Source: Candidatus Tenderia electrophaga (GTDB lineage: Bacteria > Pseudomonadota > Gammaproteobacteria > Tenderiales > Tenderiaceae). Taken from it: 64,000 bases of DNA. The notes under the pieces were generated by a model, which saw only the letters and a program-made list of their open reading frames with translations, did no database searches and was not told the origin of the DNA. Of this stretch, positions 1-64,000 are shown one piece after another; within the stretch, counting starts at the first letter, position 1, and each line of letters begins with the position of its first letter. The stretch lies in the NCBI GenBank assembly GCA_001447805.1, contig CP013099.1, positions 1,178,001 to 1,242,000 on the forward strand, written 5' to 3'. Made by a program: the position numbers and the translations under genes.

Positions 1-2
1 TG

Positions 3-335
3 AACTCGCGCACCGGTACGGTGGTCATCGGCCGTCACGTGCGCGTGACCTCGGCGGCGGTGACCCATGGCAGTCTCACCGTCACCATTACCGAAAAGCC
101 CACCGTCAGTCAGCCGGCGCCGCTGTCCGCCGGCGGCAGTACCGTGGTGGTGCCGACTTCGGATGTGGAAGTTGCGGAGGAGAAGCGCAAGATGTTTCTG
201 TTCGATCCCGGCATCTCCCTGGGCGAAATCGTGCGCGCGGTCAATAATGTAGGTGCGGCGCCCGGCGATCTGGTCGCTATCCTCGAAGCGCTTAAAGAGG
301 CGGGCGCGTTAAGGGCCCAGCTGGTGGTGATCTAA
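3..335 (+). CDS. flgI: Flagellar P-ring protein FlgI, C-terminal part
   Basis: The reading frame is open from the window edge and ends at TAA 333-335, giving the last 110 residues. FlgI forms the periplasmic P-ring around the rod in the peptidoglycan layer. The C-terminal stretch with [17 protein letters not shown], the [30 protein letters not shown] region (split here over positions 230-310) and the final RAQLVVI is characteristic of the family. Its stop overlaps the ATG of flgJ by one base, so the two are translationally coupled. The N-terminus and signal peptide lie outside the window. Confidence 0.95.
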
Positions 336-1279
336 TGACATCCGCCGTCAATCCCAGCGGCATTTATACCGACACCGGCGCGCTCAAGAGCTTGAAGGCT
401 CAGGCCGGCAAGGATAGCGCGGCGGCCTTGGAACAGACCGCCGAGCAGTTCGAGTCCCTGTTTCTGCATATGATGCTCAAGTCCATGCGCAGCACCACCA
501 TGGATGGCGGCTTTATGGATAATGAGCACAGCCGTTTTTATCAAGACATGTTCGATCAGCAGATCGCGGTGGAGCTGGCCAAGAAACGCCAGGCGGGCAT
601 CGCGGATATGCTGGTTCAGCAGCTCGGTGGCGCGCAGACGGCGAACACGCACGACCCATCCGGCGACGCCAAACTGGATCTGGATCGGCTGCGTGTGTAC
701 CGGCCAATCGCCTCAAGTGCTATCGAAGCCTTCGCGCCGGCACACGACACCAGTCAAGAATCTATCAAGGGTTTTGATTCGCCCGAGGATTTTGTCGAAA
801 AGCTCTGGCCGCTGGCGCAAAAATACGCCGCCGAACTGGGGGTGGAGCCCAAGGTCCTGTTGGCGCAGGCGGCCTTGGAGACCGGCTGGGGTCAGCACAC
901 TATCCGTTACTCCAACGATGTGCCCACTCATAACCTGTTCAACATCAAGGCCGACAGTCGCTGGGAGGGTCCGCGGGCGGTGGTGCCGACGCTGGAATAT
1001 GAGCGCGGCAACCCGGTGCGACAGTTGGCGGCGTTTCGTTCTTATCCCGATTTCGAGGCGAGTTTTAAAGACTATGTTGATTTTCTCAAATCCTCTGAGC
1101 GCTATCAGGGGGCCTTGGAAAACGCCGCCGACAGCAGCGCCTTTGTCCAGGCCCTGCATCGTGCCGGCTATGCCACTGATCCAAAATATTCGTTAAAGAT
1201 CAATAGAATAATGGATGGTGACATGTTCGATCAGGTGGCCCTGAAATTCAAGGGTTCGGCCGCCGCGCCGTTAACCTAG
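335..1279 (+). CDS. flgJ: FlgJ, rod-cap and peptidoglycan hydrolase
   Basis: FlgJ (314 aa) caps the growing rod and cuts peptidoglycan so that the rod can cross the wall. Residues about 25-100 form the rod-binding domain (EQTAEQFESLFLHMMLKSMR is its signature). Residues about 150-305 are a GH73 glucosaminidase domain, with the catalytic Glu expected in LLAQAALETGWGQHT (E182) and a downstream HNLFNIKA block. This two-domain form is the gammaproteobacterial type. It starts at the ATG that overlaps the flgI stop and precedes flgK by 59 bp. Confidence 0.96.
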   Translation: MTSAVNPSGIYTDTGALKSLKAQAGKDSAAALEQTAEQFESLFLHMMLKSMRSTTMDGGFMDNEHSRFYQDMFDQQIAVELAKKRQAGIADMLVQQLGGAQTANTHDPSGDAKLDLDRLRVYRPIASSAIEAFAPAHDTSQESIKGFDSPEDFVEKLWPLAQKYAAELGVEPKVLLAQAALETGWGQHTIRYSNDVPTHNLFNIKADSRWEGPRAVVPTLEYERGNPVRQLAAFRSYPDFEASFKDYVDFLKSSERYQGALENAADSSAFVQALHRAGYATDPKYSLKINRIMDGDMFDQVALKFKGSAAAPLT

Positions 1280-1338
1280 GTTAAGGGGAGCTGTCTTTAC
1301 GGCTCCGTGACATTGTTCGTTTTATTTGGAGTATAGAT

Positions 1339-3237
1339 ATGGCAGGCATGTTGGGAATCGGTGTAAGCGGCTTGCTGGCCTACCAGCGATCCCTGCAGAC
1401 CGTCAGTCACAATGTTGCTAACGCCAACACCGAAGGCTATACCCGTCAACGGGTCGAGCTGGGCACCAATATACCCGAATTTGCGGGAGGCGGTTATCTG
1501 GGCACGGGGGTCAGCGTCCGGAGTGTGGAGCGGGTGTATGACGACTTTCTGGTCGGCCGGGTGCAGAGCTACAGCTCCGGTACCAGTCATGCTCAGTCCT
1601 TTGCCGAGCAAGTCAGCCGCATTGACGAACTGCTGGCCGATCCCGACGTGGGGTTGTCGCCGGCGATGGAAGGCTTTTTCTCCGAGCTACAGTCGGTGGC
1701 CAATGACCCCTCTTCCATCGCCGCGCGGCAGTCCTTTATGAGTCAGGCCGAGATTCTGGTGGATCGCTATGCCTATAACAACCAGCGCCTCGAGGATCTG
1801 CGTAGTCAGAACAATAAACAGGTTCAGGCCGCCGTGACTGAGATCAACGGCTTGGCCACGTCTATCGCTGCCCTGAACCGGGATATTTCCCTGGCGCCGG
1901 GCAACAGTCCTCCCAATGATCTGTTGGACCGACGTGACGTGCTGTTGCAGCAATTGTCGGAAAAGGTCTCGATCAGCACTGTGGAACAGGAAAACGGTGC
2001 GATGAATGTCTTTATCGGCAAAGGGCTATCCTTAGTGCGTAACTTCGAATCCAACGAGGTGCAGCTCAGCCGCAACGAATTCGACATACGTCAATTTGAA
2101 GCCAGTATTGATTTCGGCGCAGGCTCGGTAAACGAGATTACCGACCAGATCTCCGGCGGCGAACTGGGCGCCTTGTTCGATTTTCGTGACCAGGTGCTGA
2201 ATGGGACCCAGAATGCCCTGGGGGCGCTGGCCGTCGGCTTTGCCGATAGCTTCAACGCCCAGCACAACCTGGGGCAGGATTTAAATGGCGCCTTGGGCAC
2301 TGATTTCTTTAGTGTGCCCGGGCTCGAGGTCAGGAACAGTCGAGCCAACACCGGTACCGCCACCATCGCCGCCACCCTGACCGACTCCTCTCAGCTGGAT
2401 GGCGATGAATACCAACTGAGCTTCAGCGGCGGCGGTTATACCCTGACCAACACCAGCGACGGCAGCACGGAGACCTTCGGGGGACTGCCCCAAACCACGA
2501 GTCATGGGTTCAGCCTGGATATCAGCGCCGGGGCGTTGAATAACGGTGATAGTTTTCTGATTCGCCCCGGGCGGCGCGGCGCGCAGGATCTGGCCTTGAG
2601 TATTACCGCCCCTGATGAAGTGGCGGCGGCGGCCCCGGTGAGAACGGCGATAGACGCGCTCAACAATACCGGTAATGCCACGATTACCCCCGGCGTGGTG
2701 AACGATACCAGCAACTTGCCGCTGGGCGCCGATATCGTCATGCAATATGACGGCACCGACATGAATGTCATTTCCGGACCCGCGCCCTGGAACGGTGTGT
2801 CCTTCGCCTATTCGGACGGCGCGACGGTGACCGCCTTGGCCGGTTTGGAATTTACTATCAGCGGTACGCCCGCAGCGGGCGACGAGTTCCGCATCGAGAA
2901 CAATACCAACGGTGTCGGTGACAACCGCAATGCCTTGTTGATGTCGGACCTGCAGAATCAGAGCTTAATGAGCAACGGCACGGCCAGTTATACCGACTAT
3001 TACGGCGGCGTCGTGGCGGATATCGGCGTGGTGGCCAATCAGGCGCAGTTGACCCAATCCGCCCAAGAGGGTCTGCTCGAGCAGGCCAAGAATTCCAGAG
3101 ATGCCCTGTCCGGAGTCAACCTGGATGAAGAGGCCGCCAATCTGCTTAAGTTTCAGCAGGCCTATCAGGCCGCTTCGCAGGTGATCGTGGCGTCGAATAA
3201 TATGTTTCAGTCTTTGTTGAGCGCCTTAAGGGGATAA
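1339..3237 (+). CDS. flgK: Hook-filament junction protein FlgK (HAP1)
   Basis: FlgK (632 aa) joins the hook to the filament. The N-terminal coiled-coil signature SHNVANANTEGYTRQRVE (residues about 24-41) and the C-terminal LLKFQQAYQAASQVIVASNN are those of the flagellin/FlgK superfamily. A large Gly/Ser/Thr-rich central region is exposed on the surface. The start is supported by a GGAG at 1328-1331, 7 nt before the ATG. The next gene, flgL, follows after 6 bp. I see no clear sigma-54 or sigma-28 promoter in the 59-bp gap before it, which holds a small GGAGC/GGCTCC hairpin. Confidence 0.97.
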   Translation: MAGMLGIGVSGLLAYQRSLQTVSHNVANANTEGYTRQRVELGTNIPEFAGGGYLGTGVSVRSVERVYDDFLVGRVQSYSSGTSHAQSFAEQVSRIDELLADPDVGLSPAMEGFFSELQSVANDPSSIAARQSFMSQAEILVDRYAYNNQRLEDLRSQNNKQVQAAVTEINGLATSIAALNRDISLAPGNSPPNDLLDRRDVLLQQLSEKVSISTVEQENGAMNVFIGKGLSLVRNFESNEVQLSRNEFDIRQFEASIDFGAGSVNEITDQISGGELGALFDFRDQVLNGTQNALGALAVGFADSFNAQHNLGQDLNGALGTDFFSVPGLEVRNSRANTGTATIAATLTDSSQLDGDEYQLSFSGGGYTLTNTSDGSTETFGGLPQTTSHGFSLDISAGALNNGDSFLIRPGRRGAQDLALSITAPDEVAAAAPVRTAIDALNNTGNATITPGVVNDTSNLPLGADIVMQYDGTDMNVISGPAPWNGVSFAYSDGATVTALAGLEFTISGTPAAGDEFRIENNTNGVGDNRNALLMSDLQNQSLMSNGTASYTDYYGGVVADIGVVANQAQLTQSAQEGLLEQAKNSRDALSGVNLDEEAANLLKFQQAYQAASQVIVASNNMFQSLLSALRG

Positions 3238-3243
3238 TCGGTC

Positions 3244-4146
3244 ATGCGTATTTCAACCCAAATGATTCAGCGTCACGCGGTCAACGGCATTCTGGATAGA
3301 CAGAATGAGCTGGATAAGACGCAGCAACAATTATCGACCGGCCGGCGCATCTTAACCCCGTCCGACGATCCGTCCGGCTCTACCCAAGCCCTGGCCTTGC
3401 GGGAGAAGCTGGGGCAGATAGATCAATATAATACCAACATCGGCCGGTTGAAATCGCGCCTGGAGGCGGAGGAGTCCACCCTGGATGCGGTAGGTGACGT
3501 CCTGCAGCGTTTGCGTGAACTGGGCGTGCAAGGGCTCAGCAACAGTGTGGATGCCCAGGGTCGCCGAGGCATCGCCGCCGAGGTTCGGGAGCTGCTGGGC
3601 TCGGTGTTTGATCTTGCTAACGCCAAAGACGGGTCGGGCGAATATCTGTTTTCCGGATTGCAATCTGAGACCCAGCCGTTTATCGATGCGGGCGCCGGCA
3701 ATTACACCTATCAGGGTGACCAGAATCAGCGCCGTATCCAGATCAGTCCCACCCGCGAGGTGCAATCCTCGGATGCGGGTAGCGAAGTCTTTGATAATTT
3801 GGACATCGCCGCCGGCGGTAAGCAAAGTATTTTCAAAACCATCTACGACTTTGCCGCGGACTTGGAGGCGAATACACCCAACAGCGATATTCTGACCGAT
3901 CTTGATACGGCTATGAGTAGTGTATTTTCCGTGCGGGCCAAGATCGGTGGGCGCATTAACGCAGTGGATTCTCAGGAACAAGTGAATGCGCAATTCAAAG
4001 TCCAGACCCAGTCGGTGCTGTCATCGGTCGAAGACCTCGATTATGCCGAGGCCATCGGCCGTATGAACCTGCAATTGGCCGGTTTGGAAGCGGCACAGAA
4101 ATCATTCCAGCGGGTGCAGAACCTGTCATTGTTCAGCGTGCTTTAA
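3244..4146 (+). CDS. flgL: Hook-filament junction protein FlgL (HAP3)
   Basis: FlgL (300 aa) is the second junction protein, between FlgK and the filament. The N-terminus MRISTQMIQRHAVNGILDRQ with the following QLSTGRRILTPSDDP is the flagellin-like D0/D1 helix. The C-terminus ends with an amphipathic LAGLEAAQKSFQRVQNLSLF. It is the last gene of the plus-strand flg block and faces the minus-strand glycan island, whose last gene ends 26 bp further on. Confidence 0.97.
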   Translation: MRISTQMIQRHAVNGILDRQNELDKTQQQLSTGRRILTPSDDPSGSTQALALREKLGQIDQYNTNIGRLKSRLEAEESTLDAVGDVLQRLRELGVQGLSNSVDAQGRRGIAAEVRELLGSVFDLANAKDGSGEYLFSGLQSETQPFIDAGAGNYTYQGDQNQRRIQISPTREVQSSDAGSEVFDNLDIAAGGKQSIFKTIYDFAADLEANTPNSDILTDLDTAMSSVFSVRAKIGGRINAVDSQEQVNAQFKVQTQSVLSSVEDLDYAEAIGRMNLQLAGLEAAQKSFQRVQNLSLFSVL

Positions 4147-4158
4147 CTGAGCCCTTCA

Positions 4159-4171
4159 CCGGCCGCGCCGG
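4159..4171. terminator. Short GC hairpin between convergent operons
   Basis: CCGGC-CGC-GCCGG lies between the stop of flgL and the stop of the convergent last gene of the glycan island. It has a 5-bp stem and a 3-nt loop but no T tract on either strand. It may act as a weak bidirectional terminator. Confidence 0.3.
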
Positions 4172-4172
4172 C

Positions 4173-5285
4173 CTAGGCCAGGTCGCGCAATATTCTGTCA
4201 AGTATTGTTGTGGCCGCCTGATTGGGAGGCGGTAATGTTGCTTTGATCTTGCGCCAATACCTTCCCCGCTCTATCTCAGTTGAACTGACTAAATCGACCA
4301 GATCGGTTGGGCTGGTGCATTTGACGGCCATATCCATATCGATGGGGGGCGGGTAGGTGGCGCCGGTCTGATCCGCATGCATCCGCTTCATGGTCTCATT
4401 GAGAAATAGATAGGTGCTGACACCCAAAGGGGCGGGTGAAAAATAATTAAGAAAGATATTGTCGAGATTGCAGCTCGAGGCGACGGAGCATACGAAATCG
4501 CAGCCGCACAGCACTGCGCTAATATCTCGGTCGGTATCGATTATGGGGACAAGACCTTTATCGGTCAGTATGTCGAGTACTTTTTCTTGTGTGTCGGGCG
4601 GGTCGGCGGGATGGGGTCGATATAGAAGTGTGTAGGGTCTATCGCACATCGCCACAGCATTGGAAAACCTGCTAATCACATCGAGATACTCGTCATGTGG
4701 CCGTATCGGTTGTCCAAATAGTCCGATGAGTCGATGATTATCTTGGATGTTTAGCTGTGCTCGCATGCCGCTGCGCAATGCCAGCGTGTCGAGCCGGGAA
4801 AATGCCGCATGTTTGGGCGAACCGCTGACGCAGGTGTCTGCTTGGAAGCGCCGCCTGGTAAGTTCGGCGCCGATCTGATCGAGGGTAAAGTAGCAATCGG
4901 CGATTTTTTCGAACAGAGAATTCACATCGCCCCAATAATCCTGGAAGGTGTAACAGGGATTTCGGCATCGCGCGATAATGGCTTCATCGATGCCCGCGCC
5001 GTGGCCGGAAAGGCCTGTAAGGACGGCGTCCGGACGTGTCTGTTTCAATATTGCGTCTGCGGCACTCAATAAGGCCTGAGCACCGTTGTCGCATGCCGTA
5101 TCGACCACCGGTGTGTTGACGCTGTTCACCTTTAGTCCCATTTCCGACAGCACCCGATCGGCCGGGGCGGCGGCGTAGATAATGGTATTGAGCCGGGGAT
5201 GGTGTTGCGCCTGGCGGGCGATTGCGCCGATTTGCAGGGCAGCACCGGTATCGCGGGCGGTTAATAGCAATGTGTGGATTTTCAT
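4173..5285 (-). CDS. Unknown protein, possibly GT-B-like, last gene of the glycan island
   Basis: This 370-aa protein has no family I can name with certainty. The N-terminal half begins MKIHTLLLTARDTGAALQIG and alternates hydrophobic strands and helices like a Rossmann domain. The C-terminal half contains LIGLFGQPI and then YTLLYRPHPADPPD, a pattern seen in GT-B glycosyl- or glycerophosphotransferases and in the UDP-GlcNAc 2-epimerase fold. No signal peptide or membrane segment is seen. It overlaps the upstream kinase gene by 4 bp, so it belongs to the same transcript. A role as a nonulosonate transferase or a sugar-processing enzyme is inferred only from context. Confidence 0.6.
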   Translation of the reverse strand: MKIHTLLLTARDTGAALQIGAIARQAQHHPRLNTIIYAAAPADRVLSEMGLKVNSVNTPVVDTACDNGAQALLSAADAILKQTRPDAVLTGLSGHGAGIDEAIIARCRNPCYTFQDYWGDVNSLFEKIADCYFTLDQIGAELTRRRFQADTCVSGSPKHAAFSRLDTLALRSGMRAQLNIQDNHRLIGLFGQPIRPHDEYLDVISRFSNAVAMCDRPYTLLYRPHPADPPDTQEKVLDILTDKGLVPIIDTDRDISAVLCGCDFVCSVASSCNLDNIFLNYFSPAPLGVSTYLFLNETMKRMHADQTGATYPPPIDMDMAVKCTSPTDLVDLVSSTEIERGRYWRKIKATLPPPNQAATTILDRILRDLA

Positions 5286-6322
5286 CGGCGCAGTAGGCCT
5301 TCTATCTTGCTTATTAATTCCTTGCGTTTCCGCGTTTGTGTATACAAGAACTGAAATTTATCCCATTCGTACTGCGTCACAGTGTTGTTGTCCAGCGTGA
5401 TTGCCACTAACAGGCCAAGCGCCCGGGCGGATAGCGACTGTAGCATTTTGCCCAGACAGCCCTTTTCTATGGCCGGTGGTGCGGTCGGAAAACCACTCAA
5501 ATAGGCCCGGAGCAGGGTCTCGGCATGGGCGTAGGCGGTGGCGTCGTTCTGGTTGTGTATCAGGATGAAGCGTTCAATCACAAAGGCGATGTCGACCAAA
5601 GGCGAGTGCCAGGCGAGCACCGTATCCTCAAAGTCGAGAAAGACGGGTGGGTCCAGGTGTTGAATAGGGAATAAAACATTGCCGTAATTTAGATCGCCAT
5701 GGATGATCTGCGCCTGCCAGCCGGTTTCGGGGTAACGGACCGGGGCGTGTCTCAAGAGCTCGATGGCGGTTTGGGGAAGTGTGCGTGTATCGAGCGTATC
5801 GAGTCGTTTTAGCGTGTCGCCTATGAGGGCGTGTCGTTCGCTAGCGTTTTGCTGGACCGATGCCTGGAACGGAGCCTTCGCCAAGGCCTGATGAAGCCGG
5901 CTCAGTGCCAGGCCCAGACGGGCGAGGTCGTTTGTATCCGTGCTGGCGAATCTGGCCTCGCAGTATGGGTAGGCCAGGGCAAACAAGTCCTCATTGATAA
6001 GTTTCGTATACACCGAATTCAGACACGCGGCCGCGACGCCTTGATCGTCCGCAAAGCGGGCGAAAGGGTCGGCCGCCAAAAGGGGCGCGGCGCGTGCTTG
6101 TTCGACGACTTTGATAAACAGGGCGGGATTTTGGCTTGACGCGGCGGCGCGATAATAGCCCGTCAGGCCGCTTGAGCCAGTGTCCAGTTTCCATAGCGGC
6201 GCCTCGAGTTTGAGGCGCGGGCAGATGACGGCGTTGAGTTCATCAGGCGCGGGCACGAATACGGCGTGTTGCGGCGGTTGTCGATTCCAGGCAGGGGTCC
6301 TAGGCAGGTGACGAGTCGACAT
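5282..6322 (-). CDS. APH/choline-kinase-like phosphotransferase
   Basis: This 346-aa protein shows the catalytic loop of the aminoglycoside/choline/homoserine kinase superfamily: IIHGDLNYGNVLF followed by the metal-binding VFLDFEDTVLAWHSPLVDIA. The start at 6322 is chosen because a GGAG lies 3-6 nt upstream; a longer frame to 6403 would run deeply into the upstream gene. Even so it overlaps that gene by 23 bp. The substrate is unknown. Its place next to a NeuB paralogue suggests a sugar or amino-sugar of the island, which is inference. It ends in a 4-bp overlap with the next gene. Confidence 0.8.
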   Translation of the reverse strand: MSTRHLPRTPAWNRQPPQHAVFVPAPDELNAVICPRLKLEAPLWKLDTGSSGLTGYYRAAASSQNPALFIKVVEQARAAPLLAADPFARFADDQGVAAACLNSVYTKLINEDLFALAYPYCEARFASTDTNDLARLGLALSRLHQALAKAPFQASVQQNASERHALIGDTLKRLDTLDTRTLPQTAIELLRHAPVRYPETGWQAQIIHGDLNYGNVLFPIQHLDPPVFLDFEDTVLAWHSPLVDIAFVIERFILIHNQNDATAYAHAETLLRAYLSGFPTAPPAIEKGCLGKMLQSLSARALGLLVAITLDNNTVTQYEWDKFQFLYTQTRKRKELISKIEGLLRR

Positions 6323-7358
6323 GGCTCCACTCAATCGGTTGACCGGCGGCCACCGGCGCCTTGAGGCGTGCTTGATCGATTTTGTCCCAGTCTTCCACAG
6401 CAATACCTAACGTGGGGAAGGCGAACCGAACCGCCTCGAGGTTGATCACTGTGCCGCTCGTCAGGTCGCGTTGGGCAATAATCCCCATACGGCCGGCAGG
6501 CCGCTGCGGCGGCGGCATATACGCCTCATCCGCATCCCCCAGGGCGCTGTGGATGTTGCGACATTTTTGGATCACCTGTCCCAACTGGGATACGGGCAGG
6601 GCATGAAATACGTCCTGATCATTGCGGCTGCCGTCGGCGCACAGCCCCTTCTCCAATACCCGGCAGCCCAAGGCGGTGGCGGCATAGAGCATCTCCTCTC
6701 CGGCATGATGATCCGACAGGCCCAAAGGACCGTTGAACAATTCCGCGAGACGGTTAAACACACGCAGGTTGTGCCGCGCCACCGGGGCGGGCGGGGCGGG
6801 CGGACTGTATTCCAATACGATGCGCTCGGCACCGGCCCGCCGCGCCCAATTAACCGCCCGTAAGGCCTCGTCCAGGGTGGCCTTGCCGGTGTCGATGATC
6901 AACGGTAAATCCAGCCCGGCACAGTAGCGGATGAGGGGCGCGTGAACCACATTGGTGGAGGCGATCTTGAGGGCGCAGGCCCCCAGCCGTTTAGCGAAAT
7001 CCGCACCTTTCAGGTCATACACGGACAACACCAGGCCCAGCTTCAGCTCGCGGCATGGGGCGAATATTTTTTCGTATTGGGATAAAGGGAGGGCCTTGCG
7101 CTCCACAAGTTGACGATAGTTCTCGCCCACCGACTGGGCATCGGCGCCGAGATAATGTTCCGCCACATCGGTTTTGAGGCAGATCTCGGCATCGTGCAAC
7201 ACCTCGCCTTTAACATAACGCGCACCGGCCGCTTTGACTGCCGCGACCATTCTGGCGGCCAGGGCAACGTCCTGGTTGAAAAAGGTGCCGATGTCCGGCA
7301 GCACCACCGGAGGCCGGGAGGCATGTACTACATCGTCCCAGAATTCAGCGGGGCTCAT
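6300..7358 (-). CDS. Diverged NeuB/sialate-synthase paralogue with SAF domain
   Basis: The 352-aa protein aligns by eye with NeuB: an N-terminal TIM barrel (VLPDIGTFF, KIASTNVVHAPLI, LIIDTGKATLDEA, GLSDHHAG, RVLEKGLCAD in order) and a C-terminal SAF/antifreeze-like domain from about residue 285 (RDLTSGTVINLEAVRFAFP). Several active-site positions of NeuB are changed. The EKHF motif is EKGL, so one Mn ligand is gone. The Glu of the KxxSxE motif is Asn. The HNG of strand 1 is absent. Start ATG 7358 overlaps the HisH2 stop (ATGA) and has GGAG upstream. It may be a new-specificity synthase or a pseudoenzyme. Confidence 0.8.
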   Translation of the reverse strand: MSPAEFWDDVVHASRPPVVLPDIGTFFNQDVALAARMVAAVKAAGARYVKGEVLHDAEICLKTDVAEHYLGADAQSVGENYRQLVERKALPLSQYEKIFAPCRELKLGLVLSVYDLKGADFAKRLGACALKIASTNVVHAPLIRYCAGLDLPLIIDTGKATLDEALRAVNWARRAGAERIVLEYSPPAPPAPVARHNLRVFNRLAELFNGPLGLSDHHAGEEMLYAATALGCRVLEKGLCADGSRNDQDVFHALPVSQLGQVIQKCRNIHSALGDADEAYMPPPQRPAGRMGIIAQRDLTSGTVINLEAVRFAFPTLGIAVEDWDKIDQARLKAPVAAGQPIEWSHVDSSPA

Positions 7359-7990
7359 GCCGACCACTCCAGAAAGTTGTGCAAGAACTGCAGCCCCACC
7401 GGGCCGCTCTTCTCCGGATGGAACTGACAGCCGATGACGCGGCCGTGGCCGATCATGGCGGTGAGCCGATGACCGCCGAAGTCACAGTAACCGATCAGGT
7501 CGCGTTGATCACTGGGCCGGCATTGATACGAATGGACAAAATACACCGCGCTTGCAGCGGGCAGGCCCTGCAACAAGGGATGGCCGCACTCGCTGTGCAG
7601 ATCGGCCCAGCCGACATGCGGGACTTTTAACGGCCGACCGTCGCCGTCGCTGCTCGGTATGGCGCGCACCTCGCCGGGGATCAGCCCCAGGCCGCGATGT
7701 TCGCCGAATTCTTCGCTGCAATCCAGCAACAGCTGCGCGCCCAGACAAATGCCCAGCAGGGGCGTGCCGTTGTCTATGGCGTGTCGGATGGGTTCGACCA
7801 GGCGGCGTTCGTGCAAACCCGCCATGCCGTCACCGAAGGCGCCCACGCCCGGCAGCAATAGCCGCTGCGCCTGCTGGATGGTCGTCGGGCTGTCGCTTAG
7901 AGTGACTGCTGCGCCGAGATGCTCCAGGGCGCGGCAGACACTGAGCAGGTTGCCCACGCCATAATCAATGACCGTCACCTCGGGTTTCAT
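7355..7990 (-). CDS. hisH2: HisH-like glutamine amidotransferase (HisH2)
   Basis: This is a 211-aa class I glutamine amidotransferase of the HisH family. The nucleophile Cys is in LLGICLGAQLLL, and the His-Glu pair is in CQFHPEKSG near the C-terminus. In a nonulosonate cluster beside HisF2 and a PseA/WbpG protein, HisH-type proteins release ammonia from glutamine for acetamidino formation rather than for histidine synthesis. No other his gene is present. ATG 7990 overlaps the HisF2 stop by 4 bp and is preferred to the GTG two codons earlier. Confidence 0.92.
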   Translation of the reverse strand: MKPEVTVIDYGVGNLLSVCRALEHLGAAVTLSDSPTTIQQAQRLLLPGVGAFGDGMAGLHERRLVEPIRHAIDNGTPLLGICLGAQLLLDCSEEFGEHRGLGLIPGEVRAIPSSDGDGRPLKVPHVGWADLHSECGHPLLQGLPAASAVYFVHSYQCRPSDQRDLIGYCDFGGHRLTAMIGHGRVIGCQFHPEKSGPVGLQFLHNFLEWSA

Positions 7991-8781
7991 CGGCACACCT
8001 CGGGCAGTTCACCGGGATCGGGGATATGACGCACCGAGCTGCCGGCCGCGCGCATGGCCTTGTGTAAGGCGTGCACACTGAATCGGTCATAGTGCAGGGC
8101 ATCGGCCACCGCGACGGCGTCGGCGCCCAGTTGCAAGGCCTGGCCGACATGTTCAGGGTCGCCCACGCCACCGGAGGCGATGACCGGGATAGACACCGCC
8201 TCGCTGACCGCGGCGATCAAGTCGGTGTCCATCCCCTTGCGGGTACCCTCCTGGTCGACCGAGGTGAGTAGGATTTCGCCTGCCCCAAGTGTCGCCGCCT
8301 GCTTGGCCCAATCGATCACGTCCAGACCGGTATGTTCACGACCGTTATCTGTGTAGGCCTCCCACCCTGCGCCTTGGCCGCGCTGTTTGGCCTCGATGGA
8401 CAGCACCACGCATTGGCTGCCAAAACGCCGCGCCGCCTCACTGATCAGTGCCGGCCGCCGCACGGCCGCCGTGTTCATGGCTACCTTGTCGGCGCCGGCG
8501 CGCAGGATGGCGGCGACGTCTTCGACGCTGCGTACACCGCCACCGACGGTGAAGGGGATAAAAATATTCTGTGCCGTGTATTGGATGACCTCGGTCAGGT
8601 TATTGCGTTCATACAGCGAAGCGACGATATCCATATAAAGCAGCTCGTCCACGCCGCTTTGATAGTAACGGCGGGCGAATTCGTTGGGATCGCCGAGTTT
8701 GCGCAGGCCCTCCAAGTGAACGCCCTTGATGAGATTAGGGGCCTTGATGTCGAGACGGGCGATGAGTCGTGAGTGCGGCAT
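7987..8781 (-). CDS. hisF2: HisF-like ammonia-channelling barrel (HisF2)
   Basis: This 264-aa TIM barrel is of the HisF family: RLIARLDIKAPNLIKG at strand 1, FTVGGGVRSVEDV, and PVIASGGVGDPEHV for the phosphate-binding sites. The position of the second catalytic Asp of true HisF (the AIDAK motif) reads SIEAKQ. This suggests it is not an imidazole-glycerol-phosphate cyclase but a channel partner for HisH2 and the PseA-like amidotransferase, as known for WbpG-HisH-HisF in Pseudomonas O-antigen clusters. It is flanked by a sulfotransferase gene (6-bp gap) and by hisH2 (4-bp overlap). Confidence 0.92.
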   Translation of the reverse strand: MPHSRLIARLDIKAPNLIKGVHLEGLRKLGDPNEFARRYYQSGVDELLYMDIVASLYERNNLTEVIQYTAQNIFIPFTVGGGVRSVEDVAAILRAGADKVAMNTAAVRRPALISEAARRFGSQCVVLSIEAKQRGQGAGWEAYTDNGREHTGLDVIDWAKQAATLGAGEILLTSVDQEGTRKGMDTDLIAAVSEAVSIPVIASGGVGDPEHVGQALQLGADAVAVADALHYDRFSVHALHKAMRAAGSSVRHIPDPGELPEVCR

Positions 8782-8787
8782 GGTGAG

Positions 8788-9789
8788 CTAGCCTGGGGGA
8801 TAGAATTCGGCGAACACGTAATCCAGGCAACGCATGACCTGGTGTCGATCCGCCTCACTGAGCATGGCGTAGGCACCGCTGGCGCGATCCTTGTCAACTT
8901 TGTTGCCAACATAGGCGCCTTTGCTGCCGCTGCTAAACTGCTGCTGTATGGTGATCGGTTCCACGCCCAGATGTTTGAATACTCGCCCCATGCTGGCCTG
9001 GGTATCCTTGATCAGGTCTTCGAATCTTAACACCAAAACCTGTTCGCGGTTGTGACGGTAGAACTCAATGAAGGGGTCGATCGAATCCTTGTAGATAGCG
9101 ATAGCACGATTGATATTGTTGGTCTGACCGATAAGGTAGCCGGCATTGTTGCGCTTATAGAGCGAGGCGACATTGGCGATGGGGTCGCGGATGATGAATA
9201 TAAACTGTCCATCGGGAAACGAGGCGCGAAGGTGCTCGGCGAAGTGCATGTGCCCGGGGGTCTTCTCACCATACACGGCTGTGTCGTCCTGCGGTTTGTT
9301 ATGCGCTAATTGGCGGATAATGGCGTACATGACGTCAGTCCACAAACAGCCCTCACGCGCCATGTCCAACAGCGGCAGCGGGTCAAGATGTAGGCCGTGT
9401 TCATAGGGCATGAGTTCCTCGGCGCGCAGGAATTCTGTATCCGCCGTCTGACCTTGTATCTCGAGGAGCATTTTGAGGCGCTCGGTGCTGGTGGTGAAAT
9501 AGCGTTGATAGAGATCGGACAGGTACCACTTCAGTTCATTGTAACCGCAGGGGAGCCGGAACAGGTCTTTACGCAGAGCGGTACCGTCGACATACTTCTC
9601 CGGTGCGTCTTGCCGGGGGTGAAATTGTTGATCGACACCCTTGTGCTGTGTCAGCCACAGAAAGAATTGATTGAATATGACCGTGTCGGTGGCGATACCG
9701 ACCGCCGGGTGTTGTTCCAGTAAAGTGGTCAACAGCGACGAGCCGGACTTTTGCGGGCCGAAAATAAAGAATGGACTGTCGCTGCGCAT
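8788..9789 (-). CDS. P-loop sulfotransferase
   Basis: This is a 333-aa cytoplasmic protein. The 5'-phosphosulfate loop FIFGPQKSGSSLLTTLLEQH is at the N-terminus, and the 3'-phosphate signature IIRDPIANVASLYKR is in the middle, as in PAPS-dependent sulfotransferases. The ATG at 9789 is preferred: an AAGGA lies 7 nt upstream, and the longer frame would cover the end of the upstream gene. It would sulfate a hydroxyl group of the island's sugar or of its carrier; the acceptor is inferred only from context. Confidence 0.88.
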   Translation of the reverse strand: MRSDSPFFIFGPQKSGSSLLTTLLEQHPAVGIATDTVIFNQFFLWLTQHKGVDQQFHPRQDAPEKYVDGTALRKDLFRLPCGYNELKWYLSDLYQRYFTTSTERLKMLLEIQGQTADTEFLRAEELMPYEHGLHLDPLPLLDMAREGCLWTDVMYAIIRQLAHNKPQDDTAVYGEKTPGHMHFAEHLRASFPDGQFIFIIRDPIANVASLYKRNNAGYLIGQTNNINRAIAIYKDSIDPFIEFYRHNREQVLVLRFEDLIKDTQASMGRVFKHLGVEPITIQQQFSSGSKGAYVGNKVDKDRASGAYAMLSEADRHQVMRCLDYVFAEFYPPG

Positions 9790-9821
9790 AGACGATCCTT
9801 GTCGCTGTGAATGTTGCAGGC

Positions 9822-11111
9822 TTATCCCCACACGGTGTGGCGCAGCCGCCACTCGCCGTCCTGTTTCATCCATAAATGGGGCGAGCGGAAGCGGTCGCAC
9901 AGGGCCATGAAATAATCGCGATCCATTTTCGGGTGTTCGAACTGGCGGTACGCCTGAGGAAACTCTTTTTCGGTGATGGATAGATAACGGAACACCTCGT
10001 CGGCGAAGCGTTCCGGGAACTCGCCGTCGAAGCGTTTCACCAGGGCCACGCCTTCCTCGCGCTCAATGTCGCCTGAGCGGATCTCCTGGGCCGCGTCGTA
10101 GCTGGCGTGGCCGATGCCGAATTTGATGAAGGTGGTGTAGAAGTGAAAATCGTCCAGCTTGTCGTCGATACTGGCGTACTTTTGATAGGTGCCCGGCGTG
10201 CGTTCGGGTGCCGCCTTGAAGCCGCCTTCGTCCACGGCGTAGTAATAACAGCTCTGTGGATGCCATTTCAGATAATAGCCCAGGTAATGGACCTCTACGC
10301 CCACCCGTTCCAGGTCGTCGGGTTTGGCCGGCAGATAGGGCAGCAGATCTTGTTGTTCCAAGCCGTAGTCCTGCTTCAATGATTGCAGACTGACGCCGGC
10401 CAGATTGATCTGAGACTCATCGCCGCCGGTAAAGTATTTGTAATCGCGCTTGGCCGTTTCCATATCGCCTTGCGGATTGCCGTATTCCGCCTCGTTTTCG
10501 CCGTAGAACACCAGCTTGATGCCGTGCTGAGCGGCGACTTTCGGGGCGATGGCCTTCTGGCCGATGATAAAGGGCTGAAAAGGATGAAACAGGTTTTCCA
10601 CCGCCAAACGCGTCAACAGCCGGTGCACGCGGCCGTTGGGGGTGTGCAAAATATTATCGAAGCCGGCGTGGATCCAGGCCTGAAGATTTTCCCAGCCCCA
10701 GGGCGTATAGATATGGGGCGCCCAGGTCACGGTGAGGGGGTGCATGCCGTATTTGTCTTTGAGGATATGCGCGGCGTAGAAGCTGTCCTTGCCGCCGGAA
10801 CCGGGCAGCAGGCAGTCATAGCTGCCGTCGCTGGAACGAAATTGATCGCACAAGGCCTGCAATTCAGCTTCGCGCGCATCCCAATCGATAGTGGTCTGCT
10901 TTTGCTCCGCCACGCGGCAGGCATCACACACACCATCCGCATCGAAGTTGATAGTCTCCTTCTTGGAGGCCCGGGTATGCTCGTATTCGACGGTAGAGTT
11001 GGGGCGCTGGTTGGAGATGACGCATTTGTTGCAAAACTTCACCTCGCTCGGCAGGCCGTATTTGGCCTCCAGCGTACCATGGTATTGTGTTTTTTCAGAT
11101 GCTTGGTTCAT
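9822..11111 (-). CDS. N-acetyl sugar amidotransferase, PseA/WbpG family
   Basis: The 429-aa protein has an N-terminal zinc-binding part (FCNKCVISNQRPN ... CDAC) followed by the PP-loop LPGSGGKDSFYAAHIL, and continues with the TWAPHIYTPWGWENL block of the family. PseA/WbpG enzymes turn an N-acetyl group into an acetamidino (acetimidoyl) group with ammonia from HisH/HisF-type partners. Those partners are encoded just downstream. I place the start at ATG 11111, 10 bp after the methyltransferase stop; an in-frame start at 11180 would overlap that gene by 59 bp. Confidence 0.92.
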   Translation of the reverse strand: MNQASEKTQYHGTLEAKYGLPSEVKFCNKCVISNQRPNSTVEYEHTRASKKETINFDADGVCDACRVAEQKQTTIDWDAREAELQALCDQFRSSDGSYDCLLPGSGGKDSFYAAHILKDKYGMHPLTVTWAPHIYTPWGWENLQAWIHAGFDNILHTPNGRVHRLLTRLAVENLFHPFQPFIIGQKAIAPKVAAQHGIKLVFYGENEAEYGNPQGDMETAKRDYKYFTGGDESQINLAGVSLQSLKQDYGLEQQDLLPYLPAKPDDLERVGVEVHYLGYYLKWHPQSCYYYAVDEGGFKAAPERTPGTYQKYASIDDKLDDFHFYTTFIKFGIGHASYDAAQEIRSGDIEREEGVALVKRFDGEFPERFADEVFRYLSITEKEFPQAYRQFEHPKMDRDYFMALCDRFRSPHLWMKQDGEWRLRHTVWG

Positions 11112-11121
11112 GGCGAAGATT

Positions 11122-11814
11122 TCATCCCTGAGGTTTTCGACCCACGTATAAAAAGTGAAATCCGCTGCCTTCCCGTTCATAAATTACAGAGTCGTAATAG
11201 CCGATGTGCATGGGCTCGAAGGGGCGGAATTTGTCAATTAATTCGTCTCTATCTGCAGTGAATTGAATGTGCAGAGTTTTGCCTGTAGGAAGTTCCACTC
11301 TGTGCAAACCATCCTGTTGAGCCGTGGCGTAATTGTAATAATAGTTTTTTGTCCCCACCATGGTTGCGACCAACACAGCACCGGGATGCATATGGTGGTA
11401 TAGATAGTCGACCGAGTGACGCATGTCGGTCGGCGATAGAAAATACAGCACCTGGTTGGCCAGCGCCACGTCGAAGCGTTGCTCCAGTTCCGGGTTGTTG
11501 GCAGGGTCGGGCTGGGCGATGAAGAATTGGTCCTGAATTTCGGGCAAGCGCGCCTTACAGGCGGCAATGGCGGTTTCGCTGACATCCATACCGTAGACGT
11601 CGAAGCCATTTTCAAAAAAGAAACGGGCATGGGTGCCGTTGCCACAGCCGAAGTCGAACAAGCGGCTGCCCTGTTTGGCGGGCAGGCCCAGGTCGCCTTT
11701 GAGGATCTTGTTGAACACGCGGATGACATGGCCTTCGGGGTATTGAATACCATAACCGCCGCTGTAGGCCTGTTCGTAGTAATCGCGATTGTTCAGTATA
11801 TAGGTGCGGAGCAT
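11122..11814 (-). CDS. SAM-dependent methyltransferase (possible PtmH-like)
   Basis: This is a 230-aa class I methyltransferase with the SAM-binding motif RLFDFGCGNGTHARFF, followed by the acidic strand end VYGMDVSE and the motif IV-like FDVALANQVLYFLSP. It lies directly before the PseA-like gene. In Campylobacter, PtmH methylates the acetimidoyl group made by PtmG. A similar N-methylation here is inference from position only. O-methylation of the sugar is the alternative. Confidence 0.85.
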   Translation of the reverse strand: MLRTYILNNRDYYEQAYSGGYGIQYPEGHVIRVFNKILKGDLGLPAKQGSRLFDFGCGNGTHARFFFENGFDVYGMDVSETAIAACKARLPEIQDQFFIAQPDPANNPELEQRFDVALANQVLYFLSPTDMRHSVDYLYHHMHPGAVLVATMVGTKNYYYNYATAQQDGLHRVELPTGKTLHIQFTADRDELIDKFRPFEPMHIGYYDSVIYEREGSGFHFLYVGRKPQG

Positions 11815-11827
11815 TTCCGTGGCTACC

Positions 11828-12541
11828 TCACAGGGTAATTTCGAGTATTTTCAGATCGATGACCAGGTTTAGGCCATTACGTAATTCGCGCCGACCGTCG
11901 CTTGTCTGCTCGGTCCAACTGCGGATGGGGTCGTCCTGGGGTGCCAGGTCGAAGGGCAGCTCGAAGTTACAAAATTGGTAGGACGCGATCATCGGCTGTT
12001 GATCCAAAAAGCGCGCCACACTCTGGCAGGAGAATAAATTGTAGCCAGTGTTCCAAGCGTCCTCGCCACTGTAACGATAGCGAATCAGGGCATCCACCGG
12101 ATGGCTGTTGAACTGTCCGGCGACGATGACCGTGCCGCCCGGGGCGGTGAGGCGCAGGCATTCGGACATGGAGGGTTCGAATTCATCGAAGACACTCAGG
12201 GTGCCTACCATGGTGACGGCATCGAAGCTGTCATCGGCCAGCATGTCCATGCGGTTGGCATCGCCGTGGATGAACTGGACGCCGGGCAGGCGTTGACGGC
12301 CGATCTCACACAGCTGGGCATCGAAATCCAAGGATGTCACTTGGCTGTCGGCGAAGCGGTATTGATAATATCCCGCCAGGGCTCCGCTGGCGCCGCCCAC
12401 GTCCAACAAGCGCGGGCGTTTGCGCCCGTTCAGGGCCTGTTCCAAGCGATCACCGATGACCTGAAACAGGTACTTGGGATTGTCGTAATCCACCTCGGCA
12501 TAGACATGGGTGCGTTGGTAATCGCCTGCCAGCCGGTTCAT
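11828..12541 (-). CDS. SAM-dependent methyltransferase
   Basis: This 237-aa class I methyltransferase has motif I in PRLLDVGGASGALAGYYQY, the motif II acidic strand SLDFDAQLCEIG, and FDAVTMVGTLSVFDEFEP. The start at ATG 12541 overlaps the CMP-transferase stop by 4 bp. A much longer frame up to 12817 has an Arg-rich N-terminus that is only the shadow of the neighbouring gene. It differs clearly from the following methyltransferase, so two separate methylations of the glycan are likely. Substrate unknown. Confidence 0.85.
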   Translation of the reverse strand: MNRLAGDYQRTHVYAEVDYDNPKYLFQVIGDRLEQALNGRKRPRLLDVGGASGALAGYYQYRFADSQVTSLDFDAQLCEIGRQRLPGVQFIHGDANRMDMLADDSFDAVTMVGTLSVFDEFEPSMSECLRLTAPGGTVIVAGQFNSHPVDALIRYRYSGEDAWNTGYNLFSCQSVARFLDQQPMIASYQFCNFELPFDLAPQDDPIRSWTEQTSDGRRELRNGLNLVIDLKILEITL

Positions 12542-13245
12542 GTCCCGGTCTCCCGGGTAGAATGGCTGCTGCGCAGCATGAGTTCTGCGATTTGCAAATC
12601 GAGTTCGGTGTCGATATCCAGGGAGCGTTCTTTGGGCATGGGCTGCCCTACCGTGTCCTTGCCGATTAACCGATGGTGCTCGCGAAACCAGGGGGTGCGC
12701 ACGGCATAGACACAACCGTTGAGCACCCAGGCGCGCGGTAGATCCTGGCGTCTTTTTTGTGCGTATTCCTCTCCCAGCAGGGGCGTGAGGACGTCCTTGT
12801 CCATGGTAAAGGTCCAATAGGGGCTTTTATCGGGCTCGGTAACCGTGACGCAACTCGCGGCGCCGCTGTGTTCCAAGCGTTCCAGGCTGTGATCGATGTC
12901 GGCGGCCGTGCGTAACGGGTTGGTGGGTTGCAGCACGACCGCGATGTCATAGCCCGGCACTTGCTCCATGGCATGATGCAGCGCGTCCATAGTGGTGGCG
13001 CGGTCCGAGGCCAGCTCATCGGGACGGCGAAAAGGAACATCGCAGCCGTATTGGCGCGCCACCGCCATGATCTCCTCATCATCGGAAGACAGGATGACAC
13101 GGTCGAGGTAGCGCGAGGCCTTGGCCGTTGCGATCGTCCAGGCCAACAGCGGTTTGCCCGCCAGGGGTAAAATGTTTTTGCGTGGCAGGCCCTTGGAGCC
13201 GCCGCGCGCCGGAATCACGCCCAGGACTTTGTGCCCGCCGATCAT
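12538..13245 (-). CDS. legF: CMP-nonulosonate (CMP-legionaminate) cytidylyltransferase
   Basis: The 235-aa protein is of the NeuA/LegF/PseF family. The CTP-binding signature VIPARGGSKGLPRKNILPLAG is at the N-terminus (trimmed here to its core, residues about 8-28), then ILSSDDEEIMAVA, LQPTNPLRTAADID and the C-terminal DIDTELDLQIAE. It activates the finished nonulosonic acid with CMP for transfer. ATG 13245 overlaps the stop of the preceding guanylyltransferase by 4 bp; the longer frame from 13332 has a non-native Arg-rich start. Confidence 0.94.
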   Translation of the reverse strand: MIGGHKVLGVIPARGGSKGLPRKNILPLAGKPLLAWTIATAKASRYLDRVILSSDDEEIMAVARQYGCDVPFRRPDELASDRATTMDALHHAMEQVPGYDIAVVLQPTNPLRTAADIDHSLERLEHSGAASCVTVTEPDKSPYWTFTMDKDVLTPLLGEEYAQKRRQDLPRAWVLNGCVYAVRTPWFREHHRLIGKDTVGQPMPKERSLDIDTELDLQIAELMLRSSHSTRETGT

Positions 13246-14294
13246 CCGAACATTTCCCCGAACTCGGCGCCGGCCCGCTCTAGGTCTTCGATGCGGCCGA
13301 TGTCGATCCAGTAATCCCGCAAGGGGAAGCAACCGGCCGGTTTGTCTTCCGCCATCAGCTTTTGAAACAGACCGGGCATGTCGAAATATTGATTCTGGGG
13401 CAGGTGATCGAGAGCGGTGGGATCGAGGATGTAAATGCCGGCGTTAACGTAAAAGCGTTCCGTGGGTTTTTCCACCAGCGATTCGAGGCGGTAGCCGTCG
13501 GAAATTTTGAGCACGCCATAGGGGATCTGGTGGCTGTATTCGCGCATGGCCATGGTGGCGGTGAAGGCCTGCTGCTCATGGAATTCCAATAGGCGTACAA
13601 AGTCGACCTTGGTCAGCAGGTCGCCGTTCATGACAATGAAGGGGCGCGTGGGCCGTTCGGGCAACAGGCTTAGGGCGCCGGCGGTACCCAGGCGTTCGTT
13701 TTCTTCGATATATTGAATATTCACGCCGAAACGCGAACCGTCACCGAAGTGCTTGCGAATCATCTCGCCTTTGTAATTGATACACAGGTGGATCTGTTCG
13801 AAGCCTTGTTCGGCGAAGTTCTCAATAATGGTCTGCAATACCGGTTTGGAGCCGACCTGGATCAGCGGCTTGGGGATTTGTTGGGTCAGCGGGCGCAGCC
13901 GCGCGCCCAGGCCGCCGGCCATGATCACCACCGGGGTGTCGCGGCGCGGTTCACTGGGAGTTTGGAAACGGACCAGGTCCACCACACAACCGGCGCTGTC
14001 GAGCAGGGGCAGGTGGCGCAAGGAGTGGCGCTGCATGGTGCGTTGCCAGATGGCACGACTTTCTTCGGCCAGGCCGGTGACGGGATTGGCGTTCATGACC
14101 TCATGGATGGAGGTGTCCAGACCCTTGCCGCGCAGCAGGGCGCGGCGGATGTCGCCGTCGGTGACGGTGCCGGCGAGATGGCCGTCGGCCTCCACCACCA
14201 GGGCGATCTGCAGGCTGCCGGCGTCCAGCACCGCCATGGCATCCTTTACGCTGACTTGGGGGTCGAGGGCGACATCGCGCCAGGTCTTTGTCAT
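13242..14294 (-). CDS. ptmE: CBS-domain sugar-1-phosphate guanylyltransferase (PtmE-like)
   Basis: This 350-aa protein has a pair of CBS domains (residues about 8-115, with GTVTDGDIRRALLRG) followed by a nucleotidyltransferase domain with VVIMAGGLGARLRPLTQQIP and KPLIQVGSKP. The same domain order occurs in Campylobacter PtmE, which makes GDP-GlcN from GlcN-1-P for the GDP-based legionaminic acid route. This suggests that the island uses GDP-linked intermediates. Its end and its upstream neighbour legH are directly abutting (14294/14295). PtmF and PtmA homologues are not in the window. Confidence 0.9.
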   Translation of the reverse strand: MTKTWRDVALDPQVSVKDAMAVLDAGSLQIALVVEADGHLAGTVTDGDIRRALLRGKGLDTSIHEVMNANPVTGLAEESRAIWQRTMQRHSLRHLPLLDSAGCVVDLVRFQTPSEPRRDTPVVIMAGGLGARLRPLTQQIPKPLIQVGSKPVLQTIIENFAEQGFEQIHLCINYKGEMIRKHFGDGSRFGVNIQYIEENERLGTAGALSLLPERPTRPFIVMNGDLLTKVDFVRLLEFHEQQAFTATMAMREYSHQIPYGVLKISDGYRLESLVEKPTERFYVNAGIYILDPTALDHLPQNQYFDMPGLFQKLMAEDKPAGCFPLRDYWIDIGRIEDLERAGAEFGEMFG

Positions 14295-14936
14295 CTAGGC
14301 TCTGCCTCGCTTCACTTGGGCCGGGACGCCCGCGACGAGCGTCAAAGGGTCGACGTTTGAAATCACGACAGAGCCTGCTGCAACTACTGTGCCATGGCCG
14401 ATTGTTATGCCCTGGATGATGATCGCGCCGGCGCCGATGTGGGCCCCTTCTTCGATCGAGCAACCACCGCAGACCAGTGCGCCCGAGCTGATGTGGACGT
14501 GGTCGCCGATACGGCAGTCGTGTTCGACGATGGCGCCGGAATTGATGATGACGTTGTCGCCCAGGCGGACGCCGGGATTGACCACCGCTCCGGCCAGGAT
14601 CTGGCAGCCCTGGCCGGTTTCCACGTCTGTGCGGCTAAGGATGGCGCGGGGATGGGTCACCGCGGCAAAGCGGTAATCTTTTTCAATGAAGCCGGCAAAC
14701 AAGGCCTGCCGTGCCCGGGTGTCACCCACCGAGCCTAGACCGTTGACCAACAACACGGTGTCGGGGCGGTGCTCGAACACGGTCTCGTCCCCGCCGAGAT
14801 GGGGAATGTCCTGCAGCAGTGAGGCGTGGGGCTGGGGATCGGTGAAGCCGATGATGCTGCGCTGCATGCGCAATAGGGCCTCGGCCAGCACCTTGGCATG
14901 GCCACCGCCACCCAGAATAATGACCGGCCGGTTCAT
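14295..14936 (-). CDS. legH: Sugar N-acetyltransferase, NeuD/PglD/LegH family
   Basis: The 213-aa protein has a short Rossmann-like N-terminal part (RPVIILGGGGHAKVLAEALL) and a left-handed beta-helix of hexapeptide repeats from about residue 95 (LGDNVIINSGAIVEHDCRIG, with the family's catalytic His, then HVHISSGALVCGG). In the legionaminate pathway this enzyme acetylates the 4-amino group of the nucleotide sugar made by LegC. It overlaps legI by 4 bp. Confidence 0.92.
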   Translation of the reverse strand: MNRPVIILGGGGHAKVLAEALLRMQRSIIGFTDPQPHASLLQDIPHLGGDETVFEHRPDTVLLVNGLGSVGDTRARQALFAGFIEKDYRFAAVTHPRAILSRTDVETGQGCQILAGAVVNPGVRLGDNVIINSGAIVEHDCRIGDHVHISSGALVCGGCSIEEGAHIGAGAIIIQGITIGHGTVVAAGSVVISNVDPLTLVAGVPAQVKRGRA

Positions 14937-16006
14937 GAAATCACCTCGTCTGCACCGTAATCCTTATCCGCCGACTGTCCCAGCAGGTCCCAATAGTCCA
15001 TGGGTGAACGGCCGTTGCCCGGGCGTTTGACGGTGAGGTTATCTTTGTTGAAAGACTCGCCGGCGCGAATGGGCGCGGCGGCCACCAGGCTCTTGCGCAC
15101 CACGGCCGCATTTTTCAATTCCACCGCGCCCGGGGTCTTGACGGGGTCGCCCAGTGCCCGGCTCACATCGCGCACGGCGCTGACCAGCGCGGCCAATTCG
15201 TCGGGTTCCAGCGAGGCGACGTGATCGGGGCCGGGCAGGCTGCGGTCGAGGGTGAAATGTTTTTCCAATACCGTGGCGCCACGGGCGGCGGCGGCCACCG
15301 AGATCTGGATGCCCAGGGTGTGGTCGGAATAGCCCACCGCCAGACCGGTGGCCTCACGCAGGGTATCCATGACGCGTAGATTCACCTGTTCCAGCGGACA
15401 CGGATATTCCGTGGTGCAATGCAGCAGGGTGACTTGATCTCGTAGTAGCTTAGCGACGTCCGGATCCTGCAGGACAGTCGTGTAGTCGGCGCGCGTGCGC
15501 GGCTCGTCGTGGCGGCTGTAGCCGAAGGCCAGCACCTCCAGGGCCGCCTGAACCTCGTCAAGGGTGGCCATGCCGGTGGAAAGAATCAGTTCCCGCCCGG
15601 CGCGCGCGATTTGCAGCAGCAGCGGTGCGTTGGTGAGCTCACCGGAACCGAGTTTGAGGCGCGGCAGGGTCAGGTCCTCCATTAAAAATCGCGCGCTTTC
15701 CGTGTCGAAGGGCGAGGAAAGAAAGTCGATACCCCGTTCCTGGCAGCGGCGCAGCAATTGATGGTGGACATCAAAGTCCAGTGTCAGGCGCTGCAGCATG
15801 GCCAGTTGTGAACCGCTGTCGCCTTCGTTACGGAGTTGGTAATCGGCCTGGGCGGCGTGGCGGCTGGCCAGCGCCTCGGGGCGAAAGGTCTGAAACTTGA
15901 CTGCATCGGCGCCCGCCGCGGCGGCGGCGTCCACCATGGCCAGGGCACGTTGCACGTCGCCGTTATGGTTCACCCCGGCCTCGGCGATGATGTAGATGCT
16001 AACCAT
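14933..16006 (-). CDS. legI: Legionaminic/sialic acid synthase (NeuB family, canonical)
   Basis: This 357-aa synthase condenses phosphoenolpyruvate with a 2,4-diacetamido hexose to give a nonulosonic acid. All classic motifs are present: IIAEAGVNHNGD, AVKFQTF, RLKLGSGELTNAPLL, LILSTGMAT, LLHCTTEYPCP, VGYSDHTLG and VLEKHFTLDRSLPGPDH, then a C-terminal SAF domain (RAGESFNKDNLTVKRPG). ATG 16006 overlaps the upstream deacetylase gene by 8 bp; a longer frame from 16189 is spurious. The contrast with the diverged paralogue at 6300-7358 is striking. Confidence 0.96.
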   Translation of the reverse strand: MVSIYIIAEAGVNHNGDVQRALAMVDAAAAAGADAVKFQTFRPEALASRHAAQADYQLRNEGDSGSQLAMLQRLTLDFDVHHQLLRRCQERGIDFLSSPFDTESARFLMEDLTLPRLKLGSGELTNAPLLLQIARAGRELILSTGMATLDEVQAALEVLAFGYSRHDEPRTRADYTTVLQDPDVAKLLRDQVTLLHCTTEYPCPLEQVNLRVMDTLREATGLAVGYSDHTLGIQISVAAAARGATVLEKHFTLDRSLPGPDHVASLEPDELAALVSAVRDVSRALGDPVKTPGAVELKNAAVVRKSLVAAAPIRAGESFNKDNLTVKRPGNGRSPMDYWDLLGQSADKDYGADEVIS

Positions 16007-16667
16007 GACGCTCTCGCAATAGCATGAAGGCCTCGGCGGCGGGGTAGCCGCACTGGGCGCCACGCAAGCGGGCCTGGGCGGTAAGTGCGTCGGCACTGCG
16101 CGGAAAGGGAAATTCGCCGCACTCGCCGGCATACATCGCCATGATTTCCAGCTTGCGTGCCAGCTGGGCGTCGATGTCGAAAAACACATTGGGTTGGAAG
16201 AGATCGCCCGCGCGCGGCAGGGCGGCGTCGGTTTCGGACAGGGTCTCGTAACTCATCACCCGCTGGATGAAGGGATAGCGAAACCATTTGCTGCAGGCGG
16301 CGCAGGCCTCGAACACCCGGCGGTGATCGCTGTGCGCATCGCCGTGATGGGGCAACAGCAACCACTCGGGCCGGAATTCCGTAAAGGTCTTGCCGATGGC
16401 GCTGACCAGTTCGCCCATAGGCAGGATATCCAATTGAGCCGTCGGTAGATTGAGTTCAATGACGGAGGCAAAGCCATAGGCCTTGGTCACCCGGGCGATG
16501 GTGTCGGTACGTTCCTGGCGTTGGCTGTAGCTGTAGTCGTCGCCCATGCCGGTAACGATGAGCCAGCCCAGTTCAGCGCCTTGCTCGGCCAGACGTAACA
16601 GGGTGCCGCCGCAGCCCAGGGTTTCGTCATCCGGATGCGGCGCGACGACCAGAACCTTGTGTGTCAT
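15999..16667 (-). CDS. PIG-L/LmbE family N-deacetylase
   Basis: This is a 222-aa PIG-L fold protein with the zinc motif VVAPHPDDETLGCGGTLLRL near the N-terminus and the second metal motif HHGDAHSDHRRV in the middle. Such enzymes remove an N-acetyl group from an amino sugar. It overlaps the upstream formyltransferase gene by 4 bp (ATGA), which suggests that the freed amine is re-acylated by the neighbour. The exact substrate is not deducible. Confidence 0.9.
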   Translation of the reverse strand: MTHKVLVVAPHPDDETLGCGGTLLRLAEQGAELGWLIVTGMGDDYSYSQRQERTDTIARVTKAYGFASVIELNLPTAQLDILPMGELVSAIGKTFTEFRPEWLLLPHHGDAHSDHRRVFEACAACSKWFRYPFIQRVMSYETLSETDAALPRAGDLFQPNVFFDIDAQLARKLEIMAMYAGECGEFPFPRSADALTAQARLRGAQCGYPAAEAFMLLRERHG

Positions 16668-17548
16668 AAATAGCTCCCCTCCCTGGGCAATGGATCGAAT
16701 TCGTGTTCAATCACTTCAACGGCAGCTGCGCCGCATTTCACCAGCAGGCGGCCGTCATTCACCTGCAGCACCTTGCCCGGCTCCAGGTTGACCGCTGCCG
16801 TTGCCACGGGGCGCACGCGCCACAGTTTCACCTCGCGCCCCGCATAGTCGCAGTGGGCGCCGGGGTAGGGCCGGGCCAGCGCCCGGACCAGGTTGTGGAT
16901 GCCCTGCGCCGACATGCGCCAGTCGATGCGGCCGTCGGCGGCGCAGCGCTTGCGCCAATAGTTGGCCTGTGAAGGGTCCTGGGGTATGCGCTCGGCGTTG
17001 CCGTTCGCCAGCGCCGTGGTCAGTTGGCGCAGTTGCGGCAGGGCGGTGTCGATCAGCTTGTGATACAGACTGCCGGCGTCGTCCTCCGCGGCAATGGCGA
17101 CCGCTTGCTGGCTGAGGATGTCCCCAGAATCGGCACTTTCGTCCATCAAAAAGAATGTCGAGGCGGTCTGCTCCAGCCCCAGCGCCAGGGCCCAGATGAT
17201 GGGGTGACGGCCGCGGTTGTATGGCAGCGCCGCCGGGTGGTAGCCGACCACACCTTTGGGCGCGACGGCCAGGACATCGGCGGACAGCAGCTTGGACCAT
17301 CCTAGACAGTAGACGACCTCCGGTTTGCGTTCGCGCAGCCAGGCGGCCATTTGGTCTTGGTCCCTGCCGTCGCTTAGGAACACGGGACAGCCGGCACGCT
17401 CAGCCAGTGGGCTGAGATCGCGAAAGTCCGCGTTCAAATTCGATTGGCTGCGGGTAACCACACCGACCACTTGGGCCTGTGGGTGGTCGAGTAGCATGGT
17501 CAGCGCCGCAGCGCTGAACTCGACACAACCGATGAAGGCGATTCTCAT
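16664..17548 (-). CDS. Formyltransferase-family enzyme (sugar formyltransferase-like)
   Basis: The 294-aa protein has the methionyl-tRNA formyltransferase fold: MRIAFIGCVEFSAAAL at strand 1, then GVVGYHPAALPYNRGRHPII, STFFLMDESADSGDIL and a C-terminal OB-like domain. In the catalytic Asn-His-Asp triad of the family, His (YHPA) and Asp (DSGD) are present, but the Asn position reads Gly. It is too closely tied to sugar genes to be a housekeeping Fmt and probably formylates an amino sugar. Overlaps its neighbours by 4 bp on both sides. Confidence 0.82.
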   Translation of the reverse strand: MRIAFIGCVEFSAAALTMLLDHPQAQVVGVVTRSQSNLNADFRDLSPLAERAGCPVFLSDGRDQDQMAAWLRERKPEVVYCLGWSKLLSADVLAVAPKGVVGYHPAALPYNRGRHPIIWALALGLEQTASTFFLMDESADSGDILSQQAVAIAAEDDAGSLYHKLIDTALPQLRQLTTALANGNAERIPQDPSQANYWRKRCAADGRIDWRMSAQGIHNLVRALARPYPGAHCDYAGREVKLWRVRPVATAAVNLEPGKVLQVNDGRLLVKCGAAAVEVIEHEFDPLPREGSYL

Positions 17549-18726
17549 GCTCTGATCTCGACCGGCACGTCGTAAAACCGTTTTTGCAGGATGCCGTCCA
17601 ATGGTGTGTCGCGCAGTACCCTGACGATTTTTTCGGCGGCGCCCGGCTCGCCGTAGGGCGTCTGCTTTTTGGCCGCCAGCGCCTGATGCTCAGGCGTCAG
17701 TGCCTGGTTGATGGCGGCGCGGATGGCGTCTGATTGAGACGGGCAGTCGATAATGGCCGGTGCCCGCAGTCGGCTGCGCTGCCGTTCACCGATATTGACC
17801 ACCGGCTTGCCCACCGCCGGCACCTCGATAATGCCGCTGGAGGAGTTGCCGATCACCACGTCCACTTGTTGCAGCAGGCTCAGATAGCGCTGCTGCCCCA
17901 GGGATTCGCGGTAGCAGTAGCGCGCCGGATTTGCTTCGGCATGTCGTTTCAGCAATTCGGATATTTTGCGCCCGGCCGGATCGGCGTTGGAACCGGTGAC
18001 AATGACGCGCGCCTCGGGAAAGGCGGCCAGTGCCTCCAGCAGCGGTTGCACCTGTTGTGCGGGAGAGGCGTCGTCCAGGGTCTCCGGGTGCAGGGTGACG
18101 AGGAAATTCTGTTGGCCCAGTTGACAGTCGATGGCCTGTTCCAGCGCCTCGCGCCCGAGCAGTTGGGTGCGCGACAGTTGATCGAAACCGGCGGCGCCCA
18201 CCACGTGCACGGTGTGCGGTCGTTCACCCATCTGGATGACGCGGCAGGCATAAGCCTCGGCGGCGACGCAGTGGATGTGGGACATCTTGGTGAGCGCATG
18301 GCGCACTGCCTCGTCAATTAATCCCTCGGTGCTTTCGCCGCCGTGGATATGGGCGATGGGGATGCGCTGCAGCATGGCGGCCTGGGCCGCGGCGAGGATC
18401 TCATAACGATCGCCCAGCACCATCAGCAGATCGGGTTGTAATTGGTGCAGGGCCTCGGCAAAGCCGCTAACGGCGCGACCCATGGCCCGGCCGATGGCCA
18501 GTTCGCTGTCGTCTGTCAGAGCCATGTCGACCTTGGCGGCGATGGCAAATCCGTCCGCTTCGATTTGTTGGTAAGTCAGCCCGTAGGCGGGTGACAAATG
18601 GGTGCCGGTGACGACCAGTTGCAGTGCCAACGCCGGATCCTCAGCGATGCCGCGCAAGGTCCAGTAGAGCAGACCATATTCGGCTCGGCTGCCGGTGACC
18701 ACACAGATGCGGCGTGGGGCGTTCAT
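17545..18726 (-). CDS. legG: NeuC/LegG-type hydrolysing NDP-sugar 2-epimerase
   Basis: This 393-aa GT-B-fold enzyme inverts C2 and removes the nucleotide to give the 6-deoxy-mannose-type substrate for LegI. Diagnostic blocks are ICVVTGSRAEYGLLYWTLRG, LLMVLGDRYEILAAAQAAML, IAHIHGGESTEGLIDEAVRH, and VVIGNSSSGIIEVPAVGKPV. It sits between legC and the formyltransferase with 4-bp overlaps. An N-acetylglucosamine-specific NeuC is possible by sequence, but the LegB and LegC neighbours favour the legionaminate branch. Confidence 0.93.
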   Translation of the reverse strand: MNAPRRICVVTGSRAEYGLLYWTLRGIAEDPALALQLVVTGTHLSPAYGLTYQQIEADGFAIAAKVDMALTDDSELAIGRAMGRAVSGFAEALHQLQPDLLMVLGDRYEILAAAQAAMLQRIPIAHIHGGESTEGLIDEAVRHALTKMSHIHCVAAEAYACRVIQMGERPHTVHVVGAAGFDQLSRTQLLGREALEQAIDCQLGQQNFLVTLHPETLDDASPAQQVQPLLEALAAFPEARVIVTGSNADPAGRKISELLKRHAEANPARYCYRESLGQQRYLSLLQQVDVVIGNSSSGIIEVPAVGKPVVNIGERQRSRLRAPAIIDCPSQSDAIRAAINQALTPEHQALAAKKQTPYGEPGAAEKIVRVLRDTPLDGILQKRFYDVPVEIRA

Positions 18727-19895
18727 GATACGGCCCCTTGCGCCAACGCGGCGGAACTGGGCAGACAGACGCCGCGTGCGAACAACTGGTCCGCGACGAC
18801 TAGATTTGCACGGGGCATGCCCTGATACATGGGCAGCCGGTGCAGCGGTGTCCAGAAGGGGCGCATCAAGATCCCCTCGGCATGGGCCGCCGTCAAAAGG
18901 GGTTCGCGGTCGGTTTCATCCGGCAGCAACAGCAGATTGAGCCAGTGGTTGCTGCGGCAGCCTTCGGGTTCCGCGTGTAGGGCTACGTTATTCAATGCGG
19001 CGAAGGCTTGAGCATATTGTCGTGCCAGCCCACGTTTTTGTTCCAGGCGCTGCGGCAGTTGTTCCAGCTGGGCGCAGCCCAGGGCGGCATTGAGATTGGG
19101 CAGGCGATAGTTATAGCCCACCATGTCGTGATCGAAGGCCCAAGGATGAGGTTGCTTGGCAGTGGTGGTGAGGTGTTTGGCACGTCGCGCCAAGTCGGCA
19201 TCGCGCGTGAGTAGCGCACCGCCACCGCCGGTGGTGATGATCTTGTTGCCGTTGAAGCTGAGCGCGGTCAGATCGCCCCAGTGACCGGCATGTCGGTCAT
19301 CTCGGAAACTGCCCAGGGCCTCGGCGGCATCCTCAATGAGTTTGAGGCCGTAGTCATCGGCGATGCGGCGCAGGGCGGGCATGTCGGCCACGTGGCCCAT
19401 GACATGGACCACCACCAGGGCGCGAATGGGGCGGCCGCTGCGGCGGTTGTAACAGACGCCGTCGCGCTGTTCGGTATGGTATTTGAGATGCTGCCGGAGG
19501 GCCTCGGGGTCGACCCCCAGGGTGTCATAGGCGCTGTCGACGAAATGGGGGATAGCGCCCATGGCGGCCACCGGGTTGGCCGTGCCGACGAAGGTCAACG
19601 CCGGCAGCAGTACTTCATCATCGCGTTGCACGCCGGCCAGCAACAGGCAGGTGTGCAGGGCGGCGGTGCCGTTGACGGTGGCAACCGCGTGCGGGATGCC
19701 GGTGTAGTCGGCCAGCCCCTGTTCGAAACGATCCACATACTGGCCCACGGAGGAGACCCAGCCGCTCTCCAGGCAGTCGAGGGTCAGGGCCTTGTCGCGT
19801 TCGCCGAACAAGGGCTCGTGCAGACCGACCGGGCGTGGTGGCGGTAACAAATCGCGCAGTATGGCAAGGATGTCTGCAGTCAATGTTATGGGCAT
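18723..19895 (-). CDS. legC: DegT/StrS-family aminotransferase (LegC)
   Basis: The 390-aa PLP enzyme adds the C4 amino group to a 4-keto-6-deoxy nucleotide sugar. Seen are TVNGTAALHTCLLLAGV, VLLPALTFVGTANPVAAMGA, KLIEDAAEALGSF and the PLP-lysine motif LSFNGNKIITTGGGGALLT. LegC-type proteins carry an N-terminal extension before the PLP domain; here about 20 residues precede the LHEPLFGERDKAL block. It overlaps legB by one base and legG by 4 bp. Confidence 0.93.
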   Translation of the reverse strand: MPITLTADILAILRDLLPPPRPVGLHEPLFGERDKALTLDCLESGWVSSVGQYVDRFEQGLADYTGIPHAVATVNGTAALHTCLLLAGVQRDDEVLLPALTFVGTANPVAAMGAIPHFVDSAYDTLGVDPEALRQHLKYHTEQRDGVCYNRRSGRPIRALVVVHVMGHVADMPALRRIADDYGLKLIEDAAEALGSFRDDRHAGHWGDLTALSFNGNKIITTGGGGALLTRDADLARRAKHLTTTAKQPHPWAFDHDMVGYNYRLPNLNAALGCAQLEQLPQRLEQKRGLARQYAQAFAALNNVALHAEPEGCRSNHWLNLLLLPDETDREPLLTAAHAEGILMRPFWTPLHRLPMYQGMPRANLVVADQLFARGVCLPSSAALAQGAVS

Positions 19896-20905
19896 CAGAT
19901 ATTGTAGATACCGTGCTTATAACGCGCCAGATTGGCCGGGTCGGTGAACCAGCGTGCGGTCTCCGCCAAGGCCTGTTTGAAGCCTTCACGCTGACCGAAC
20001 TGGGGTGCCCAGTCGAGCAGCTCCAGCGCCTTGCGGTTATCGGCCCAGAGACGTTCCACCTCGCTCTTGTCAGGGCGCAGGCGCTGTTCATCGGTGACGA
20101 TTTCGATGTCGGCGTGCATGGCCTCGGCGATGAGCTGTACCGTGTCGCCGATGCTGATTTCATAATTGCTGCCCAGGTTGATCTCCTCGCCCACGACCCG
20201 GTCCGATTCGGCCATGGCGATGAAGCCCGCGACGCTGTCTTGGATGTAGTTGAAATCGCGTGTAGGATACAGTGCGCCCAGCTTGATCCGGCGCTCGCCA
20301 TTGGCGATCTGGGTGATGACAGTGGGGATCACGGCGCGCGCCGACTGCCGTGGGCCGAAGGTGTTGAACGGGCGGGCGATGGCGACCGGTGTTGCAAACG
20401 AGCGGTAAAACGACAATGCGATCTGGTCGGCGCCGATCTTGGTGGCCGAGTAGGGCGACTGACCCTGCAATGGATGTTTCTCGTCGATGGGCACGTACTG
20501 CGCCGTGCCGTAGACCTCGCTGGTGGAGGTGTGGATTACCTTTTCCACATCCAGGTCGCGGGCCGCCTGGACTATGTTCAAGGTGCCCTTGATGTTGGTG
20601 TCCACGTAGGCGTCCGGTGAATGATAGGAGTAGGGGATGCCGATCAGTGCCGCCAGGTGCAGGACCACGTCGCAACCTTTCATGGCGGTGCGCACGCCGT
20701 GTGGGTCGCGGATGTCGCCGGCGAAGACATCCACTTCGCGTTTCACGTCCGCGGGCGATTCGTCCAGCCAGCCCCAGTGACCGAAGGAGTTGTAAAACAC
20801 AAAGGCGCGTACATCATGACCGCGCCGGATCAGGGCCTCGGTGAGGTGGGAGCCGATGAAGCCGTCGGCGCCGGTGACGAGAATCCGCTTTCCCTGTAGA
20901 TTCAT
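19895..20905 (-). CDS. legB: NDP-sugar 4,6-dehydratase (LegB)
   Basis: This 336-aa extended short-chain dehydrogenase is the entry step of the legionaminate route. The NAD-binding motif is KRILVTGADGFIGSHLTEAL, the catalytic Tyr-Lys pair is in SPYSATKIGADQIALSFY, and the preceding HTSTSEVYGTAQYVPI is typical. The start at 20905 has AGGTGA about 8 nt upstream and overlaps the maf stop by 4 bp; a longer frame to 20998 is rejected. With PtmE in the cluster, GDP-GlcNAc is the more likely substrate than UDP-GlcNAc. Confidence 0.94.
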   Translation of the reverse strand: MNLQGKRILVTGADGFIGSHLTEALIRRGHDVRAFVFYNSFGHWGWLDESPADVKREVDVFAGDIRDPHGVRTAMKGCDVVLHLAALIGIPYSYHSPDAYVDTNIKGTLNIVQAARDLDVEKVIHTSTSEVYGTAQYVPIDEKHPLQGQSPYSATKIGADQIALSFYRSFATPVAIARPFNTFGPRQSARAVIPTVITQIANGERRIKLGALYPTRDFNYIQDSVAGFIAMAESDRVVGEEINLGSNYEISIGDTVQLIAEAMHADIEIVTDEQRLRPDKSEVERLWADNRKALELLDWAPQFGQREGFKQALAETARWFTDPANLARYKHGIYNI

Positions 20906-23403
20906 TTGCCATTCACCTGTGATTGGTCCAATGATTTCAGCATGGCCATGGCGGCATGGTTGCTGGGATCCTTGGCGAGAATGTAGTTCATGGCCCACAC
21001 CACACCGTCGGTTGCGCCGTGCTGATGGTAGATCTGTCCCAGTTTCATGACGCTATTCAGATCATCGGGATTTTCCAAGAGATAATCAGTGTAAATCTCG
21101 ACAGCCTGTTGCACATCGCCTGTACCCTGCAGCATGTCGGCATACATGGGTGTATAAATGGGGCTGATAACCGATAATTCTTTTAGCACCGCGAGCGCGG
21201 ATTCCATGTTTTGAGCCCTGGTATGCAGTTCGAAGAGCCGCATTAAACCGTCGACGCGGGTGTTGCCTTCAGCGATAGTTTCATATGTCTCGATGGCGGT
21301 TTTTGCGTCATCCGCGAGCTCAGCCAGATAGCCTTGCACTAGCGGGATATAATGCTTGGCCTGTGCTTGATCACGATGTTCTTTTAAACCTGCCATCAGG
21401 CTGTTTAAGCCTTCTATATCGTGGCATAGAAAATACTCCCGCGCCCTGCTGTTCAGGCCGTCCAGGGTAATGCCCTCGTCTTCAATACGTTTAATATTAT
21501 CCTTGCTTAGTTTTTCGATGCTGTCTTCAAAAGTCGCCTCAAAGGCTTTCAGCATTTGTCGCTGCGCCTCGGGCAATTGCGCGATATGGTCTGCGTGACC
21601 CTGGGCCCACTGGATGGCGCGTCCGGCTTGTTCGTCACGGCACCACTGTTCAAGTAAACGCTCGATGTCGGGTTGGGGTTTGTCTTCCTCTATGCGACTG
21701 AGAATACGGCTGCGTGCTTGTTGCAAAATATCGATGAGTTCATTGGTGGTGTCGACAAAGGCCTGAAAGTAGAGCCGGCTGTTTTCCTGCAGGTCTGCTT
21801 CGTGTTCTTCCTTATGGCGCAAGATGGGAATCAGGCGGCGTATACCGAATTTTTTGACGAATTTGACTGTGCTGGCGTATTTGCTGTCGAACTGCCTTTC
21901 GATGCTGTCCAGTTTGGCGTTGTTATGGAAACCGGCGCCGGGGCCGGTCTTATCGAATAGCTTGCGATTGTAGTCCAGTGCCTTGCGCGACAGGCCTTTG
22001 ATGGCCCTGAGTTCGTCCAACACGCGATCCACTTCACTGAGCGTTTCTTGATAAAGTTTGCCGCGCGCGGTCTTGTCGCTAGGCGATAGTTTGGCGGCGA
22101 GTATCTGCCGGGCTGGGGTTGCCAACGGCTCGACGTGGATGCTGTCCATGGAGACGTATTCCACATTGGGCAGGCGCATCGAATTCGGTGAGGGATTGAT
22201 CACCCGACAATTCCGGTTAAACGCATCCGCCGCCTGTCGATCAATGGTCCTTGCCGAATTCAGATAGGGATTGGTGGTATCCGCCATCTTGCCGCCATTG
22301 GTTTCCACTCGGGTATCGGCATACATAGGCCTTGGACCTGCGGAATGCTCCTCGGAACCGCTGGCATGGGTATATCCCGCCTGATTGAAGCAAAAGTCCG
22401 CGCCCCCTAAAACAAGCTGACTCACGCCCATCTCCAGGGCTAGGGCGAATGCGGTATTGGTGACGGTGGCACCGATGGATGGCGCTAGGTTTTCTACCTC
22501 CTGCGGTGTCGTCCAGGGGTAACGCGGGCCCATGAAAGCCTTTTGTCCGCCCCAGCTCGAGAGTAGGTTGGAGCTTAGATGGTATTCGTTGACCAGCACA
22601 GTGCCGTCTTGGAATTCAAGCATCTCGCGGCTGACTTTCAGCATAATGGGATACGGGTCGACGGATACGCAGATGTCAGGTTGGATTTGCGCCTGCAGCA
22701 GGGAGTGACTGACCCGGGACACGGCGATGACCAGCAGGTTGTTGCGGTGTCGCCGAATCCACGGCAGTAGTTCGTCCAGCGATGGGCCGCCTGCCAGTAC
22801 CACGGCGGTCTTGCCACGGAAGCTGTCTCGCAGACAGATCGCCGGAACCTGATTTTCGGTCAGGTTTTCTATTTGACGCAGGGTAAAGGGGCGACTGTTA
22901 ATGCCGACCCGCTGCTGGCGGATGAAATCATCGAACTCGTGTTTGAGTTTGCGCCAGAAAGGCGGGTAATCGCTGCAATGGCCGTGCACGACCCCCAGCG
23001 AGCGTTCCAACACCAACCGATCCTGGAGGGCATAGTCGAAGATATCCATCTTGGCGCCACGCTGCAGCCATTCATCAGGAGTCGTAATGACTAATTCACC
23101 ATTAGGATCATTCAGTTCCACTAGCAGGTCGAGTACTTGAGGCAACTCGACGAATAGATAGCGACTGCCTGTTGGTACGCCATGTGCCTTAATGTATTGG
23201 TAGAGCAGGCCACTGTCGGTACCGGCAATGACGTAAAAGGTGTTGTCCTGAAACAGGGAATCGCCAAAGCGGGACCGAAACACAGTGCTGGCATCGCTGT
23301 TCTGAAATGCATTGCGATTGATGGAAAACAAGTAGTGTTCCCCGAAAGCGTTACTGACAACGCCGCCGAAATCGCTGTGTGGACCTTGGTTGATAGCGCT
23401 CAA
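20902..23403 (-). CDS. maf: Maf/DUF115 motility accessory factor, flagellin glycosyltransferase
   Basis: The 833-aa protein has an N-terminal Maf domain (GEHYLFSINRNAFQN ... FYVIAGTDSGLL), the central DUF115 Rossmann domain (GKTAVVLAGGPSLDELLPWI at residues about 198-217, then QPDICVSVDPYPI) and a long helical C-terminus with TPR-like pairs. Maf proteins move CMP-nonulosonates to Ser/Thr of flagellin in the cytoplasm. The start is TTG 23403, preceded by GGGGA about 8 nt upstream; no ATG lies nearby. It is the first gene of the island and is divergent from the flagellins it probably modifies. Confidence 0.92.
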   Translation of the reverse strand: MSAINQGPHSDFGGVVSNAFGEHYLFSINRNAFQNSDASTVFRSRFGDSLFQDNTFYVIAGTDSGLLYQYIKAHGVPTGSRYLFVELPQVLDLLVELNDPNGELVITTPDEWLQRGAKMDIFDYALQDRLVLERSLGVVHGHCSDYPPFWRKLKHEFDDFIRQQRVGINSRPFTLRQIENLTENQVPAICLRDSFRGKTAVVLAGGPSLDELLPWIRRHRNNLLVIAVSRVSHSLLQAQIQPDICVSVDPYPIMLKVSREMLEFQDGTVLVNEYHLSSNLLSSWGGQKAFMGPRYPWTTPQEVENLAPSIGATVTNTAFALALEMGVSQLVLGGADFCFNQAGYTHASGSEEHSAGPRPMYADTRVETNGGKMADTTNPYLNSARTIDRQAADAFNRNCRVINPSPNSMRLPNVEYVSMDSIHVEPLATPARQILAAKLSPSDKTARGKLYQETLSEVDRVLDELRAIKGLSRKALDYNRKLFDKTGPGAGFHNNAKLDSIERQFDSKYASTVKFVKKFGIRRLIPILRHKEEHEADLQENSRLYFQAFVDTTNELIDILQQARSRILSRIEEDKPQPDIERLLEQWCRDEQAGRAIQWAQGHADHIAQLPEAQRQMLKAFEATFEDSIEKLSKDNIKRIEDEGITLDGLNSRAREYFLCHDIEGLNSLMAGLKEHRDQAQAKHYIPLVQGYLAELADDAKTAIETYETIAEGNTRVDGLMRLFELHTRAQNMESALAVLKELSVISPIYTPMYADMLQGTGDVQQAVEIYTDYLLENPDDLNSVMKLGQIYHQHGATDGVVWAMNYILAKDPSNHAAMAMLKSLDQSQVNGK

Positions 23404-23447
23404 GTGTCTGTCCCCGTTATGAATGTCATGACTGTGTATAGCTATTG

Positions 23448-23463
23448 AGCAAATAACATGCCA
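23448..23463 (-). promoter_or_regulatory. Sigma-54 promoter of the glycan island
   Basis: On the minus strand the sequence reads TGGCATGTTATTTGCT: the -24 GG and -12 GC elements at the exact sigma-54 spacing, inside the wider match CTGGCATG-N4-TTGCT. The predicted start is about 30 nt before the TTG of maf. The whole minus-strand operon would therefore need RpoN and a FleQ- or FleR-type activator. Confidence 0.75.
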
Positions 23464-23733
23464 GCCAGCGGCGGGTTATCCCACGGGCGATTTCAAATGA
23501 CACTGCTGGTTTCGCAATACCGCCGTGCCTGCTGGATGCACGCTAGGGGCAGGGCATTCTGATGTTGTTGTAACTTATTAAAATATAAATAAAATAGTGA
23601 TATTGAGGTGCTCCTGATGCGCGCTGTCGCCGTTTGTATGGGCGCTCAATAGGCGATGATCTACGGTGGCAGCGTTGATCTATTCGTCTTTTGCGGATAA
23701 GTCCAAGCGCCAGTCAGGCCAAGACAATTTTTT

Positions 23734-23751
23734 GACGCGTGCCCACGCGTC
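23734..23751. repeat. Perfect 8-bp inverted repeat, possible operator
   Basis: GACGCGTG-CC-CACGCGTC, preceded by TTTTTT. It has no T run downstream on either strand, so it is unlikely to be a terminator. It ends 40 bp before the -35 element of the flagellin 1 sigma-28 promoter, a fitting place for a dimeric regulator. Confidence 0.5.
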
Positions 23752-23791
23752 GCTGACCAGTGACCGGAGATAAATAATCCTACTGTTCTCC

Positions 23792-23819
23792 TAAAGCCTT
23801 GTCTTCGTCAGGCCGATAT
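23792..23819 (+). promoter_or_regulatory. Sigma-28 (FliA) promoter of flagellin 1
   Basis: TAAAG, 15 nt, GCCGATAT. This matches the FliA consensus TAAA-N15-GCCGATAA with a spacer one base longer. The other two flagellin promoters have the same spacing. Confidence 0.88.
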
Positions 23820-23829
23820 GGAAGTTGGT

Positions 23830-23915
23830 AGCGGTGAATATTTCAACCAAGAGATATATCCGCTGAAGACAAATTCCCTCGGCCTAGGCTTGCATAGTAC
23901 CGCGCCACCAGAGGG
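23830..23915 (+). promoter_or_regulatory. Flagellin 1 leader, hairpins A and B
   Basis: Hairpin A is 23830-23864: AGCGG/CCGCT, an internal loop, then ATATTTC/GAGATAT with one G-U pair, and the loop AACCAA. Hairpin B is 23876-23915: CCCTC/GAGGG closing a larger loop. The Shine-Dalgarno TTAGGAGTT follows directly. The same two-hairpin plan is found before flagellins 2 and 3 with a different loop in A and a different closing stem in B, which supports selection for structure. Confidence 0.6.
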
Positions 23916-23936
23916 TAAAAATTAGGAGTTACAGCA

Positions 23937-24635
23937 ATGGCTGCTAGTGTAATTAACACTAATGTAATGTCCATGAATGCTCAGCGTAACCTGAATAAAA
24001 ATGCGTTGAGCCTAGCAACCTCGGTTGAACGTCTATCCTCCGGTCTGCGTGTTAACAGCGCGAAAGATGATGCCGCCGGTCTGGCGGTGGGGATGACCCT
24101 CGAGTCCACAGTGCGGTCCTTGACCGTGCAAATCCGTAACCAGGCAGATGTGATCTCCAGCGCGCAAACCCTGGACGGTGGTTTGAGTGTGGCGACCGAT
24201 ATTCTGCAACGTATGAACGAGTTGGCGGTTCAGGCACAAGGTACCAACGGTGCCGCCGAGGCTTCTAAAATTCAAGTCGAATACGCTGCCCTCAGTACCG
24301 AGCTTGGCAATATCACCGGTGTTACCGCCCCTGGTGGTGCAGTAACTGCGGTTTCTGCCGCCGTTGCGGCCGCCAGTGCTATCACAACCACCCTGGGTAC
24401 TGTTGCGGGTGCGCGCGCCTCCCTGGGTGCCGCCATGTCGGTGGCCGAGTTCACCATTCAGCGCTTCGAAGCGGCACGCGAAAACAACGCCGCCGCCCGT
24501 AGCCGTATTATGGATGCGGATTTCGCCATGGAAACGGCCAATCTGACCCGCGGCCAGATCCTGCAGCAGGCAGGTACGGCCATGGTGGCCCAGGCCAACC
24601 AGATCCCGAACAACGTGTTGTCGTTGCTGGGATAA
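23937..24635 (+). CDS. fliC1: Flagellin 1
   Basis: This 232-aa filament subunit consists almost only of the D0/D1 core. The N-terminus has SLATSVERLSSGLRVNSAKD and the C-terminus ends QILQQAGTAMVAQANQIPNN. The variable centre is short (residues about 120-155, with GAVTAVSAAVAAASAITTT), so D2/D3 domains are absent. The centre is rich in Ser and Thr, the residues nonulosonates are attached to, but no site can be assigned. RBS TAGGAG, 8 nt before the ATG. It is the first of three tandem copies. Confidence 0.97.
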   Translation: MAASVINTNVMSMNAQRNLNKNALSLATSVERLSSGLRVNSAKDDAAGLAVGMTLESTVRSLTVQIRNQADVISSAQTLDGGLSVATDILQRMNELAVQAQGTNGAAEASKIQVEYAALSTELGNITGVTAPGGAVTAVSAAVAAASAITTTLGTVAGARASLGAAMSVAEFTIQRFEAARENNAAARSRIMDADFAMETANLTRGQILQQAGTAMVAQANQIPNNVLSLLG

Positions 24636-24649
24636 GCGTCGGAGGAAAA

Positions 24650-24679
24650 CGGCCTGGCGTAAAGTCCGCTTTGCGGCCG
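24650..24679 (+). other. Hairpin overlapping the flagellin 2 promoter
   Basis: CGGCC (24650-24654) pairs with GGCCG (24675-24679), with an inner GTAAAG/CTTTGC stem that contains the -35 TAAAG of the next sigma-28 promoter. It may attenuate read-through from flagellin 1. There is no T tract. The same sequence recurs before flagellin 3 (25506-25535). Confidence 0.35.
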
Positions 24680-24687
24680 GCCGATAG
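24660..24687 (+). promoter_or_regulatory. Sigma-28 promoter of flagellin 2
   Basis: TAAAG, 15 nt, GCCGATAG. Lies 25-52 bp after the flagellin 1 stop, so each flagellin can be transcribed on its own. Confidence 0.88.
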
Positions 24688-24698
24688 TAATACATAGG

Positions 24699-24778
24699 AG
24701 CGGTGAATATTTCGATCTTAGAGATATATCCGCTGAAGATAAAACACCCCACAGGCTACGCCGCAAGGCGAGCGGGGT
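24699..24778 (+). promoter_or_regulatory. Flagellin 2 leader, hairpins A and B
   Basis: Hairpin A is 24699-24734 with the same stem as in leader 1 but the loop GATCTTA. Hairpin B is 24746-24778: ACCCC/GGGGT enclosing CGCC-GCAA-GGCG, a GNRA-type tetraloop. The Shine-Dalgarno TTAGGAGTT starts 5 nt after hairpin B. Confidence 0.6.
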
Positions 24779-24798
24779 AGAAGTTAGGAGTTACAGCA

Positions 24799-25491
24799 AT
24801 GGCTGCTAGTGTAATTAATACCAATGTAATGTCCATGAATGCCCAGCGTAATCTGAATAAGAACGCGCTGAGTTTGGCGACTTCAGTTGAACGCCTGTCA
24901 TCCGGTCTGCGCGTTAACAGCGCCAAGGATGACGCCGCCGGTCTGGCGGTGGGCATGACCCTGGAGTCCACGGTACGGTCGCTGACCGTCCAAATCCGTA
25001 ACCAGGCAGACGTGATCTCCAGTGCGCAAACCATCGACGGTGGTTTGAGTGTGGCGACTGATATTCTGCAACGTATGAACGAACTGGCTGTGCAGGCGCA
25101 AGGTACCAACGGCAGCTCTGAGGCCTCAAAGATTCAGGTTGAGTACAGCGCCCTGAATGCCGAGCTAGCGAATATCACAGGTGCCTCTCAGCCCGGTGGT
25201 AACGTAAGCACCAATGCCGCTGGGGCAGCCAGTAACGTTGCCACTGTGTTGGGTAATGTTGCGGGTGCGCGCGCCTCCCTGGGTGCCGCCATGTCGGTGG
25301 CCGAGTTCACCATTCAGCGCTTCGAAGCGGCACGCGAAAACAACGCCGCCGCCCGTAGCCGTATTATGGATGCGGATTTCGCCATGGAAACGGCCAATCT
25401 GACCCGCGGCCAGATCCTGCAGCAGGCAGGTACGGCCATGGTGGCCCAGGCCAACCAGATCCCGAACAACGTGTTGTCGTTGCTGGGATAA
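24799..25491 (+). CDS. fliC2: Flagellin 2
   Basis: This 230-aa core flagellin is nearly identical to flagellin 1 in its first 115 and last 75 residues. The centre differs (SQPGGNVSTNAAGAASNVAT). Its last third is identical at the DNA level to flagellin 1. The start ATG has TAGGAG 8 nt upstream. The difference in the central loop may give a filament of mixed surface. Confidence 0.97.
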   Translation: MAASVINTNVMSMNAQRNLNKNALSLATSVERLSSGLRVNSAKDDAAGLAVGMTLESTVRSLTVQIRNQADVISSAQTIDGGLSVATDILQRMNELAVQAQGTNGSSEASKIQVEYSALNAELANITGASQPGGNVSTNAAGAASNVATVLGNVAGARASLGAAMSVAEFTIQRFEAARENNAAARSRIMDADFAMETANLTRGQILQQAGTAMVAQANQIPNNVLSLLG

Positions 25492-25594
25492 GCGTCGGAG
25501 GAAAACGGCCTGGCGTAAAGTCCGCTTTGCGGCCGGCCGATAGTAATACATAGGAGCGGTGAATATTTCGATCTTAGAGATATATCCGCTGAAG
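25257..25594 (+). repeat. 338-bp direct repeat, copy 2
   Basis: Second copy of the block at 24401-24738, offset by 856 bp, ending just after leader hairpin A of flagellin 3. Confidence 0.85.
25516..25543 (+). promoter_or_regulatory. Sigma-28 promoter of flagellin 3
   Basis: TAAAG, 15 nt, GCCGATAG; identical to the flagellin 2 promoter because it lies in the repeated block. Confidence 0.88.
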
Positions 25595-25634
25595 GTAAAT
25601 TACCCCACGTAGTTCGCCGCAAGGCGAGCGGGGT
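25555..25634 (+). promoter_or_regulatory. Flagellin 3 leader, hairpins A and B
   Basis: Hairpin A (25555-25590) is identical to that of leader 2. Hairpin B (25602-25634) keeps ACCCC/GGGGT and the CGCC-GCAA-GGCG tip while the bases between the stems differ from leader 2. Confidence 0.6.
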
Positions 25635-25654
25635 AGAAGTTAGGAGTTATAGCA

Positions 25655-26347
25655 ATGGCTGCTAGTGTAATTAATACTAATGTAATGTCCATGAATGCCC
25701 AGCGTAATCTGAATAAGAACGCGCTGAGTTTGGCAACTTCCATTGAACGCCTGTCATCCGGTCTGCGCGTTAACAGCGCCAAGGATGACGCCGCCGGTCT
25801 GGCGGTGGGGATGACCCTGGAATCGACTGTACGGTCCTTGACTGTGCAAATCCGTAATCAGGCAGATGTGATCTCCAGTGCGCAAACCCTGGACGGTGGT
25901 TTGAGTGTGGCGACCGATATTCTGCAACGTATGAACGAGTTGGCGGTTCAGGCACAAGGTACCAACGGTGCTGCCGAGGCTTCAAAGATTCAGGTGGAAT
26001 ACGCCGCTCTGAATACCGAGCTTGGCAATATCACCGGCGTTACTGCTCCCGGCGGCGACGTAACAGCCAGTGCCGCTGCGATTGAAACTCAGCTCGCAAC
26101 CACGCTGGGCAGTGTGGCCGGTGCACGCGCCTCACTAGGTGCCGCCATGTCGGTAGCCGAGTTCACCATTCAGCGCTTCGAAGCGGCCCGCGAAAACAAC
26201 GCCGCCGCCCGTAGTCGCATCATGGATGCGGACTTCGCCATGGAAACGGCCAATCTGACCCGCGGCCAGATCCTTCAGCAGGCAGGTACGGCCATGGTGG
26301 CCCAGGCCAACCAGATCCCGAACAACGTGTTGTCTCTCTTGGGATAA
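25655..26347 (+). CDS. fliC3: Flagellin 3
   Basis: This 230-aa core flagellin has the centre APGGDVTASAAAIETQLATT. Its first 150 bp resemble flagellin 2, its middle (about 25880-25990) resembles flagellin 1, and its end has its own substitutions, so it is a mosaic. It is followed by a strong hairpin (26379-26405) and then flaG. Confidence 0.97.
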   Translation: MAASVINTNVMSMNAQRNLNKNALSLATSIERLSSGLRVNSAKDDAAGLAVGMTLESTVRSLTVQIRNQADVISSAQTLDGGLSVATDILQRMNELAVQAQGTNGAAEASKIQVEYAALNTELGNITGVTAPGGDVTASAAAIETQLATTLGSVAGARASLGAAMSVAEFTIQRFEAARENNAAARSRIMDADFAMETANLTRGQILQQAGTAMVAQANQIPNNVLSLLG

Positions 26348-26378
26348 CAATGGTTGGCGGTATTCTGAAGGAGTTTGA

Positions 26379-26405
26379 CCCGGCCGTGCCTCGAGCATGG
26401 CCGGG
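26379..26405 (+). terminator. Strong hairpin after the flagellin cluster
   Basis: CCCGGCCGTGC/GCATGGCCGGG forms an 11-bp stem (one G-U pair) with the loop CTCGA. Only a weak T run follows (CTTCTAAAC). It could end flagellin transcripts or protect their 3' ends. Confidence 0.6.
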
Positions 26406-26427
26406 CTTCTAAACGAAGGAGATGCAA

Positions 26428-26832
26428 ATGGATGTCTCAAACTTAGCGGCAGTGACTCAGCAGGTCAGCCCTGTTGTTAAGACTGGCGGAGACACCGGCA
26501 CTCAAAAACCTGCCTCTCGCGGCAATTCCTTGCCGGTGGTGGAGCGCAGTCATCTTGCTGTGGAAAAGCCGAAGCATGAACAAGACGAGTCTGTTTCACA
26601 ACCGAGCGCTGAGGAATTGAGCGAGTTGGTGGCAAAGATCAATGAATCTTCAGTGGTTCGTTCTAAGGATCTAAGGTTTTCAGTGGCCGAGGGAACCGAT
26701 CTTACTGTAGTTCGGGTAGAAGATTCAGAAACCGGTGAGTTAATTCGTCAAATTCCCTCGGAACAAATGGTTGAACTCGCCCGGGCCTTGGAAGATCAGC
26801 GCCAAGGTACGATGCTCAAAGAAAAGGTGTAG
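26428..26832 (+). CDS. flaG: FlaG family protein
   Basis: The 134-aa protein has a poorly conserved polar N-terminal half and the FlaG signature in the C-terminal half: LRFSVAEGTDLTVVRVEDSE followed by TGELIRQIPSEQMVELARAL. FlaG proteins affect filament length in polar flagella. ATG 26428 is preferred to the ATG at 26422 because it lies 6 nt after AAGGAG. It stands between the flagellins and fliD as in Pseudomonas and Vibrio. Confidence 0.93.
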   Translation: MDVSNLAAVTQQVSPVVKTGGDTGTQKPASRGNSLPVVERSHLAVEKPKHEQDESVSQPSAEELSELVAKINESSVVRSKDLRFSVAEGTDLTVVRVEDSETGELIRQIPSEQMVELARALEDQRQGTMLKEKV

Positions 26833-26840
26833 CGGTCTTT

Positions 26841-26856
26841 TGGCACATATCATGCT
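26841..26856 (+). promoter_or_regulatory. Probable sigma-54 promoter of fliD
   Basis: TGGCACATATCATGCT: perfect -24 element TGGCAC, correct spacing, -12 element ATGCT with one mismatch to TTGCW. Lies 60 bp upstream of the fliD ATG. Confidence 0.55.
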
Positions 26857-26915
26857 TTGTGTTTGGGTATGTGCGGGGCAATTAAACCCTCAGCCGTGCA
26901 GTAGAGGTTAGAAAA

Positions 26916-28382
26916 ATGGCGACATTTGGTTTCGGTACCATCACATCCCAGGGCGTAGGCTCAAATATCAATATCGCTGGCATCGTCAGAGAATTGATGG
27001 CCATCGAGCGCGCGCCCCTGGATCGGCTTATTGAGAAAAAAGAAAGCTATGATGCCAAGATCTCCGCGCTTGGCACGATCAAGAGTTCGCTTTCCTCGCT
27101 GCAAACATCGTTATCGGGATTGGCATCCGGCAGCAGTTTCCTGGCGAGCAGTGCTGATTCGTCCGACACCACCAAGGTTAAGGCAACCGGCACCTCGGGC
27201 GCCGTCGCCGGTAACTATGCCATCGAGATCAGCCAACTCGCCCAGTCACAAAAGCTCGTCGCCACCGGTCAAGCCGACACAGCAACCGCAATCGGTACCG
27301 GCACCCTGACTATCGACTTAGGGACAATCTCCGGCGGTACTTTCGATAACGGCACGGGCAAGTATACAGGCGCCAGCTTCGCCTCCAACGGTAACGGTCC
27401 CTACGACATCACTATCGATCCCAGCAACAACACGTTGGCGGGAATCCGCGACGCTATCAATGATGCCGATATTGGTGTGACCGCCACCATTGTCAATGAC
27501 GGTGATGCGACGAACCCCTACCGGCTGGTGCTGAGTTCGGAAAACAGCGGTGCCGATCAAAGTATCAGCATGTCGGTCGCCGGGGATGCGGCGTTGTCCG
27601 ATCTGCTGAGTCATGATCCCGCCGGCACGCAGAATCTGTCAGAAACGGTCACCGCCCAGGATGCCAACTTCACGGTGGACGGCATCGACATCACCAAGTC
27701 AAGCAACTCGGTCACCGATGTGATCGACGGCGTTACGTTGGATCTGACCGGCACTACCGGCGGTTCTCCGGTCACAGTCTCCGTTGCGAACGATACCGAC
27801 GTCGCCAAGAGCGCCGTCGAGAGCTTTGTTGAAGCCTACAACACCCTGCAGGCCGAGATTAAAGATCAAATAGATTCGGGTTATTTGGATGGAGAAGCCG
27901 GCGCGCTTGCCAGTGATGCCGCGACTCGTCAAATACTCACCTTCATTCGTAATGAGCTGAACCAGGCGCCGACCGGGGTTACCGGGAATTATCAGAATCT
28001 ATCAAGCATCGGCGTGTCATTCGAGAGAGATGGAACACTCTCGTTGGATCAGTCAAAGCTGGCTGCCGCCATCGAGGACGATAGCAGCAATGTTGCCGAA
28101 CTGTTTTCGTCCGCCGACGGCTATGCGACGCGGCTCGATGACGTTATCGATGAGTTGGTGCAGTTCAACGGTACCATCGACACGCGTACCAATGCATTCA
28201 GAGACAGGATCAGCGCACTCGAAGATAGAGAGATCAGGTGGGAGGGTCAGCTGGAGAGAACCGAAGGCCGCTTGCGCGCCCAATTCACTAATCTTGATGT
28301 TTTGATGAGTAATATGAATACGACCAGCAGCTTTTTGACACAACAGCTTGCTACGCTTAATTCCCAATTAAACAACGGATAA
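26916..28382 (+). CDS. fliD: Filament cap protein FliD (HAP2)
   Basis: This 488-aa protein caps the filament and folds exported flagellin. The N-terminal block SNINIAGIVRELMAIERAPL and the C-terminal coiled coil (EDREIRWEGQLERTEGRLRA, then QFTNLDVLMSNMNTTSSFLT) are typical. The central part has repeated beta-rich segments exposed on the cap. It is followed after 76 bp by fliS, the flagellin export chaperone. Confidence 0.96.
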   Translation: MATFGFGTITSQGVGSNINIAGIVRELMAIERAPLDRLIEKKESYDAKISALGTIKSSLSSLQTSLSGLASGSSFLASSADSSDTTKVKATGTSGAVAGNYAIEISQLAQSQKLVATGQADTATAIGTGTLTIDLGTISGGTFDNGTGKYTGASFASNGNGPYDITIDPSNNTLAGIRDAINDADIGVTATIVNDGDATNPYRLVLSSENSGADQSISMSVAGDAALSDLLSHDPAGTQNLSETVTAQDANFTVDGIDITKSSNSVTDVIDGVTLDLTGTTGGSPVTVSVANDTDVAKSAVESFVEAYNTLQAEIKDQIDSGYLDGEAGALASDAATRQILTFIRNELNQAPTGVTGNYQNLSSIGVSFERDGTLSLDQSKLAAAIEDDSSNVAELFSSADGYATRLDDVIDELVQFNGTIDTRTNAFRDRISALEDREIRWEGQLERTEGRLRAQFTNLDVLMSNMNTTSSFLTQQLATLNSQLNNG

Positions 28383-28458
28383 CCGAGCGGTTGATATCCG
28401 AAATATCCATCTTCGGTATCGCCACATCACCATACACTTATTGCTGAGGGAGCGCAGG

Positions 28459-28875
28459 ATGAACAGTATTACCAGAGCGGCTAATGCCTACAAAACAGCA
28501 CAGGTTGATGCAGCGGTCTTGGGCGCCAGTTCCCATGAGCTGATTGCGATATTGCTTGCCAAGGCAATCGAATCGACCCAACAGGCGAAACGGCACATGG
28601 CGGATGGTGATGTCAACGCGAAAGGCCAGCGGATCAAACTGGCTATTGCGATTATTTCCGACGGTTTGCGCAGCAGTCTGAATATTTCAGAGGGTGGTGA
28701 GATTGCGGCGAATCTGGATGTGTTGTACGAATACATGTCAAACCAACTCCTCAAGGCGCATGCGGAAAACAACCCAGCCATCCTGGATGAGGTGAGCGCA
28801 TTGCTGGGCGATATCAAGGAAGCTTGGGACGGCATCAAGCCCAAGCAGCCAGCGCAGCCTGAGATGCATACTTAA
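28459..28875 (+). CDS. fliS1: Flagellar export chaperone FliS, copy 1
   Basis: This 138-aa four-helix protein binds the C-terminus of flagellin and stops early assembly. It has the FliS features AYKTAQVDA, SSHELIAILLAKAIESTQQA and NLDVLYEYMSNQLLKAHAEN. ATG 28459 follows a GGGAG; the in-frame start at 28441 is less likely. A second, clearly different FliS is encoded at 29481-29903. Confidence 0.92.
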   Translation: MNSITRAANAYKTAQVDAAVLGASSHELIAILLAKAIESTQQAKRHMADGDVNAKGQRIKLAIAIISDGLRSSLNISEGGEIAANLDVLYEYMSNQLLKAHAENNPAILDEVSALLGDIKEAWDGIKPKQPAQPEMHT

Positions 28876-28881
28876 CCCACA

Positions 28882-28935
28882 TTTTTCACCCGGCGGCCAA
28901 GGGCAGTGGTGTAGACGGCTGAGACGGGTGAAAAA
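28882..28935. repeat. 11-bp inverted repeat after fliS1
   Basis: TTTTTCACCCG at 28882-28892 and CGGGTGAAAAA at 28925-28935, separated by 32 nt, just after the fliS1 stop. It could form a stem at the end of the fliD-fliS1 transcript. Confidence 0.5.
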
Positions 28936-29190
28936 CTATCAAGCAGTCGATCGACCAGACAATGACATACTGTTCTCGCCCTCGGCCTATCACGGTTTAG
29001 ACGGGTTTGCCCGTACGCGGGCGCTTCAGCGCGGCGCCTACAAACGCGAATGCTACGCCGGCTCCCGCGGACCCGGTGAGAAATACGGGCTAGCCGCGCC
29101 AGGCCTTGGGCATTGTCGCGATATCTATATCCCCGCTCCTAATCATGAAACGTCCACTCCCTGCAGCAGGTGCATTCAGCCTGACCCGCT

Positions 29191-29252
29191 AGGGACCCAC
29201 AATACGTCTCCCGGTGTGACGCGACCAGGCCTGGAATCTGCGGTCCTTTTTT
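29191..29252 (+). terminator. Possible Rho-independent terminator
   Basis: AGGGACC pairs with GGTCCTT (one G-U pair), directly followed by more T (T run 29247-29252). The 44-nt loop contains the self-complementary CCAGGCCTGG at 29225-29234. No gene ends here, so it may end a small RNA or a long 3' UTR of fliS1. Confidence 0.45.
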
Positions 29253-29277
29253 AGCTCCGGGCAGAATAGCATCCAGC

Positions 29278-29304
29278 TAAAGTTTGGATTTGGCGAGGCG
29301 ATAT
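29278..29304 (+). promoter_or_regulatory. Sigma-28 promoter upstream of fliS2
   Basis: TAAAG, 14 nt, GGCGATAT: consensus spacing, one mismatch in the first positions of the -10. It lies about 177 bp before the fliS2 ATG, leaving a long leader. Confidence 0.6.
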
Positions 29305-29480
29305 GTTGTACTGGAGCCGCTGGGTTTTGGGGAAGTATCGCCGGTGCAACCAGCCGGATGGCGTAGGGGTTGATCTGTCTTTAGGTCGTGGCGATTTGTT
29401 TTCACACGCTGGAAAACCGAACCGGTGGCTGCTCAGTCTAAATATAGTGATCTGTAAACGCGATTTTAGGAAAGTCAGCT

Positions 29481-29903
29481 ATGAATGTTTCAGTACAGCG
29501 AGGCTCGGGGATAGAACAGTATAAAAAGGCCGGAACGCAAACGAGTCTTGAGACCGCCTCGCCGCATCGTTTGATACAGATGCTGCTCGAAGGCGCATTG
29601 GAAAAGCTGAGGTCGGCCAAACTCTATATGCAAAGCGGTGATCGGGCCTTGAAGGGAAGTCACATCTCCTGGGCGATTTCCATTCTGGACGGTTTACGGA
29701 TGAGTATAGACAAAGAGGCCGGCGGGGAAATTGGGCGTAATCTCGATGATCTGTACGAATATATGGCGCGCCGCCTGATCGAAGCCAATGCGCAAAATGA
29801 TTTGGACGCGCTTGACGAGGTCTCGGCCTTGTTGATCGAGATCAAATCGGCGTGGGATGCCGTGCCCGATGCCATGCAGGCCCAGCAAGAGACATTTAGC
29901 TAA
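29481..29903 (+). CDS. fliS2: Flagellar export chaperone FliS, copy 2
   Basis: This 140-aa FliS paralogue has QYKKAGTQTSLETASPHRLI, ALEKLRSAKLYMQSGDRAL and NLDDLYEYMARRLIEANAQN. It keeps the family pattern better at its N-terminus (the SPHRLIQMLLEGAL helix) than copy 1. The two proteins differ widely, so this is an old duplication or separate acquisition rather than a recent copy. fliT follows after 12 bp. It may serve a different flagellin or client. Confidence 0.93.
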   Translation: MNVSVQRGSGIEQYKKAGTQTSLETASPHRLIQMLLEGALEKLRSAKLYMQSGDRALKGSHISWAISILDGLRMSIDKEAGGEIGRNLDDLYEYMARRLIEANAQNDLDALDEVSALLIEIKSAWDAVPDAMQAQQETFS

Positions 29904-29915
29904 GTTGTATTGCCC

Positions 29916-30278
29916 ATGGATAGTCACGTGAACCACAAACCGGTATTGGCCAAGGTGGAGGCGCTGACCCCTCTAGCGGTACTGCTGGATGAAACGGAAC
30001 GCATGCTGGCGCTGGCTCAGAAAGGCGAGTGGGAAGCGCTCGTCGCATTAGAGGCTGAACGAGGCCCGCGCTTGGAGGCCTATTTCGATACCCTCGCTGC
30101 GGCGCTGCGCGAGCAGTACCGGGATCAGCTGCGCCGGGCCATAGAATATATTTTAAACGCGGATAAACAAATCATCGCCCTGGGCGAGGCCACCAAAGCG
30201 GAAGCCGTCGATTCTCTGCGCCAGAGCCAGTCCGCCCGCAAGGCGAGCGCTGCTTATCAGAGGAACGACGGCCTGTAA
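29916..30278 (+). CDS. fliT: FliT-like flagellar export chaperone
   Basis: The 120-aa all-helical protein has the length and position of FliT, the chaperone for FliD that can also restrain the master regulator. Sequence signatures are weak (LLDETERMLALAQKGEWEAL near the N-terminus is the best). ATG 29916 is preferred to a TTG two codons upstream. The identification rests mainly on position between fliS and fleQ, so it is moderately sure. Confidence 0.75.
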   Translation: MDSHVNHKPVLAKVEALTPLAVLLDETERMLALAQKGEWEALVALEAERGPRLEAYFDTLAAALREQYRDQLRRAIEYILNADKQIIALGEATKAEAVDSLRQSQSARKASAAYQRNDGL

Positions 30279-30285
30279 CCGCAAC

Positions 30286-30909
30286 TTGATCAGCACGAGG
30301 CGGACGGACAGACGCCTCATTACACTACGTCAGGGATACAACGTGACCGAAGCGAGCGAACTGAGCGGGTTATTCTGTGAACTGAGCATCCCCTTCGAGT
30401 GGACTGCCGCTGATAAGGCCGACACCGCCACCGCCGTGACACCGGCGGAGGAGTTGGCCAACCAAAACTGCCTGAAAATCGTTCTCGGTCTCGACGATGT
30501 CAGCCATGATGCCAATGACGACGTCCTTGAAGTGAGTTACGAACTGCAACGCTTGGATTTCAAGGTTAATGTCATTCTCGAGCTGGTGGGCCAGCTTGTC
30601 AGCCAGAACCTGAGTCTACCGGCGCGTCACGCCGTGAAACTCGGACCCTCAAGCATCCGGTGGCGCACACAGGCATCGCCGGCCGAAGTGGGGCAGCGAC
30701 TGCGGCTCAAGCTCTTCCCCGACCAGCGCTTTCCGTTTCCGCTTTGTTTAAGGGGGCGTGTGGCGACCCTCGAGCAGGTCGAGCAGGACTGGGAGATTCG
30801 GCTTGAACTGGACCAGATGCATGAGTACACCCAGGATCTATTGGAAAAATACATCTTCCGTTGTCATCGCCGCCATATCGCGCGGATGAAGACCCAAATC
30901 AATAAATAA
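30286..30909 (+). CDS. Atypical PilZ-like protein
   Basis: The 207-aa protein has a central helix (YELQRLDFKVNVILELVGQL) and a C-terminal beta-rich segment (VKLGPSSIRWRTQ ... LRLKLFPDQRFPFPLCLRG), a plan like that of tetramer-forming PilZ proteins. The classic RxxxR and DxSxxG c-di-GMP motifs are not clear, so binding is uncertain. A TTG at 30286 gives the full frame; GTG 30343, with AGGG 8 nt upstream, is a good alternative start. It lies directly before fleQ, whose product is itself controlled by c-di-GMP. Confidence 0.6.
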   Translation: MISTRRTDRRLITLRQGYNVTEASELSGLFCELSIPFEWTAADKADTATAVTPAEELANQNCLKIVLGLDDVSHDANDDVLEVSYELQRLDFKVNVILELVGQLVSQNLSLPARHAVKLGPSSIRWRTQASPAEVGQRLRLKLFPDQRFPFPLCLRGRVATLEQVEQDWEIRLELDQMHEYTQDLLEKYIFRCHRRHIARMKTQINK

Positions 30910-31034
30910 TTGATTGAATCTGTTATTGTTTTGGTGTTGGTTTTTTGACATTATTGAATCCTGATGCAGTGATGGGTAAGCGGCGCGTTTGATGCTCAAC
31001 CCGGAAGTGGTTTGGAGTTACACTGGAGAGTGCT

Positions 31035-32489
31035 ATGCGTGAATCAGCGATTTTGCTGATAGACGACAATGAAAGCCGGCGTGAAGAGCTGTTGGCGATA
31101 CTGGAGTTTATCGATCTGCGCCACTTCTATGCTTGCGATTGCGCCACCTGGCGGCAGCAGTTGGACCAGATCGATGCGCCAATCCAGACGATCATTTTGG
31201 GGGATTGTGGCAGCGCGGAGACACTCGACGAAATCGTCGCCCTGACCACTCAGGCCAATCCCGATGTCGCGTTTATCCTGTTTCAGGAGGAGTGCGGCGC
31301 CGGCGCTTATTCGGAAGCTCTGCAAAAAGAGGCCCTCGCGCTTTTGGACCGACCGCTTAAATACAAACAGACGGCCTCAGTGCTGGAAAAGGCCAAGGTG
31401 TATCGCGGCACCACCAGCACCGTCCCCCGAGAGCGGCGCGGTTCTATCGAATTATTCCGCAGCCTGGTCGGCAATAGCCACTCCATCCGCCAGGTGCGCA
31501 AGCTGATCGAGCAGGTCGCCGTTGCCGACGCCAATGTGCTCATCCTGGGCGAGTCCGGCACCGGTAAAGAGGTCGTGGCGCGTAACCTGCATTACTATTC
31601 CGCCCGGCGCGACAAACCCTTTGTGCCCATCAACTGCGGCGCCATTCCCGCCGACCTGCTCGAGAGCGAGTTGTTTGGTCACGAGAAGGGCGCCTTTACC
31701 GGCGCCATCAGTGCGCGTCAGGGACGCTTCGAACTGGCCGAGGGCGGCACCCTGTTTCTGGATGAAATCGGCGATATGAGCCTGCATATGCAGGTTAAAC
31801 TGCTGCGCGTGCTGCAGGAGCGTACCTTCGAGCGGGTCGGCAGCAACAAGAGTATTAGCACCAATGTGCGCATCGTCGCAGCCACCCATCGCGATCTGGA
31901 ACGCGCCATCAAGGAGGGCAAGTTCCGTGAGGACCTGTTTTACCGCCTGAACGTCTTTCCCATCGAAATGCCGCCGCTGCGCGAGCGCCGGGAAGATATC
32001 CCCCTGCTGGTGAACGAATTGATCGCCCGCCTCGAGAACGAGGGCCGCGGTACCGTGCGTATCACCCAGCCCACCATGATGGCGCTGTGCCAGTACAGTT
32101 GGCCCGGTAACGTGCGCGAGCTGGCCAATCTGGTGGAACGGCTGGTGATCATGTATCCCACCGGGGTCGTGGATCAGAACGACTTGCCGGAAAAATTCCA
32201 AAGCGGCGAATTGAGCCAGGGCGAGGCCATCGTCAACGAGTTGATGGCGCAACAGCCCGAGTTGGACGAATTGCCGTCCGACTCCAGCGCGAATCTGCCG
32301 CGCTTGCCGCGCGAGGGCATCGACCTGAAAGAATATCTGGGTGACCTAGAGCGCCATTTCATCCAGCAAGCCCTGGACGATGCCGACGGCATCGTTGCCC
32401 ATGCCGCCAAGCGCTTGCAACTGCGGCGTACCACCCTCGTCGAAAAAATGCGCAAATACGGGCTGCAGCGCAATGAAGAAGTGACGTAA
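31035..32489 (+). CDS. fleQ: Sigma-54-dependent flagellar master regulator FleQ/FlrA
   Basis: The 484-aa protein has a degenerate receiver domain (1-125), an AAA+ sigma-54 activation domain (about 140-375) with GESGTGKEVVARNLH and the sigma-54 loop GAFTGA, and a Fis-type helix-turn-helix at the end (AAKRLQLRRTTLVEKMRKYG). The c-di-GMP contacts known in Pseudomonas FleQ are kept: R142 in LFRSLVG and R183-N184 in VARNLH. It should activate the sigma-54 flagellar promoters in this window. No strong promoter is visible upstream; TTGACA at 30945 lacks a good -10. Confidence 0.96.
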   Translation: MRESAILLIDDNESRREELLAILEFIDLRHFYACDCATWRQQLDQIDAPIQTIILGDCGSAETLDEIVALTTQANPDVAFILFQEECGAGAYSEALQKEALALLDRPLKYKQTASVLEKAKVYRGTTSTVPRERRGSIELFRSLVGNSHSIRQVRKLIEQVAVADANVLILGESGTGKEVVARNLHYYSARRDKPFVPINCGAIPADLLESELFGHEKGAFTGAISARQGRFELAEGGTLFLDEIGDMSLHMQVKLLRVLQERTFERVGSNKSISTNVRIVAATHRDLERAIKEGKFREDLFYRLNVFPIEMPPLRERREDIPLLVNELIARLENEGRGTVRITQPTMMALCQYSWPGNVRELANLVERLVIMYPTGVVDQNDLPEKFQSGELSQGEAIVNELMAQQPELDELPSDSSANLPRLPREGIDLKEYLGDLERHFIQQALDDADGIVAHAAKRLQLRRTTLVEKMRKYGLQRNEEVT

Positions 32490-32549
32490 ATTTGACTTCG
32501 CCCGCCAATCCATCTTGTAAGCTTCTGATTTAAATAGACTCTATAAACC

Positions 32550-32565
32550 TGGCCCGATTTTTGCA
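32550..32565 (+). promoter_or_regulatory. Sigma-54 promoter of fleSR
   Basis: TGGCCCGATTTTTGCA: GG at -24 and GC at -12 with correct spacing and the flanking TTTTGCA typical of RpoN sites. Lies 52 bp before the fleS ATG. Confidence 0.8.
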
Positions 32566-32617
32566 TTGGTTCTGTGTACGACAATAACTCACAACACAGA
32601 CGAGCAGACAGGCAATT

Positions 32618-33814
32618 ATGGCGTTACCAGGCATTGACCGGCTTGAGCATCTGAAAGACGCATTTCAGGCATTTAACCAGATGTCTGAGGCGCTGCTGTG
32701 TTCCTACCACGAACTCGAGCATCAGGTCGAACGCCTGAACCGGGAGCTGGCCCGGCGTGATGCCGATGCGGCACCCGGCTTGGCCAGTCGCTTGCGCAAT
32801 ATGCTCGACGCCCTGCCCGGCGCCGTGGTGGTCCTGAACGGCAGAGGCGTGGTGCAACTGGCCAATCTGGCCGCCCTCGACATGCTCGGTGAACCCCTGG
32901 AGGGCATTCAGTGGCGTGGTGTCATTCAGCGCGCCTTCGCGCCCCGTGCCGACGATGGCCACGACATCTCGCTTAAAGACGGCCGCCGGGTCAGCATCGT
33001 CACCAACTCCTTGGGGCGTGAGCCGGGCCAGATCCTGCTGATCACCGATGTTACCGATAAGCGCGCACTGCAGGACAAGTTGGGGCGCTTTCAACGACTC
33101 TCCGCCATGGGCCAGATGGCCGCCTCGCTGGCGCATCAGATCCGTACCCCCACCGCCTCGGCGTTGCTGTATTTATCCAATCTCAGTCGTCAGCGCGACA
33201 ATCCCGCTGCGATCGCCAAATACAGCGCCAAGCTGCGCGCCCAACTGCAGCACATCGAGGCCATGGTCAGCGACATGCTGGTGTATGCCAGCGGCAGTTC
33301 CACCCTCCAAACGACCCGCTTCAGTCTGACCATGCTCTGCCAAGCCGTGGTCCAGGGGGTGCAGGGCCAATTCGATCAAAACGGTGTCAGTCTGACGCTG
33401 GAAAACCAGGCGCCTGAACTGGAGCTCAGCGGCAATCTGGACGCCATGAAGGGTGCGTTGATCAACCTATTGATGAATTCCATGCATGCCGCCGGGCAGG
33501 CACCGCTGCACGTCGTGCTGCGTCTGGCTCAACAGGATGCCGACACGGTGTGTATCAGCGTGACGGACAACGGTGTCGGCATTCCCGCCGATATCCAGGC
33601 CAACATATTCGATCCCTTTTTCACCACAAGACCACAGGGAACAGGTCTGGGCCTCGCGGTTGTGAAGTCTGTCGTTGACAAGCAGGGTGGCCGAATTGAG
33701 TTGGTGTCCACACAGGGACAGGGCACCGAGGTCACTCTGGCCCTGCCGTTGCAGCCAGACGGCAACGACGGGCATACCCAACCGTATAACATGCAAGCAG
33801 AGGTAGGATTATGA
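32618..33814 (+). CDS. fleS: Flagellar sensor kinase FleS/FlrB
   Basis: This 398-aa soluble kinase has an N-terminal coiled coil (about 20-50), a PAS domain (about 60-145), the HisKA H-box MAASLAHQIRTPTASALLYL and an HATPase domain (INLLMNSMHAAGQAPL as N-box, DPFFTTRPQGTGLGLAVV as G-box). No membrane segment is seen. It phosphorylates FleR; the two genes overlap by 4 bp. Confidence 0.95.
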   Translation: MALPGIDRLEHLKDAFQAFNQMSEALLCSYHELEHQVERLNRELARRDADAAPGLASRLRNMLDALPGAVVVLNGRGVVQLANLAALDMLGEPLEGIQWRGVIQRAFAPRADDGHDISLKDGRRVSIVTNSLGREPGQILLITDVTDKRALQDKLGRFQRLSAMGQMAASLAHQIRTPTASALLYLSNLSRQRDNPAAIAKYSAKLRAQLQHIEAMVSDMLVYASGSSTLQTTRFSLTMLCQAVVQGVQGQFDQNGVSLTLENQAPELELSGNLDAMKGALINLLMNSMHAAGQAPLHVVLRLAQQDADTVCISVTDNGVGIPADIQANIFDPFFTTRPQGTGLGLAVVKSVVDKQGGRIELVSTQGQGTEVTLALPLQPDGNDGHTQPYNMQAEVGL

Positions 33815-35142
33815 ACGCAGCAGCTGTTCTGGTCGTCGAGGATGATATTTCACTTCGTGAAGCACTTTGCGACACACTGGAAATGGCGGGCATACAGGTC
33901 AGGGCCGTGGCCGACGGCAACGCCGCCCTGAAGATTATTGAACACGAAAAGGTCTCCGTGGTGGTCAGTGATGTCCACATGCGGCCGATGGACGGACATG
34001 CCCTGCTGCAGAAGCTCAAGGCGGCCAATCCCAATCTCCCGGTCGTTTTAATGACCGCCTATGGCAGTGTCGAAAACGCGGTCAAGGCCATGCGCGACGG
34101 TGCCAGCGATTATTTGGTGAAACCCTTCGAAGCGGACGTGTTGCTCAACATGGTCAACCGCTTTCTCAATCAAAAGAGTGCCGCGCGGGATTTGATTGCC
34201 GAAGACGAAAAGACCATGCGCGTAGTGGCCCTGGCCGAGCGCGTGGCCGCCGCCGATGTTACCGTGCTGATCAACGGCGACAGCGGTACCGGCAAGGAAG
34301 TCATCGCGCGCCACATTCACAACTGCTCGGCGCGCGCCGAGGGTCCCTTTGTCGCCATCAATTGCGCCGCGATCCCGGAGAATATGTTGGAAGCGGTGTT
34401 GTTCGGCTATGAAAAAGGTGCCTTCACCGGTGCCTACCAGGCCTGTGCCGGCAAGTTTGAGCAGGCCCAGGACGGCACCCTGCTGTTGGATGAAATCTCG
34501 GAAATGGACCTTGGTTTACAGGCCAAGCTGTTGCGCGTGCTGCAGGAGAAAGAAGTGGAGCGCCTGGGCGGTAAGAAGACCATCCCCCTCAATGTGCGCG
34601 TGCTGGCCACCACCAACCGCAACATGAGGGAGGATGTCGCCGCCGGCCGTTTCCGCGAAGACCTGTATTACCGCCTTAACGTCTTTCCCCTGAGTCTGCC
34701 GTCACTGCGGGCACGCAGCGGCGACATCGTGCCGCTGGCGGAACTGTTTATCGCCAAATACGCCGGTGCCGCGGCGCCGAGCCTCAGCGATGCCGCCAAG
34801 TATGCGCTCACCCGCCATGCTTGGCCCGGCAATGTGCGTGAGCTGGAGAACGTCATTCAGCGCGCCTTGATCCTATGCGACGACGGCGAACTCAGTACTG
34901 AAGATCTGCAATTCGAGACCCTGGAAGACCAGGAAGAAGCGCAGCTTTCCTTGCACCAGGAATTGGACTCAAACCTGAATAACGATCTCAAACTAAAGGA
35001 ATTCGACCTGATCGCCCATGCCCTGAGTGAATGCAGCGGCAGTAAAAAGGCGGCGGCCGAGTTGCTGGGTATCAGCCCGCGTACACTGCGCTACAAATTG
35101 GCGCGCATGCGCGCCCAAAATCTTTTGATCCCCGGCGAATAA
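33811..35142 (+). CDS. fleR: Flagellar response regulator FleR/FlrC
   Basis: The 443-aa regulator has an intact receiver (phospho-Asp in VVVSDVHMRPMDG), a sigma-54 AAA+ domain with GDSGTGKEVIARHIH and GAFTGA, and a C-terminal Fis helix-turn-helix (SKKAAAELLGISPRTLRYKL). It activates later sigma-54 genes such as hook and basal-body operons. fliE follows after 25 bp with no promoter seen between. Confidence 0.96.
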   Translation: MNAAAVLVVEDDISLREALCDTLEMAGIQVRAVADGNAALKIIEHEKVSVVVSDVHMRPMDGHALLQKLKAANPNLPVVLMTAYGSVENAVKAMRDGASDYLVKPFEADVLLNMVNRFLNQKSAARDLIAEDEKTMRVVALAERVAAADVTVLINGDSGTGKEVIARHIHNCSARAEGPFVAINCAAIPENMLEAVLFGYEKGAFTGAYQACAGKFEQAQDGTLLLDEISEMDLGLQAKLLRVLQEKEVERLGGKKTIPLNVRVLATTNRNMREDVAAGRFREDLYYRLNVFPLSLPSLRARSGDIVPLAELFIAKYAGAAAPSLSDAAKYALTRHAWPGNVRELENVIQRALILCDDGELSTEDLQFETLEDQEEAQLSLHQELDSNLNNDLKLKEFDLIAHALSECSGSKKAAAELLGISPRTLRYKLARMRAQNLLIPGE

Positions 35143-35167
35143 TGTCGTTAAGACTGGAGGAAACGTC

Positions 35168-35494
35168 ATGAATAACACTATGAATGTCGACCAAGTGCTG
35201 ATGCAGATGCGTGTTATGGCAGCCCAGGCCAAGGGCATCCAGGATGTCAGTCAAGTGGAGGCTAAAGGCGGTGCCGATTTTTCCGACATGCTGGTGAAAT
35301 CCATCAACGCCGTCAACGAAAGCCAACAGGCCTCCGGGGATTTGAAGAAACGTTTCGAAATGGGTGATCAGAGCGTCAACATGGTCGATGTGGCCGTCGC
35401 CTCAGAAAAGGCCAAGATCGCTTACACCGCCATGAGTGAGGTGCGCAACAAACTGATCAAGGCCTATCAAGACATCATGAGCATGCCTGTTTAA
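35168..35494 (+). CDS. fliE: FliE, MS-ring to rod junction protein
   Basis: The 108-aa protein has the FliE C-terminal signature MVDVAVASEKAKIAYTAMSE followed by RNKLIKAYQDIMSMPV. It connects the MS ring with the proximal rod. GGAGG lies 6 nt before the ATG. fliF follows after 32 bp. Confidence 0.95.
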   Translation: MNNTMNVDQVLMQMRVMAAQAKGIQDVSQVEAKGGADFSDMLVKSINAVNESQQASGDLKKRFEMGDQSVNMVDVAVASEKAKIAYTAMSEVRNKLIKAYQDIMSMPV

Positions 35495-35526
35495 GGCCGT
35501 ATTCAATTGTTTGAGCGGGTAAATAA

Positions 35527-37116
35527 ATGGCGCTGGTAAAAGCTGAAAATATCGGTAATCAAATTGAAGGCATGAGCAGCATGCCGCTGTTCCGGCAACT
35601 GGGCATGATGGTGGCGTTGGCCGCCACCGTGGCCCTGGCGGTGGCGATTGTGTTATGGGTCAAAGAGCCGACCTATCGCATGTTGTACGGCAGTTTGTCG
35701 GATCAGGAAATGATGGAAATCACCCAGGTCCTGGACCAGGCCGGTATCAAGTACGACATCAACAGCAGCACCAACGCCGTGCTGGTGGATGCCGGCCGCG
35801 TGCACGATGCACGCATGCAGCTTGCCGGGCAGGGACTGCCCAAGGGCAGCGGCACCGGTTATGAATTGCTTGATAAGGACCAAGGCTTCGGCACCAGCCA
35901 ATTCATCGAAACGGCGCGCTATCAACGTGCCATCGAGGGTGAGCTGTCGCGCACTATCGGTTCGCTCAATAATATCCAGAACGCCCGGGTTCACCTGGCC
36001 ATTCCCAAGCAGTCCGCCTTCGTGCGCAATCGCAAGAAGCCCAGTGCCTCGGTGATGCTGAATCTCTATCAAGGTCGCGCCATGACCAAGGGGCAGGCCG
36101 ATTCCATTGCCCACCTGGTGGCGTCCAGCGTGCCCAATCTGGAAATGGAGGACGTCACCGTGGTCGATCAAAACGGCCGCCTGTTGTCACGCCCCGACGG
36201 TGAGACCGAATTCGGTCAGTCGTCCAACCAGTTTGAATACCGCAAGAACCTGGAGCAGTATTACACCAGCCGTATCGAGCAGATACTCGAGCCCATCGTT
36301 GGCATGGGCAAGGTCAAGGCTCAGGTGGTGGCCGATCTCGACTTCACCGTCACCGAGCAGACCCATGAATCCTACAATCCCGACCTGCCTTCCATTAGAA
36401 GTGAGCAGACCATTGAGGAGGAGAGCAGCGCAGCTGCAGCCAAGGGCGGCCTGCCCGGCGCGCTCAGCAATCAGCCGCCCGGTGCCGCTGCGCTGAATGA
36501 AGCGGCGGGGGAAGGGGCGAATAGCGGTGCCAGCAACAACAGTCGCCGCGTCGTGCGCAACTACGAACTTGATAAGACCATTAGCCACACCCGCTACCAG
36601 ACCGGCGAGATCAAGCGCCTGTCCGCGGCGGTCGTGATCGATAACAAACAGGGTGAGGACGGTAGCGTGCCGCTCAGTGGCGAGGAGCTGACCCGCATCA
36701 ACGGCCTGGTGAAGGAGGCGATCGGCTTTAATCCGGCCCGCGGCGATAGTGTCAATATCATCAACGCGCCCTTCATTACCGAAGCCGAGGCCGAGCCCCT
36801 GCCCGAGACATCCTTGCTGGATCAGCCTTGGATCTGGGATGCGGGCAAGCAGCTCGCCGGCCTGGCGCTGGTATTGTTCCTGGTCTTCGGTGTATTGAAA
36901 CCGGTGCTCAAGAGTCTGGCAGAAAAGGGTGCCACCGTGCGCCACTCCGCGCCGTCCTCGAATAACGACGTGGCCTTGCAAGGGCCGGCCTCCATGCCGG
37001 CGCTGCCCAACGCCCGTGCTTACGAAACGACGCTGGAGACCGCCAAGGCGGTGGCTCAACAGGAGCCGCAGCGGGTGGCGCAGGTAGTCAGGGAGTGGGT
37101 GGACAAGGATGGCTGA
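35527..37116 (+). CDS. fliF: MS-ring protein FliF
   Basis: This 529-aa inner-membrane protein has transmembrane segments at about residues 26-45 and 440-458. Between them are the periplasmic ring-building modules (EPTYRMLYGSLSDQEMMEIT, VHLAIPKQSAFVRNRKKPSA). The short cytoplasmic tail after 460 binds FliG. The gene overlaps fliG by 8 bp. Confidence 0.96.
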   Translation: MALVKAENIGNQIEGMSSMPLFRQLGMMVALAATVALAVAIVLWVKEPTYRMLYGSLSDQEMMEITQVLDQAGIKYDINSSTNAVLVDAGRVHDARMQLAGQGLPKGSGTGYELLDKDQGFGTSQFIETARYQRAIEGELSRTIGSLNNIQNARVHLAIPKQSAFVRNRKKPSASVMLNLYQGRAMTKGQADSIAHLVASSVPNLEMEDVTVVDQNGRLLSRPDGETEFGQSSNQFEYRKNLEQYYTSRIEQILEPIVGMGKVKAQVVADLDFTVTEQTHESYNPDLPSIRSEQTIEEESSAAAAKGGLPGALSNQPPGAAALNEAAGEGANSGASNNSRRVVRNYELDKTISHTRYQTGEIKRLSAAVVIDNKQGEDGSVPLSGEELTRINGLVKEAIGFNPARGDSVNIINAPFITEAEAEPLPETSLLDQPWIWDAGKQLAGLALVLFLVFGVLKPVLKSLAEKGATVRHSAPSSNNDVALQGPASMPALPNARAYETTLETAKAVAQQEPQRVAQVVREWVDKDG

Positions 37117-38131
37117 AAACAATAAGCGCCGCGATGCGGGTGGTCTGAGCGGTGCTGAGCGCGCCGCGATCCTGCTCATGAGTCTGGGCGAAACCGATGC
37201 CGCGGCCATTCTAAAACACATGGGCCCGAAAGAGGTACAAAAGGTCGGCACGGCCATGGCGCACACCTCTAACGTATCCAAAGAGGTCGTGCTTGATGTG
37301 ATTAACAGTTTCGTCGAGGAAGTGGATGCCAAGGCCGCACTGGGCGGTTCTGAAGACTATATCAAGAACCTGTTGATGCAGGCCCTGGGTGAGGACAAGG
37401 CCTCCCAGGTGATCGACCGCATCCTGCTGGGGCATTCTTCCAAGGGGCTCGAGTCGCTGAAATGGATGGAGCCCAAGGCGGTGGCGGAGTTGATTCGCAC
37501 CGAGCATCCGCAAATCATCGCCATCGTGTTGTCTTATCTCGACGGTGACCAGGCCGCAGCGATTCTGTCCATTCTGCCGGAGCGTACGCGTTCCGATATT
37601 GTCATGCGCATCGCCTCCCTCGACGGTATTCAACCCTCGGCGCTGCAAGAACTCGATTTGATCCTGGAAAAACAATTTACCGGCAACAGCTCGGTGCAGT
37701 CCTCCAGCGTCGGTGGTATGAAGACCGCCGCCAATATCCTTAACTTCATGGATGGCTCGGTGGAATCCGAGATTATGGATGAGGTCAAAGAGGCCGACGC
37801 CGAGCTGGGGCAGGGCATCGAAGAGCTGATGTTCGTATTCGACAACCTCGTCGATATCGATGACCGCGGCATTCAAACCCTGCTGCGCGAGGTCTCCTCC
37901 GAGACCCTGGTGCTGGCACTCAAGGCCGCCGACGAGACGGTCAAGGAAAAGATCTTCAAAAACATGTCCAAGCGCGCCAGCGAAATGTTGCGCGACGATT
38001 TGGAGGCCAGGGGGCCGGTCAAACTCTCCGATGTGGAGGCGGCGCAGAAAGAAGTGCTTGCCATTGCCCGCCGCATGATGGAATCCGGCGAACTGGCCAT
38101 GGGCGGCAAGGGCGGGGATGAATATGTCTAA
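37109..38131 (+). CDS. fliG: Motor switch protein FliG
   Basis: FliG (340 aa) is the rotor protein that meets the stator. Seen are LSGAERAAILLMSLGETDAA at the N-terminus, the central EHPQIIAIVLSYLDGDQAAA repeat and the charged C-terminal domain (FDNLVDIDDRGIQTLLREV). It overlaps fliF and fliH. Confidence 0.96.
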   Translation: MAENNKRRDAGGLSGAERAAILLMSLGETDAAAILKHMGPKEVQKVGTAMAHTSNVSKEVVLDVINSFVEEVDAKAALGGSEDYIKNLLMQALGEDKASQVIDRILLGHSSKGLESLKWMEPKAVAELIRTEHPQIIAIVLSYLDGDQAAAILSILPERTRSDIVMRIASLDGIQPSALQELDLILEKQFTGNSSVQSSSVGGMKTAANILNFMDGSVESEIMDEVKEADAELGQGIEELMFVFDNLVDIDDRGIQTLLREVSSETLVLALKAADETVKEKIFKNMSKRASEMLRDDLEARGPVKLSDVEAAQKEVLAIARRMMESGELAMGGKGGDEYV

Positions 38132-38765
38132 GCTGCCGGATAATGGCGGGGAGGCCAAGGTCTGGGCCGTGCCCGAGATCAAGGCGGACTCCAGCCGCAA
38201 TCTCACCCATACCGATACCAGCTTGTCGCCACGCGAAAGAAAGGCGGTCGAGGAGAAGGTTAACAAACTCAAACACTCCGCCTACCAGGAGGGCTTTGAA
38301 AAGGGCCGCCGCGAAGGGGCGATCCGCGGCCAGCAACAACTTGATCAGACGGCTCAATCCGTGGCCAACGTAATGGATGCCATGAGCGCGCCCTTGCAGC
38401 GTATGGAAGAACAACTGGAATCCGAGTTGGTCAAACTGGCCGTTGCCATCGCCAAGCAGATCGTCCGGCGCGAGCTCAAGACCGATCCCCGTCAGGTAGT
38501 GGCGGTGGTGCGCGAAGCACTCGCCATTATTCCCTCGGCGGCGCAGCATATTCGGGTGTATTTGTGTCCCGACGACGCGGCGCTGGTGCGCAAGCTCATT
38601 CCGGCCAGCGGTGGTGATCGCAGTTGGGAGGTCGTCGACGACCCGCTCCTGAGCCAGGGCAGCTGCCGAGTGGAAAGCGATAGTGCTACTGTCGATGCCA
38701 GCTTCGAGGCCCGTATCGCCGCCATCGCCGCCGAGCTGTTGGGCAGCGAGCGTGCCGATGACTGA
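38118..38765 (+). CDS. fliH: Flagellar export regulator FliH
   Basis: The 215-aa peripheral stator of the export ATPase has a helical middle with [20 protein letters not shown] and a C-terminal V-ATPase E-like domain ([20 protein letters not shown]). ATG 38118 and ATG 38124 are both possible starts. It overlaps fliG by 14 bp and fliI by 8 bp. Confidence 0.92.
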
Positions 38766-40143
38766 GCCGCAAGCCGCTCCCCGCGTGTTCGCCGATCTCC
38801 CGGCGCGACTGGCCCGCCATAGCGAAACCCTGGAAAACAGGATCCCCTTGGCTGTCAGCGGCAAACTGACGCGCATGGTGGGCCTGACCCTGGAGGCGGT
38901 CGGCATCCAGGCGGCGATAGGCGGCCGTTGTTTGGTGATGCCGCCCAGCGGCGAACCCGTAGAGGCTGAAGTCGTCGGCTTCGCCGGAGACAAGACCTAC
39001 CTCATGCCCACCGGGGACATCCGCGGCTTGGTGCCCAATGCCAAGGTGGTGCCACTCAATAAAGTGTGCGCGGCGCCTGCCGGCATGGCGTTGCTGGGGC
39101 GCATTCTCGACGGTGCCGGCCGGCCGCTGGATAGCAAGGGTCCGCTGGGCGTCGATACCTGGGTGCCGCTCAATGGGCGCAGTATCAATCCCCTGGCGCG
39201 CCATCCCATCGACATGCCCTTGGATGTGGGCGTCGGCGCCATTAACGCCATGCTTACCGTCGGCCGCGGTCAACGCATGGGCCTGTTCGCCGGCAGCGGT
39301 GTGGGCAAGAGTGTGCTGCTGGGTATGATGACCAAGTACACCACCGCCGATGTGATCGTGGTCGGTCTGATCGGTGAGCGCGGCCGCGAGGTGAAGGAGT
39401 TCATCGAAAATATCCTCGGTCCCGAGGGCATGGCGCGTGCCGTGGTGGTGGCCACGCCGGCGGATAATTCGCCGCTGATGCGTCTGCACGGCGCCATGTT
39501 GGCCACCAGCATCGCCGAATATTATCGCGATCAGGGGCTGCAGGTGCTGCTGTTGATGGATTCCCTGACCCGTTATGCACAGGCCCAGCGCGAAATCGCC
39601 CTGGCCATCGGCGAGCCGCCCGCCACCAAAGGCTATCCGCCCTCGGTGTTCGCCAAATTGCCGCAACTGGTGGAGCGTGCCGGCAACGGCGACAAGGGCG
39701 GCGGTTCAATTACTGCCTTTTATACCGTGCTTACCGAGGGTGACGACCAGCAGGACCCCATCGCCGATGCCGCACGCGCCATTCTCGACGGCCATATCGT
39801 GCTGTCGCGTGAGCTGGCGGAGATGGGCCATTATCCGGCTATCGACATCGAGGCCTCCATCAGCCGTGTCATGAACGAAATCGTTGTGCCCGAGCATATG
39901 CAGCAGGCGCGGCGTGTTAAACAGCTCTATTCCACCTACCAGCAGAATCGTGACTTGATCAGCGTCGGCGCCTATAGCAAAGGCAGCAATCCGCGTATCG
40001 ACGAGGCCATTGCCTACTATCCCCGGCTTATGAATTTTCTGTCGCAGCCCATCGGCGAGGCGGTGCAGTTTGAGCAGAGTCTGGGCGGCTTGGCGGCGCT
40101 GTTTAAGAATCCCCCCAGCACCCAGCCCCAGGCAAAGGAATAA
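38758..40143 (+). CDS. fliI: Flagellum-specific export ATPase FliI
   Basis: This 461-aa F1-beta-like ATPase has the Walker A motif [16 protein letters not shown] (about residue 178), [17 protein letters not shown] and Walker [21 protein letters not shown]. It drives substrate unfolding at the export gate. ATG 38758 lies inside the end of fliH; an upstream frame start at 38683 would be fully inside fliH and is rejected. Confidence 0.96.
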
Positions 40144-40149
40144 GCGTAA

Positions 40150-40584
40150 ATGGCGGATTCGCGGCGCTTCGAACCCATCGCCGATTTGGCTAGAAACAGC
40201 GAGCGCGAGGCCGCCAAGGCCTTAGGACAGGCCCTGCAGCAGCTCGAAGCGCACCAGGCGCAGCTGCAGCAGCTAATCGACTATCAGGCTGAATACCGGC
40301 GCCGATTGAGTGATTCCGCCAGTCAGGGGATGAATGCCCAGGCCCTGAATGAATATCGGGAGTTTGTCGCCAAACTGGCCCAAGCCATCGACCGGCAGGA
40401 GCGGGTAGTAGAACAGCTGCGCCGGGAACTGGAGGACAGTAAACGCTACTGGTTCGCCAAACGGGGACACTCCAAGGCGCTGGACATGGTGCTTGAGCGA
40501 TATATAAAGAGTGAGCGCCGGGCGCTGGAAAAAAAGGAGCAGCGTGACCACGACGACCGCAACAATCGGGTGAAGCACGACTAA
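40150..40584 (+). CDS. fliJ: Flagellar export chaperone FliJ
   Basis: The 144-aa protein is one long coiled coil rich in Glu, Gln and Arg (ALGQALQQLEAHQAQLQQL near residue 20). It fits FliJ, the central stalk of the FliI ring. It ends the fliE-J block; the next gene belongs to a chemotaxis operon. Confidence 0.92.
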   Translation: MADSRRFEPIADLARNSEREAAKALGQALQQLEAHQAQLQQLIDYQAEYRRRLSDSASQGMNAQALNEYREFVAKLAQAIDRQERVVEQLRRELEDSKRYWFAKRGHSKALDMVLERYIKSERRALEKKEQRDHDDRNNRVKHD

Positions 40585-40605
40585 CTCACTGTCGTTCAGG
40601 CAAGT

Positions 40606-40627
40606 GCCCGTTCGGGCGCCGTTTTTT
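40606..40627 (+). terminator. Terminator after fliJ
   Basis: GCCCGTTCGGGC hairpin (40606-40617), GCCG, then six T (40622-40627). Separates the fliE-J unit from the chemotaxis operon. Confidence 0.65.
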
Positions 40628-40653
40628 GGGTTTAAAGGTATCCAATTTCTATC

Positions 40654-40680
40654 TAAAGCTCACTATTTGTTTGCCGTTAA
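40654..40680 (+). promoter_or_regulatory. Sigma-28 promoter of the first chemotaxis operon
   Basis: TAAAG, 14 nt, GCCGTTAA: one mismatch from the FliA consensus with ideal spacing. Lies 47 bp before the STAS gene and directly after the fliJ terminator. Confidence 0.8.
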
Positions 40681-40727
40681 CAAAGGTGTGCGATTCGAGC
40701 GACCAGAAACCGAAAGCAGGGGTGTCT

Positions 40728-41030
40728 ATGACGCAAGAGAATGAAACAGCGGTCTCCGAAACCGAGATGCTGATCGAGTGCGATGAAGCACTGGATATCT
40801 CGGTAGCGTCCGATTTCAAGGCGCTGTTGCAGCAGGCCATGGTGCAGGGTTGCCCCGTGGTTTTGGACGGCTCGCGCGTTGAGCGCATCGATTGCGCCGC
40901 GCTGCAACTGCTTTCCGCCTTTTTTTTAGAAGCGCAGGAAAGCGGCTTTGAGGTTAGCTGGCGCAACCCCAGCCAGGCATTACGATACGCCGCCGATATG
41001 ACTGGTCTGAAAGAGACGCTCCATTTGTAG
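40728..41030 (+). CDS. STAS-domain (anti-anti-sigma-like) protein
   Basis: The 100-aa protein is a single STAS domain: LIECDEALDISVASDFKALL, then VVLDGSRVERIDCAALQLLS with Asp before the Cys at the position where Ser or Thr is phosphorylated in SpoIIAA. It heads the che operon, as in several F7-type clusters. Its partner is not in the window. ATG 40728 with AGGGG upstream is preferred over a frame start at 40626. Confidence 0.85.
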   Translation: MTQENETAVSETEMLIECDEALDISVASDFKALLQQAMVQGCPVVLDGSRVERIDCAALQLLSAFFLEAQESGFEVSWRNPSQALRYAADMTGLKETLHL

Positions 41031-41081
41031 TACATCCACTTCTGCAGGCCATGCACGGAAGAATAATGAGGGGAAATAGCA

Positions 41082-41444
41082 ATGCCGACAATACTTGCAG
41101 TTGACGATTCAGCATCCATGCGCCAGATGGTGACCTTTACCTTGAAGGGTGCGGGATTTACCGTCATCGACGCTGTCGACGGTGTCGATGCGTTGGGCAA
41201 GGCCAAGAGCGCCAAGGTGGACCTGGTGCTGACCGACGTCAATATGCCGAAAATGGATGGCATCAGTCTGATTAAAGAACTGCGCGCGCTGTCCAATTAC
41301 AAATTCACTCCAATTTTGATGTTGACCACCGAGTCCGGCGGCGACAAAAAGATGGAAGGCAAGAGTGCCGGCGCCACCGGATGGATAGTCAAACCCTTCA
41401 ACCCGGACCAGTTGCTGGCGACGATCAAGAAAGTCCTGGGTTGA
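41082..41444 (+). CDS. cheY1: CheY-type response regulator (operon 1)
   Basis: This 120-aa single receiver domain has DD at TILAVDDSASM, the phospho-Asp in LVLTDVNMPKMDG, Thr at MLTTES and Lys at WIVKPF. It differs clearly from the second CheY (59051-59446). It probably serves CheA1 directly downstream and may act as a phosphate sink or control another output. Confidence 0.94.
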   Translation: MPTILAVDDSASMRQMVTFTLKGAGFTVIDAVDGVDALGKAKSAKVDLVLTDVNMPKMDGISLIKELRALSNYKFTPILMLTTESGGDKKMEGKSAGATGWIVKPFNPDQLLATIKKVLG

Positions 41445-41454
41445 GGGCGCAGCA

Positions 41455-43575
41455 ATGAGCATCGATATCAGCCAATTCCTCGATACATTTTATGAGGAAA
41501 GTTTCGAAGGTCTGGATACTATGGAGACCGAGTTGCTGGCGCTCAAACCGGGCGAGGCCGATGGTGAATCGATCAACACCATCTTTCGCGCTGCGCATTC
41601 CATCAAGGGTGGCAGCGGCACCTTCGGCCTTGGCGCCGTCAGTGACTTCACCCATGTGCTGGAAACCCTGTTGGATCAGATGCGCGACGGCCGGCGCGAG
41701 GTGACACAAGCGGCGGTGGAACTCATGTTGGCCTCGGTGGATGTGTTGCGCGACATGCTCAATGCCCTGCGCGACGGCAGCGACATCGATAGCGATCGTG
41801 TCAACGAAGTACATGGCCAGCTGGAGGCCCTGCTGCAGGGTGATGCCGCGCCGCAAACAGAGCAGGCCGACGCGCAGCCGCTCACCACCGATGCGCAGGC
41901 CGCGTCGGTGGCGAACGGCTGGACGGTGCATTTCAAACCCTTTGCCCACTTGTTTAAAACCGGCAACGATCCGGTCCGGATTATCAGAGAGCTGGCCGAT
42001 CTGGGCAGCATGCAGGCCAGCGTCGACCTCACCGCCCTGCCCGAATTCGATTTGCTCGATCCGGAAGAATGCTACCTCGCCTGGCGCATCAACCTGGACG
42101 GTGATATCAGCGAAGCCCAGATCAGAGACGTATTCGTCTGGGTGGAAGATGACTGCGACTTGAGCGTGGAGGCATGTGCTGCCCCCCCTGAAGCCAGCGA
42201 CTCAAAAGCGCATCTTGAACAGGGTGAAGCCCCGGGCGGGAACGACGCAGGCGCCGTTGAAATTCAGGCCGATGAGACACGCGCGCGTGAAACCGTACAG
42301 CAGCCCCAGGCCGGCGCTGAGCAAGCCAAATCTCAGACAGCGGCCCCTGCGACGAAGAAGCAGGCCAACGCTGAATCCGGCTCCATCCGCGTCGGAATCG
42401 ATAAGGTGGACGCGCTCATCAATATGGTGGGCGAATTGGTCATCACCCAGTCCATGCTCAATCAGCTGGGCGAAGAATTCACTATGGACCGGGTGCAAAA
42501 ACTGCAAGAAGGTTTGACCGAACTCGAACGACATACACGCGAATTACAGGAAAATGTCATGCGCATTCGCATGCTGCCAATCAGCTTTTCCTTTAACCGC
42601 TTCCCGCGTCTAGTCCACGATCTGAGCACCAAGCTCGATAAGAAAGTGGAGCTGAAGATGTCAGGTGAACAGACCGAGCTCGACAAGACGGTGATGGAGA
42701 AGATCGGCGACCCGCTGGTCCACCTGGTCAGGAACTCCTTGGATCACGGCATCGAATCGCCCGAAGAACGCCAGGCCAAAGGTAAGCCCGAAACCGGCAC
42801 CTTGCATCTCAACGCCTATCATCAGGGCGGCAACATCGTTATCGAGATTCATGACGACGGGGCCGGTCTGGATGCCGAGCGCATACGTGCCAAGGCCATC
42901 GAGAAGGGCCTGGTTAATGAGCATGAAGAGCTGTCACACGACAAGATCTATGACTTGATATTTGCGCCGGGATTTTCCACCGCCAAGGAAGTCAGCGATG
43001 TCTCCGGCCGCGGCGTGGGCATGGACGTGGTCAAGCGTAATATCAAAGACCTTGGCGGTGTGGTCGAGGTGAAGTCGGAGCAAGGGTTGGGGTCGACGTT
43101 TACCATCCGCCTGCCCCTGACCCTGGCCATCCTCGACGGACAGCTGGTGCGCATCGGCGATCAGACCTACGTGGTGCCTCTGGTATCCATCATCGAGTCC
43201 CTGCAGATCAAGTCGGAAAAAGTCAGTTCTATCGCCGGCGGTACGGAGTTGTACAAGCTGCGGGATGACTATCTGCCGATTATTCGTATGCATGAGCTGT
43301 TTAATATCGAGTCGGACAACACCGAACTGGTCAACGGCCTACTGGTGGTGGTTGAAGGCGAAGGTCAAATGGCCGGTATATTCGTGGACGATCTACTGGG
43401 TCAGCAACAGGTGGTGATCAAGAGTCTCGAAACGAATTATAAAAAGGTGAAAGGCCTCTCTGGAGCGACCATTTTGGGCGATGGTACCGTCGCCATGATA
43501 CTGGATGTGCAGGGTCTCGTGGCCTTGTCGCGAGAACGGCTTAGATCCCTCAGGGACCGGTCCGCGGTTGCCTAG
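41455..43575 (+). CDS. cheA1: Chemotaxis histidine kinase CheA (F7-like)
   Basis: The 706-aa kinase has a P1 Hpt domain (H48 in FRAAHSIKGGSGTFG), a P2-like segment (about 158-240, GWTVHFKPFAHLFKTGNDP), an Ala/Gln/Glu-rich linker, then P3-P4 from about 313 (DALINMVGELVITQSML, HLVRNSLDHGIESPE, SGRGVGMDVVKRNI) and a P5 CheW-like domain. It is followed by cheW at 21 bp. No receptor gene is nearby. Confidence 0.96.
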   Translation: MSIDISQFLDTFYEESFEGLDTMETELLALKPGEADGESINTIFRAAHSIKGGSGTFGLGAVSDFTHVLETLLDQMRDGRREVTQAAVELMLASVDVLRDMLNALRDGSDIDSDRVNEVHGQLEALLQGDAAPQTEQADAQPLTTDAQAASVANGWTVHFKPFAHLFKTGNDPVRIIRELADLGSMQASVDLTALPEFDLLDPEECYLAWRINLDGDISEAQIRDVFVWVEDDCDLSVEACAAPPEASDSKAHLEQGEAPGGNDAGAVEIQADETRARETVQQPQAGAEQAKSQTAAPATKKQANAESGSIRVGIDKVDALINMVGELVITQSMLNQLGEEFTMDRVQKLQEGLTELERHTRELQENVMRIRMLPISFSFNRFPRLVHDLSTKLDKKVELKMSGEQTELDKTVMEKIGDPLVHLVRNSLDHGIESPEERQAKGKPETGTLHLNAYHQGGNIVIEIHDDGAGLDAERIRAKAIEKGLVNEHEELSHDKIYDLIFAPGFSTAKEVSDVSGRGVGMDVVKRNIKDLGGVVEVKSEQGLGSTFTIRLPLTLAILDGQLVRIGDQTYVVPLVSIIESLQIKSEKVSSIAGGTELYKLRDDYLPIIRMHELFNIESDNTELVNGLLVVVEGEGQMAGIFVDDLLGQQQVVIKSLETNYKKVKGLSGATILGDGTVAMILDVQGLVALSRERLRSLRDRSAVA

Positions 43576-43596
43576 TGCGGAATTAAGGAGATTGCA

Positions 43597-44112
43597 ATGA
43601 ATATGATTCAGGGCCTGGATATGGATACGATCGCGGGCGACAGCGACGGCAACCAGTATCTAACCTTTATGCTGGCCGGTGAGGAATACGGGCTGGATAT
43701 TCTGAGAGTGCGGGAGATCAAGGGCTGGGACAATGTGACACCCATTCCCAATACACCCAAATACATCAAGGGCGTGATCAATCTGCGTGGCACGATAGTG
43801 CCGATTATCGATCTGCGCCAGCGCTTTTCCCTGGACGCCATCGAATACGGCCCCACCACGGTGGTGATTGTACTCAAGGTGAATAGCGAAAAAGGCAGCC
43901 GCACCATGGGTATTGTGGTGGACGCGGTCTCCGAGGTCTACAACATCGATGAAGAATCGCTAAAGGCGGCGCCTGATTTCGGTCAAGCGATCAGTACCGA
44001 TTTTGTAAAAGGCTTGGGTACGGTGGATGAAAAGATGATTATCGTTCTGGATATCGATCATCTTCTGAATTCAAGCGTGCTGAACGCGGTGGTTGACCAA
44101 GCGACCGAATAG
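43597..44112 (+). CDS. cheW: Chemotaxis coupling protein CheW
   Basis: This 171-aa CheW has YLTFMLAGEEYGLDILRVRE, PNTPKYIKGVINLRGTIVPI and DLRQRFSL. It bridges CheA and receptors. RBS AAGGAG lies 7 nt before the ATG. It is the only cheW in the window. Confidence 0.96.
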   Translation: MNMIQGLDMDTIAGDSDGNQYLTFMLAGEEYGLDILRVREIKGWDNVTPIPNTPKYIKGVINLRGTIVPIIDLRQRFSLDAIEYGPTTVVIVLKVNSEKGSRTMGIVVDAVSEVYNIDEESLKAAPDFGQAISTDFVKGLGTVDEKMIIVLDIDHLLNSSVLNAVVDQATE

Positions 44113-44202
44113 AATCAAATTGCTATAGAACGCATTCTTTTCAACAAAACAAAGCATCCCATGTCGCGCCGCTCGATGGTCGCTGGTCAGGAAGAAAATT
44201 GA

Positions 44203-45033
44203 ATGTCGAGGGAATTCGAGTTTACCGATAAGCATTTTCAACAAATTAGAAAGCTGGTTCTAGAGCATACCGGTATTCATCTTTCCGATATCAAGATGGA
44301 TATGGTCTATAGTCGTTTGGCGCGCCGTCTGCGGCAACTCCATCTCAACTCCTTCACCGACTACCTGGAACTGCTGGCGCAGGGCGATGATGGTGAGCTG
44401 GGCAATTTCGTAAACTCCATCACCACCAATCTAACGTCGTTTTTTCGTGAGCAGCATCATTTTGAATATCTGAAGGCCACCGTACTGCCGCAGCTGATGC
44501 GACTCAATGCGGCCAGCAAGACCATCCGCATTTGGTCGGCCGGATGTTCCTCCGGTGAAGAGCCTTATAGTCTCGCCATTACAGTGAAGGAGGCCATCCC
44601 CGACAAGCTCGGCTGGGACGTCCGCATTCTGGCCACCGACCTCGATACCAACGTGATCGCCACCGGTAGTGAAGGCGTCTATACCTTGGAACGCGTCAAC
44701 GGCCTGCCTCCGGCGGTGCTGAAACGCTGGTTTTATCGCGGCACGGGTGAGCGCGCCGGTCTGGTCAAGGCTTCCTCGGCGCTGCGTGATTTAATCATAT
44801 TCAAACAACTCAATCTGATGGGCGACTGGCCCGTCAAAGCGGGGGTCGATGTCATCTTTTGCCGTAACGTGGTGATCTATTTCGATAAGGATACCCAGCG
44901 CCGCCTGTTTCACCGCTATGCCGATATCCTGCGCTCCGACGGCTACCTCTTCGTCGGGCATTCAGAAACGCTCTATAAGGTCTCCGAGCGTTTTAGGTTG
45001 TTGGGCAAAACCGTTTATCAGAGGATGGCCTGA
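44203..45033 (+). CDS. cheR: Chemoreceptor methyltransferase CheR
   Basis: The 276-aa SAM-dependent enzyme methylates receptor glutamates. It has the N-terminal helical domain (SRLARRLRQLHLNSFTDYLE), the SAM motif IRIWSAGCSSGEEPYSLAIT and CRNVVIYFDKDTQRRLFHRY. The stop shares a base with the cheD start. The 90-bp gap after cheW contains no gene, although receptors often sit here in F7 clusters. Confidence 0.96.
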   Translation: MSREFEFTDKHFQQIRKLVLEHTGIHLSDIKMDMVYSRLARRLRQLHLNSFTDYLELLAQGDDGELGNFVNSITTNLTSFFREQHHFEYLKATVLPQLMRLNAASKTIRIWSAGCSSGEEPYSLAITVKEAIPDKLGWDVRILATDLDTNVIATGSEGVYTLERVNGLPPAVLKRWFYRGTGERAGLVKASSALRDLIIFKQLNLMGDWPVKAGVDVIFCRNVVIYFDKDTQRRLFHRYADILRSDGYLFVGHSETLYKVSERFRLLGKTVYQRMA

Positions 45034-45683
45034 TGACAGGCGGATTCACTACAGCGCGGCCGGAGGCGAGGCAGCCTAAGGCATTGCCCGGCTTTTCCCA
45101 TATCAATCGTTATTGGGACAAGATGCACGATGTCTATGCCGCCAAGATCCTGCCCGGCGAATATTATGTCAGTCTGGAAGGGGAAATGATCGTCACGGTA
45201 TTGGGCTCTTGTGTCTCGGCCTGTATTCGCGACAGTGTGTTCGGCATCGGTGGCATGAATCACTTCATGCTGCCCATCGGCGCCGCGGGCGGCGGTAGCA
45301 ACAGCACCTGGAACAATGCCGCCACGCGTTACGGCAATTTCGCTATGGAGGCGTTGATCAACGATGTGCTGAAGCACGGCGGCCGGCGCGAAAATCTGGA
45401 GTTGAAGATTTTCGGCGGCGGTATGGTGATGGAGCATATGACCAACATCGGCAAACAGAATATCGCCTTCGTGCATGAATTCATCAAAACCGAGGGGCTC
45501 AAGTTATTGGCGGAAGACTTGGGGGGTATCTATCCCCGGAAGGTCCACTATTTTCCCCAGTCCGGCAAGGTGAGGATGAAGAAGCTGCGCTCCATGCACA
45601 ACAGGACCATTATCGAGCGTGAAGCCGATTATATGGACAGCCTCGAGACCAAGCCCATCGAGGGTGAAATCGATCTGTTCTGA
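45033..45683 (+). CDS. cheD: Chemoreceptor glutamine deamidase CheD
   Basis: The 216-aa enzyme has the catalytic Cys in [14 protein letters not shown] and His in [11 protein letters not shown]. It deamidates receptor glutamines to sites for CheR. It is encoded between cheR and cheB, which form the adaptation module. Confidence 0.95.
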
Positions 45684-45697
45684 TCGATGCGGACGCG

Positions 45698-46768
45698 ATG
45701 GCTAAGATCAAAGTCCTAATCGTTGATGACTCCGCCCTGGTGCGTAAGCTGCTGACGGAAATGTTGTCCGATGCCCCCGGCATCGAGGTGGTCGGTGCGG
45801 CGCAGGATCCCTATATCGCCCGTGAAAAGATCAAGCAACTGCAGCCCGACGTGCTTACCCTGGATGTGGAAATGCCACGCATGGACGGACTCACCTTTCT
45901 CAAGAACCTGATGCGTTTGCACCCCATGCCGGTGGTGATGGTGTCGTCCCTCACCGAAGCGGGCGCCGATGTCACCCTCGAAGCCCTGGAAACCGGCGCC
46001 ATCGATTTCGTCACCAAGCCCAAGCTGGATCTGGCCGAAGGCCTCGGCGCCTATCGCGATGAACTGGTTAACAAGCTGAAGACCGCCGCCGCCGTCAGCA
46101 AGACCGCCTTGCTGATACGCTCCGCTTCGCTCCAGGTGCGCCAGAAGAACAGTGTCGATGCGGTGATCCAAAAGGAAATCGGTAAGCACTATCGCACCAC
46201 CGATCGGCTCATCGCCATGGGTGCGTCCACCGGGGGCACGGAGGCCATCCGCGAGGTGTTGGTCGACATGCCCCCGGATGCGCCGGGCATTGTGATCGCA
46301 CAGCACATCCCCGCCGCCTTTAGCGAACCGTTCGCCCGGCGTATGGACAGCCTTTGTGCCATTCACGTCAAACAGGCCGAGGATGGAGATCAGATCCTTC
46401 CCGGTCATGCCTATATCGCGCCGGGCGACGCGCACTTGCTGGTGGTGCGTGACGGGGCCAAATATCGCTGTCGTCTCAGCGACGGTCCGCCGGTGAATCG
46501 GCATCGCCCGGCGGTGGACGTATTGTTTCGCTCGGTGGCGCAGACTGCCGGTCCCAATGCCCTGGGGGTGATCCTGACCGGAATGGGCGCCGATGGCGCC
46601 GACGGCTTGAATGAGATGCGCCAGGCCGGCGCCCAGACCATCGCCCAGGACGAGAAGACCAGCGTGGTCTGGGGCATGCCGGGCGAGGCGGTCAAGCGCG
46701 GCGCTGTGGATTTCGTCCTGCCGCTCAACACGGTCGTGCGCAAGCTCATCGAACTGATTCGGAAATAG
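45698..46768 (+). CDS. cheB1: Chemotaxis methylesterase CheB (operon 1)
   Basis: The 356-aa protein has a receiver domain ([27 protein letters not shown]) and a C-terminal methylesterase with Ser in [11 protein letters not shown], His in [11 protein letters not shown] and Asp in [11 protein letters not shown]. It closes the first che operon; fliK follows with its own promoter. Confidence 0.96.
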
Positions 46769-46826
46769 CACCGCGCGGCGCTGCCGCCGGCGACCAAGCT
46801 TTTCTCCCGAGGTATTCAATGCACGT

Positions 46827-46842
46827 TGGTACGTTAATTGCT
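46827..46842 (+). promoter_or_regulatory. Sigma-54 promoter of fliK
   Basis: TGGTACGTTAATTGCT: GG and GC elements at exact spacing in the context TTGGTACG-N4-TTGCT. Lies 34 bp before the fliK ATG. Confidence 0.78.
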
Positions 46843-46876
46843 CTATATCTAACGCGAAACCAGGATATATGACCGA

Positions 46877-48199
46877 ATGCAAACAGCGACACCCGATATT
46901 TCATCTCTCTTAGCCGGACTGCTGCCGGGGCAGGGGCCTGCCTCCGGCGCCGTGATCGGTGCCGGAAGGCCGGCGCAAGGGGTTGAAACAAAAAGCGAAA
47001 ATGGCCCGTCGCCGTTTTTGAGTGCGCTCCGAGCGTCGCAGCAACAATTGCCGCTCGACAGCCCGAGCGGCGCGGCGGGGCTGAACCCCGAAGCCTTGCG
47101 CGCCGTCGTTGAGCAGCTGATCGGCGGCCAGGCGGCAACAGCTGGCTCGCCTTTGCCGCAGCAGCCGGGGCAAGGTCTTGCCGCTGAGGAGTTGGAGGCG
47201 CTGCTGGCGCAGCTGGAGTTGCCGCCGGACAGCCTGGCGGCGGTATTCAAGCAGATTAAACTGGCCACGACTCAGCGCGACGCCGAGGCCGCAGCGAATC
47301 CCGTCGCCGATGCCCCAGCGGATCCCATCGCCGATGCCCCCTTCCCGCCACTGCTGACCATGACCCCCGCGCCGTCCCCGGCCGCCGATGCGCGTCTGCT
47401 GGACGAACGGGTGGCGGCCCTGGCCAATGCCCACACGCCGGTTCAAGCCCCATTGGCCGCCGGGCGTCAGCCCCAGCCGCCGACGGCGGCTCCGGCCCTC
47501 GAGCTAGACAGTGTCGAGGTATCCGCTAACCCGGAGGCGGGTCAGCGGCTGAGTGTCAATCCGGTGGCCGCCATTTCGCCCGCCATGCTGGAACGCGTGA
47601 TGATGAACACGAACCTGGAACGCCGGCCGTCGGCCGAGCTGCTCAACTGGAGTGACGGCCAAATCGATTCACTGGCCACCCTGCAGGGCGGCTCACAAGG
47701 ACGCCCCATGACCACCACCGCCGGCGATGCCCGGCCGACGCAAAGCTTTATCCAGACGCCCTTGAATGATCCGCAGTGGCAGCAGGATTTCAGCAATCGG
47801 GTGGTGATGCTGGCCAGGGGCGGCGCAACGGGCCAGGCCCAGGTCGCCGAGATTCGCCTCAATCCCGCTCATCTGGGGCCGGTGGAGGTACGCGTGGTGA
47901 TGAACGACGATAAGGCCTCGATCACCTTTTCCGCCCACCACACGGCGGTGCGCGATGCGATCGAGACCTCGTTGCCGCGGCTGCGTGAAATGTTCTCCGG
48001 TTCCGGTGTGCAGCTGGCGGATGCGACGGTGTCGGACCAATCCTTGCCGGATCGGCGTCAGCGCCATCAGCAGGGACAGGCGGATGGCCACGGCTTCGCC
48101 GCCGCTCCGTCGGGCTTCGATGACGACGCCGAACGGGTGATCGGACAGGTCGATCTGTCCGCGCTGCCGTTGCAACGCGGCCTGGATCTGTACGCGTAA
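46877..48199 (+). CDS. fliK: Hook-length control protein FliK
   Basis: The 440-aa protein has a long Pro/Ala/Gln-rich low-complexity N-terminal ruler part (about 1-280) and the conserved C-terminal switch domain with AEIRLNPAHLGPVEVRVVMN. FliK measures the hook and switches export to filament proteins. A short imperfect repeat (PVADAPADPIADAP, residues about 142-155) lies in the ruler. Confidence 0.93.
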   Translation: MQTATPDISSLLAGLLPGQGPASGAVIGAGRPAQGVETKSENGPSPFLSALRASQQQLPLDSPSGAAGLNPEALRAVVEQLIGGQAATAGSPLPQQPGQGLAAEELEALLAQLELPPDSLAAVFKQIKLATTQRDAEAAANPVADAPADPIADAPFPPLLTMTPAPSPAADARLLDERVAALANAHTPVQAPLAAGRQPQPPTAAPALELDSVEVSANPEAGQRLSVNPVAAISPAMLERVMMNTNLERRPSAELLNWSDGQIDSLATLQGGSQGRPMTTTAGDARPTQSFIQTPLNDPQWQQDFSNRVVMLARGGATGQAQVAEIRLNPAHLGPVEVRVVMNDDKASITFSAHHTAVRDAIETSLPRLREMFSGSGVQLADATVSDQSLPDRRQRHQQGQADGHGFAAAPSGFDDDAERVIGQVDLSALPLQRGLDLYA

Positions 48200-48313
48200 A
48201 CCCCCGTCGCTTTCTTGTCGTTGTCTCCCGCCGCACCTCAATACGCCCAGTCAAAAATCCGTCGCCATCTCCTTTTAAGATTGTAAGCCGTTGTAATTAT
48301 TAGAACATTTTCG

Positions 48314-48329
48314 TGGCATGCTAATTGCT
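48314..48329 (+). promoter_or_regulatory. Sigma-54 promoter of the fliL operon
   Basis: TGGCATGCTAATTGCT: full match to the RpoN pattern, 40 bp before the fliL ATG. Drives fliLMNOPQR and probably flhBAFG-fliA. Confidence 0.82.
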
Positions 48330-48368
48330 ATTCCAGATTGGGTGATCCAATCAGCTTGAGGAAAGGCA

Positions 48369-48884
48369 ATGGCAGACGCGGACGACGACGATACCAAACC
48401 GGCCAAGAAGGGCAATGCCAAGAAGATGATCTTCATGGTGCTGACCCTGCTGGTGCTGCTGGGGGCGGGCACTGGCGGCACGCTCTATTTCACCGGCATG
48501 TTGGGCGGCACGGGCGACCCGGACGTCGCGGAAGAAGAGCAAAAGCCGCAACAGGACGCCAATAAGGTGCCGATCTACTTCGCCTTTCCCGAACCCTTTA
48601 CCGTCAACTTCGAGACCGACCAGGGACTGCGTTTCCTGCAGGTCAGTGTTGAGATCATGACCTACAACCAAACCGCCGTGGACGGCATCCAGACCCACAT
48701 GCCGGCGCTCAAAAATAACATCATCCTGCTGCTCAGCAATCAGAGCTACGGCACCCTGGTCACCCTCGAAGGCAAAGAAGAGCTGCGCCAAAAGACCCTG
48801 AACGAGATCCTGAGCATTCTGAAAAAGCATAAGGTCGAGGGTAAGGTCGAGGAAGTCTATTTCACAACCTTTGTAATGCAATAA
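48369..48884 (+). CDS. fliL: FliL, stator-associated membrane protein
   Basis: The 171-aa single-pass protein has a charged cytoplasmic N-terminus, one membrane helix at about residues 19-39 (KMIFMVLTLLVLLGAGTGGT) and a periplasmic domain (PEPFTVNFETDQGLRFLQVS). It supports the stator around the motor. fliM follows after 4 bp. Confidence 0.94.
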   Translation: MADADDDDTKPAKKGNAKKMIFMVLTLLVLLGAGTGGTLYFTGMLGGTGDPDVAEEEQKPQQDANKVPIYFAFPEPFTVNFETDQGLRFLQVSVEIMTYNQTAVDGIQTHMPALKNNIILLLSNQSYGTLVTLEGKEELRQKTLNEILSILKKHKVEGKVEEVYFTTFVMQ

Positions 48885-48888
48885 GACT

Positions 48889-49896
48889 ATGTCAGTAAAC
48901 GACCTGTTATCACAAGACGAAATCGACGCCCTGTTACACGGCGTCGACGGCGGTGACGTCGAGACCGAAGAAGACATCTTCGACGGCGAGGCCAAGGCCT
49001 ACGATTTCACCAGTCAGGATAGGATCGTGCGCGGGCGCATGCCTACCCTGGAGATGATCAACGAGCGCTTCGCCCGCTATTTCCGGACCAGCCTGTTCAA
49101 CATGCTGCGCCGCACCGCCGAGATCGCCGTCGGCGGCGTGCAGATGCTCAAGTTCGCCGAATACGTTCACACCCTGTTCGTGCCCACCAGCCTGAATCTG
49201 GTCCACGTGAAGCCACTGCGCGGTACCGGACTGTTCGTCTTCGATCCCAAATTCGTATTCATCGTGGTGGACAACTTTTTCGGTGGCAGCGGCAAGTTCT
49301 ACAACAAGATCGAGGGCCGCGAATTCACCCATACCGAGAACCGTATCATCGAGATGATGCTGCAAAAGGCGTTTCAGAATATGAAGGATGCCTGGGCGCC
49401 GGTCATGGATGTGGATTTCGAATTTCAGAACTCAGAGGTCAATCCGCACTTCGCCAATATCGTCAGCCCCACCGAGGTGGTGGTGATCTCCACGTTTCAT
49501 ATTGAATTGGACGGCGGCGGCGGTGACATCCATGTCACCATCCCGTACTCCATGCTCGAGCCGATCCGTGAATTACTCGACGCCGGCACCGTCAGCGACC
49601 GTACCGAGGTGGACGAGCGCTGGACCCGGGCGCTGATGGAAGACATCAAAGAAGCCAATATCGACGTCAAGAGCACCCTCACCGAGGTGGATATGAGCTT
49701 GCGCGAGGTTCTTAACATGAAGGCGGGCGATATCATCCCCTTTGATTTTCCCGAACGGGTCATTTTGGCCACCGAGGACGATGTGCCCGTGTTTCGCGGC
49801 AAATTCGGCGTCCACCACAGCAATAATGCCATCCGCATCATAGAGCCGATCAAGGCCGGCCTACCCGTTGTTACCAAGCCAGGAGTTGACCGATGA
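48889..49896 (+). CDS. fliM: Motor switch protein FliM
   Basis: The 335-aa C-ring protein starts with the CheY-P binding peptide LLSQDEIDALLHGVDGG (residues 5-21). The middle domain has RYFRTSLFNMLRRTAEIAVG and the C-terminal domain is FliN-like. It overlaps fliN by 4 bp. Confidence 0.97.
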   Translation: MSVNDLLSQDEIDALLHGVDGGDVETEEDIFDGEAKAYDFTSQDRIVRGRMPTLEMINERFARYFRTSLFNMLRRTAEIAVGGVQMLKFAEYVHTLFVPTSLNLVHVKPLRGTGLFVFDPKFVFIVVDNFFGGSGKFYNKIEGREFTHTENRIIEMMLQKAFQNMKDAWAPVMDVDFEFQNSEVNPHFANIVSPTEVVVISTFHIELDGGGGDIHVTIPYSMLEPIRELLDAGTVSDRTEVDERWTRALMEDIKEANIDVKSTLTEVDMSLREVLNMKAGDIIPFDFPERVILATEDDVPVFRGKFGVHHSNNAIRIIEPIKAGLPVVTKPGVDR

Positions 49897-50318
49897 ACGA
49901 CGAAACCGAAAACCCGGATATCAGCAGCGATGACGCCGCTGCCGAGGATGCCTGGGCTGCCGCGCTGGCGGAGCAGGACGAGGAAGAAAACAACGCGCCG
50001 CAGGCCGAACCGGCCGAATTGGACGAGTTCACCGACCCCGTACCCCATGTGCCGGGCGAGGAAAACCTGGACGTCATCCTCGACATCCCGGTCACCATTT
50101 CCATGGAGATCGGCCGCAGCAAGATCAGTATCCGTAATCTGCTGCAATTGAACCAAGGCTCGGTGGTGGAGCTCGATCGGCTCGCCGGTGAGCCCATGGA
50201 CGTGCTGGTCAACGGCACCCTCATCGCCCACGGCGAAGTGGTGGTGGTAAACGAAAAGTTCGGCATCCGCCTGACCGACGTGATCAGTGCCCAGGAACGT
50301 ATCAAGAAACTCAAATAA
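49893..50318 (+). CDS. fliN: Motor switch protein FliN
   Basis: This 141-aa C-ring protein has an acidic, Ala-rich N-terminal tail (about 60 residues) and the SpoA domain VILDIPVTISMEIGRSKISI, VELDRLAGEPMDVLVNGTLI, ending IRLTDVISAQERIKKL. Starts within the fliM stop (ATGA). Confidence 0.96.
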   Translation: MNDETENPDISSDDAAAEDAWAAALAEQDEEENNAPQAEPAELDEFTDPVPHVPGEENLDVILDIPVTISMEIGRSKISIRNLLQLNQGSVVELDRLAGEPMDVLVNGTLIAHGEVVVVNEKFGIRLTDVISAQERIKKLK

Positions 50319-50331
50319 GCGCAGGTATTCA

Positions 50332-50766
50332 GTGATTCCTTACCGATACATAGTCCTCTTTATGGCGCTTCTGCCCGGCTTGGCGGCGGCCCAGGAACAG
50401 GCGGATAAAGTGCAGAAAAGCCTGCCGCATACCTCGGCGGACCAGATGATCAAGCTGGTGCTGGGGCTGTTGTTCGTATTGTTCCTGATCTTTCTATTAG
50501 CCTGGTTGTTCAAGAAATACCTGGGCGGTTCGGTTATCTACAACGCCTCGCTCAGGAGCGTCGCCGGTGTTTCGGTGGGACAGAAGGAGCGCGTGGTACT
50601 GATGCAAGTGGGCGAGCGCCAGATCCTGGTAGGCGTGGCGCCGGGCCAGGTCAACATGCTCTATGCCTTGGAAAAGGGAGATGAGATCAAACCCCCGACA
50701 CCGGCCGAGAAGGGCGCCTTCGCTGAAAAACTCAAACAGAGCCTGACCCGGCTGGACAAACAATGA
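50332..50766 (+). CDS. fliO: Flagellar export protein FliO
   Basis: The 144-aa membrane protein has an N-terminal hydrophobic signal-like segment (IVLFMALLPGLAAAQE), then a membrane helix at about 42-62 (LVLGLLFVLFLIFLLAWLF) and a cytoplasmic domain with GQKERVVLMQVGERQILVGV. It helps FliP assemble. GTG 50332 with AGGT upstream is the preferred start; an earlier in-frame start at 50287 would lie inside fliN. Overlaps fliP by 4 bp. Confidence 0.9.
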   Translation: MIPYRYIVLFMALLPGLAAAQEQADKVQKSLPHTSADQMIKLVLGLLFVLFLIFLLAWLFKKYLGGSVIYNASLRSVAGVSVGQKERVVLMQVGERQILVGVAPGQVNMLYALEKGDEIKPPTPAEKGAFAEKLKQSLTRLDKQ

Positions 50767-51503
50767 AAGGTTTGCTCATTCTTTTGGCCCTGTTTTTTCC
50801 CGCTGTCGGTTTCGCCGAGCCCGGTATGCAGGCCCTGTCCATGAGCGTCAATCCGGACGGTACCGAAACCTATTCCCTGAGTATTCAGGTGCTGGTCCTG
50901 ATGACCCTGCTGACCTTCATCCCGGCGGGGGTGTTGGCCATGACCAGCTTCGCGCGCATCGTCATCGTGCTGGCATTGCTGCGTCAGGCGCTGGGCACCA
51001 TGTCCACGCCGACCAATCAGATCATCATCGGGCTGGCCTTGTTCATGACGTTTTTCGTCATGGCGCCGGTGTTCGACCGTGTTTATAACGATGCCTTCGA
51101 ACCTTACATGAACGAGGAGATTTCCAGCGAGGACGCCTTGCTGCGCGCCTCTCAGCCGTTCAAGCGCTTCATGCTCGACCAGGTGCGCGAGACCGACCTT
51201 GCCCTGTTCGCCGATATGTCGGGTCAGGAATTCAGCGAAGACAATCTCGGCGATATTCCCTTCTCGGTGCTGGTGCCGGCGTTTTTGACCAGTGAATTGA
51301 AGACTGCCTTCCAGATCGGCTTCATGATCTTTATCCCCTTTCTGATAATCGATCTGGTGGTGGCCAGCGTACTCATGGCCATGGGGATGATGATGTTGTC
51401 GCCGCTGATCGTGTCTCTGCCGTTCAAGATCATGATGTTTGTCTTAATTGATGGCTGGGTGTTGGTACTGGGCACCCTGGCCTCCAGTTTCTATGTCGCG
51501 TGA
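50763..51503 (+). CDS. fliP: Export gate protein FliP
   Basis: The 246-aa protein has a cleavable signal peptide (LLILLALFFPAVGFAEPG) and four membrane helices. Family blocks: FARIVIVLALLRQALGTMST, PTNQIIIGLALFMTFFVMAP and LMAMGMMMLSPLIVSLPFKI. Forms the export gate core with FliQ and FliR. Confidence 0.96.
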   Translation: MKGLLILLALFFPAVGFAEPGMQALSMSVNPDGTETYSLSIQVLVLMTLLTFIPAGVLAMTSFARIVIVLALLRQALGTMSTPTNQIIIGLALFMTFFVMAPVFDRVYNDAFEPYMNEEISSEDALLRASQPFKRFMLDQVRETDLALFADMSGQEFSEDNLGDIPFSVLVPAFLTSELKTAFQIGFMIFIPFLIIDLVVASVLMAMGMMMLSPLIVSLPFKIMMFVLIDGWVLVLGTLASSFYVA

Positions 51504-51512
51504 GGTCAATGT

Positions 51513-51782
51513 ATGACACCTGAAGTCGTCCTCGATATCGGTACTCAGGCATTGCAGGTGTTGACCGTGCTGGTGATGATTATTCTGCTGCCGGCGTTGG
51601 CCGTGGGGCTGCTGGTGAGCGTGTTCCAGGCCGCCACCCAGGTCAATGAACAAACCCTCAGTTTCATCCCCAAGCTGTTGGTGACCTTCGGGGTGATCAT
51701 GTTCGCCGGCCCCTGGCTTCTGAATCTGCTGGTGAATTACTTTCAGCGCCTGATCAGCGGCATTCCCGGCGTGATCGGCTGA
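51513..51782 (+). CDS. fliQ: Export gate protein FliQ
   Basis: The 89-aa protein has two membrane helices (LTVLVMIILLPALAVGLLVS and LVTFGVIMFAGPWLLNLLVN) around FQAATQVNEQTLSFIPKL. Typical length and place between fliP and fliR. Confidence 0.96.
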   Translation: MTPEVVLDIGTQALQVLTVLVMIILLPALAVGLLVSVFQAATQVNEQTLSFIPKLLVTFGVIMFAGPWLLNLLVNYFQRLISGIPGVIG

Positions 51783-51793
51783 GGCGCTGGCTG

Positions 51794-52567
51794 GTGAATC
51801 TCGTCTATGACCAAGTCGTCAATCAACTGCTCTGGTACCTATTGCCGTTTTTTCGCGTCAGCGCCTTTATCGTGGCGGCGCCCATTTTCAGTACCGGCAT
51901 GGTGCCGATGAAGATACGCCTGATCGTTGCCGTGGCCATTTCAGTGGCCATATTCCCCGGTCTCACGCCTGCCGACAGCGTCGATCCCTTGTCGTTGAAC
52001 ATGTTCTTGCTGGTATTCGAGCAGATTTTGATCGGTGCCGCGCTCGGCTTTGTCATGCAGTTCATCTTCGCCGCCGTGGTCAACGGCGGTCAGTTGATTG
52101 GCATGCAGATGGGCCTCGGCTTCGCCCAGATGATGGACCCGCAGACCGGCGTCAACGTACCGGTGGTGAGCCAGTTTTACAACATCATTGCGGTGCTGTT
52201 CTTCCTGTCCCTCAACGGCCACCTGGTGTTGCTGCAGATCCTCGGCGAGAGCTTTGAGATCCTGCCGGTCGGCGGCGAGGGATTGGCCCTGGCGGGCATC
52301 GAGGCCATGGTCTATTTTTCCGCCTGGATGTTTTCAGGCGCCCTGATCATGGTCCTGCCTGCGGTGGTTTCTTTGCTGATGATCAATATGGTGATGGGTG
52401 TCATGACGCGTGCCACGCCGCAGATGAATATCTTCGCCGTCGGTTTTTCCATCACCATAACCGCCGGTTTCGTGGTGATCATGTTGACCCTCTCCACTGC
52501 CTTGCCCCAACTGGCCACTCTGTTCAACGAAGGGTTTTTGTTCATGCGCGAGATGATGAGTAGCTGA
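51794..52567 (+). CDS. fliR: Export gate protein FliR
   Basis: The 257-aa protein with several membrane helices has the family block FRVSAFIVAAPIFSTGMVPM, then GGQLIGMQMGLGFAQMMDPQ. It starts with GTG 51794, 11 bp after the fliQ stop. flhB follows after one base. Confidence 0.95.
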   Translation: MNLVYDQVVNQLLWYLLPFFRVSAFIVAAPIFSTGMVPMKIRLIVAVAISVAIFPGLTPADSVDPLSLNMFLLVFEQILIGAALGFVMQFIFAAVVNGGQLIGMQMGLGFAQMMDPQTGVNVPVVSQFYNIIAVLFFLSLNGHLVLLQILGESFEILPVGGEGLALAGIEAMVYFSAWMFSGALIMVLPAVVSLLMINMVMGVMTRATPQMNIFAVGFSITITAGFVVIMLTLSTALPQLATLFNEGFLFMREMMSS

Positions 52568-52568
52568 T

Positions 52569-53723
52569 ATGGCGGAGTCGTCAGACGGTCAGGAAAAAAC
52601 CGAAGACCCTACCGAGAAAAAACTGCGTGAAGCGCGGGAAAAGGGCCAGGTTGCCCGTTCGCGCGAACTCACCACCACTGTGATGTTGATGACGGCGGCC
52701 TTGGGGTTGTTGGCGTTCGGGCCCATGGTGGTGTCGGCCCTGGGCAGGGTCATGGTGAGCAACTTCAGCCTGCGCCGCGCCGAGGTATTCGACACGCGTT
52801 ACATGATCGATGGCTTTCTCAGCGCGGTCGCCGAGGCCTTGATCGCCCTGGCGCCGTTCCTGGTGTTGCTGGTGGTCTCGGCCATTGCCGGGTCCATCGC
52901 CCTGAGCGGCTGGAATTTCAGCGTCCAGGCCTTGGCGCCCAAGTTTTCCAAGATGAATCCGCTCTCAGGCATGAAGCGCATCTTCGGGCCGCAGGGGGCG
53001 ATGGAGCTGGGCAAGGCCCTGGCCAAGTTCTTCGTCATTGGTATCTGCGGCCTGACGGTGCTGTACTTCGCCTTCGAGCCGGTCATGGGTTTGGGCATGG
53101 AGCCGGTGAATCAGGCCATTGCCCACTCCGGCGAACTGATCTTCTGGGGTTTTTTCGCCGTCAGCGCCAGCATGATTGTGATCGCCGCGTTTGATGTGCC
53201 GTTTCAGCTGTGGAATCACAAGCGCCAGCTGAAGATGACCAAGCAGGAGGTCAAGCAGGAGAACAAGGATACCGACGGCAGTCCCGAACTCAAGGCTCGC
53301 ATCCGCCGCACCCAGATGGATATGGCCATGCACCGCATGATGGAGAAGGTGCCCGAAGCCGATGTGGTCATCACCAACCCCCACCACTTCTCGGTGGCCA
53401 TCAAGTACGACCAGAACAAAATGAATGCCCCCATCTTGGTGGCCAAGGGCGCCGATCTTGTGGCCTTTGAGATCAGAAAGATCGCCCAGGGCAATGACGT
53501 GCCCTTGATGGCCTCACCGGCCCTGGCGCGTGCGCTGTTCTTCACCACCGAGCTGGACGAGGAAGTGCCGGAAGGCCTGTATCTGGCCGTGGCCCGGGTA
53601 CTGGCCTACGTCTACCACCTGAAACAGCAGTTCGGCGGCGCCTATGAGCGTAAAGATCTGGAAATGAATGATCTGCCCATTCCCGAAGATATGCAGTTTG
53701 ATGCCAAGGGGAAAAAACAGTGA
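52569..53723 (+). CDS. flhB: Export switch protein FlhB
   Basis: The 384-aa protein has the N-terminal signature EKTEDPTEKKLREAREKGQV, four membrane helices, and a cytoplasmic domain with the autocleavage site NPHH (VVITNPHHFSVAIKYD). Cleavage there switches substrate specificity together with FliK. Confidence 0.96.
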   Translation: MAESSDGQEKTEDPTEKKLREAREKGQVARSRELTTTVMLMTAALGLLAFGPMVVSALGRVMVSNFSLRRAEVFDTRYMIDGFLSAVAEALIALAPFLVLLVVSAIAGSIALSGWNFSVQALAPKFSKMNPLSGMKRIFGPQGAMELGKALAKFFVIGICGLTVLYFAFEPVMGLGMEPVNQAIAHSGELIFWGFFAVSASMIVIAAFDVPFQLWNHKRQLKMTKQEVKQENKDTDGSPELKARIRRTQMDMAMHRMMEKVPEADVVITNPHHFSVAIKYDQNKMNAPILVAKGADLVAFEIRKIAQGNDVPLMASPALARALFFTTELDEEVPEGLYLAVARVLAYVYHLKQQFGGAYERKDLEMNDLPIPEDMQFDAKGKKQ

Positions 53724-53750
53724 CAGCAGTAATAGAGCAGGGGAAGACGT

Positions 53751-55862
53751 ATGGAAAACGCTAAGAACATGCCCAGTATGTCGGAGGTGATGCGCATGGG
53801 GCTGGGCGTGCCCGTCATCCTGTTGATGATGCTGGGCATGATGATTGTGCCGCTGCCGGCACTGGGCCTGGATGCGCTGTTCACCTTTAATATATCGCTC
53901 TCTTTGATTGTGCTGCTGGCGGTGATCTACAGCAGGCGGCCGCTGGATTTCGCCGTCTTTCCCACCGTGCTGCTGCTCGCCACCCTGTTGCGCCTGGCGC
54001 TGAACATCGCCTCCACGCGCGTGGTGCTGCTCGACGGGCATACCGGCACCGACGCCGCCGGTCAGGTGATCGAGGCCTTCGGTGAATTCGTCATCGGCGG
54101 CAACTATGCCGTCGGCCTGGTGGTGTTCGCCATCCTGGTGATCATCAATTTCGTGGTGGTCACCAAGGGTGCCGGGCGCGTCTCGGAAGTGTCGGCACGC
54201 TTCACCCTGGACGCCATGCCGGGCCGGCAGATGGCCATCGACGCCGACCTCAATGCCGGCCTGATCGGTCAGGAAGAGGCCCAGCTACGGCGTAACGAAA
54301 TCATCCAGGAAGCGGATTTTTACGGTTCCATGGACGGTGCCAGCAAATTCGTGCGTGGCGACGCCATCGCCGGCATCTTGATTCTGTTCATCAACATCAT
54401 CGGTGGTTTGGCCATCGGCGTGGCCCAGCACGACATGCTGTTCGCCGAGGCGGTGCGCAATTACACCCTGCTGACCATCGGTGACGGCCTGGTGGCGCAG
54501 ATCCCCTCGCTGGTGCTGTCCACCGCCACGGCCATTATCGTGACCCGCGTCTCCAGTTCGCAGGACATGGGCGGTCAGATCCTGGGTCAGTTATTCGAAG
54601 ATCCGCGCGTCTTGATCGTCACCGCCGTTATTCTCGGAGTGTTGGGCATTATCCCCGGCATGCCCAACCTGGTGTTCCTGACCCTGGCCGCCATTATGGG
54701 CGGTGGCGCCTACATGGCTATGCAAAAGCGGCAGCGCGCCGCCGCCGCGGAGGCGCAGCAGCAGCGCGAACCGGTGCCGCAGGCGCCGGGGCCGGAGATC
54801 AAAGAGCTTAGCTGGGACGATGTGGTGCCGGTGGACACCCTCGGCCTGGAGGTGGGTTATCGTCTGATCCCGCTGGTAGATAAGAATCAAGGCGGCCAGT
54901 TGATGGGCCGCATCAAGGGTATTCGCAAGAAGCTGACCCAAGACCTGGGCTTCCTGATTCCCTCGGTGCATATCCGTGACAATCTGGAGCTGGCGCCCAA
55001 CGTCTATCGCATCACCTTGCTGGGGGCCACCGTGGGCGAGGCCACCATCCATCCCGACCGGGAACTGGCCATCAACCCGGGCCAGGTCTACGGCAACCTG
55101 CAGGGCATCCCGGGCAAGGACCCGGCCTTCGGTCTGGACGCGGTCTGGATCGAGACGTCGCAGCGCGATCATGCCCAGGGCCTGGGGTATACCGTGGTCG
55201 ATCCCAGCACCGTGGTGGCGACCCATCTGAGTCATATCATCGGCGCTCACGGCCAAGAGCTGTTGGGCCGTGAAGAGGTGCAACAGCTGCTTGACAACGT
55301 GGCCAAGGTCGCGCCCAAGCTGGTGGAGGGACTGGTGCCCGACATCCTGCCGCTGGGCGTGGTGGTGAAGGTGCTGCAAAGCCTGTTGGAGGAGGGCATT
55401 CCCATTCGCGACATGCGCCGCATCGTCGAAACCTTGGCGGACGAAGGCAGCCGGAGTCAAGACCCCGGTATTTTGACGTCGCAGGTGCGTATTGCCCTCG
55501 GTCGGTCAATTGTCCAGCAAATCAACGGCATAGCGAACGAGCTGCCGGTCATTACGCTGGATCCAACATTGGAACAGTTATTGCAAGAGTCGGTAAAGAA
55601 CGCCGGCAGCGGCGGTCTCGGGCTGGAGCCCGGGCTGGCGGAGAACATGTTCTCTGCCCTGGGTGAGGCGGCGCAGCGCCAGGAAGTCAACGGACAGCCG
55701 GCGGTGTTGCTGGTCTCGGCCTTGATCCGGCCGGTGCTGGCGCGCTTGACCAAGGGGGGCATCCCGTCGCTGCGAGTGCTGTCATACAACGAGATACCCG
55801 ATGACAAGCAGATCAAGGTCGTGGCGTCCGTGGGCGGACAAGCGACTCCGGCCCTGGGTTAA
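53751..55862 (+). CDS. flhA: Export gate protein FlhA
   Basis: This 703-aa protein has about eight N-terminal membrane helices (to about residue 330), the FHIPEP loop region (SARFTLDAMPGRQMAIDADL) and a large cytoplasmic domain that docks chaperone-client pairs (WDDVVPVDTLGLEVGYRLIP). It precedes flhF by 43 bp. Confidence 0.97.
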   Translation: MENAKNMPSMSEVMRMGLGVPVILLMMLGMMIVPLPALGLDALFTFNISLSLIVLLAVIYSRRPLDFAVFPTVLLLATLLRLALNIASTRVVLLDGHTGTDAAGQVIEAFGEFVIGGNYAVGLVVFAILVIINFVVVTKGAGRVSEVSARFTLDAMPGRQMAIDADLNAGLIGQEEAQLRRNEIIQEADFYGSMDGASKFVRGDAIAGILILFINIIGGLAIGVAQHDMLFAEAVRNYTLLTIGDGLVAQIPSLVLSTATAIIVTRVSSSQDMGGQILGQLFEDPRVLIVTAVILGVLGIIPGMPNLVFLTLAAIMGGGAYMAMQKRQRAAAAEAQQQREPVPQAPGPEIKELSWDDVVPVDTLGLEVGYRLIPLVDKNQGGQLMGRIKGIRKKLTQDLGFLIPSVHIRDNLELAPNVYRITLLGATVGEATIHPDRELAINPGQVYGNLQGIPGKDPAFGLDAVWIETSQRDHAQGLGYTVVDPSTVVATHLSHIIGAHGQELLGREEVQQLLDNVAKVAPKLVEGLVPDILPLGVVVKVLQSLLEEGIPIRDMRRIVETLADEGSRSQDPGILTSQVRIALGRSIVQQINGIANELPVITLDPTLEQLLQESVKNAGSGGLGLEPGLAENMFSALGEAAQRQEVNGQPAVLLVSALIRPVLARLTKGGIPSLRVLSYNEIPDDKQIKVVASVGGQATPALG

Positions 55863-55905
55863 CCGACATGGCACGTCGGCGCAGTGTAAATGAGGTAAGT
55901 GTGCG

Positions 55906-57099
55906 ATGAAAATAAAACGATTTTTTGCTGCGGATGTGAGAAGCGCCATGCGCATGGTGCGCGAGGAATTGGGCGAAGACGCCGTCATCCTCTCCAACCG
56001 ACGCGTCAACGGCGGCATTGAAATCATTTCGGCCATCGATTATGACGAAAACGCCCTGCGCCGCGAGGTGCAGCAGGAACATGCGCGTGACACCCAGCGT
56101 GCGTCGTCCCGGCCGAGAATAGATGACGTTCACCACCCGGCCCCGACCAAGCCCCAAGTCATCTGGAATGAGGAACCGGCCCTGATGGAGATGCGCGGCG
56201 AGATCAAGACCTTGCGCGGCCTGCTGGAAAGCCAGCTGGCCGGCATAGGCCGTGCGGAACCGGAACGCCCCCACCCGTTTTATCAAACGCTCAAACAACG
56301 TCTGGCCATGCTCGGCCTGGGCAGCAGCATGGCGCGGGAATTGTTGGAATCCCTGGCGCTTGAGGGCAGCGAGGAAGAGTTGTGGCGTCGCCTGCTGGGC
56401 AAGATCGCGGTCAAACTCGCGGTCACTGACGACGACATCCTCAACCACGGCGGCGCCGTCGCCCTGGTAGGACCCACCGGTGTGGGCAAGACTACCACCG
56501 TGGCCAAGCTGGCGTCGCGCTTCGTGATGCGCCACGGCGCCCGCAGTGTCGCCCTGATCTCCACCGACAGCTACCGCATCGGCGCCCATGAGCAGCTTAA
56601 GGCCTATGCCCGCATCCTGGATGTGCCGATCCGTTTCGCCAACAACGCCGCTGGCTTGCAAAGTGCCTTGGATTATTTCTGCGACAAGCGTCTGGTGCTG
56701 ATTGACACCGCCGGCATGAGTCAGCGCGATCTGCGCCTGTCGGAACAATTCTCTGTATTAAAAAGCGAAAGCGAGCGTGTGCGCAGTTACCTGGTGGCCT
56801 CAACCACCTCACGCCTGTCCGGCCTGCAGGAAGTGGTACGCGGTTTCCAGGGCGTAAATCTGGCCGGTTGCATCCTCACCAAGATGGACGAAAGCACCTG
56901 CCTCGGCCATGCCCTGGACGTGGTGATTCGGCACCGGCTGCCGGTGGCCTATGTCAGCGACGGGCAGCGCGTGCCGGAAGATTTGCAGCCGGCGCGGGCC
57001 CATACCCTGGTCAGCCGCAGTGTCGCCGTGATGCAAGAAAGTACCGACCTGCTCGACGATGAAATGTCGGGCGTGCGCCTGAATGAGGCGGGTTATTAG
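55906..57099 (+). CDS. flhF: SRP-type GTPase FlhF, polar placement of flagella
   Basis: The 397-aa protein begins MKIKRFFAADVRSAMRMVRE, then a B domain and the NG GTPase domain with GPTGVGKTTTVAKLAS (about 187-202), ISTDSYRIGAHEQLKAYARI, VLIDTAGMSQRD and ILTKMDESTCLGH. FlhF sets the polar site of the flagellum. Confidence 0.96.
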   Translation: MKIKRFFAADVRSAMRMVREELGEDAVILSNRRVNGGIEIISAIDYDENALRREVQQEHARDTQRASSRPRIDDVHHPAPTKPQVIWNEEPALMEMRGEIKTLRGLLESQLAGIGRAEPERPHPFYQTLKQRLAMLGLGSSMARELLESLALEGSEEELWRRLLGKIAVKLAVTDDDILNHGGAVALVGPTGVGKTTTVAKLASRFVMRHGARSVALISTDSYRIGAHEQLKAYARILDVPIRFANNAAGLQSALDYFCDKRLVLIDTAGMSQRDLRLSEQFSVLKSESERVRSYLVASTTSRLSGLQEVVRGFQGVNLAGCILTKMDESTCLGHALDVVIRHRLPVAYVSDGQRVPEDLQPARAHTLVSRSVAVMQESTDLLDDEMSGVRLNEAGY

Positions 57100-57121
57100 T
57101 ATGTTGATGACGGAGACACAG

Positions 57122-57967
57122 ATGGATCAGGCAGCAGGGCTACGAAAAGTGAGTAAGCCGCACCCGGTGAGGGTGATCGCCGTCGCCAGCGGCAAGGGTG
57201 GGGTGGGCAAGACCAATGTTTCGGTCAATCTGGCGCTGGCGATGGTGGCGGAAGGCAAACAGGTAATGTTGCTGGACGCCGATCTGGGTTTGGCCAATGT
57301 GGACATCATGCTGGGTCTGCGTCCGCAATTTAATCTCTCCCACGTCATCAACGGCGAACGCACCCTGGAAGAGGTGATTGTCGCCGGGCCCAGTGGTTTA
57401 CAAATCGTGCCGGCCTCGTCCGGTATGCAGAACATGGCCGAACTGACCCCGGCGCAGCATGCCGGCATGATTCAGGCCTTCAGTGAAGTCGGACATGATC
57501 TGGATGCCTTGATCATCGATACCGCCGCGGGCATCGCCGATTCGGTGGTGAGTTTCACCCGCGCCGCGCAGGAAGTCATTATCGTCGTCTGCGACGAACC
57601 CACCTCAATTACCGACGCCTATGCCTTGATGAAGGTGCTCAACCGAGATTACGGGATTCAGCGTTTTAGGGTACTATCGAATATGGCGCACAGCATGCAA
57701 GAAGGGCGTGAGCTATTCAATAAAATGGTCAAGGTTACCGACCGCTTTCTCGACGTAACCTTGGATTTTATGGGCACTATCCCCTACGATGAGTACCTAA
57801 GAAAGGCGTTGCAGCGGCAAAAAGCGGTAATTGAGGCCTATCCCAGAAGTAAGGCCGCAATGGCATTCAAGAATTTGGCGAAGAAAGCCGATAACTGGCC
57901 CATACCCAGGAACGCGGGCGGACACCTGGAGTTTTTTGTCGAACGGCTGATTCAGAGTGCACAATAA
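57122..57967 (+). CDS. flhG: MinD-like ATPase FlhG/FleN, flagellar number control
   Basis: The 281-aa protein has the deviant Walker A motif VIAVASGKGGVGKTNVSVNL, LLDADLGLANVDIMLGLRPQ and LIIDTAAGIADSVVSFTRAA. FlhG limits flagellar number and antagonises FleQ. ATG 57122 is chosen because GGAG lies 6 nt upstream; ATGs at 57101 and 57107 and a frame start inside flhF at 57083 are alternatives. Confidence 0.95.
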   Translation: MDQAAGLRKVSKPHPVRVIAVASGKGGVGKTNVSVNLALAMVAEGKQVMLLDADLGLANVDIMLGLRPQFNLSHVINGERTLEEVIVAGPSGLQIVPASSGMQNMAELTPAQHAGMIQAFSEVGHDLDALIIDTAAGIADSVVSFTRAAQEVIIVVCDEPTSITDAYALMKVLNRDYGIQRFRVLSNMAHSMQEGRELFNKMVKVTDRFLDVTLDFMGTIPYDEYLRKALQRQKAVIEAYPRSKAAMAFKNLAKKADNWPIPRNAGGHLEFFVERLIQSAQ

Positions 57968-57985
57968 ACGTGAAGGGACGCTGCA

Positions 57986-58735
57986 ATGAACGGACTCGCA
58001 ATGTACAGCAATACTATGCAAACGACTAAAAAAAACAGTAAGGATGACCTGGTCGTACAACATGCGCCGCTGGTCAAGCGCATTGCCTACCACCTGATGT
58101 GTCGTTTGCCACCCAGTGTGCAGGCCGACGACCTGATTCAGGCCGGCATGATCGGCTTGCTCGAGGCGGCCCGCAACTACGATTCCAAACAGGGCGCCAG
58201 CTTCGAGACCTATGCCGGTATCCGGGTGCGCGGCGCCATGCTCGACGAGATCCGCAAGAACGATTGGGCACCCCGCTCAGTGCACCGCAAGGCGCGCAAG
58301 GTGGCCGAGGCGGTCCGCCAGATCGAAAGCATGAAAGGCCGCGACGCACGCGACAATGAAGTCGCCGAAGCGCTGGACATGTCCCTCAGCGAATATCACC
58401 AGACCTTGCAGGCGGCCAGTGGTTATCTGATGCTCAGCTTCGACGACCTGGGCGCTGATGACGAAGCGGTTGCCACCACCCTTTCCCAAGCCGCCACGAC
58501 GCCTTTCGACGGTCTGCAAAAAGAGGATTTCAAACGCAGCCTGGCCGAGGCCATCGCCGGCTTGCCTGAACGCGAACGCCTGGTGATGACGCTGTATTAC
58601 GACGAAGAACTCAATCTGCGTGAAATCGGTGCGGTGTTGGGCGTCAGCGAATCCCGCGTCAGCCAAATCCACAGCCAGGCCTTGATTCGTCTGCAGGCCC
58701 GCCTGGGTCAGTGGACCAAAAACGAATCGGAATAG
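57986..58735 (+). CDS. fliA: Flagellar sigma factor FliA (sigma-28)
   Basis: The 249-aa sigma factor has region 2 (QADDLIQAGMIGLLEAARNY, FETYAGIRVRGAMLDEIRKN) and region 4 (REIGAVLGVSESRVSQIHSQ). It reads the flagellin, fliS2 and che promoters found in this window. AAGGGA stands 8 nt before the ATG. Confidence 0.97.
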   Translation: MNGLAMYSNTMQTTKKNSKDDLVVQHAPLVKRIAYHLMCRLPPSVQADDLIQAGMIGLLEAARNYDSKQGASFETYAGIRVRGAMLDEIRKNDWAPRSVHRKARKVAEAVRQIESMKGRDARDNEVAEALDMSLSEYHQTLQAASGYLMLSFDDLGADDEAVATTLSQAATTPFDGLQKEDFKRSLAEAIAGLPERERLVMTLYYDEELNLREIGAVLGVSESRVSQIHSQALIRLQARLGQWTKNESE

Positions 58736-59050
58736 TCTCGGGCTAAGCACCATTCTGCTGCCGGCACTCGGCCGCCTGGTCTGCGCGCAGGACATTGGTC
58801 GCTGCGCCCCCTTACCCCTTCAATGATTTGTCGCAACGGCCGCTTGGGCCGGTCTTAAGTGGCGCGTGCCCACTAGGCTAACCCGTATGACGGGTCCCCG
58901 TTGTGGCGCCATGTAAATTAGTCTCAATGCGGCCTAAACATTTTCCAGCAAGTGCAGATAATAATAGAGAGCTTACAGGGCCGTAATTCAATACCGATGT
59001 GTCCGTAACCTCTTTTTCAAGAGCCACTAGGTAAATGGAGGTTTCTAGTC
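58736..59050 (+). other. 315-bp leader region before cheY2
   Basis: No gene is seen. It contains a CGGCC-GCTTG-GGCCG hairpin (about 58836-58852), a perfect ACCCGT-ATG-ACGGGT hairpin (58881-58895) nested between GGCGC (58861) and GCGCC (58906), the sigma-28 promoter at 58935-58961 and the GGAGG ribosome site at 59037-59041. The nested hairpins may end the fliA transcript. Confidence 0.6.
58935..58961 (+). promoter_or_regulatory. Sigma-28-like promoter of the second che operon
   Basis: TAAAC, 14 nt, GCAGATAA: one mismatch in each element from the FliA consensus with ideal spacing. Drives cheYZAB and perhaps motC. Confidence 0.65.
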
Positions 59051-59446
59051 TTGGACAAGAACATGAAAATCCTGATTGTAGATGACTTCTCTACGATGCG
59101 TAGGATTATAAAGAATCTGCTCAGGGATCTGGGCTTCAATAATACCGACGAAGCCGACGACGGCAACACCGCGTTGCCGAAACTCCAAAACGGCGATTTC
59201 GATTTTCTGGTGACTGACTGGAACATGCCCGGCATGCAAGGTATCGACCTGCTCAAGGCCGTGCGCGCCGACGCCAAGCTTGCGAGTCTCCCCGTGCTGA
59301 TGGTGACCGCCGAGGCAAAAAAGGAACAGATCGTGGCCGCGGCCCAGGCCGGGGTCAATGGGTATATCGTCAAGCCATTTACCGCAGCTACCCTGAAAGA
59401 AAAAATTGACAAAATATTTGAACGGCTCGAAGCGAGCCAGGGCTGA
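59051..59446 (+). CDS. cheY2: Motor-binding response regulator CheY (F6)
   Basis: This 131-aa CheY has [20 protein letters not shown], the phospho-Asp in [24 protein letters not shown] and [20 protein letters not shown], nearly as in Vibrio CheY3 and Pseudomonas CheY. It is the likely regulator of motor direction through FliM. The start is TTG 59051, 9 nt after GGAGG; an ATG four codons later is an alternative. Confidence 0.96.
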
Positions 59447-59477
59447 AAGCATGGCGTGGGTAAAGGGACTTTAAATA

Positions 59478-60239
59478 ATGATTCAAAACCAAATATGCAG
59501 TGACCAAGGTCTCGAGTACGCCAAGAAATTGCTTGAGTGCATCGAACAGGGAAGGGCTGAAGAAGCGGAACAGGTGCTGGAAGATATTTCCGCCTTGCGC
59601 GAGAGCGAACTGTTTCAGGAGCTTGGCAAGCTGACACGCGATTTGCATGATTCTCTGATGAGTTTTCAGTTGGATCCCAAGATGGCGGACATGGCGCAAA
59701 AGGATATCCCGGATGCCAAAGAGCGCCTGAATCACGTCATCACCATGACCGAGGACGCTGCCGACAAAACCCTAACCGCAGTGGAAGGTTCCCTCAAGCA
59801 GTTTGATGAGCTGAGGGAAAAGGCCACGCGGCTGCAGACCAATTGGGTCCGTTTCAGAAAACGGGACATGGACGTGGATGAGTTCCGCGCCATGAGCGCG
59901 GAGATCGATGAATTTTTTAAGTGGCTGGACGACAAAGGAAGCGCAATCAACGCCGGTCTGTCGGACATCATGATGGCGCAGGACTTCCAGGATTTGACCG
60001 GGCAGATCATTCGCCGCGTCATTACCCTGGTGCAGGATGTGGAAGACGGGCTGGTGAGTCTGATCCGCATGACCGGTCACAAGATGCACACAGAGGAACA
60101 GGGACAGGGGAAACAGGAGAAACAGAAACAAGGGCCGGATATTGAAGCCGTGGGTCCGGCGGTCCCGGGCGTCGATCAAGCCGACGTGGTCAATGGCCAG
60201 GACGACGTTGACGACCTGCTGTCCAGCCTCGGTTTCTAA
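59478..60239 (+). CDS. cheZ: CheY-P phosphatase CheZ
   Basis: The 253-aa helical protein has the active-site region MMAQDFQDLTGQIIRRVITL (about 164-183, with the catalytic Gln), a Gln/Lys/Glu-rich linker and a C-terminal CheY-binding tail QDDVDDLLSSLGF. It ends CheY signalling. The tail resembles the FliM N-terminus and the three motifs of the downstream CheA. Confidence 0.95.
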   Translation: MIQNQICSDQGLEYAKKLLECIEQGRAEEAEQVLEDISALRESELFQELGKLTRDLHDSLMSFQLDPKMADMAQKDIPDAKERLNHVITMTEDAADKTLTAVEGSLKQFDELREKATRLQTNWVRFRKRDMDVDEFRAMSAEIDEFFKWLDDKGSAINAGLSDIMMAQDFQDLTGQIIRRVITLVQDVEDGLVSLIRMTGHKMHTEEQGQGKQEKQKQGPDIEAVGPAVPGVDQADVVNGQDDVDDLLSSLGF

Positions 60240-60274
60240 GGACAGACCCTAAGCACGATAGGATATTGAGCTAG

Positions 60275-62392
60275 ATGGCAATCGATCTAAACGATGAAAT
60301 TCTGCAGGACTTTCTAGTCGAAGCGGGCGAGATCCTCGACCAGTTGGGCGAACAATTGGTTGAATTGGAGCGCAGTCCCGACGACCTCGACTTGCTGAAT
60401 GCCGTTTTTCGTGGCTTTCACACCGTCAAGGGCGGTGCCGGATTTCTTGGGCTGAATGCCTTGGTGGAGGTGTGTCACCGTGCCGAGGATGTGTTCAACC
60501 TGTTGCGTCAGGGCGAGCGTCAGGTCAACCCGCAGTTGATGGATGTCATTCTGAAGGTCACCGACATCGTCAATGAGATGATGGATTACATCCGCTCCGG
60601 CGAGGACCCGCCCGAAGCAGCGCCGGAAATCCTGCAGGCCTTGGAGGCCATCCTCAAGGGTGAAACGATCGCGGCTGCACCGGCTGCCGAGGCCCCTGAA
60701 TCGATTCCTGAGCCGCCGGCGGCTCAGGCCGCCCCCACGGCCGACGAAGCGCGAGCAGGCGCCTCCGACGAAGAAATCAGCGACGACGAATTCGAAGCCC
60801 TGCTGGACGAATTACAGGGCAGTCCCAAGCCCGCCGCCGAGACTGAAACAGCGGCTCCCGCTGCGGACAATGACGTGGCCGGCGCGGCCGACTCGGATGA
60901 GATTTCCGAGGAAGAATTCGAGGCCTTGCTGGATCAATTGCAGGGTTCGGGTGAAGTGGCAACGCCCGCCCCCAGCGCCAGCGACGCGGCGGTCTCCACA
61001 GGGGCGCCGCAGGGCGCAGTCGCCGGCGGCGATTCCGACGAGATTGGCGAAGATGAGTTCGAGGCCCTGCTGGACGAGCTCGAATCCAAGAAGCAGACAC
61101 AGCCTGACGCGGGCCAGGTCTCTCAGCCTGCGCCTCAGCCGCCGGCCGAGAAGGCGCCGCCGCAAACCGCCGCCAAAGCCGCGCCCGCCAAGCCCGCCAA
61201 GGAGGCGGCGCCGGTTGCCGAGACCAGTGTGCGCGTGGATACCAAGCGTCTGGACGACATTATGAACCTGGTCGGCGAGCTGGTGTTGGTGCGCAATCGC
61301 ATGGCGACCCTGAAAACCAACATGGCCGCCGACGGTGAGGTGAGTAAGGCCATCGCCAATCTCGATCTGGTCACCGCCGATCTGCAAAGTTCGGTGATGA
61401 AGACCCGCATGCAGCCGATCAAGAAGGTATTCGGCCGTTTCCCCCGCGTGGTGCGCGACTTGGCCCGCAGTCTCAAGAAAGAAGTCAATCTTGAACTCAT
61501 CGGTGAAGATACCGACTTGGACAAGAACCTGGTGGAGGCCCTGGCCGACCCGCTAGTGCATCTGGTGCGCAACTCCGTCGACCATGGGATCGAAATGCCG
61601 GACGAACGCGAGCAAGCGGGCAAGGACCGCACCGGCACCGTCGTGTTGTCGGCGCAGCAGGAGGGTGACCACATCCTGCTCATGATCGAGGACGACGGTA
61701 AGGGCATGGATCCGGACACCTTGCGCCAGATCGCGGTGAGCAAAGGTGTGATCGATGAAGACACCGCCGCGCGTCTGGATGACAAGGCCTGCTACAACCT
61801 GATTTTCGCCCCGGGCTTTTCCACCAAATCAGAGATCTCCGATATCTCCGGGCGCGGTGTCGGTATGGACGTGGTCAAAACGCGTATTGCGCAACTCAAC
61901 GGCGCAATCGAGATCGACTCCACGCTGGGGCGGGGCAGCCGCATTATTATCAAGCTGCCGCTGACCCTGGCGATCATGCCGACCCTGATGGTGGTGCTCG
62001 GCGAGCAGGTGTTCGCCCTGCCGCTGGCCAATGTCAGTGAAATATTCGATATGGATTCGGCCAAGCGCAGCACGGTTGACGGCAAAGAGGTGGTCATCAT
62101 TCGTGAAAAGGCCGTGCCCCTGGTGCGCCTCAGGTCTTGGCTGATCAAGGGCCATGCCGCCAATGTCGAGACCGAGGGCGATGGTTTCGTTGTCGTCACA
62201 GCGGTGGGCAATCAATTGATCGGTTGCGTGGTTGATCAGCTGGTGGGCCAGGAAGAAGTGGTGATCAAACCCCTGGGCGCCATGTTGCACGGCACTAAAG
62301 GCATTTCCGGTGCCACAATCACAGGTAATGGTGGAATCGCCCTAATACTGGATATGCCAGGGCTCATGGAAGCCTATGCCAGCCGTTTGTAG
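60275..62392 (+). CDS. cheA2: Chemotaxis histidine kinase CheA (F6)
   Basis: The 705-aa kinase has P1 with H49 (FRGFHTVKGGAGFLGL), then no ordinary P2 but an Ala/Pro-rich linker holding three copies of an acidic motif at about residues 164-182, 206-225 and 252-270 (core EISDDEFEALLDELQGS and variants). P3-P4 begin at about 317 (RLDDIMNLVGELVLVRN, HLVRNSVDHGIEMPDE, SGRGVGMDVVKTRI) and a CheW-like P5 ends the protein. The linker corresponds to the region called LID in Vibrio CheA. Confidence 0.97.
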   Translation: MAIDLNDEILQDFLVEAGEILDQLGEQLVELERSPDDLDLLNAVFRGFHTVKGGAGFLGLNALVEVCHRAEDVFNLLRQGERQVNPQLMDVILKVTDIVNEMMDYIRSGEDPPEAAPEILQALEAILKGETIAAAPAAEAPESIPEPPAAQAAPTADEARAGASDEEISDDEFEALLDELQGSPKPAAETETAAPAADNDVAGAADSDEISEEEFEALLDQLQGSGEVATPAPSASDAAVSTGAPQGAVAGGDSDEIGEDEFEALLDELESKKQTQPDAGQVSQPAPQPPAEKAPPQTAAKAAPAKPAKEAAPVAETSVRVDTKRLDDIMNLVGELVLVRNRMATLKTNMAADGEVSKAIANLDLVTADLQSSVMKTRMQPIKKVFGRFPRVVRDLARSLKKEVNLELIGEDTDLDKNLVEALADPLVHLVRNSVDHGIEMPDEREQAGKDRTGTVVLSAQQEGDHILLMIEDDGKGMDPDTLRQIAVSKGVIDEDTAARLDDKACYNLIFAPGFSTKSEISDISGRGVGMDVVKTRIAQLNGAIEIDSTLGRGSRIIIKLPLTLAIMPTLMVVLGEQVFALPLANVSEIFDMDSAKRSTVDGKEVVIIREKAVPLVRLRSWLIKGHAANVETEGDGFVVVTAVGNQLIGCVVDQLVGQEEVVIKPLGAMLHGTKGISGATITGNGGIALILDMPGLMEAYASRL

Positions 62393-62401
62393 GAGAACAC
62401 C

Positions 62402-63448
62402 ATGCCGGTTCGGGTCCTGGTTGTCGATGACTCATCATTTTTCAGAAAGCGACTGACCGAAATACTCAATGGCGATAACCATATTGAAGTCGTCGGTGCG
62501 GCGATCAATGGCAAGGAGGCCATCGAGCTTGTAAAAAAGCTTAAACCCGATGTCGTCACCATGGACATCGAGATGCCGGTGATGGACGGCATTACCGCGG
62601 TGCGCAAGATCATGCAGTCCGATCCGCTGCCTATCCTCATGTTTTCATCCCTGACCACCGACGGCGCCAAGGCGACGCTGGACGCACTTGAAGCCGGTGC
62701 GACTGATTTTCTGCCCAAGCGCATGGAAGACATCTCGCAGGACCGGGAGTCGGCCAAACGTCAGCTCTGCGCGCGCGTGCGTTTGATCGGTGCCCGGGGC
62801 TTGCAAAAGGGCCCGCTACTCGCGGCCAAACCCCAGTTCGCCGCGCCGGCGCCAAAACCGGCCCCCGGGCTGCGGCGCGGCAAGTTCAGATTGGTGGCCA
62901 TCGGGACGTCGACGGGCGGACCGGTGGCCTTGCAACAAGTGCTGACCGGTCTGCCGGCCTCTTTTCCTTTGCCTATCCTGCTGGTGCAGCACATGCCGGC
63001 CAGTTTCACGCCGGCCTTTGCCGAACGTCTCAACAAGTTGTCGGCCATTCGTATCAAAGAGGCCTGCGACGGCGATCGTTTGGAAAACGGCTGCGCCTAT
63101 CTGGCCCCGGGCGGGATGCAGTTGCTGCTGGAGGAACGCCACGGCGGCGCCGTGATCCGCATAGTCGAAAGCCGTCCGGGACAGACCTACAAGCCCAGCG
63201 TGGACGTTACCTTCGGCTCGGCCTCGAAACTGTTCGGCGCGGATGTATTGGCCATTGTGCTCACCGGTATGGGTGCCGATGGGCGCGAGGGTGCGCGCAT
63301 GCTGAAGCACGGGGGTGCCAGCGTCTGGGCTCAGGACAAGGGCAGCAGTGTGATCTACGGCATGCCAGCGGCTGTAGTCGAGGCCGGGCTGGCCGATAAG
63401 GTATTAGCGTTGAATGCAATCGGCCCCAGCTTAATGGAAGTGGTGTAA
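62402..63448 (+). CDS. cheB2: Chemotaxis methylesterase CheB (operon 2)
   Basis: This 348-aa CheB has the receiver motifs VRVLVVDDSSFFRKRL and VVTMDIEMPVMDGI and an esterase domain with IGTSTGGPVALQ, LLVQHMPASFTPAF and [15 protein letters not shown]. It is only partly similar to CheB1; each che operon has its own. It starts 10 bp after cheA2. Confidence 0.96.
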   Translation: MPVRVLVVDDSSFFRKRLTEILNGDNHIEVVGAAINGKEAIELVKKLKPDVVTMDIEMPVMDGITAVRKIMQSDPLPILMFSSLTTDGAKATLDALEAGATDFLPKRMEDISQDRESAKRQLCARVRLIGARGLQKGPLLAAKPQFAAPAPKPAPGLRRGKFRLVAIGTSTGGPVALQQVLTGLPASFPLPILLVQHMPASFTPAFAERLNKLSAIRIKEACDGDRLENGCAYLAPGGMQLLLEERHGGAVIRIVESRPGQTYKPSVDVTFGSASKLFGADVLAIVLTGMGADGREGARMLKHGGASVWAQDKGSSVIYGMPAAVVEAGLADKVLALNAIGPSLMEVV

Positions 63449-63457
63449 CGGCTTTAT

Positions 63458-64000
63458 ATGGATATCCTCACACTCATCGGCCTCGCGCTCGGCTTTGGCG
63501 CCATTCTTGTCGGCAACATTCTCGAGGGTGGGCATACCGACTCCCTGGTACAGGGGGTCGCCTTTTTGATCGTCGCCGGCGGTACGGTCGGCGCGGTGAT
63601 GGTCCAGACGCCCCTGTCGGTGTTTCTGCGTTCCTTGAAGATGTTCATGTGGATCTTTCTCCCCCCCAAGGTGGAGCAGAAGGCAGCGGTGGAAAAGATC
63701 GTCAGTTGGAGCAACATCGCCCGTAAAGAGGGCTTGTTGGGGCTGGAGTCGTTGGTGGAGTCGGAGACCGACAGCTTTGCCCAAAAGGGGCTGCAACTGT
63801 TGGTGGACGGCTCCGAGCCGGAGACCATTCGCAGTATTCTGGAGGTCGAAATCGGCGTCAAGGAACACTTCGACACCCAGGCGGCCAAGGTCTACGAAGG
63901 GCTGGGCGGCTATTCCCCCACCATCGGCATCATCGGCGCCGTCATGGGCCTGATCCACGTGATGAACAATCTGGCCGATCCCAGCAAGCTCGGCTCGGGC
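63458..64000 (+). CDS. motC: Flagellar motor stator protein MotC (MotA family), 5' part
   Basis: The 181 residues in the window begin MDILTLIGLALGFGAILVGN, with a first membrane helix, a second at about 33-50 (GVAFLIVAGGTVGAVMVQT) and a cytoplasmic domain that includes the conserved GGYSPTIGIIGAVMGLIHVM. The frame runs off the window edge. It sits after cheB2 as in Pseudomonas, where MotCD is the second stator set. Confidence 0.93.
   Translation, partial: MDILTLIGLALGFGAILVGNILEGGHTDSLVQGVAFLIVAGGTVGAVMVQTPLSVFLRSLKMFMWIFLPPKVEQKAAVEKIVSWSNIARKEGLLGLESLVESETDSFAQKGLQLLVDGSEPETIRSILEVEIGVKEHFDTQAAKVYEGLGGYSPTIGIIGAVMGLIHVMNNLADPSKLGSG

Follow-up and report, generated by a model that had tools for sequence, protein, structure and literature searches.

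Three copies of a FliM/CheZ-like motif, putative CheY-docking peptides, in the linker, lacking a detectable P2, of CheA2 from Candidatus Tenderia electrophaga

Introduction

A CheA kinase without a P2 domain leaves open how the kinase finds CheY. Nearly 52% of surveyed CheA proteins have no P2, and AlphaFold places an extended unstructured region at the position where P2 would be expected; a short linker motif is not mentioned in the accessible part of the paper that reports these figures (PMC10782961). In the literature searched, whose coverage leaves subscription papers largely outside, we found no description of a CheA docking motif and no binding test of the motif described here, and the motif strings themselves gave no match. 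Here, we address the question with CheA2 of Candidatus Tenderia electrophaga, encoded in a window of 64,000 nucleotides (the whole stretch of DNA that was analysed; contig CP013099.1, positions 1,178,001 to 1,242,000 of the forward strand).

Domain layout of CheA2

The following features of the window surround and make up the CheA2 locus.

cheY, 59051..59446, + strand; proposed docking partner, with CheY proteins as its best PDB matches
cheZ, 59478..60239, + strand; C-terminal tail NGQDDVDDLLSSLGF (60192-60236), which fits the common pattern given below
cheA2, 60275-62392, + strand; 705 aa, layout P1-linker-P3-P4-P5, P2 not detectable
P1-P3 linker of CheA2, 60665..61216, + strand; aa 131-314, low-complexity and mostly predicted disordered, housing the motif copies
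CheB-like gene, 62402-63448, adjoining cheA2; named from a reading of its translation

An earlier note on this DNA had placed cheA2 at these coordinates and in this frame, which proved correct, and had described the protein as lacking P2. The latter claim is borne out by Pfam, which assigns Hpt (8-106), H-kinase_dim (317-377), HATPase_c (425-564) and CheW (571-699) domains and, up to an E value of 1, finds neither a P2 nor a CheY-binding family. No match to the folded PF09078 or PF07194 lies between P1 and P3, the AlphaFold prediction of CheA2 contains no folded domain at the position of P2, and a PDB sequence search with the linker returned no match. The Pfam families listed for 67 CheA relatives (25 of 61) likewise include no P2 family. 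NCBIfam CheA models cover CheA2 over its full length, with scores under the model cut-offs. The gene order cheY-cheZ-cheA-cheB-motC-motD-parC-parP-cheW is present here and fits that of the F6 class of CheA; the assignment rests on this order, with cheY, cheZ and cheA called by Pfam and the remaining genes by reading their translations.

Motif copies in the linker

Motif copy 1, 60770..60832, + strand; aa 166-186, core SDDEFEALLDEL, predicted helix aa 170-180
Motif copy 2, 60896..60958, + strand; aa 208-228, core SEEEFEALLDQL, predicted helix aa 212-222
Motif copy 3, 61037..61099, + strand; aa 255-275, variant core GEDEFEALLDEL, predicted helix aa 259-271

A motif of about 14 residues occurs three times in the P1-P3 linker of CheA2, at aa 167, 209 and 256, the third copy being a variant. 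The copies read EEISDDEFEALLDELQGS (aa 166-183), DEISEEEFEALLDQLQGS (208-225) and DEIGEDEFEALLDELESK (255-272). Three repeats of a core xEISxDEFEALLDxLxGS at a spacing of about 43 residues had been described before, and the three copies are confirmed; the spacing, however, is 42 and 47 aa rather than a constant 43, and the core is slightly idealised, as copy 2 reads SEEEFE and copy 3 has IGED and lacks the GS. A motif profile of 42 rows, 3 of them CheA2's own copies, recovers only the three CheA2 copies from the six frames of the own genome (E 1.7e-10, 1.1e-9 and 2.4e-8), the best further match having an E value of 2.2. Judged from this search, the three copies are not a chance occurrence. At the DNA level, the copies differ pairwise at 16-19 of 54 bases, with silent/replacing codon differences of 9/4 (copies 1-2), 7/6 (copies 1-3) and 6/6 (copies 2-3), and therefore do not represent a fresh DNA duplication.

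Conservation and predicted structure

Outside the motif copies, the CheA2 linker is poorly conserved. Relative to five members of the same family, residue differences amount to 24-33% in the motif, 69-79% in the other linker and 14-20% in P3-P5. In the alignment of 67 proteins, invariant linker columns are found solely within copies 2 and 3, and of the linker columns in which at least 70% of the proteins share a residue, nearly all lie inside the three copies. This distribution of changes argues that the motif is under selection.

The AlphaFold model of CheA2, built on the 67-sequence alignment, has a pLDDT below 50 over most of aa 136-320. Within this region, helices are predicted at 170-180, 212-222 and 259-271, with block mean confidences of 76, 83 and 80, respectively. 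The predicted helices coincide with the copies, and each begins just past a Ser, Ser or Gly cap position. Such islands of confident helix amid disorder are characteristic of peptides that acquire structure upon binding.

The copies could instead be SHOCT-like helices serving oligomerisation or another contact within the array, as Pfam SHOCT (PF09851) matches 67 of 67 relatives at E <= 1, with a best E value of 3.9e-9, and reaches 23.4 bits over three stretches of the isolated CheA2 linker. Membership of that family is taken as a match over the whole 28 positions at more than 27 bits; in the window, the match extends only over profile positions 11-27 of 28 and falls below the 27-bit cut-off, both for whole CheA2 (15.4 bits) and for the linker. 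Moreover, every copy is preceded by a variable segment that is predicted to be disordered. We consider SHOCT-like helices a very unlikely explanation. The partial match in the window overlaps the motif and possibly reflects a common helix-cap pattern.

Distribution of the motif

Named CheA relatives were surveyed as the best 80 of 585 confirmed, a set biased to close ones. Copies were scored with a matrix made from 206 copies of these 80 relatives at a threshold of 15 bits, which 264 of their linker windows exceed, the top of 4000 shuffled linkers being 8.2. Counting the repeats across Gammaproteobacteria, a check proposed in the earlier note, gave 2-4 copies in all 80 of the best 80 relatives of 585 (three in 48, four in 28, two in 4) and the motif in 108 of the 276 genomes of a class sample. 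CheZ is found in 102 of the 108 motif-positive genomes and in 118 of the 276 altogether. In a phylum sample, 73 of 397 genomes carry the motif, all 73 from the same class, the class make-up of the 397 not being given. Among the matches listed, most fall in open frames of a length that suits CheA; in all 20 gene clusters that were inspected, CheA is the protein that carries the motif. The motif is general, not local.

The usual form in relatives is D[ED]I[TS]DDEFE[AS]LLDQLHGKG[KQ]F, and Phe occupies the core position in 206 of 206 survey copies, where FliM has Ile and CheZ has Val. Copies that end in Phe, commonly as HGKGKF or HGKGQF, make up 129 of the 264 in relatives L033-L112 (best 80 of 585); this type of tail is missing from the CheA2 copies of the window. 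Two CheA proteins, L282 (genome G181) and L188 (genome G269), contain divergent repeats such as GEITDDEFEALLNQRD, present three times, in which the ITDxEFExLL core is kept and the tail is lost. These tail-less repeats would mark a minimal core.

Comparison with CheA1

P2-like domain of CheA1, 41914..42177, + strand; aa 154-241 of CheA1 (41455-43575), no motif copy

The second kinase of the window presents the opposite arrangement: in CheA1, a P2-like domain occurs and the motif does not, in CheA2 the reverse. The CheA1 domain scores 117 bits against an HMM of five sister domains chosen by eye. Its single-sequence model is of low confidence (pLDDT 63.7) and adopts a beta-alpha-beta-beta-alpha-beta order, with ferredoxin-like folds as best matches, none of them at E <= 0.001. 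Pfam finds no P2 family in this domain, PDB sequence searches gave nothing or chance matches, and profile-profile comparison with a PF09078-type pair is weak (E 0.0055, 31 columns, probability 6.6). Its identification as P2 from position, sister HMM and the low-confidence ferredoxin-like model is moderately supported. As the sister-domain HMM misses the enteric-type P2 of L186 and L187 and the domains of L178 and L180, it is by itself no proof that P2 is absent from CheA2. The second chemosensory gene set, to which CheA1 belongs, at 40626-46768, comprises a STAS protein, a CheY-like protein (second CheY, 41082-41444), CheA1, CheW, CheR and CheB by Pfam, and lies within flagellar genes, after fliJ and before an ORF at 46877.

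A related contrast is seen across genomes. PF09078 is found in 2 of the 276 class genomes (G162 and G249), both motif-negative. Sixteen genomes are CheZ-positive and motif-negative, 14 of them with a CheA dimerisation match; a P2-like CheA is present in 8 of the 16, degenerate motif copies in one (two copies, in G269), and 7 were not classed. The P2-like calls were made by Pfam PF09078 for G162 and G249 and by eye for G021, G033, G101, G165, G207 and G226, four of these six domains being seeds of the sister-domain HMM. Motif-positive G096 encodes both kinds of kinase, L176 being a P2-like CheA and L204 one with the motif.

Comparison with FliM and CheZ

fliM, 48889..49896, + strand; N-terminus LLSQDEIDALLHGV, which fits the common pattern

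The N-terminus of FliM and the C-terminus of CheZ are CheY-binding peptides (e.g., PDB 1F4V, 1KMI), and the likeness of the CheA2 copies to both can be condensed into the pattern [STNG][DEQ][DE][DE][FIV][DE]xLLxx[LV]. Across the 68,810 six-frame ORF residues of the window (1.6e-4 matches expected by composition), this pattern is confined to CheA2, with all three copies, the FliM N-terminus and the end of CheZ. In the loci of the best 80 of 585 relatives, it recovers 190 CheA copies, 74 CheZ tails and nothing else among 1,056,457 residues, while 74 of the 264 CheA copies do not match the strict form. Since the CheA, FliM and CheZ sequences themselves served to define the pattern, information comes only from its failure to match elsewhere. 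Relaxed and searched as DNA, the pattern has 13 matches in the own genome, five inside the window (the three CheA copies, FliM and CheZ) and eight elsewhere, the latter in ORFs, some of them antisense, that by reading could not be interpreted as chemotaxis genes.

Scored with a substitution matrix, the core SDDEFEALL has the FliM N-terminal SQDEIDALL as its top non-CheA match in the window frames (29, next 25), and the 11-residue CheZ core likewise has FliM as top match over all window frames (28, next 23). Only cores of 9-11 residues rank FliM first in the window. FliM loses the top place among non-CheA matches when the CheA queries are extended to 14 residues, copy 1 placing it behind two other proteins, and the highest score of the 15-residue CheZ tail falls in an antisense frame of the window. 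CheZ tails were extracted from 69 of the 80 loci (best 80 of 585 relatives; 11 left out), most of them in the form QD[DE]VDDLLSSLGF. When sequence windows were ordered by their BLOSUM62 score to the CheA copies of the same locus, the tail came 1st in 18 of the 69, 2nd-5th in 34 and 6th-50th in 17, among 1,820-11,624 windows per locus, the loci being related and hence not independent. FliM N-termini, obtained by pattern for 22 of 29 loci (7 left out), read LLSQ[DE]EID[AT]LL in all 22. In G018, G020, G033, G156 and G251, CheZ was matched in two pieces (profile ~2-79 and 102-203), as if the middle were shortened or divergent.

A sequence profile common to CheA, FliM and CheZ was considered and rejected: the profile of 206 CheA copies recovers neither FliM nor CheZ. 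Because this profile misses both and longer queries are unspecific, the likeness is one of pattern and not of close homology. The resemblance claimed in the earlier note, to two peptides that are indeed both encoded in the window, thus stands beyond chance as a pattern and does not extend to recognition by profile.

Association with ParC and ParP

The same note had offered binding of a ParP-like localisation factor as an alternative to CheY docking. In this explanation, the copies would be CheA-LID or part of it, binding the AIF domain of ParP and helping to tether arrays at the cell pole. In Vibrio CheA, LID is reported from the interval between P2 and P3 and only alongside ParC/ParP, according to the accessible parts of PMC7534058 and PMC5706961. 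The copies are nearly the sole conserved islands of their linker, ParC and ParP follow cheA2 downstream in the own genome (read from L113), and ParC/ParP are found downstream in 70 of 71 relatives' loci with at least 6 kb of downstream sequence (best 80 of 585). In addition, 2-3 copies are present in 78 of 82 motif genomes with a ParP match versus 1-2 copies in 22 of 26 without, a comparison that is confounded by phylogeny; the fewer copies without ParP may reflect phylogeny or a second role. The clusters of L271, L272, L277 and L286 contain ParC, with no recognised ParP between ParC and CheW.

As the presence of ParP in 70 of 71 loci could not separate the hypotheses, genomes with the motif and without ParP were inspected. 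A single-sequence ParP search matched 85 of the 276 genomes, 82 of them motif-positive, which left 26 motif-positive genomes without a match, and the cheA neighbourhood was inspected in 20 of these. Seven of the 20 clusters keep 1-3 copies of the motif with no ParC/ParP nearby (G018, G020, G030, G146, G161, G163 and G181). A ParP profile search over the whole genomes covered the 26 genomes, the own genome and G269. It found no match in G181, while each of the six others had only weak ones (E 1e-9 to 8e-7, compared with 8.9e-8 for the own CheW). The weak matches of G018, G030, G146 and G161, and one in G163, are the CheW proteins of the clusters; the remaining weak matches, in G020 and G163, lie outside this assignment. 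Since copies persist in these seven clusters, ParP is unlikely to be the sole reason for the motif, unless it is too divergent to be seen there. Nor are FliM and CheZ known to be partners of ParP. The identity of the copies with CheA-LID therefore appears doubtful to us, and localisation by a ParP-like factor is disfavoured as their sole function.

Discussion

It is fairly likely, in our view, that an array of CheY-docking peptides does the job of P2 in CheA2. The CheY of the window matches PDB sequences 3to5 and 1a0o with E values of 4.8e-68 and 9.1e-56, respectively, and is identical to E. coli CheY at A90, K92, I95, Y106, V108, F111, T112 and K119, residues that line the alpha4-beta5-alpha5 face. 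Published CheY complexes have the FliM N-terminus and the CheZ tail bound to this very face. A single folded P2 would be replaced by a flexible linker carrying three short helical peptides, each of which probably binds the alpha4-beta5-alpha5 face of CheY as the FliM and CheZ peptides do. Such docking would raise the local concentration of CheY next to the phospho-histidine of P1; after phosphotransfer, CheY would depart to FliM or CheZ. With several weak sites on each chain, avidity and fast exchange may be combined. We infer the binding itself, the face used, a role of copy number and any preference of the peptides for unphosphorylated CheY.

The copies might also dock another response regulator domain, such as that of CheB or CheV, instead of or besides CheY, or bind a different partner altogether. 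CheY and CheB are both bound by P2 as described in the accessible part of PMC10782961. The CheB-like gene, by reading, directly adjoins cheA2. The pattern, however, is common to FliM and CheZ, which are partners of CheY, and we judge docking of another partner to be highly improbable.

If docking of CheY by the linker peptides is correct, it would provide an answer for a large set of kinases that includes the relatives in Pseudomonas, Stutzerimonas, Alteromonas, Marinobacter and Pseudoalteromonas. A drawing of P. putida CheA with a Pfam-predicted CheY-binding domain (accessible part of PMC11978298) counts against such docking, that protein lying outside the compared set. Motor, phosphatase and kinase would furthermore compete for one face of CheY through related peptides. 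With evenly divided confidence, we hypothesize that a gammaproteobacterial CheA lineage swapped its folded P2 for a peptide array of variable number that imitates the downstream targets of CheY, so that kinase, motor and phosphatase compete via one peptide code and copy number acts as an evolvable dial of docking strength.

The proposed arrangement can be set against three known systems. Like the P2 domains of PF09078 and PF07194, the copies sit between P1 and P3, and the job proposed for them is likewise the holding of CheY near P1; P2, however, is a single folded domain, whereas the motif copies, 2-4 per relative, are predicted to form short helices within a linker that is otherwise disordered. 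CheA-LID of Vibrio, compared by description, resembles the copies as an element of the P1-P3 linker in a ParC/ParP-linked CheA; unlike CheA-LID, the motif is also present where ParC/ParP were not found, as in the seven clusters above, which may encode a divergent ParP. With the FliM and CheZ peptides, the copies share a helix cap, an acidic run and hydrophobic residues at i, i+3, i+4 and i+7. Those peptides are terminal, whereas the CheA2 copies are internal (aa 166-275 of 705) and repeated; at position i, the CheA copies have Phe (206 of 206), often followed by HGKGKF, a tail that neither FliM nor CheZ possesses.
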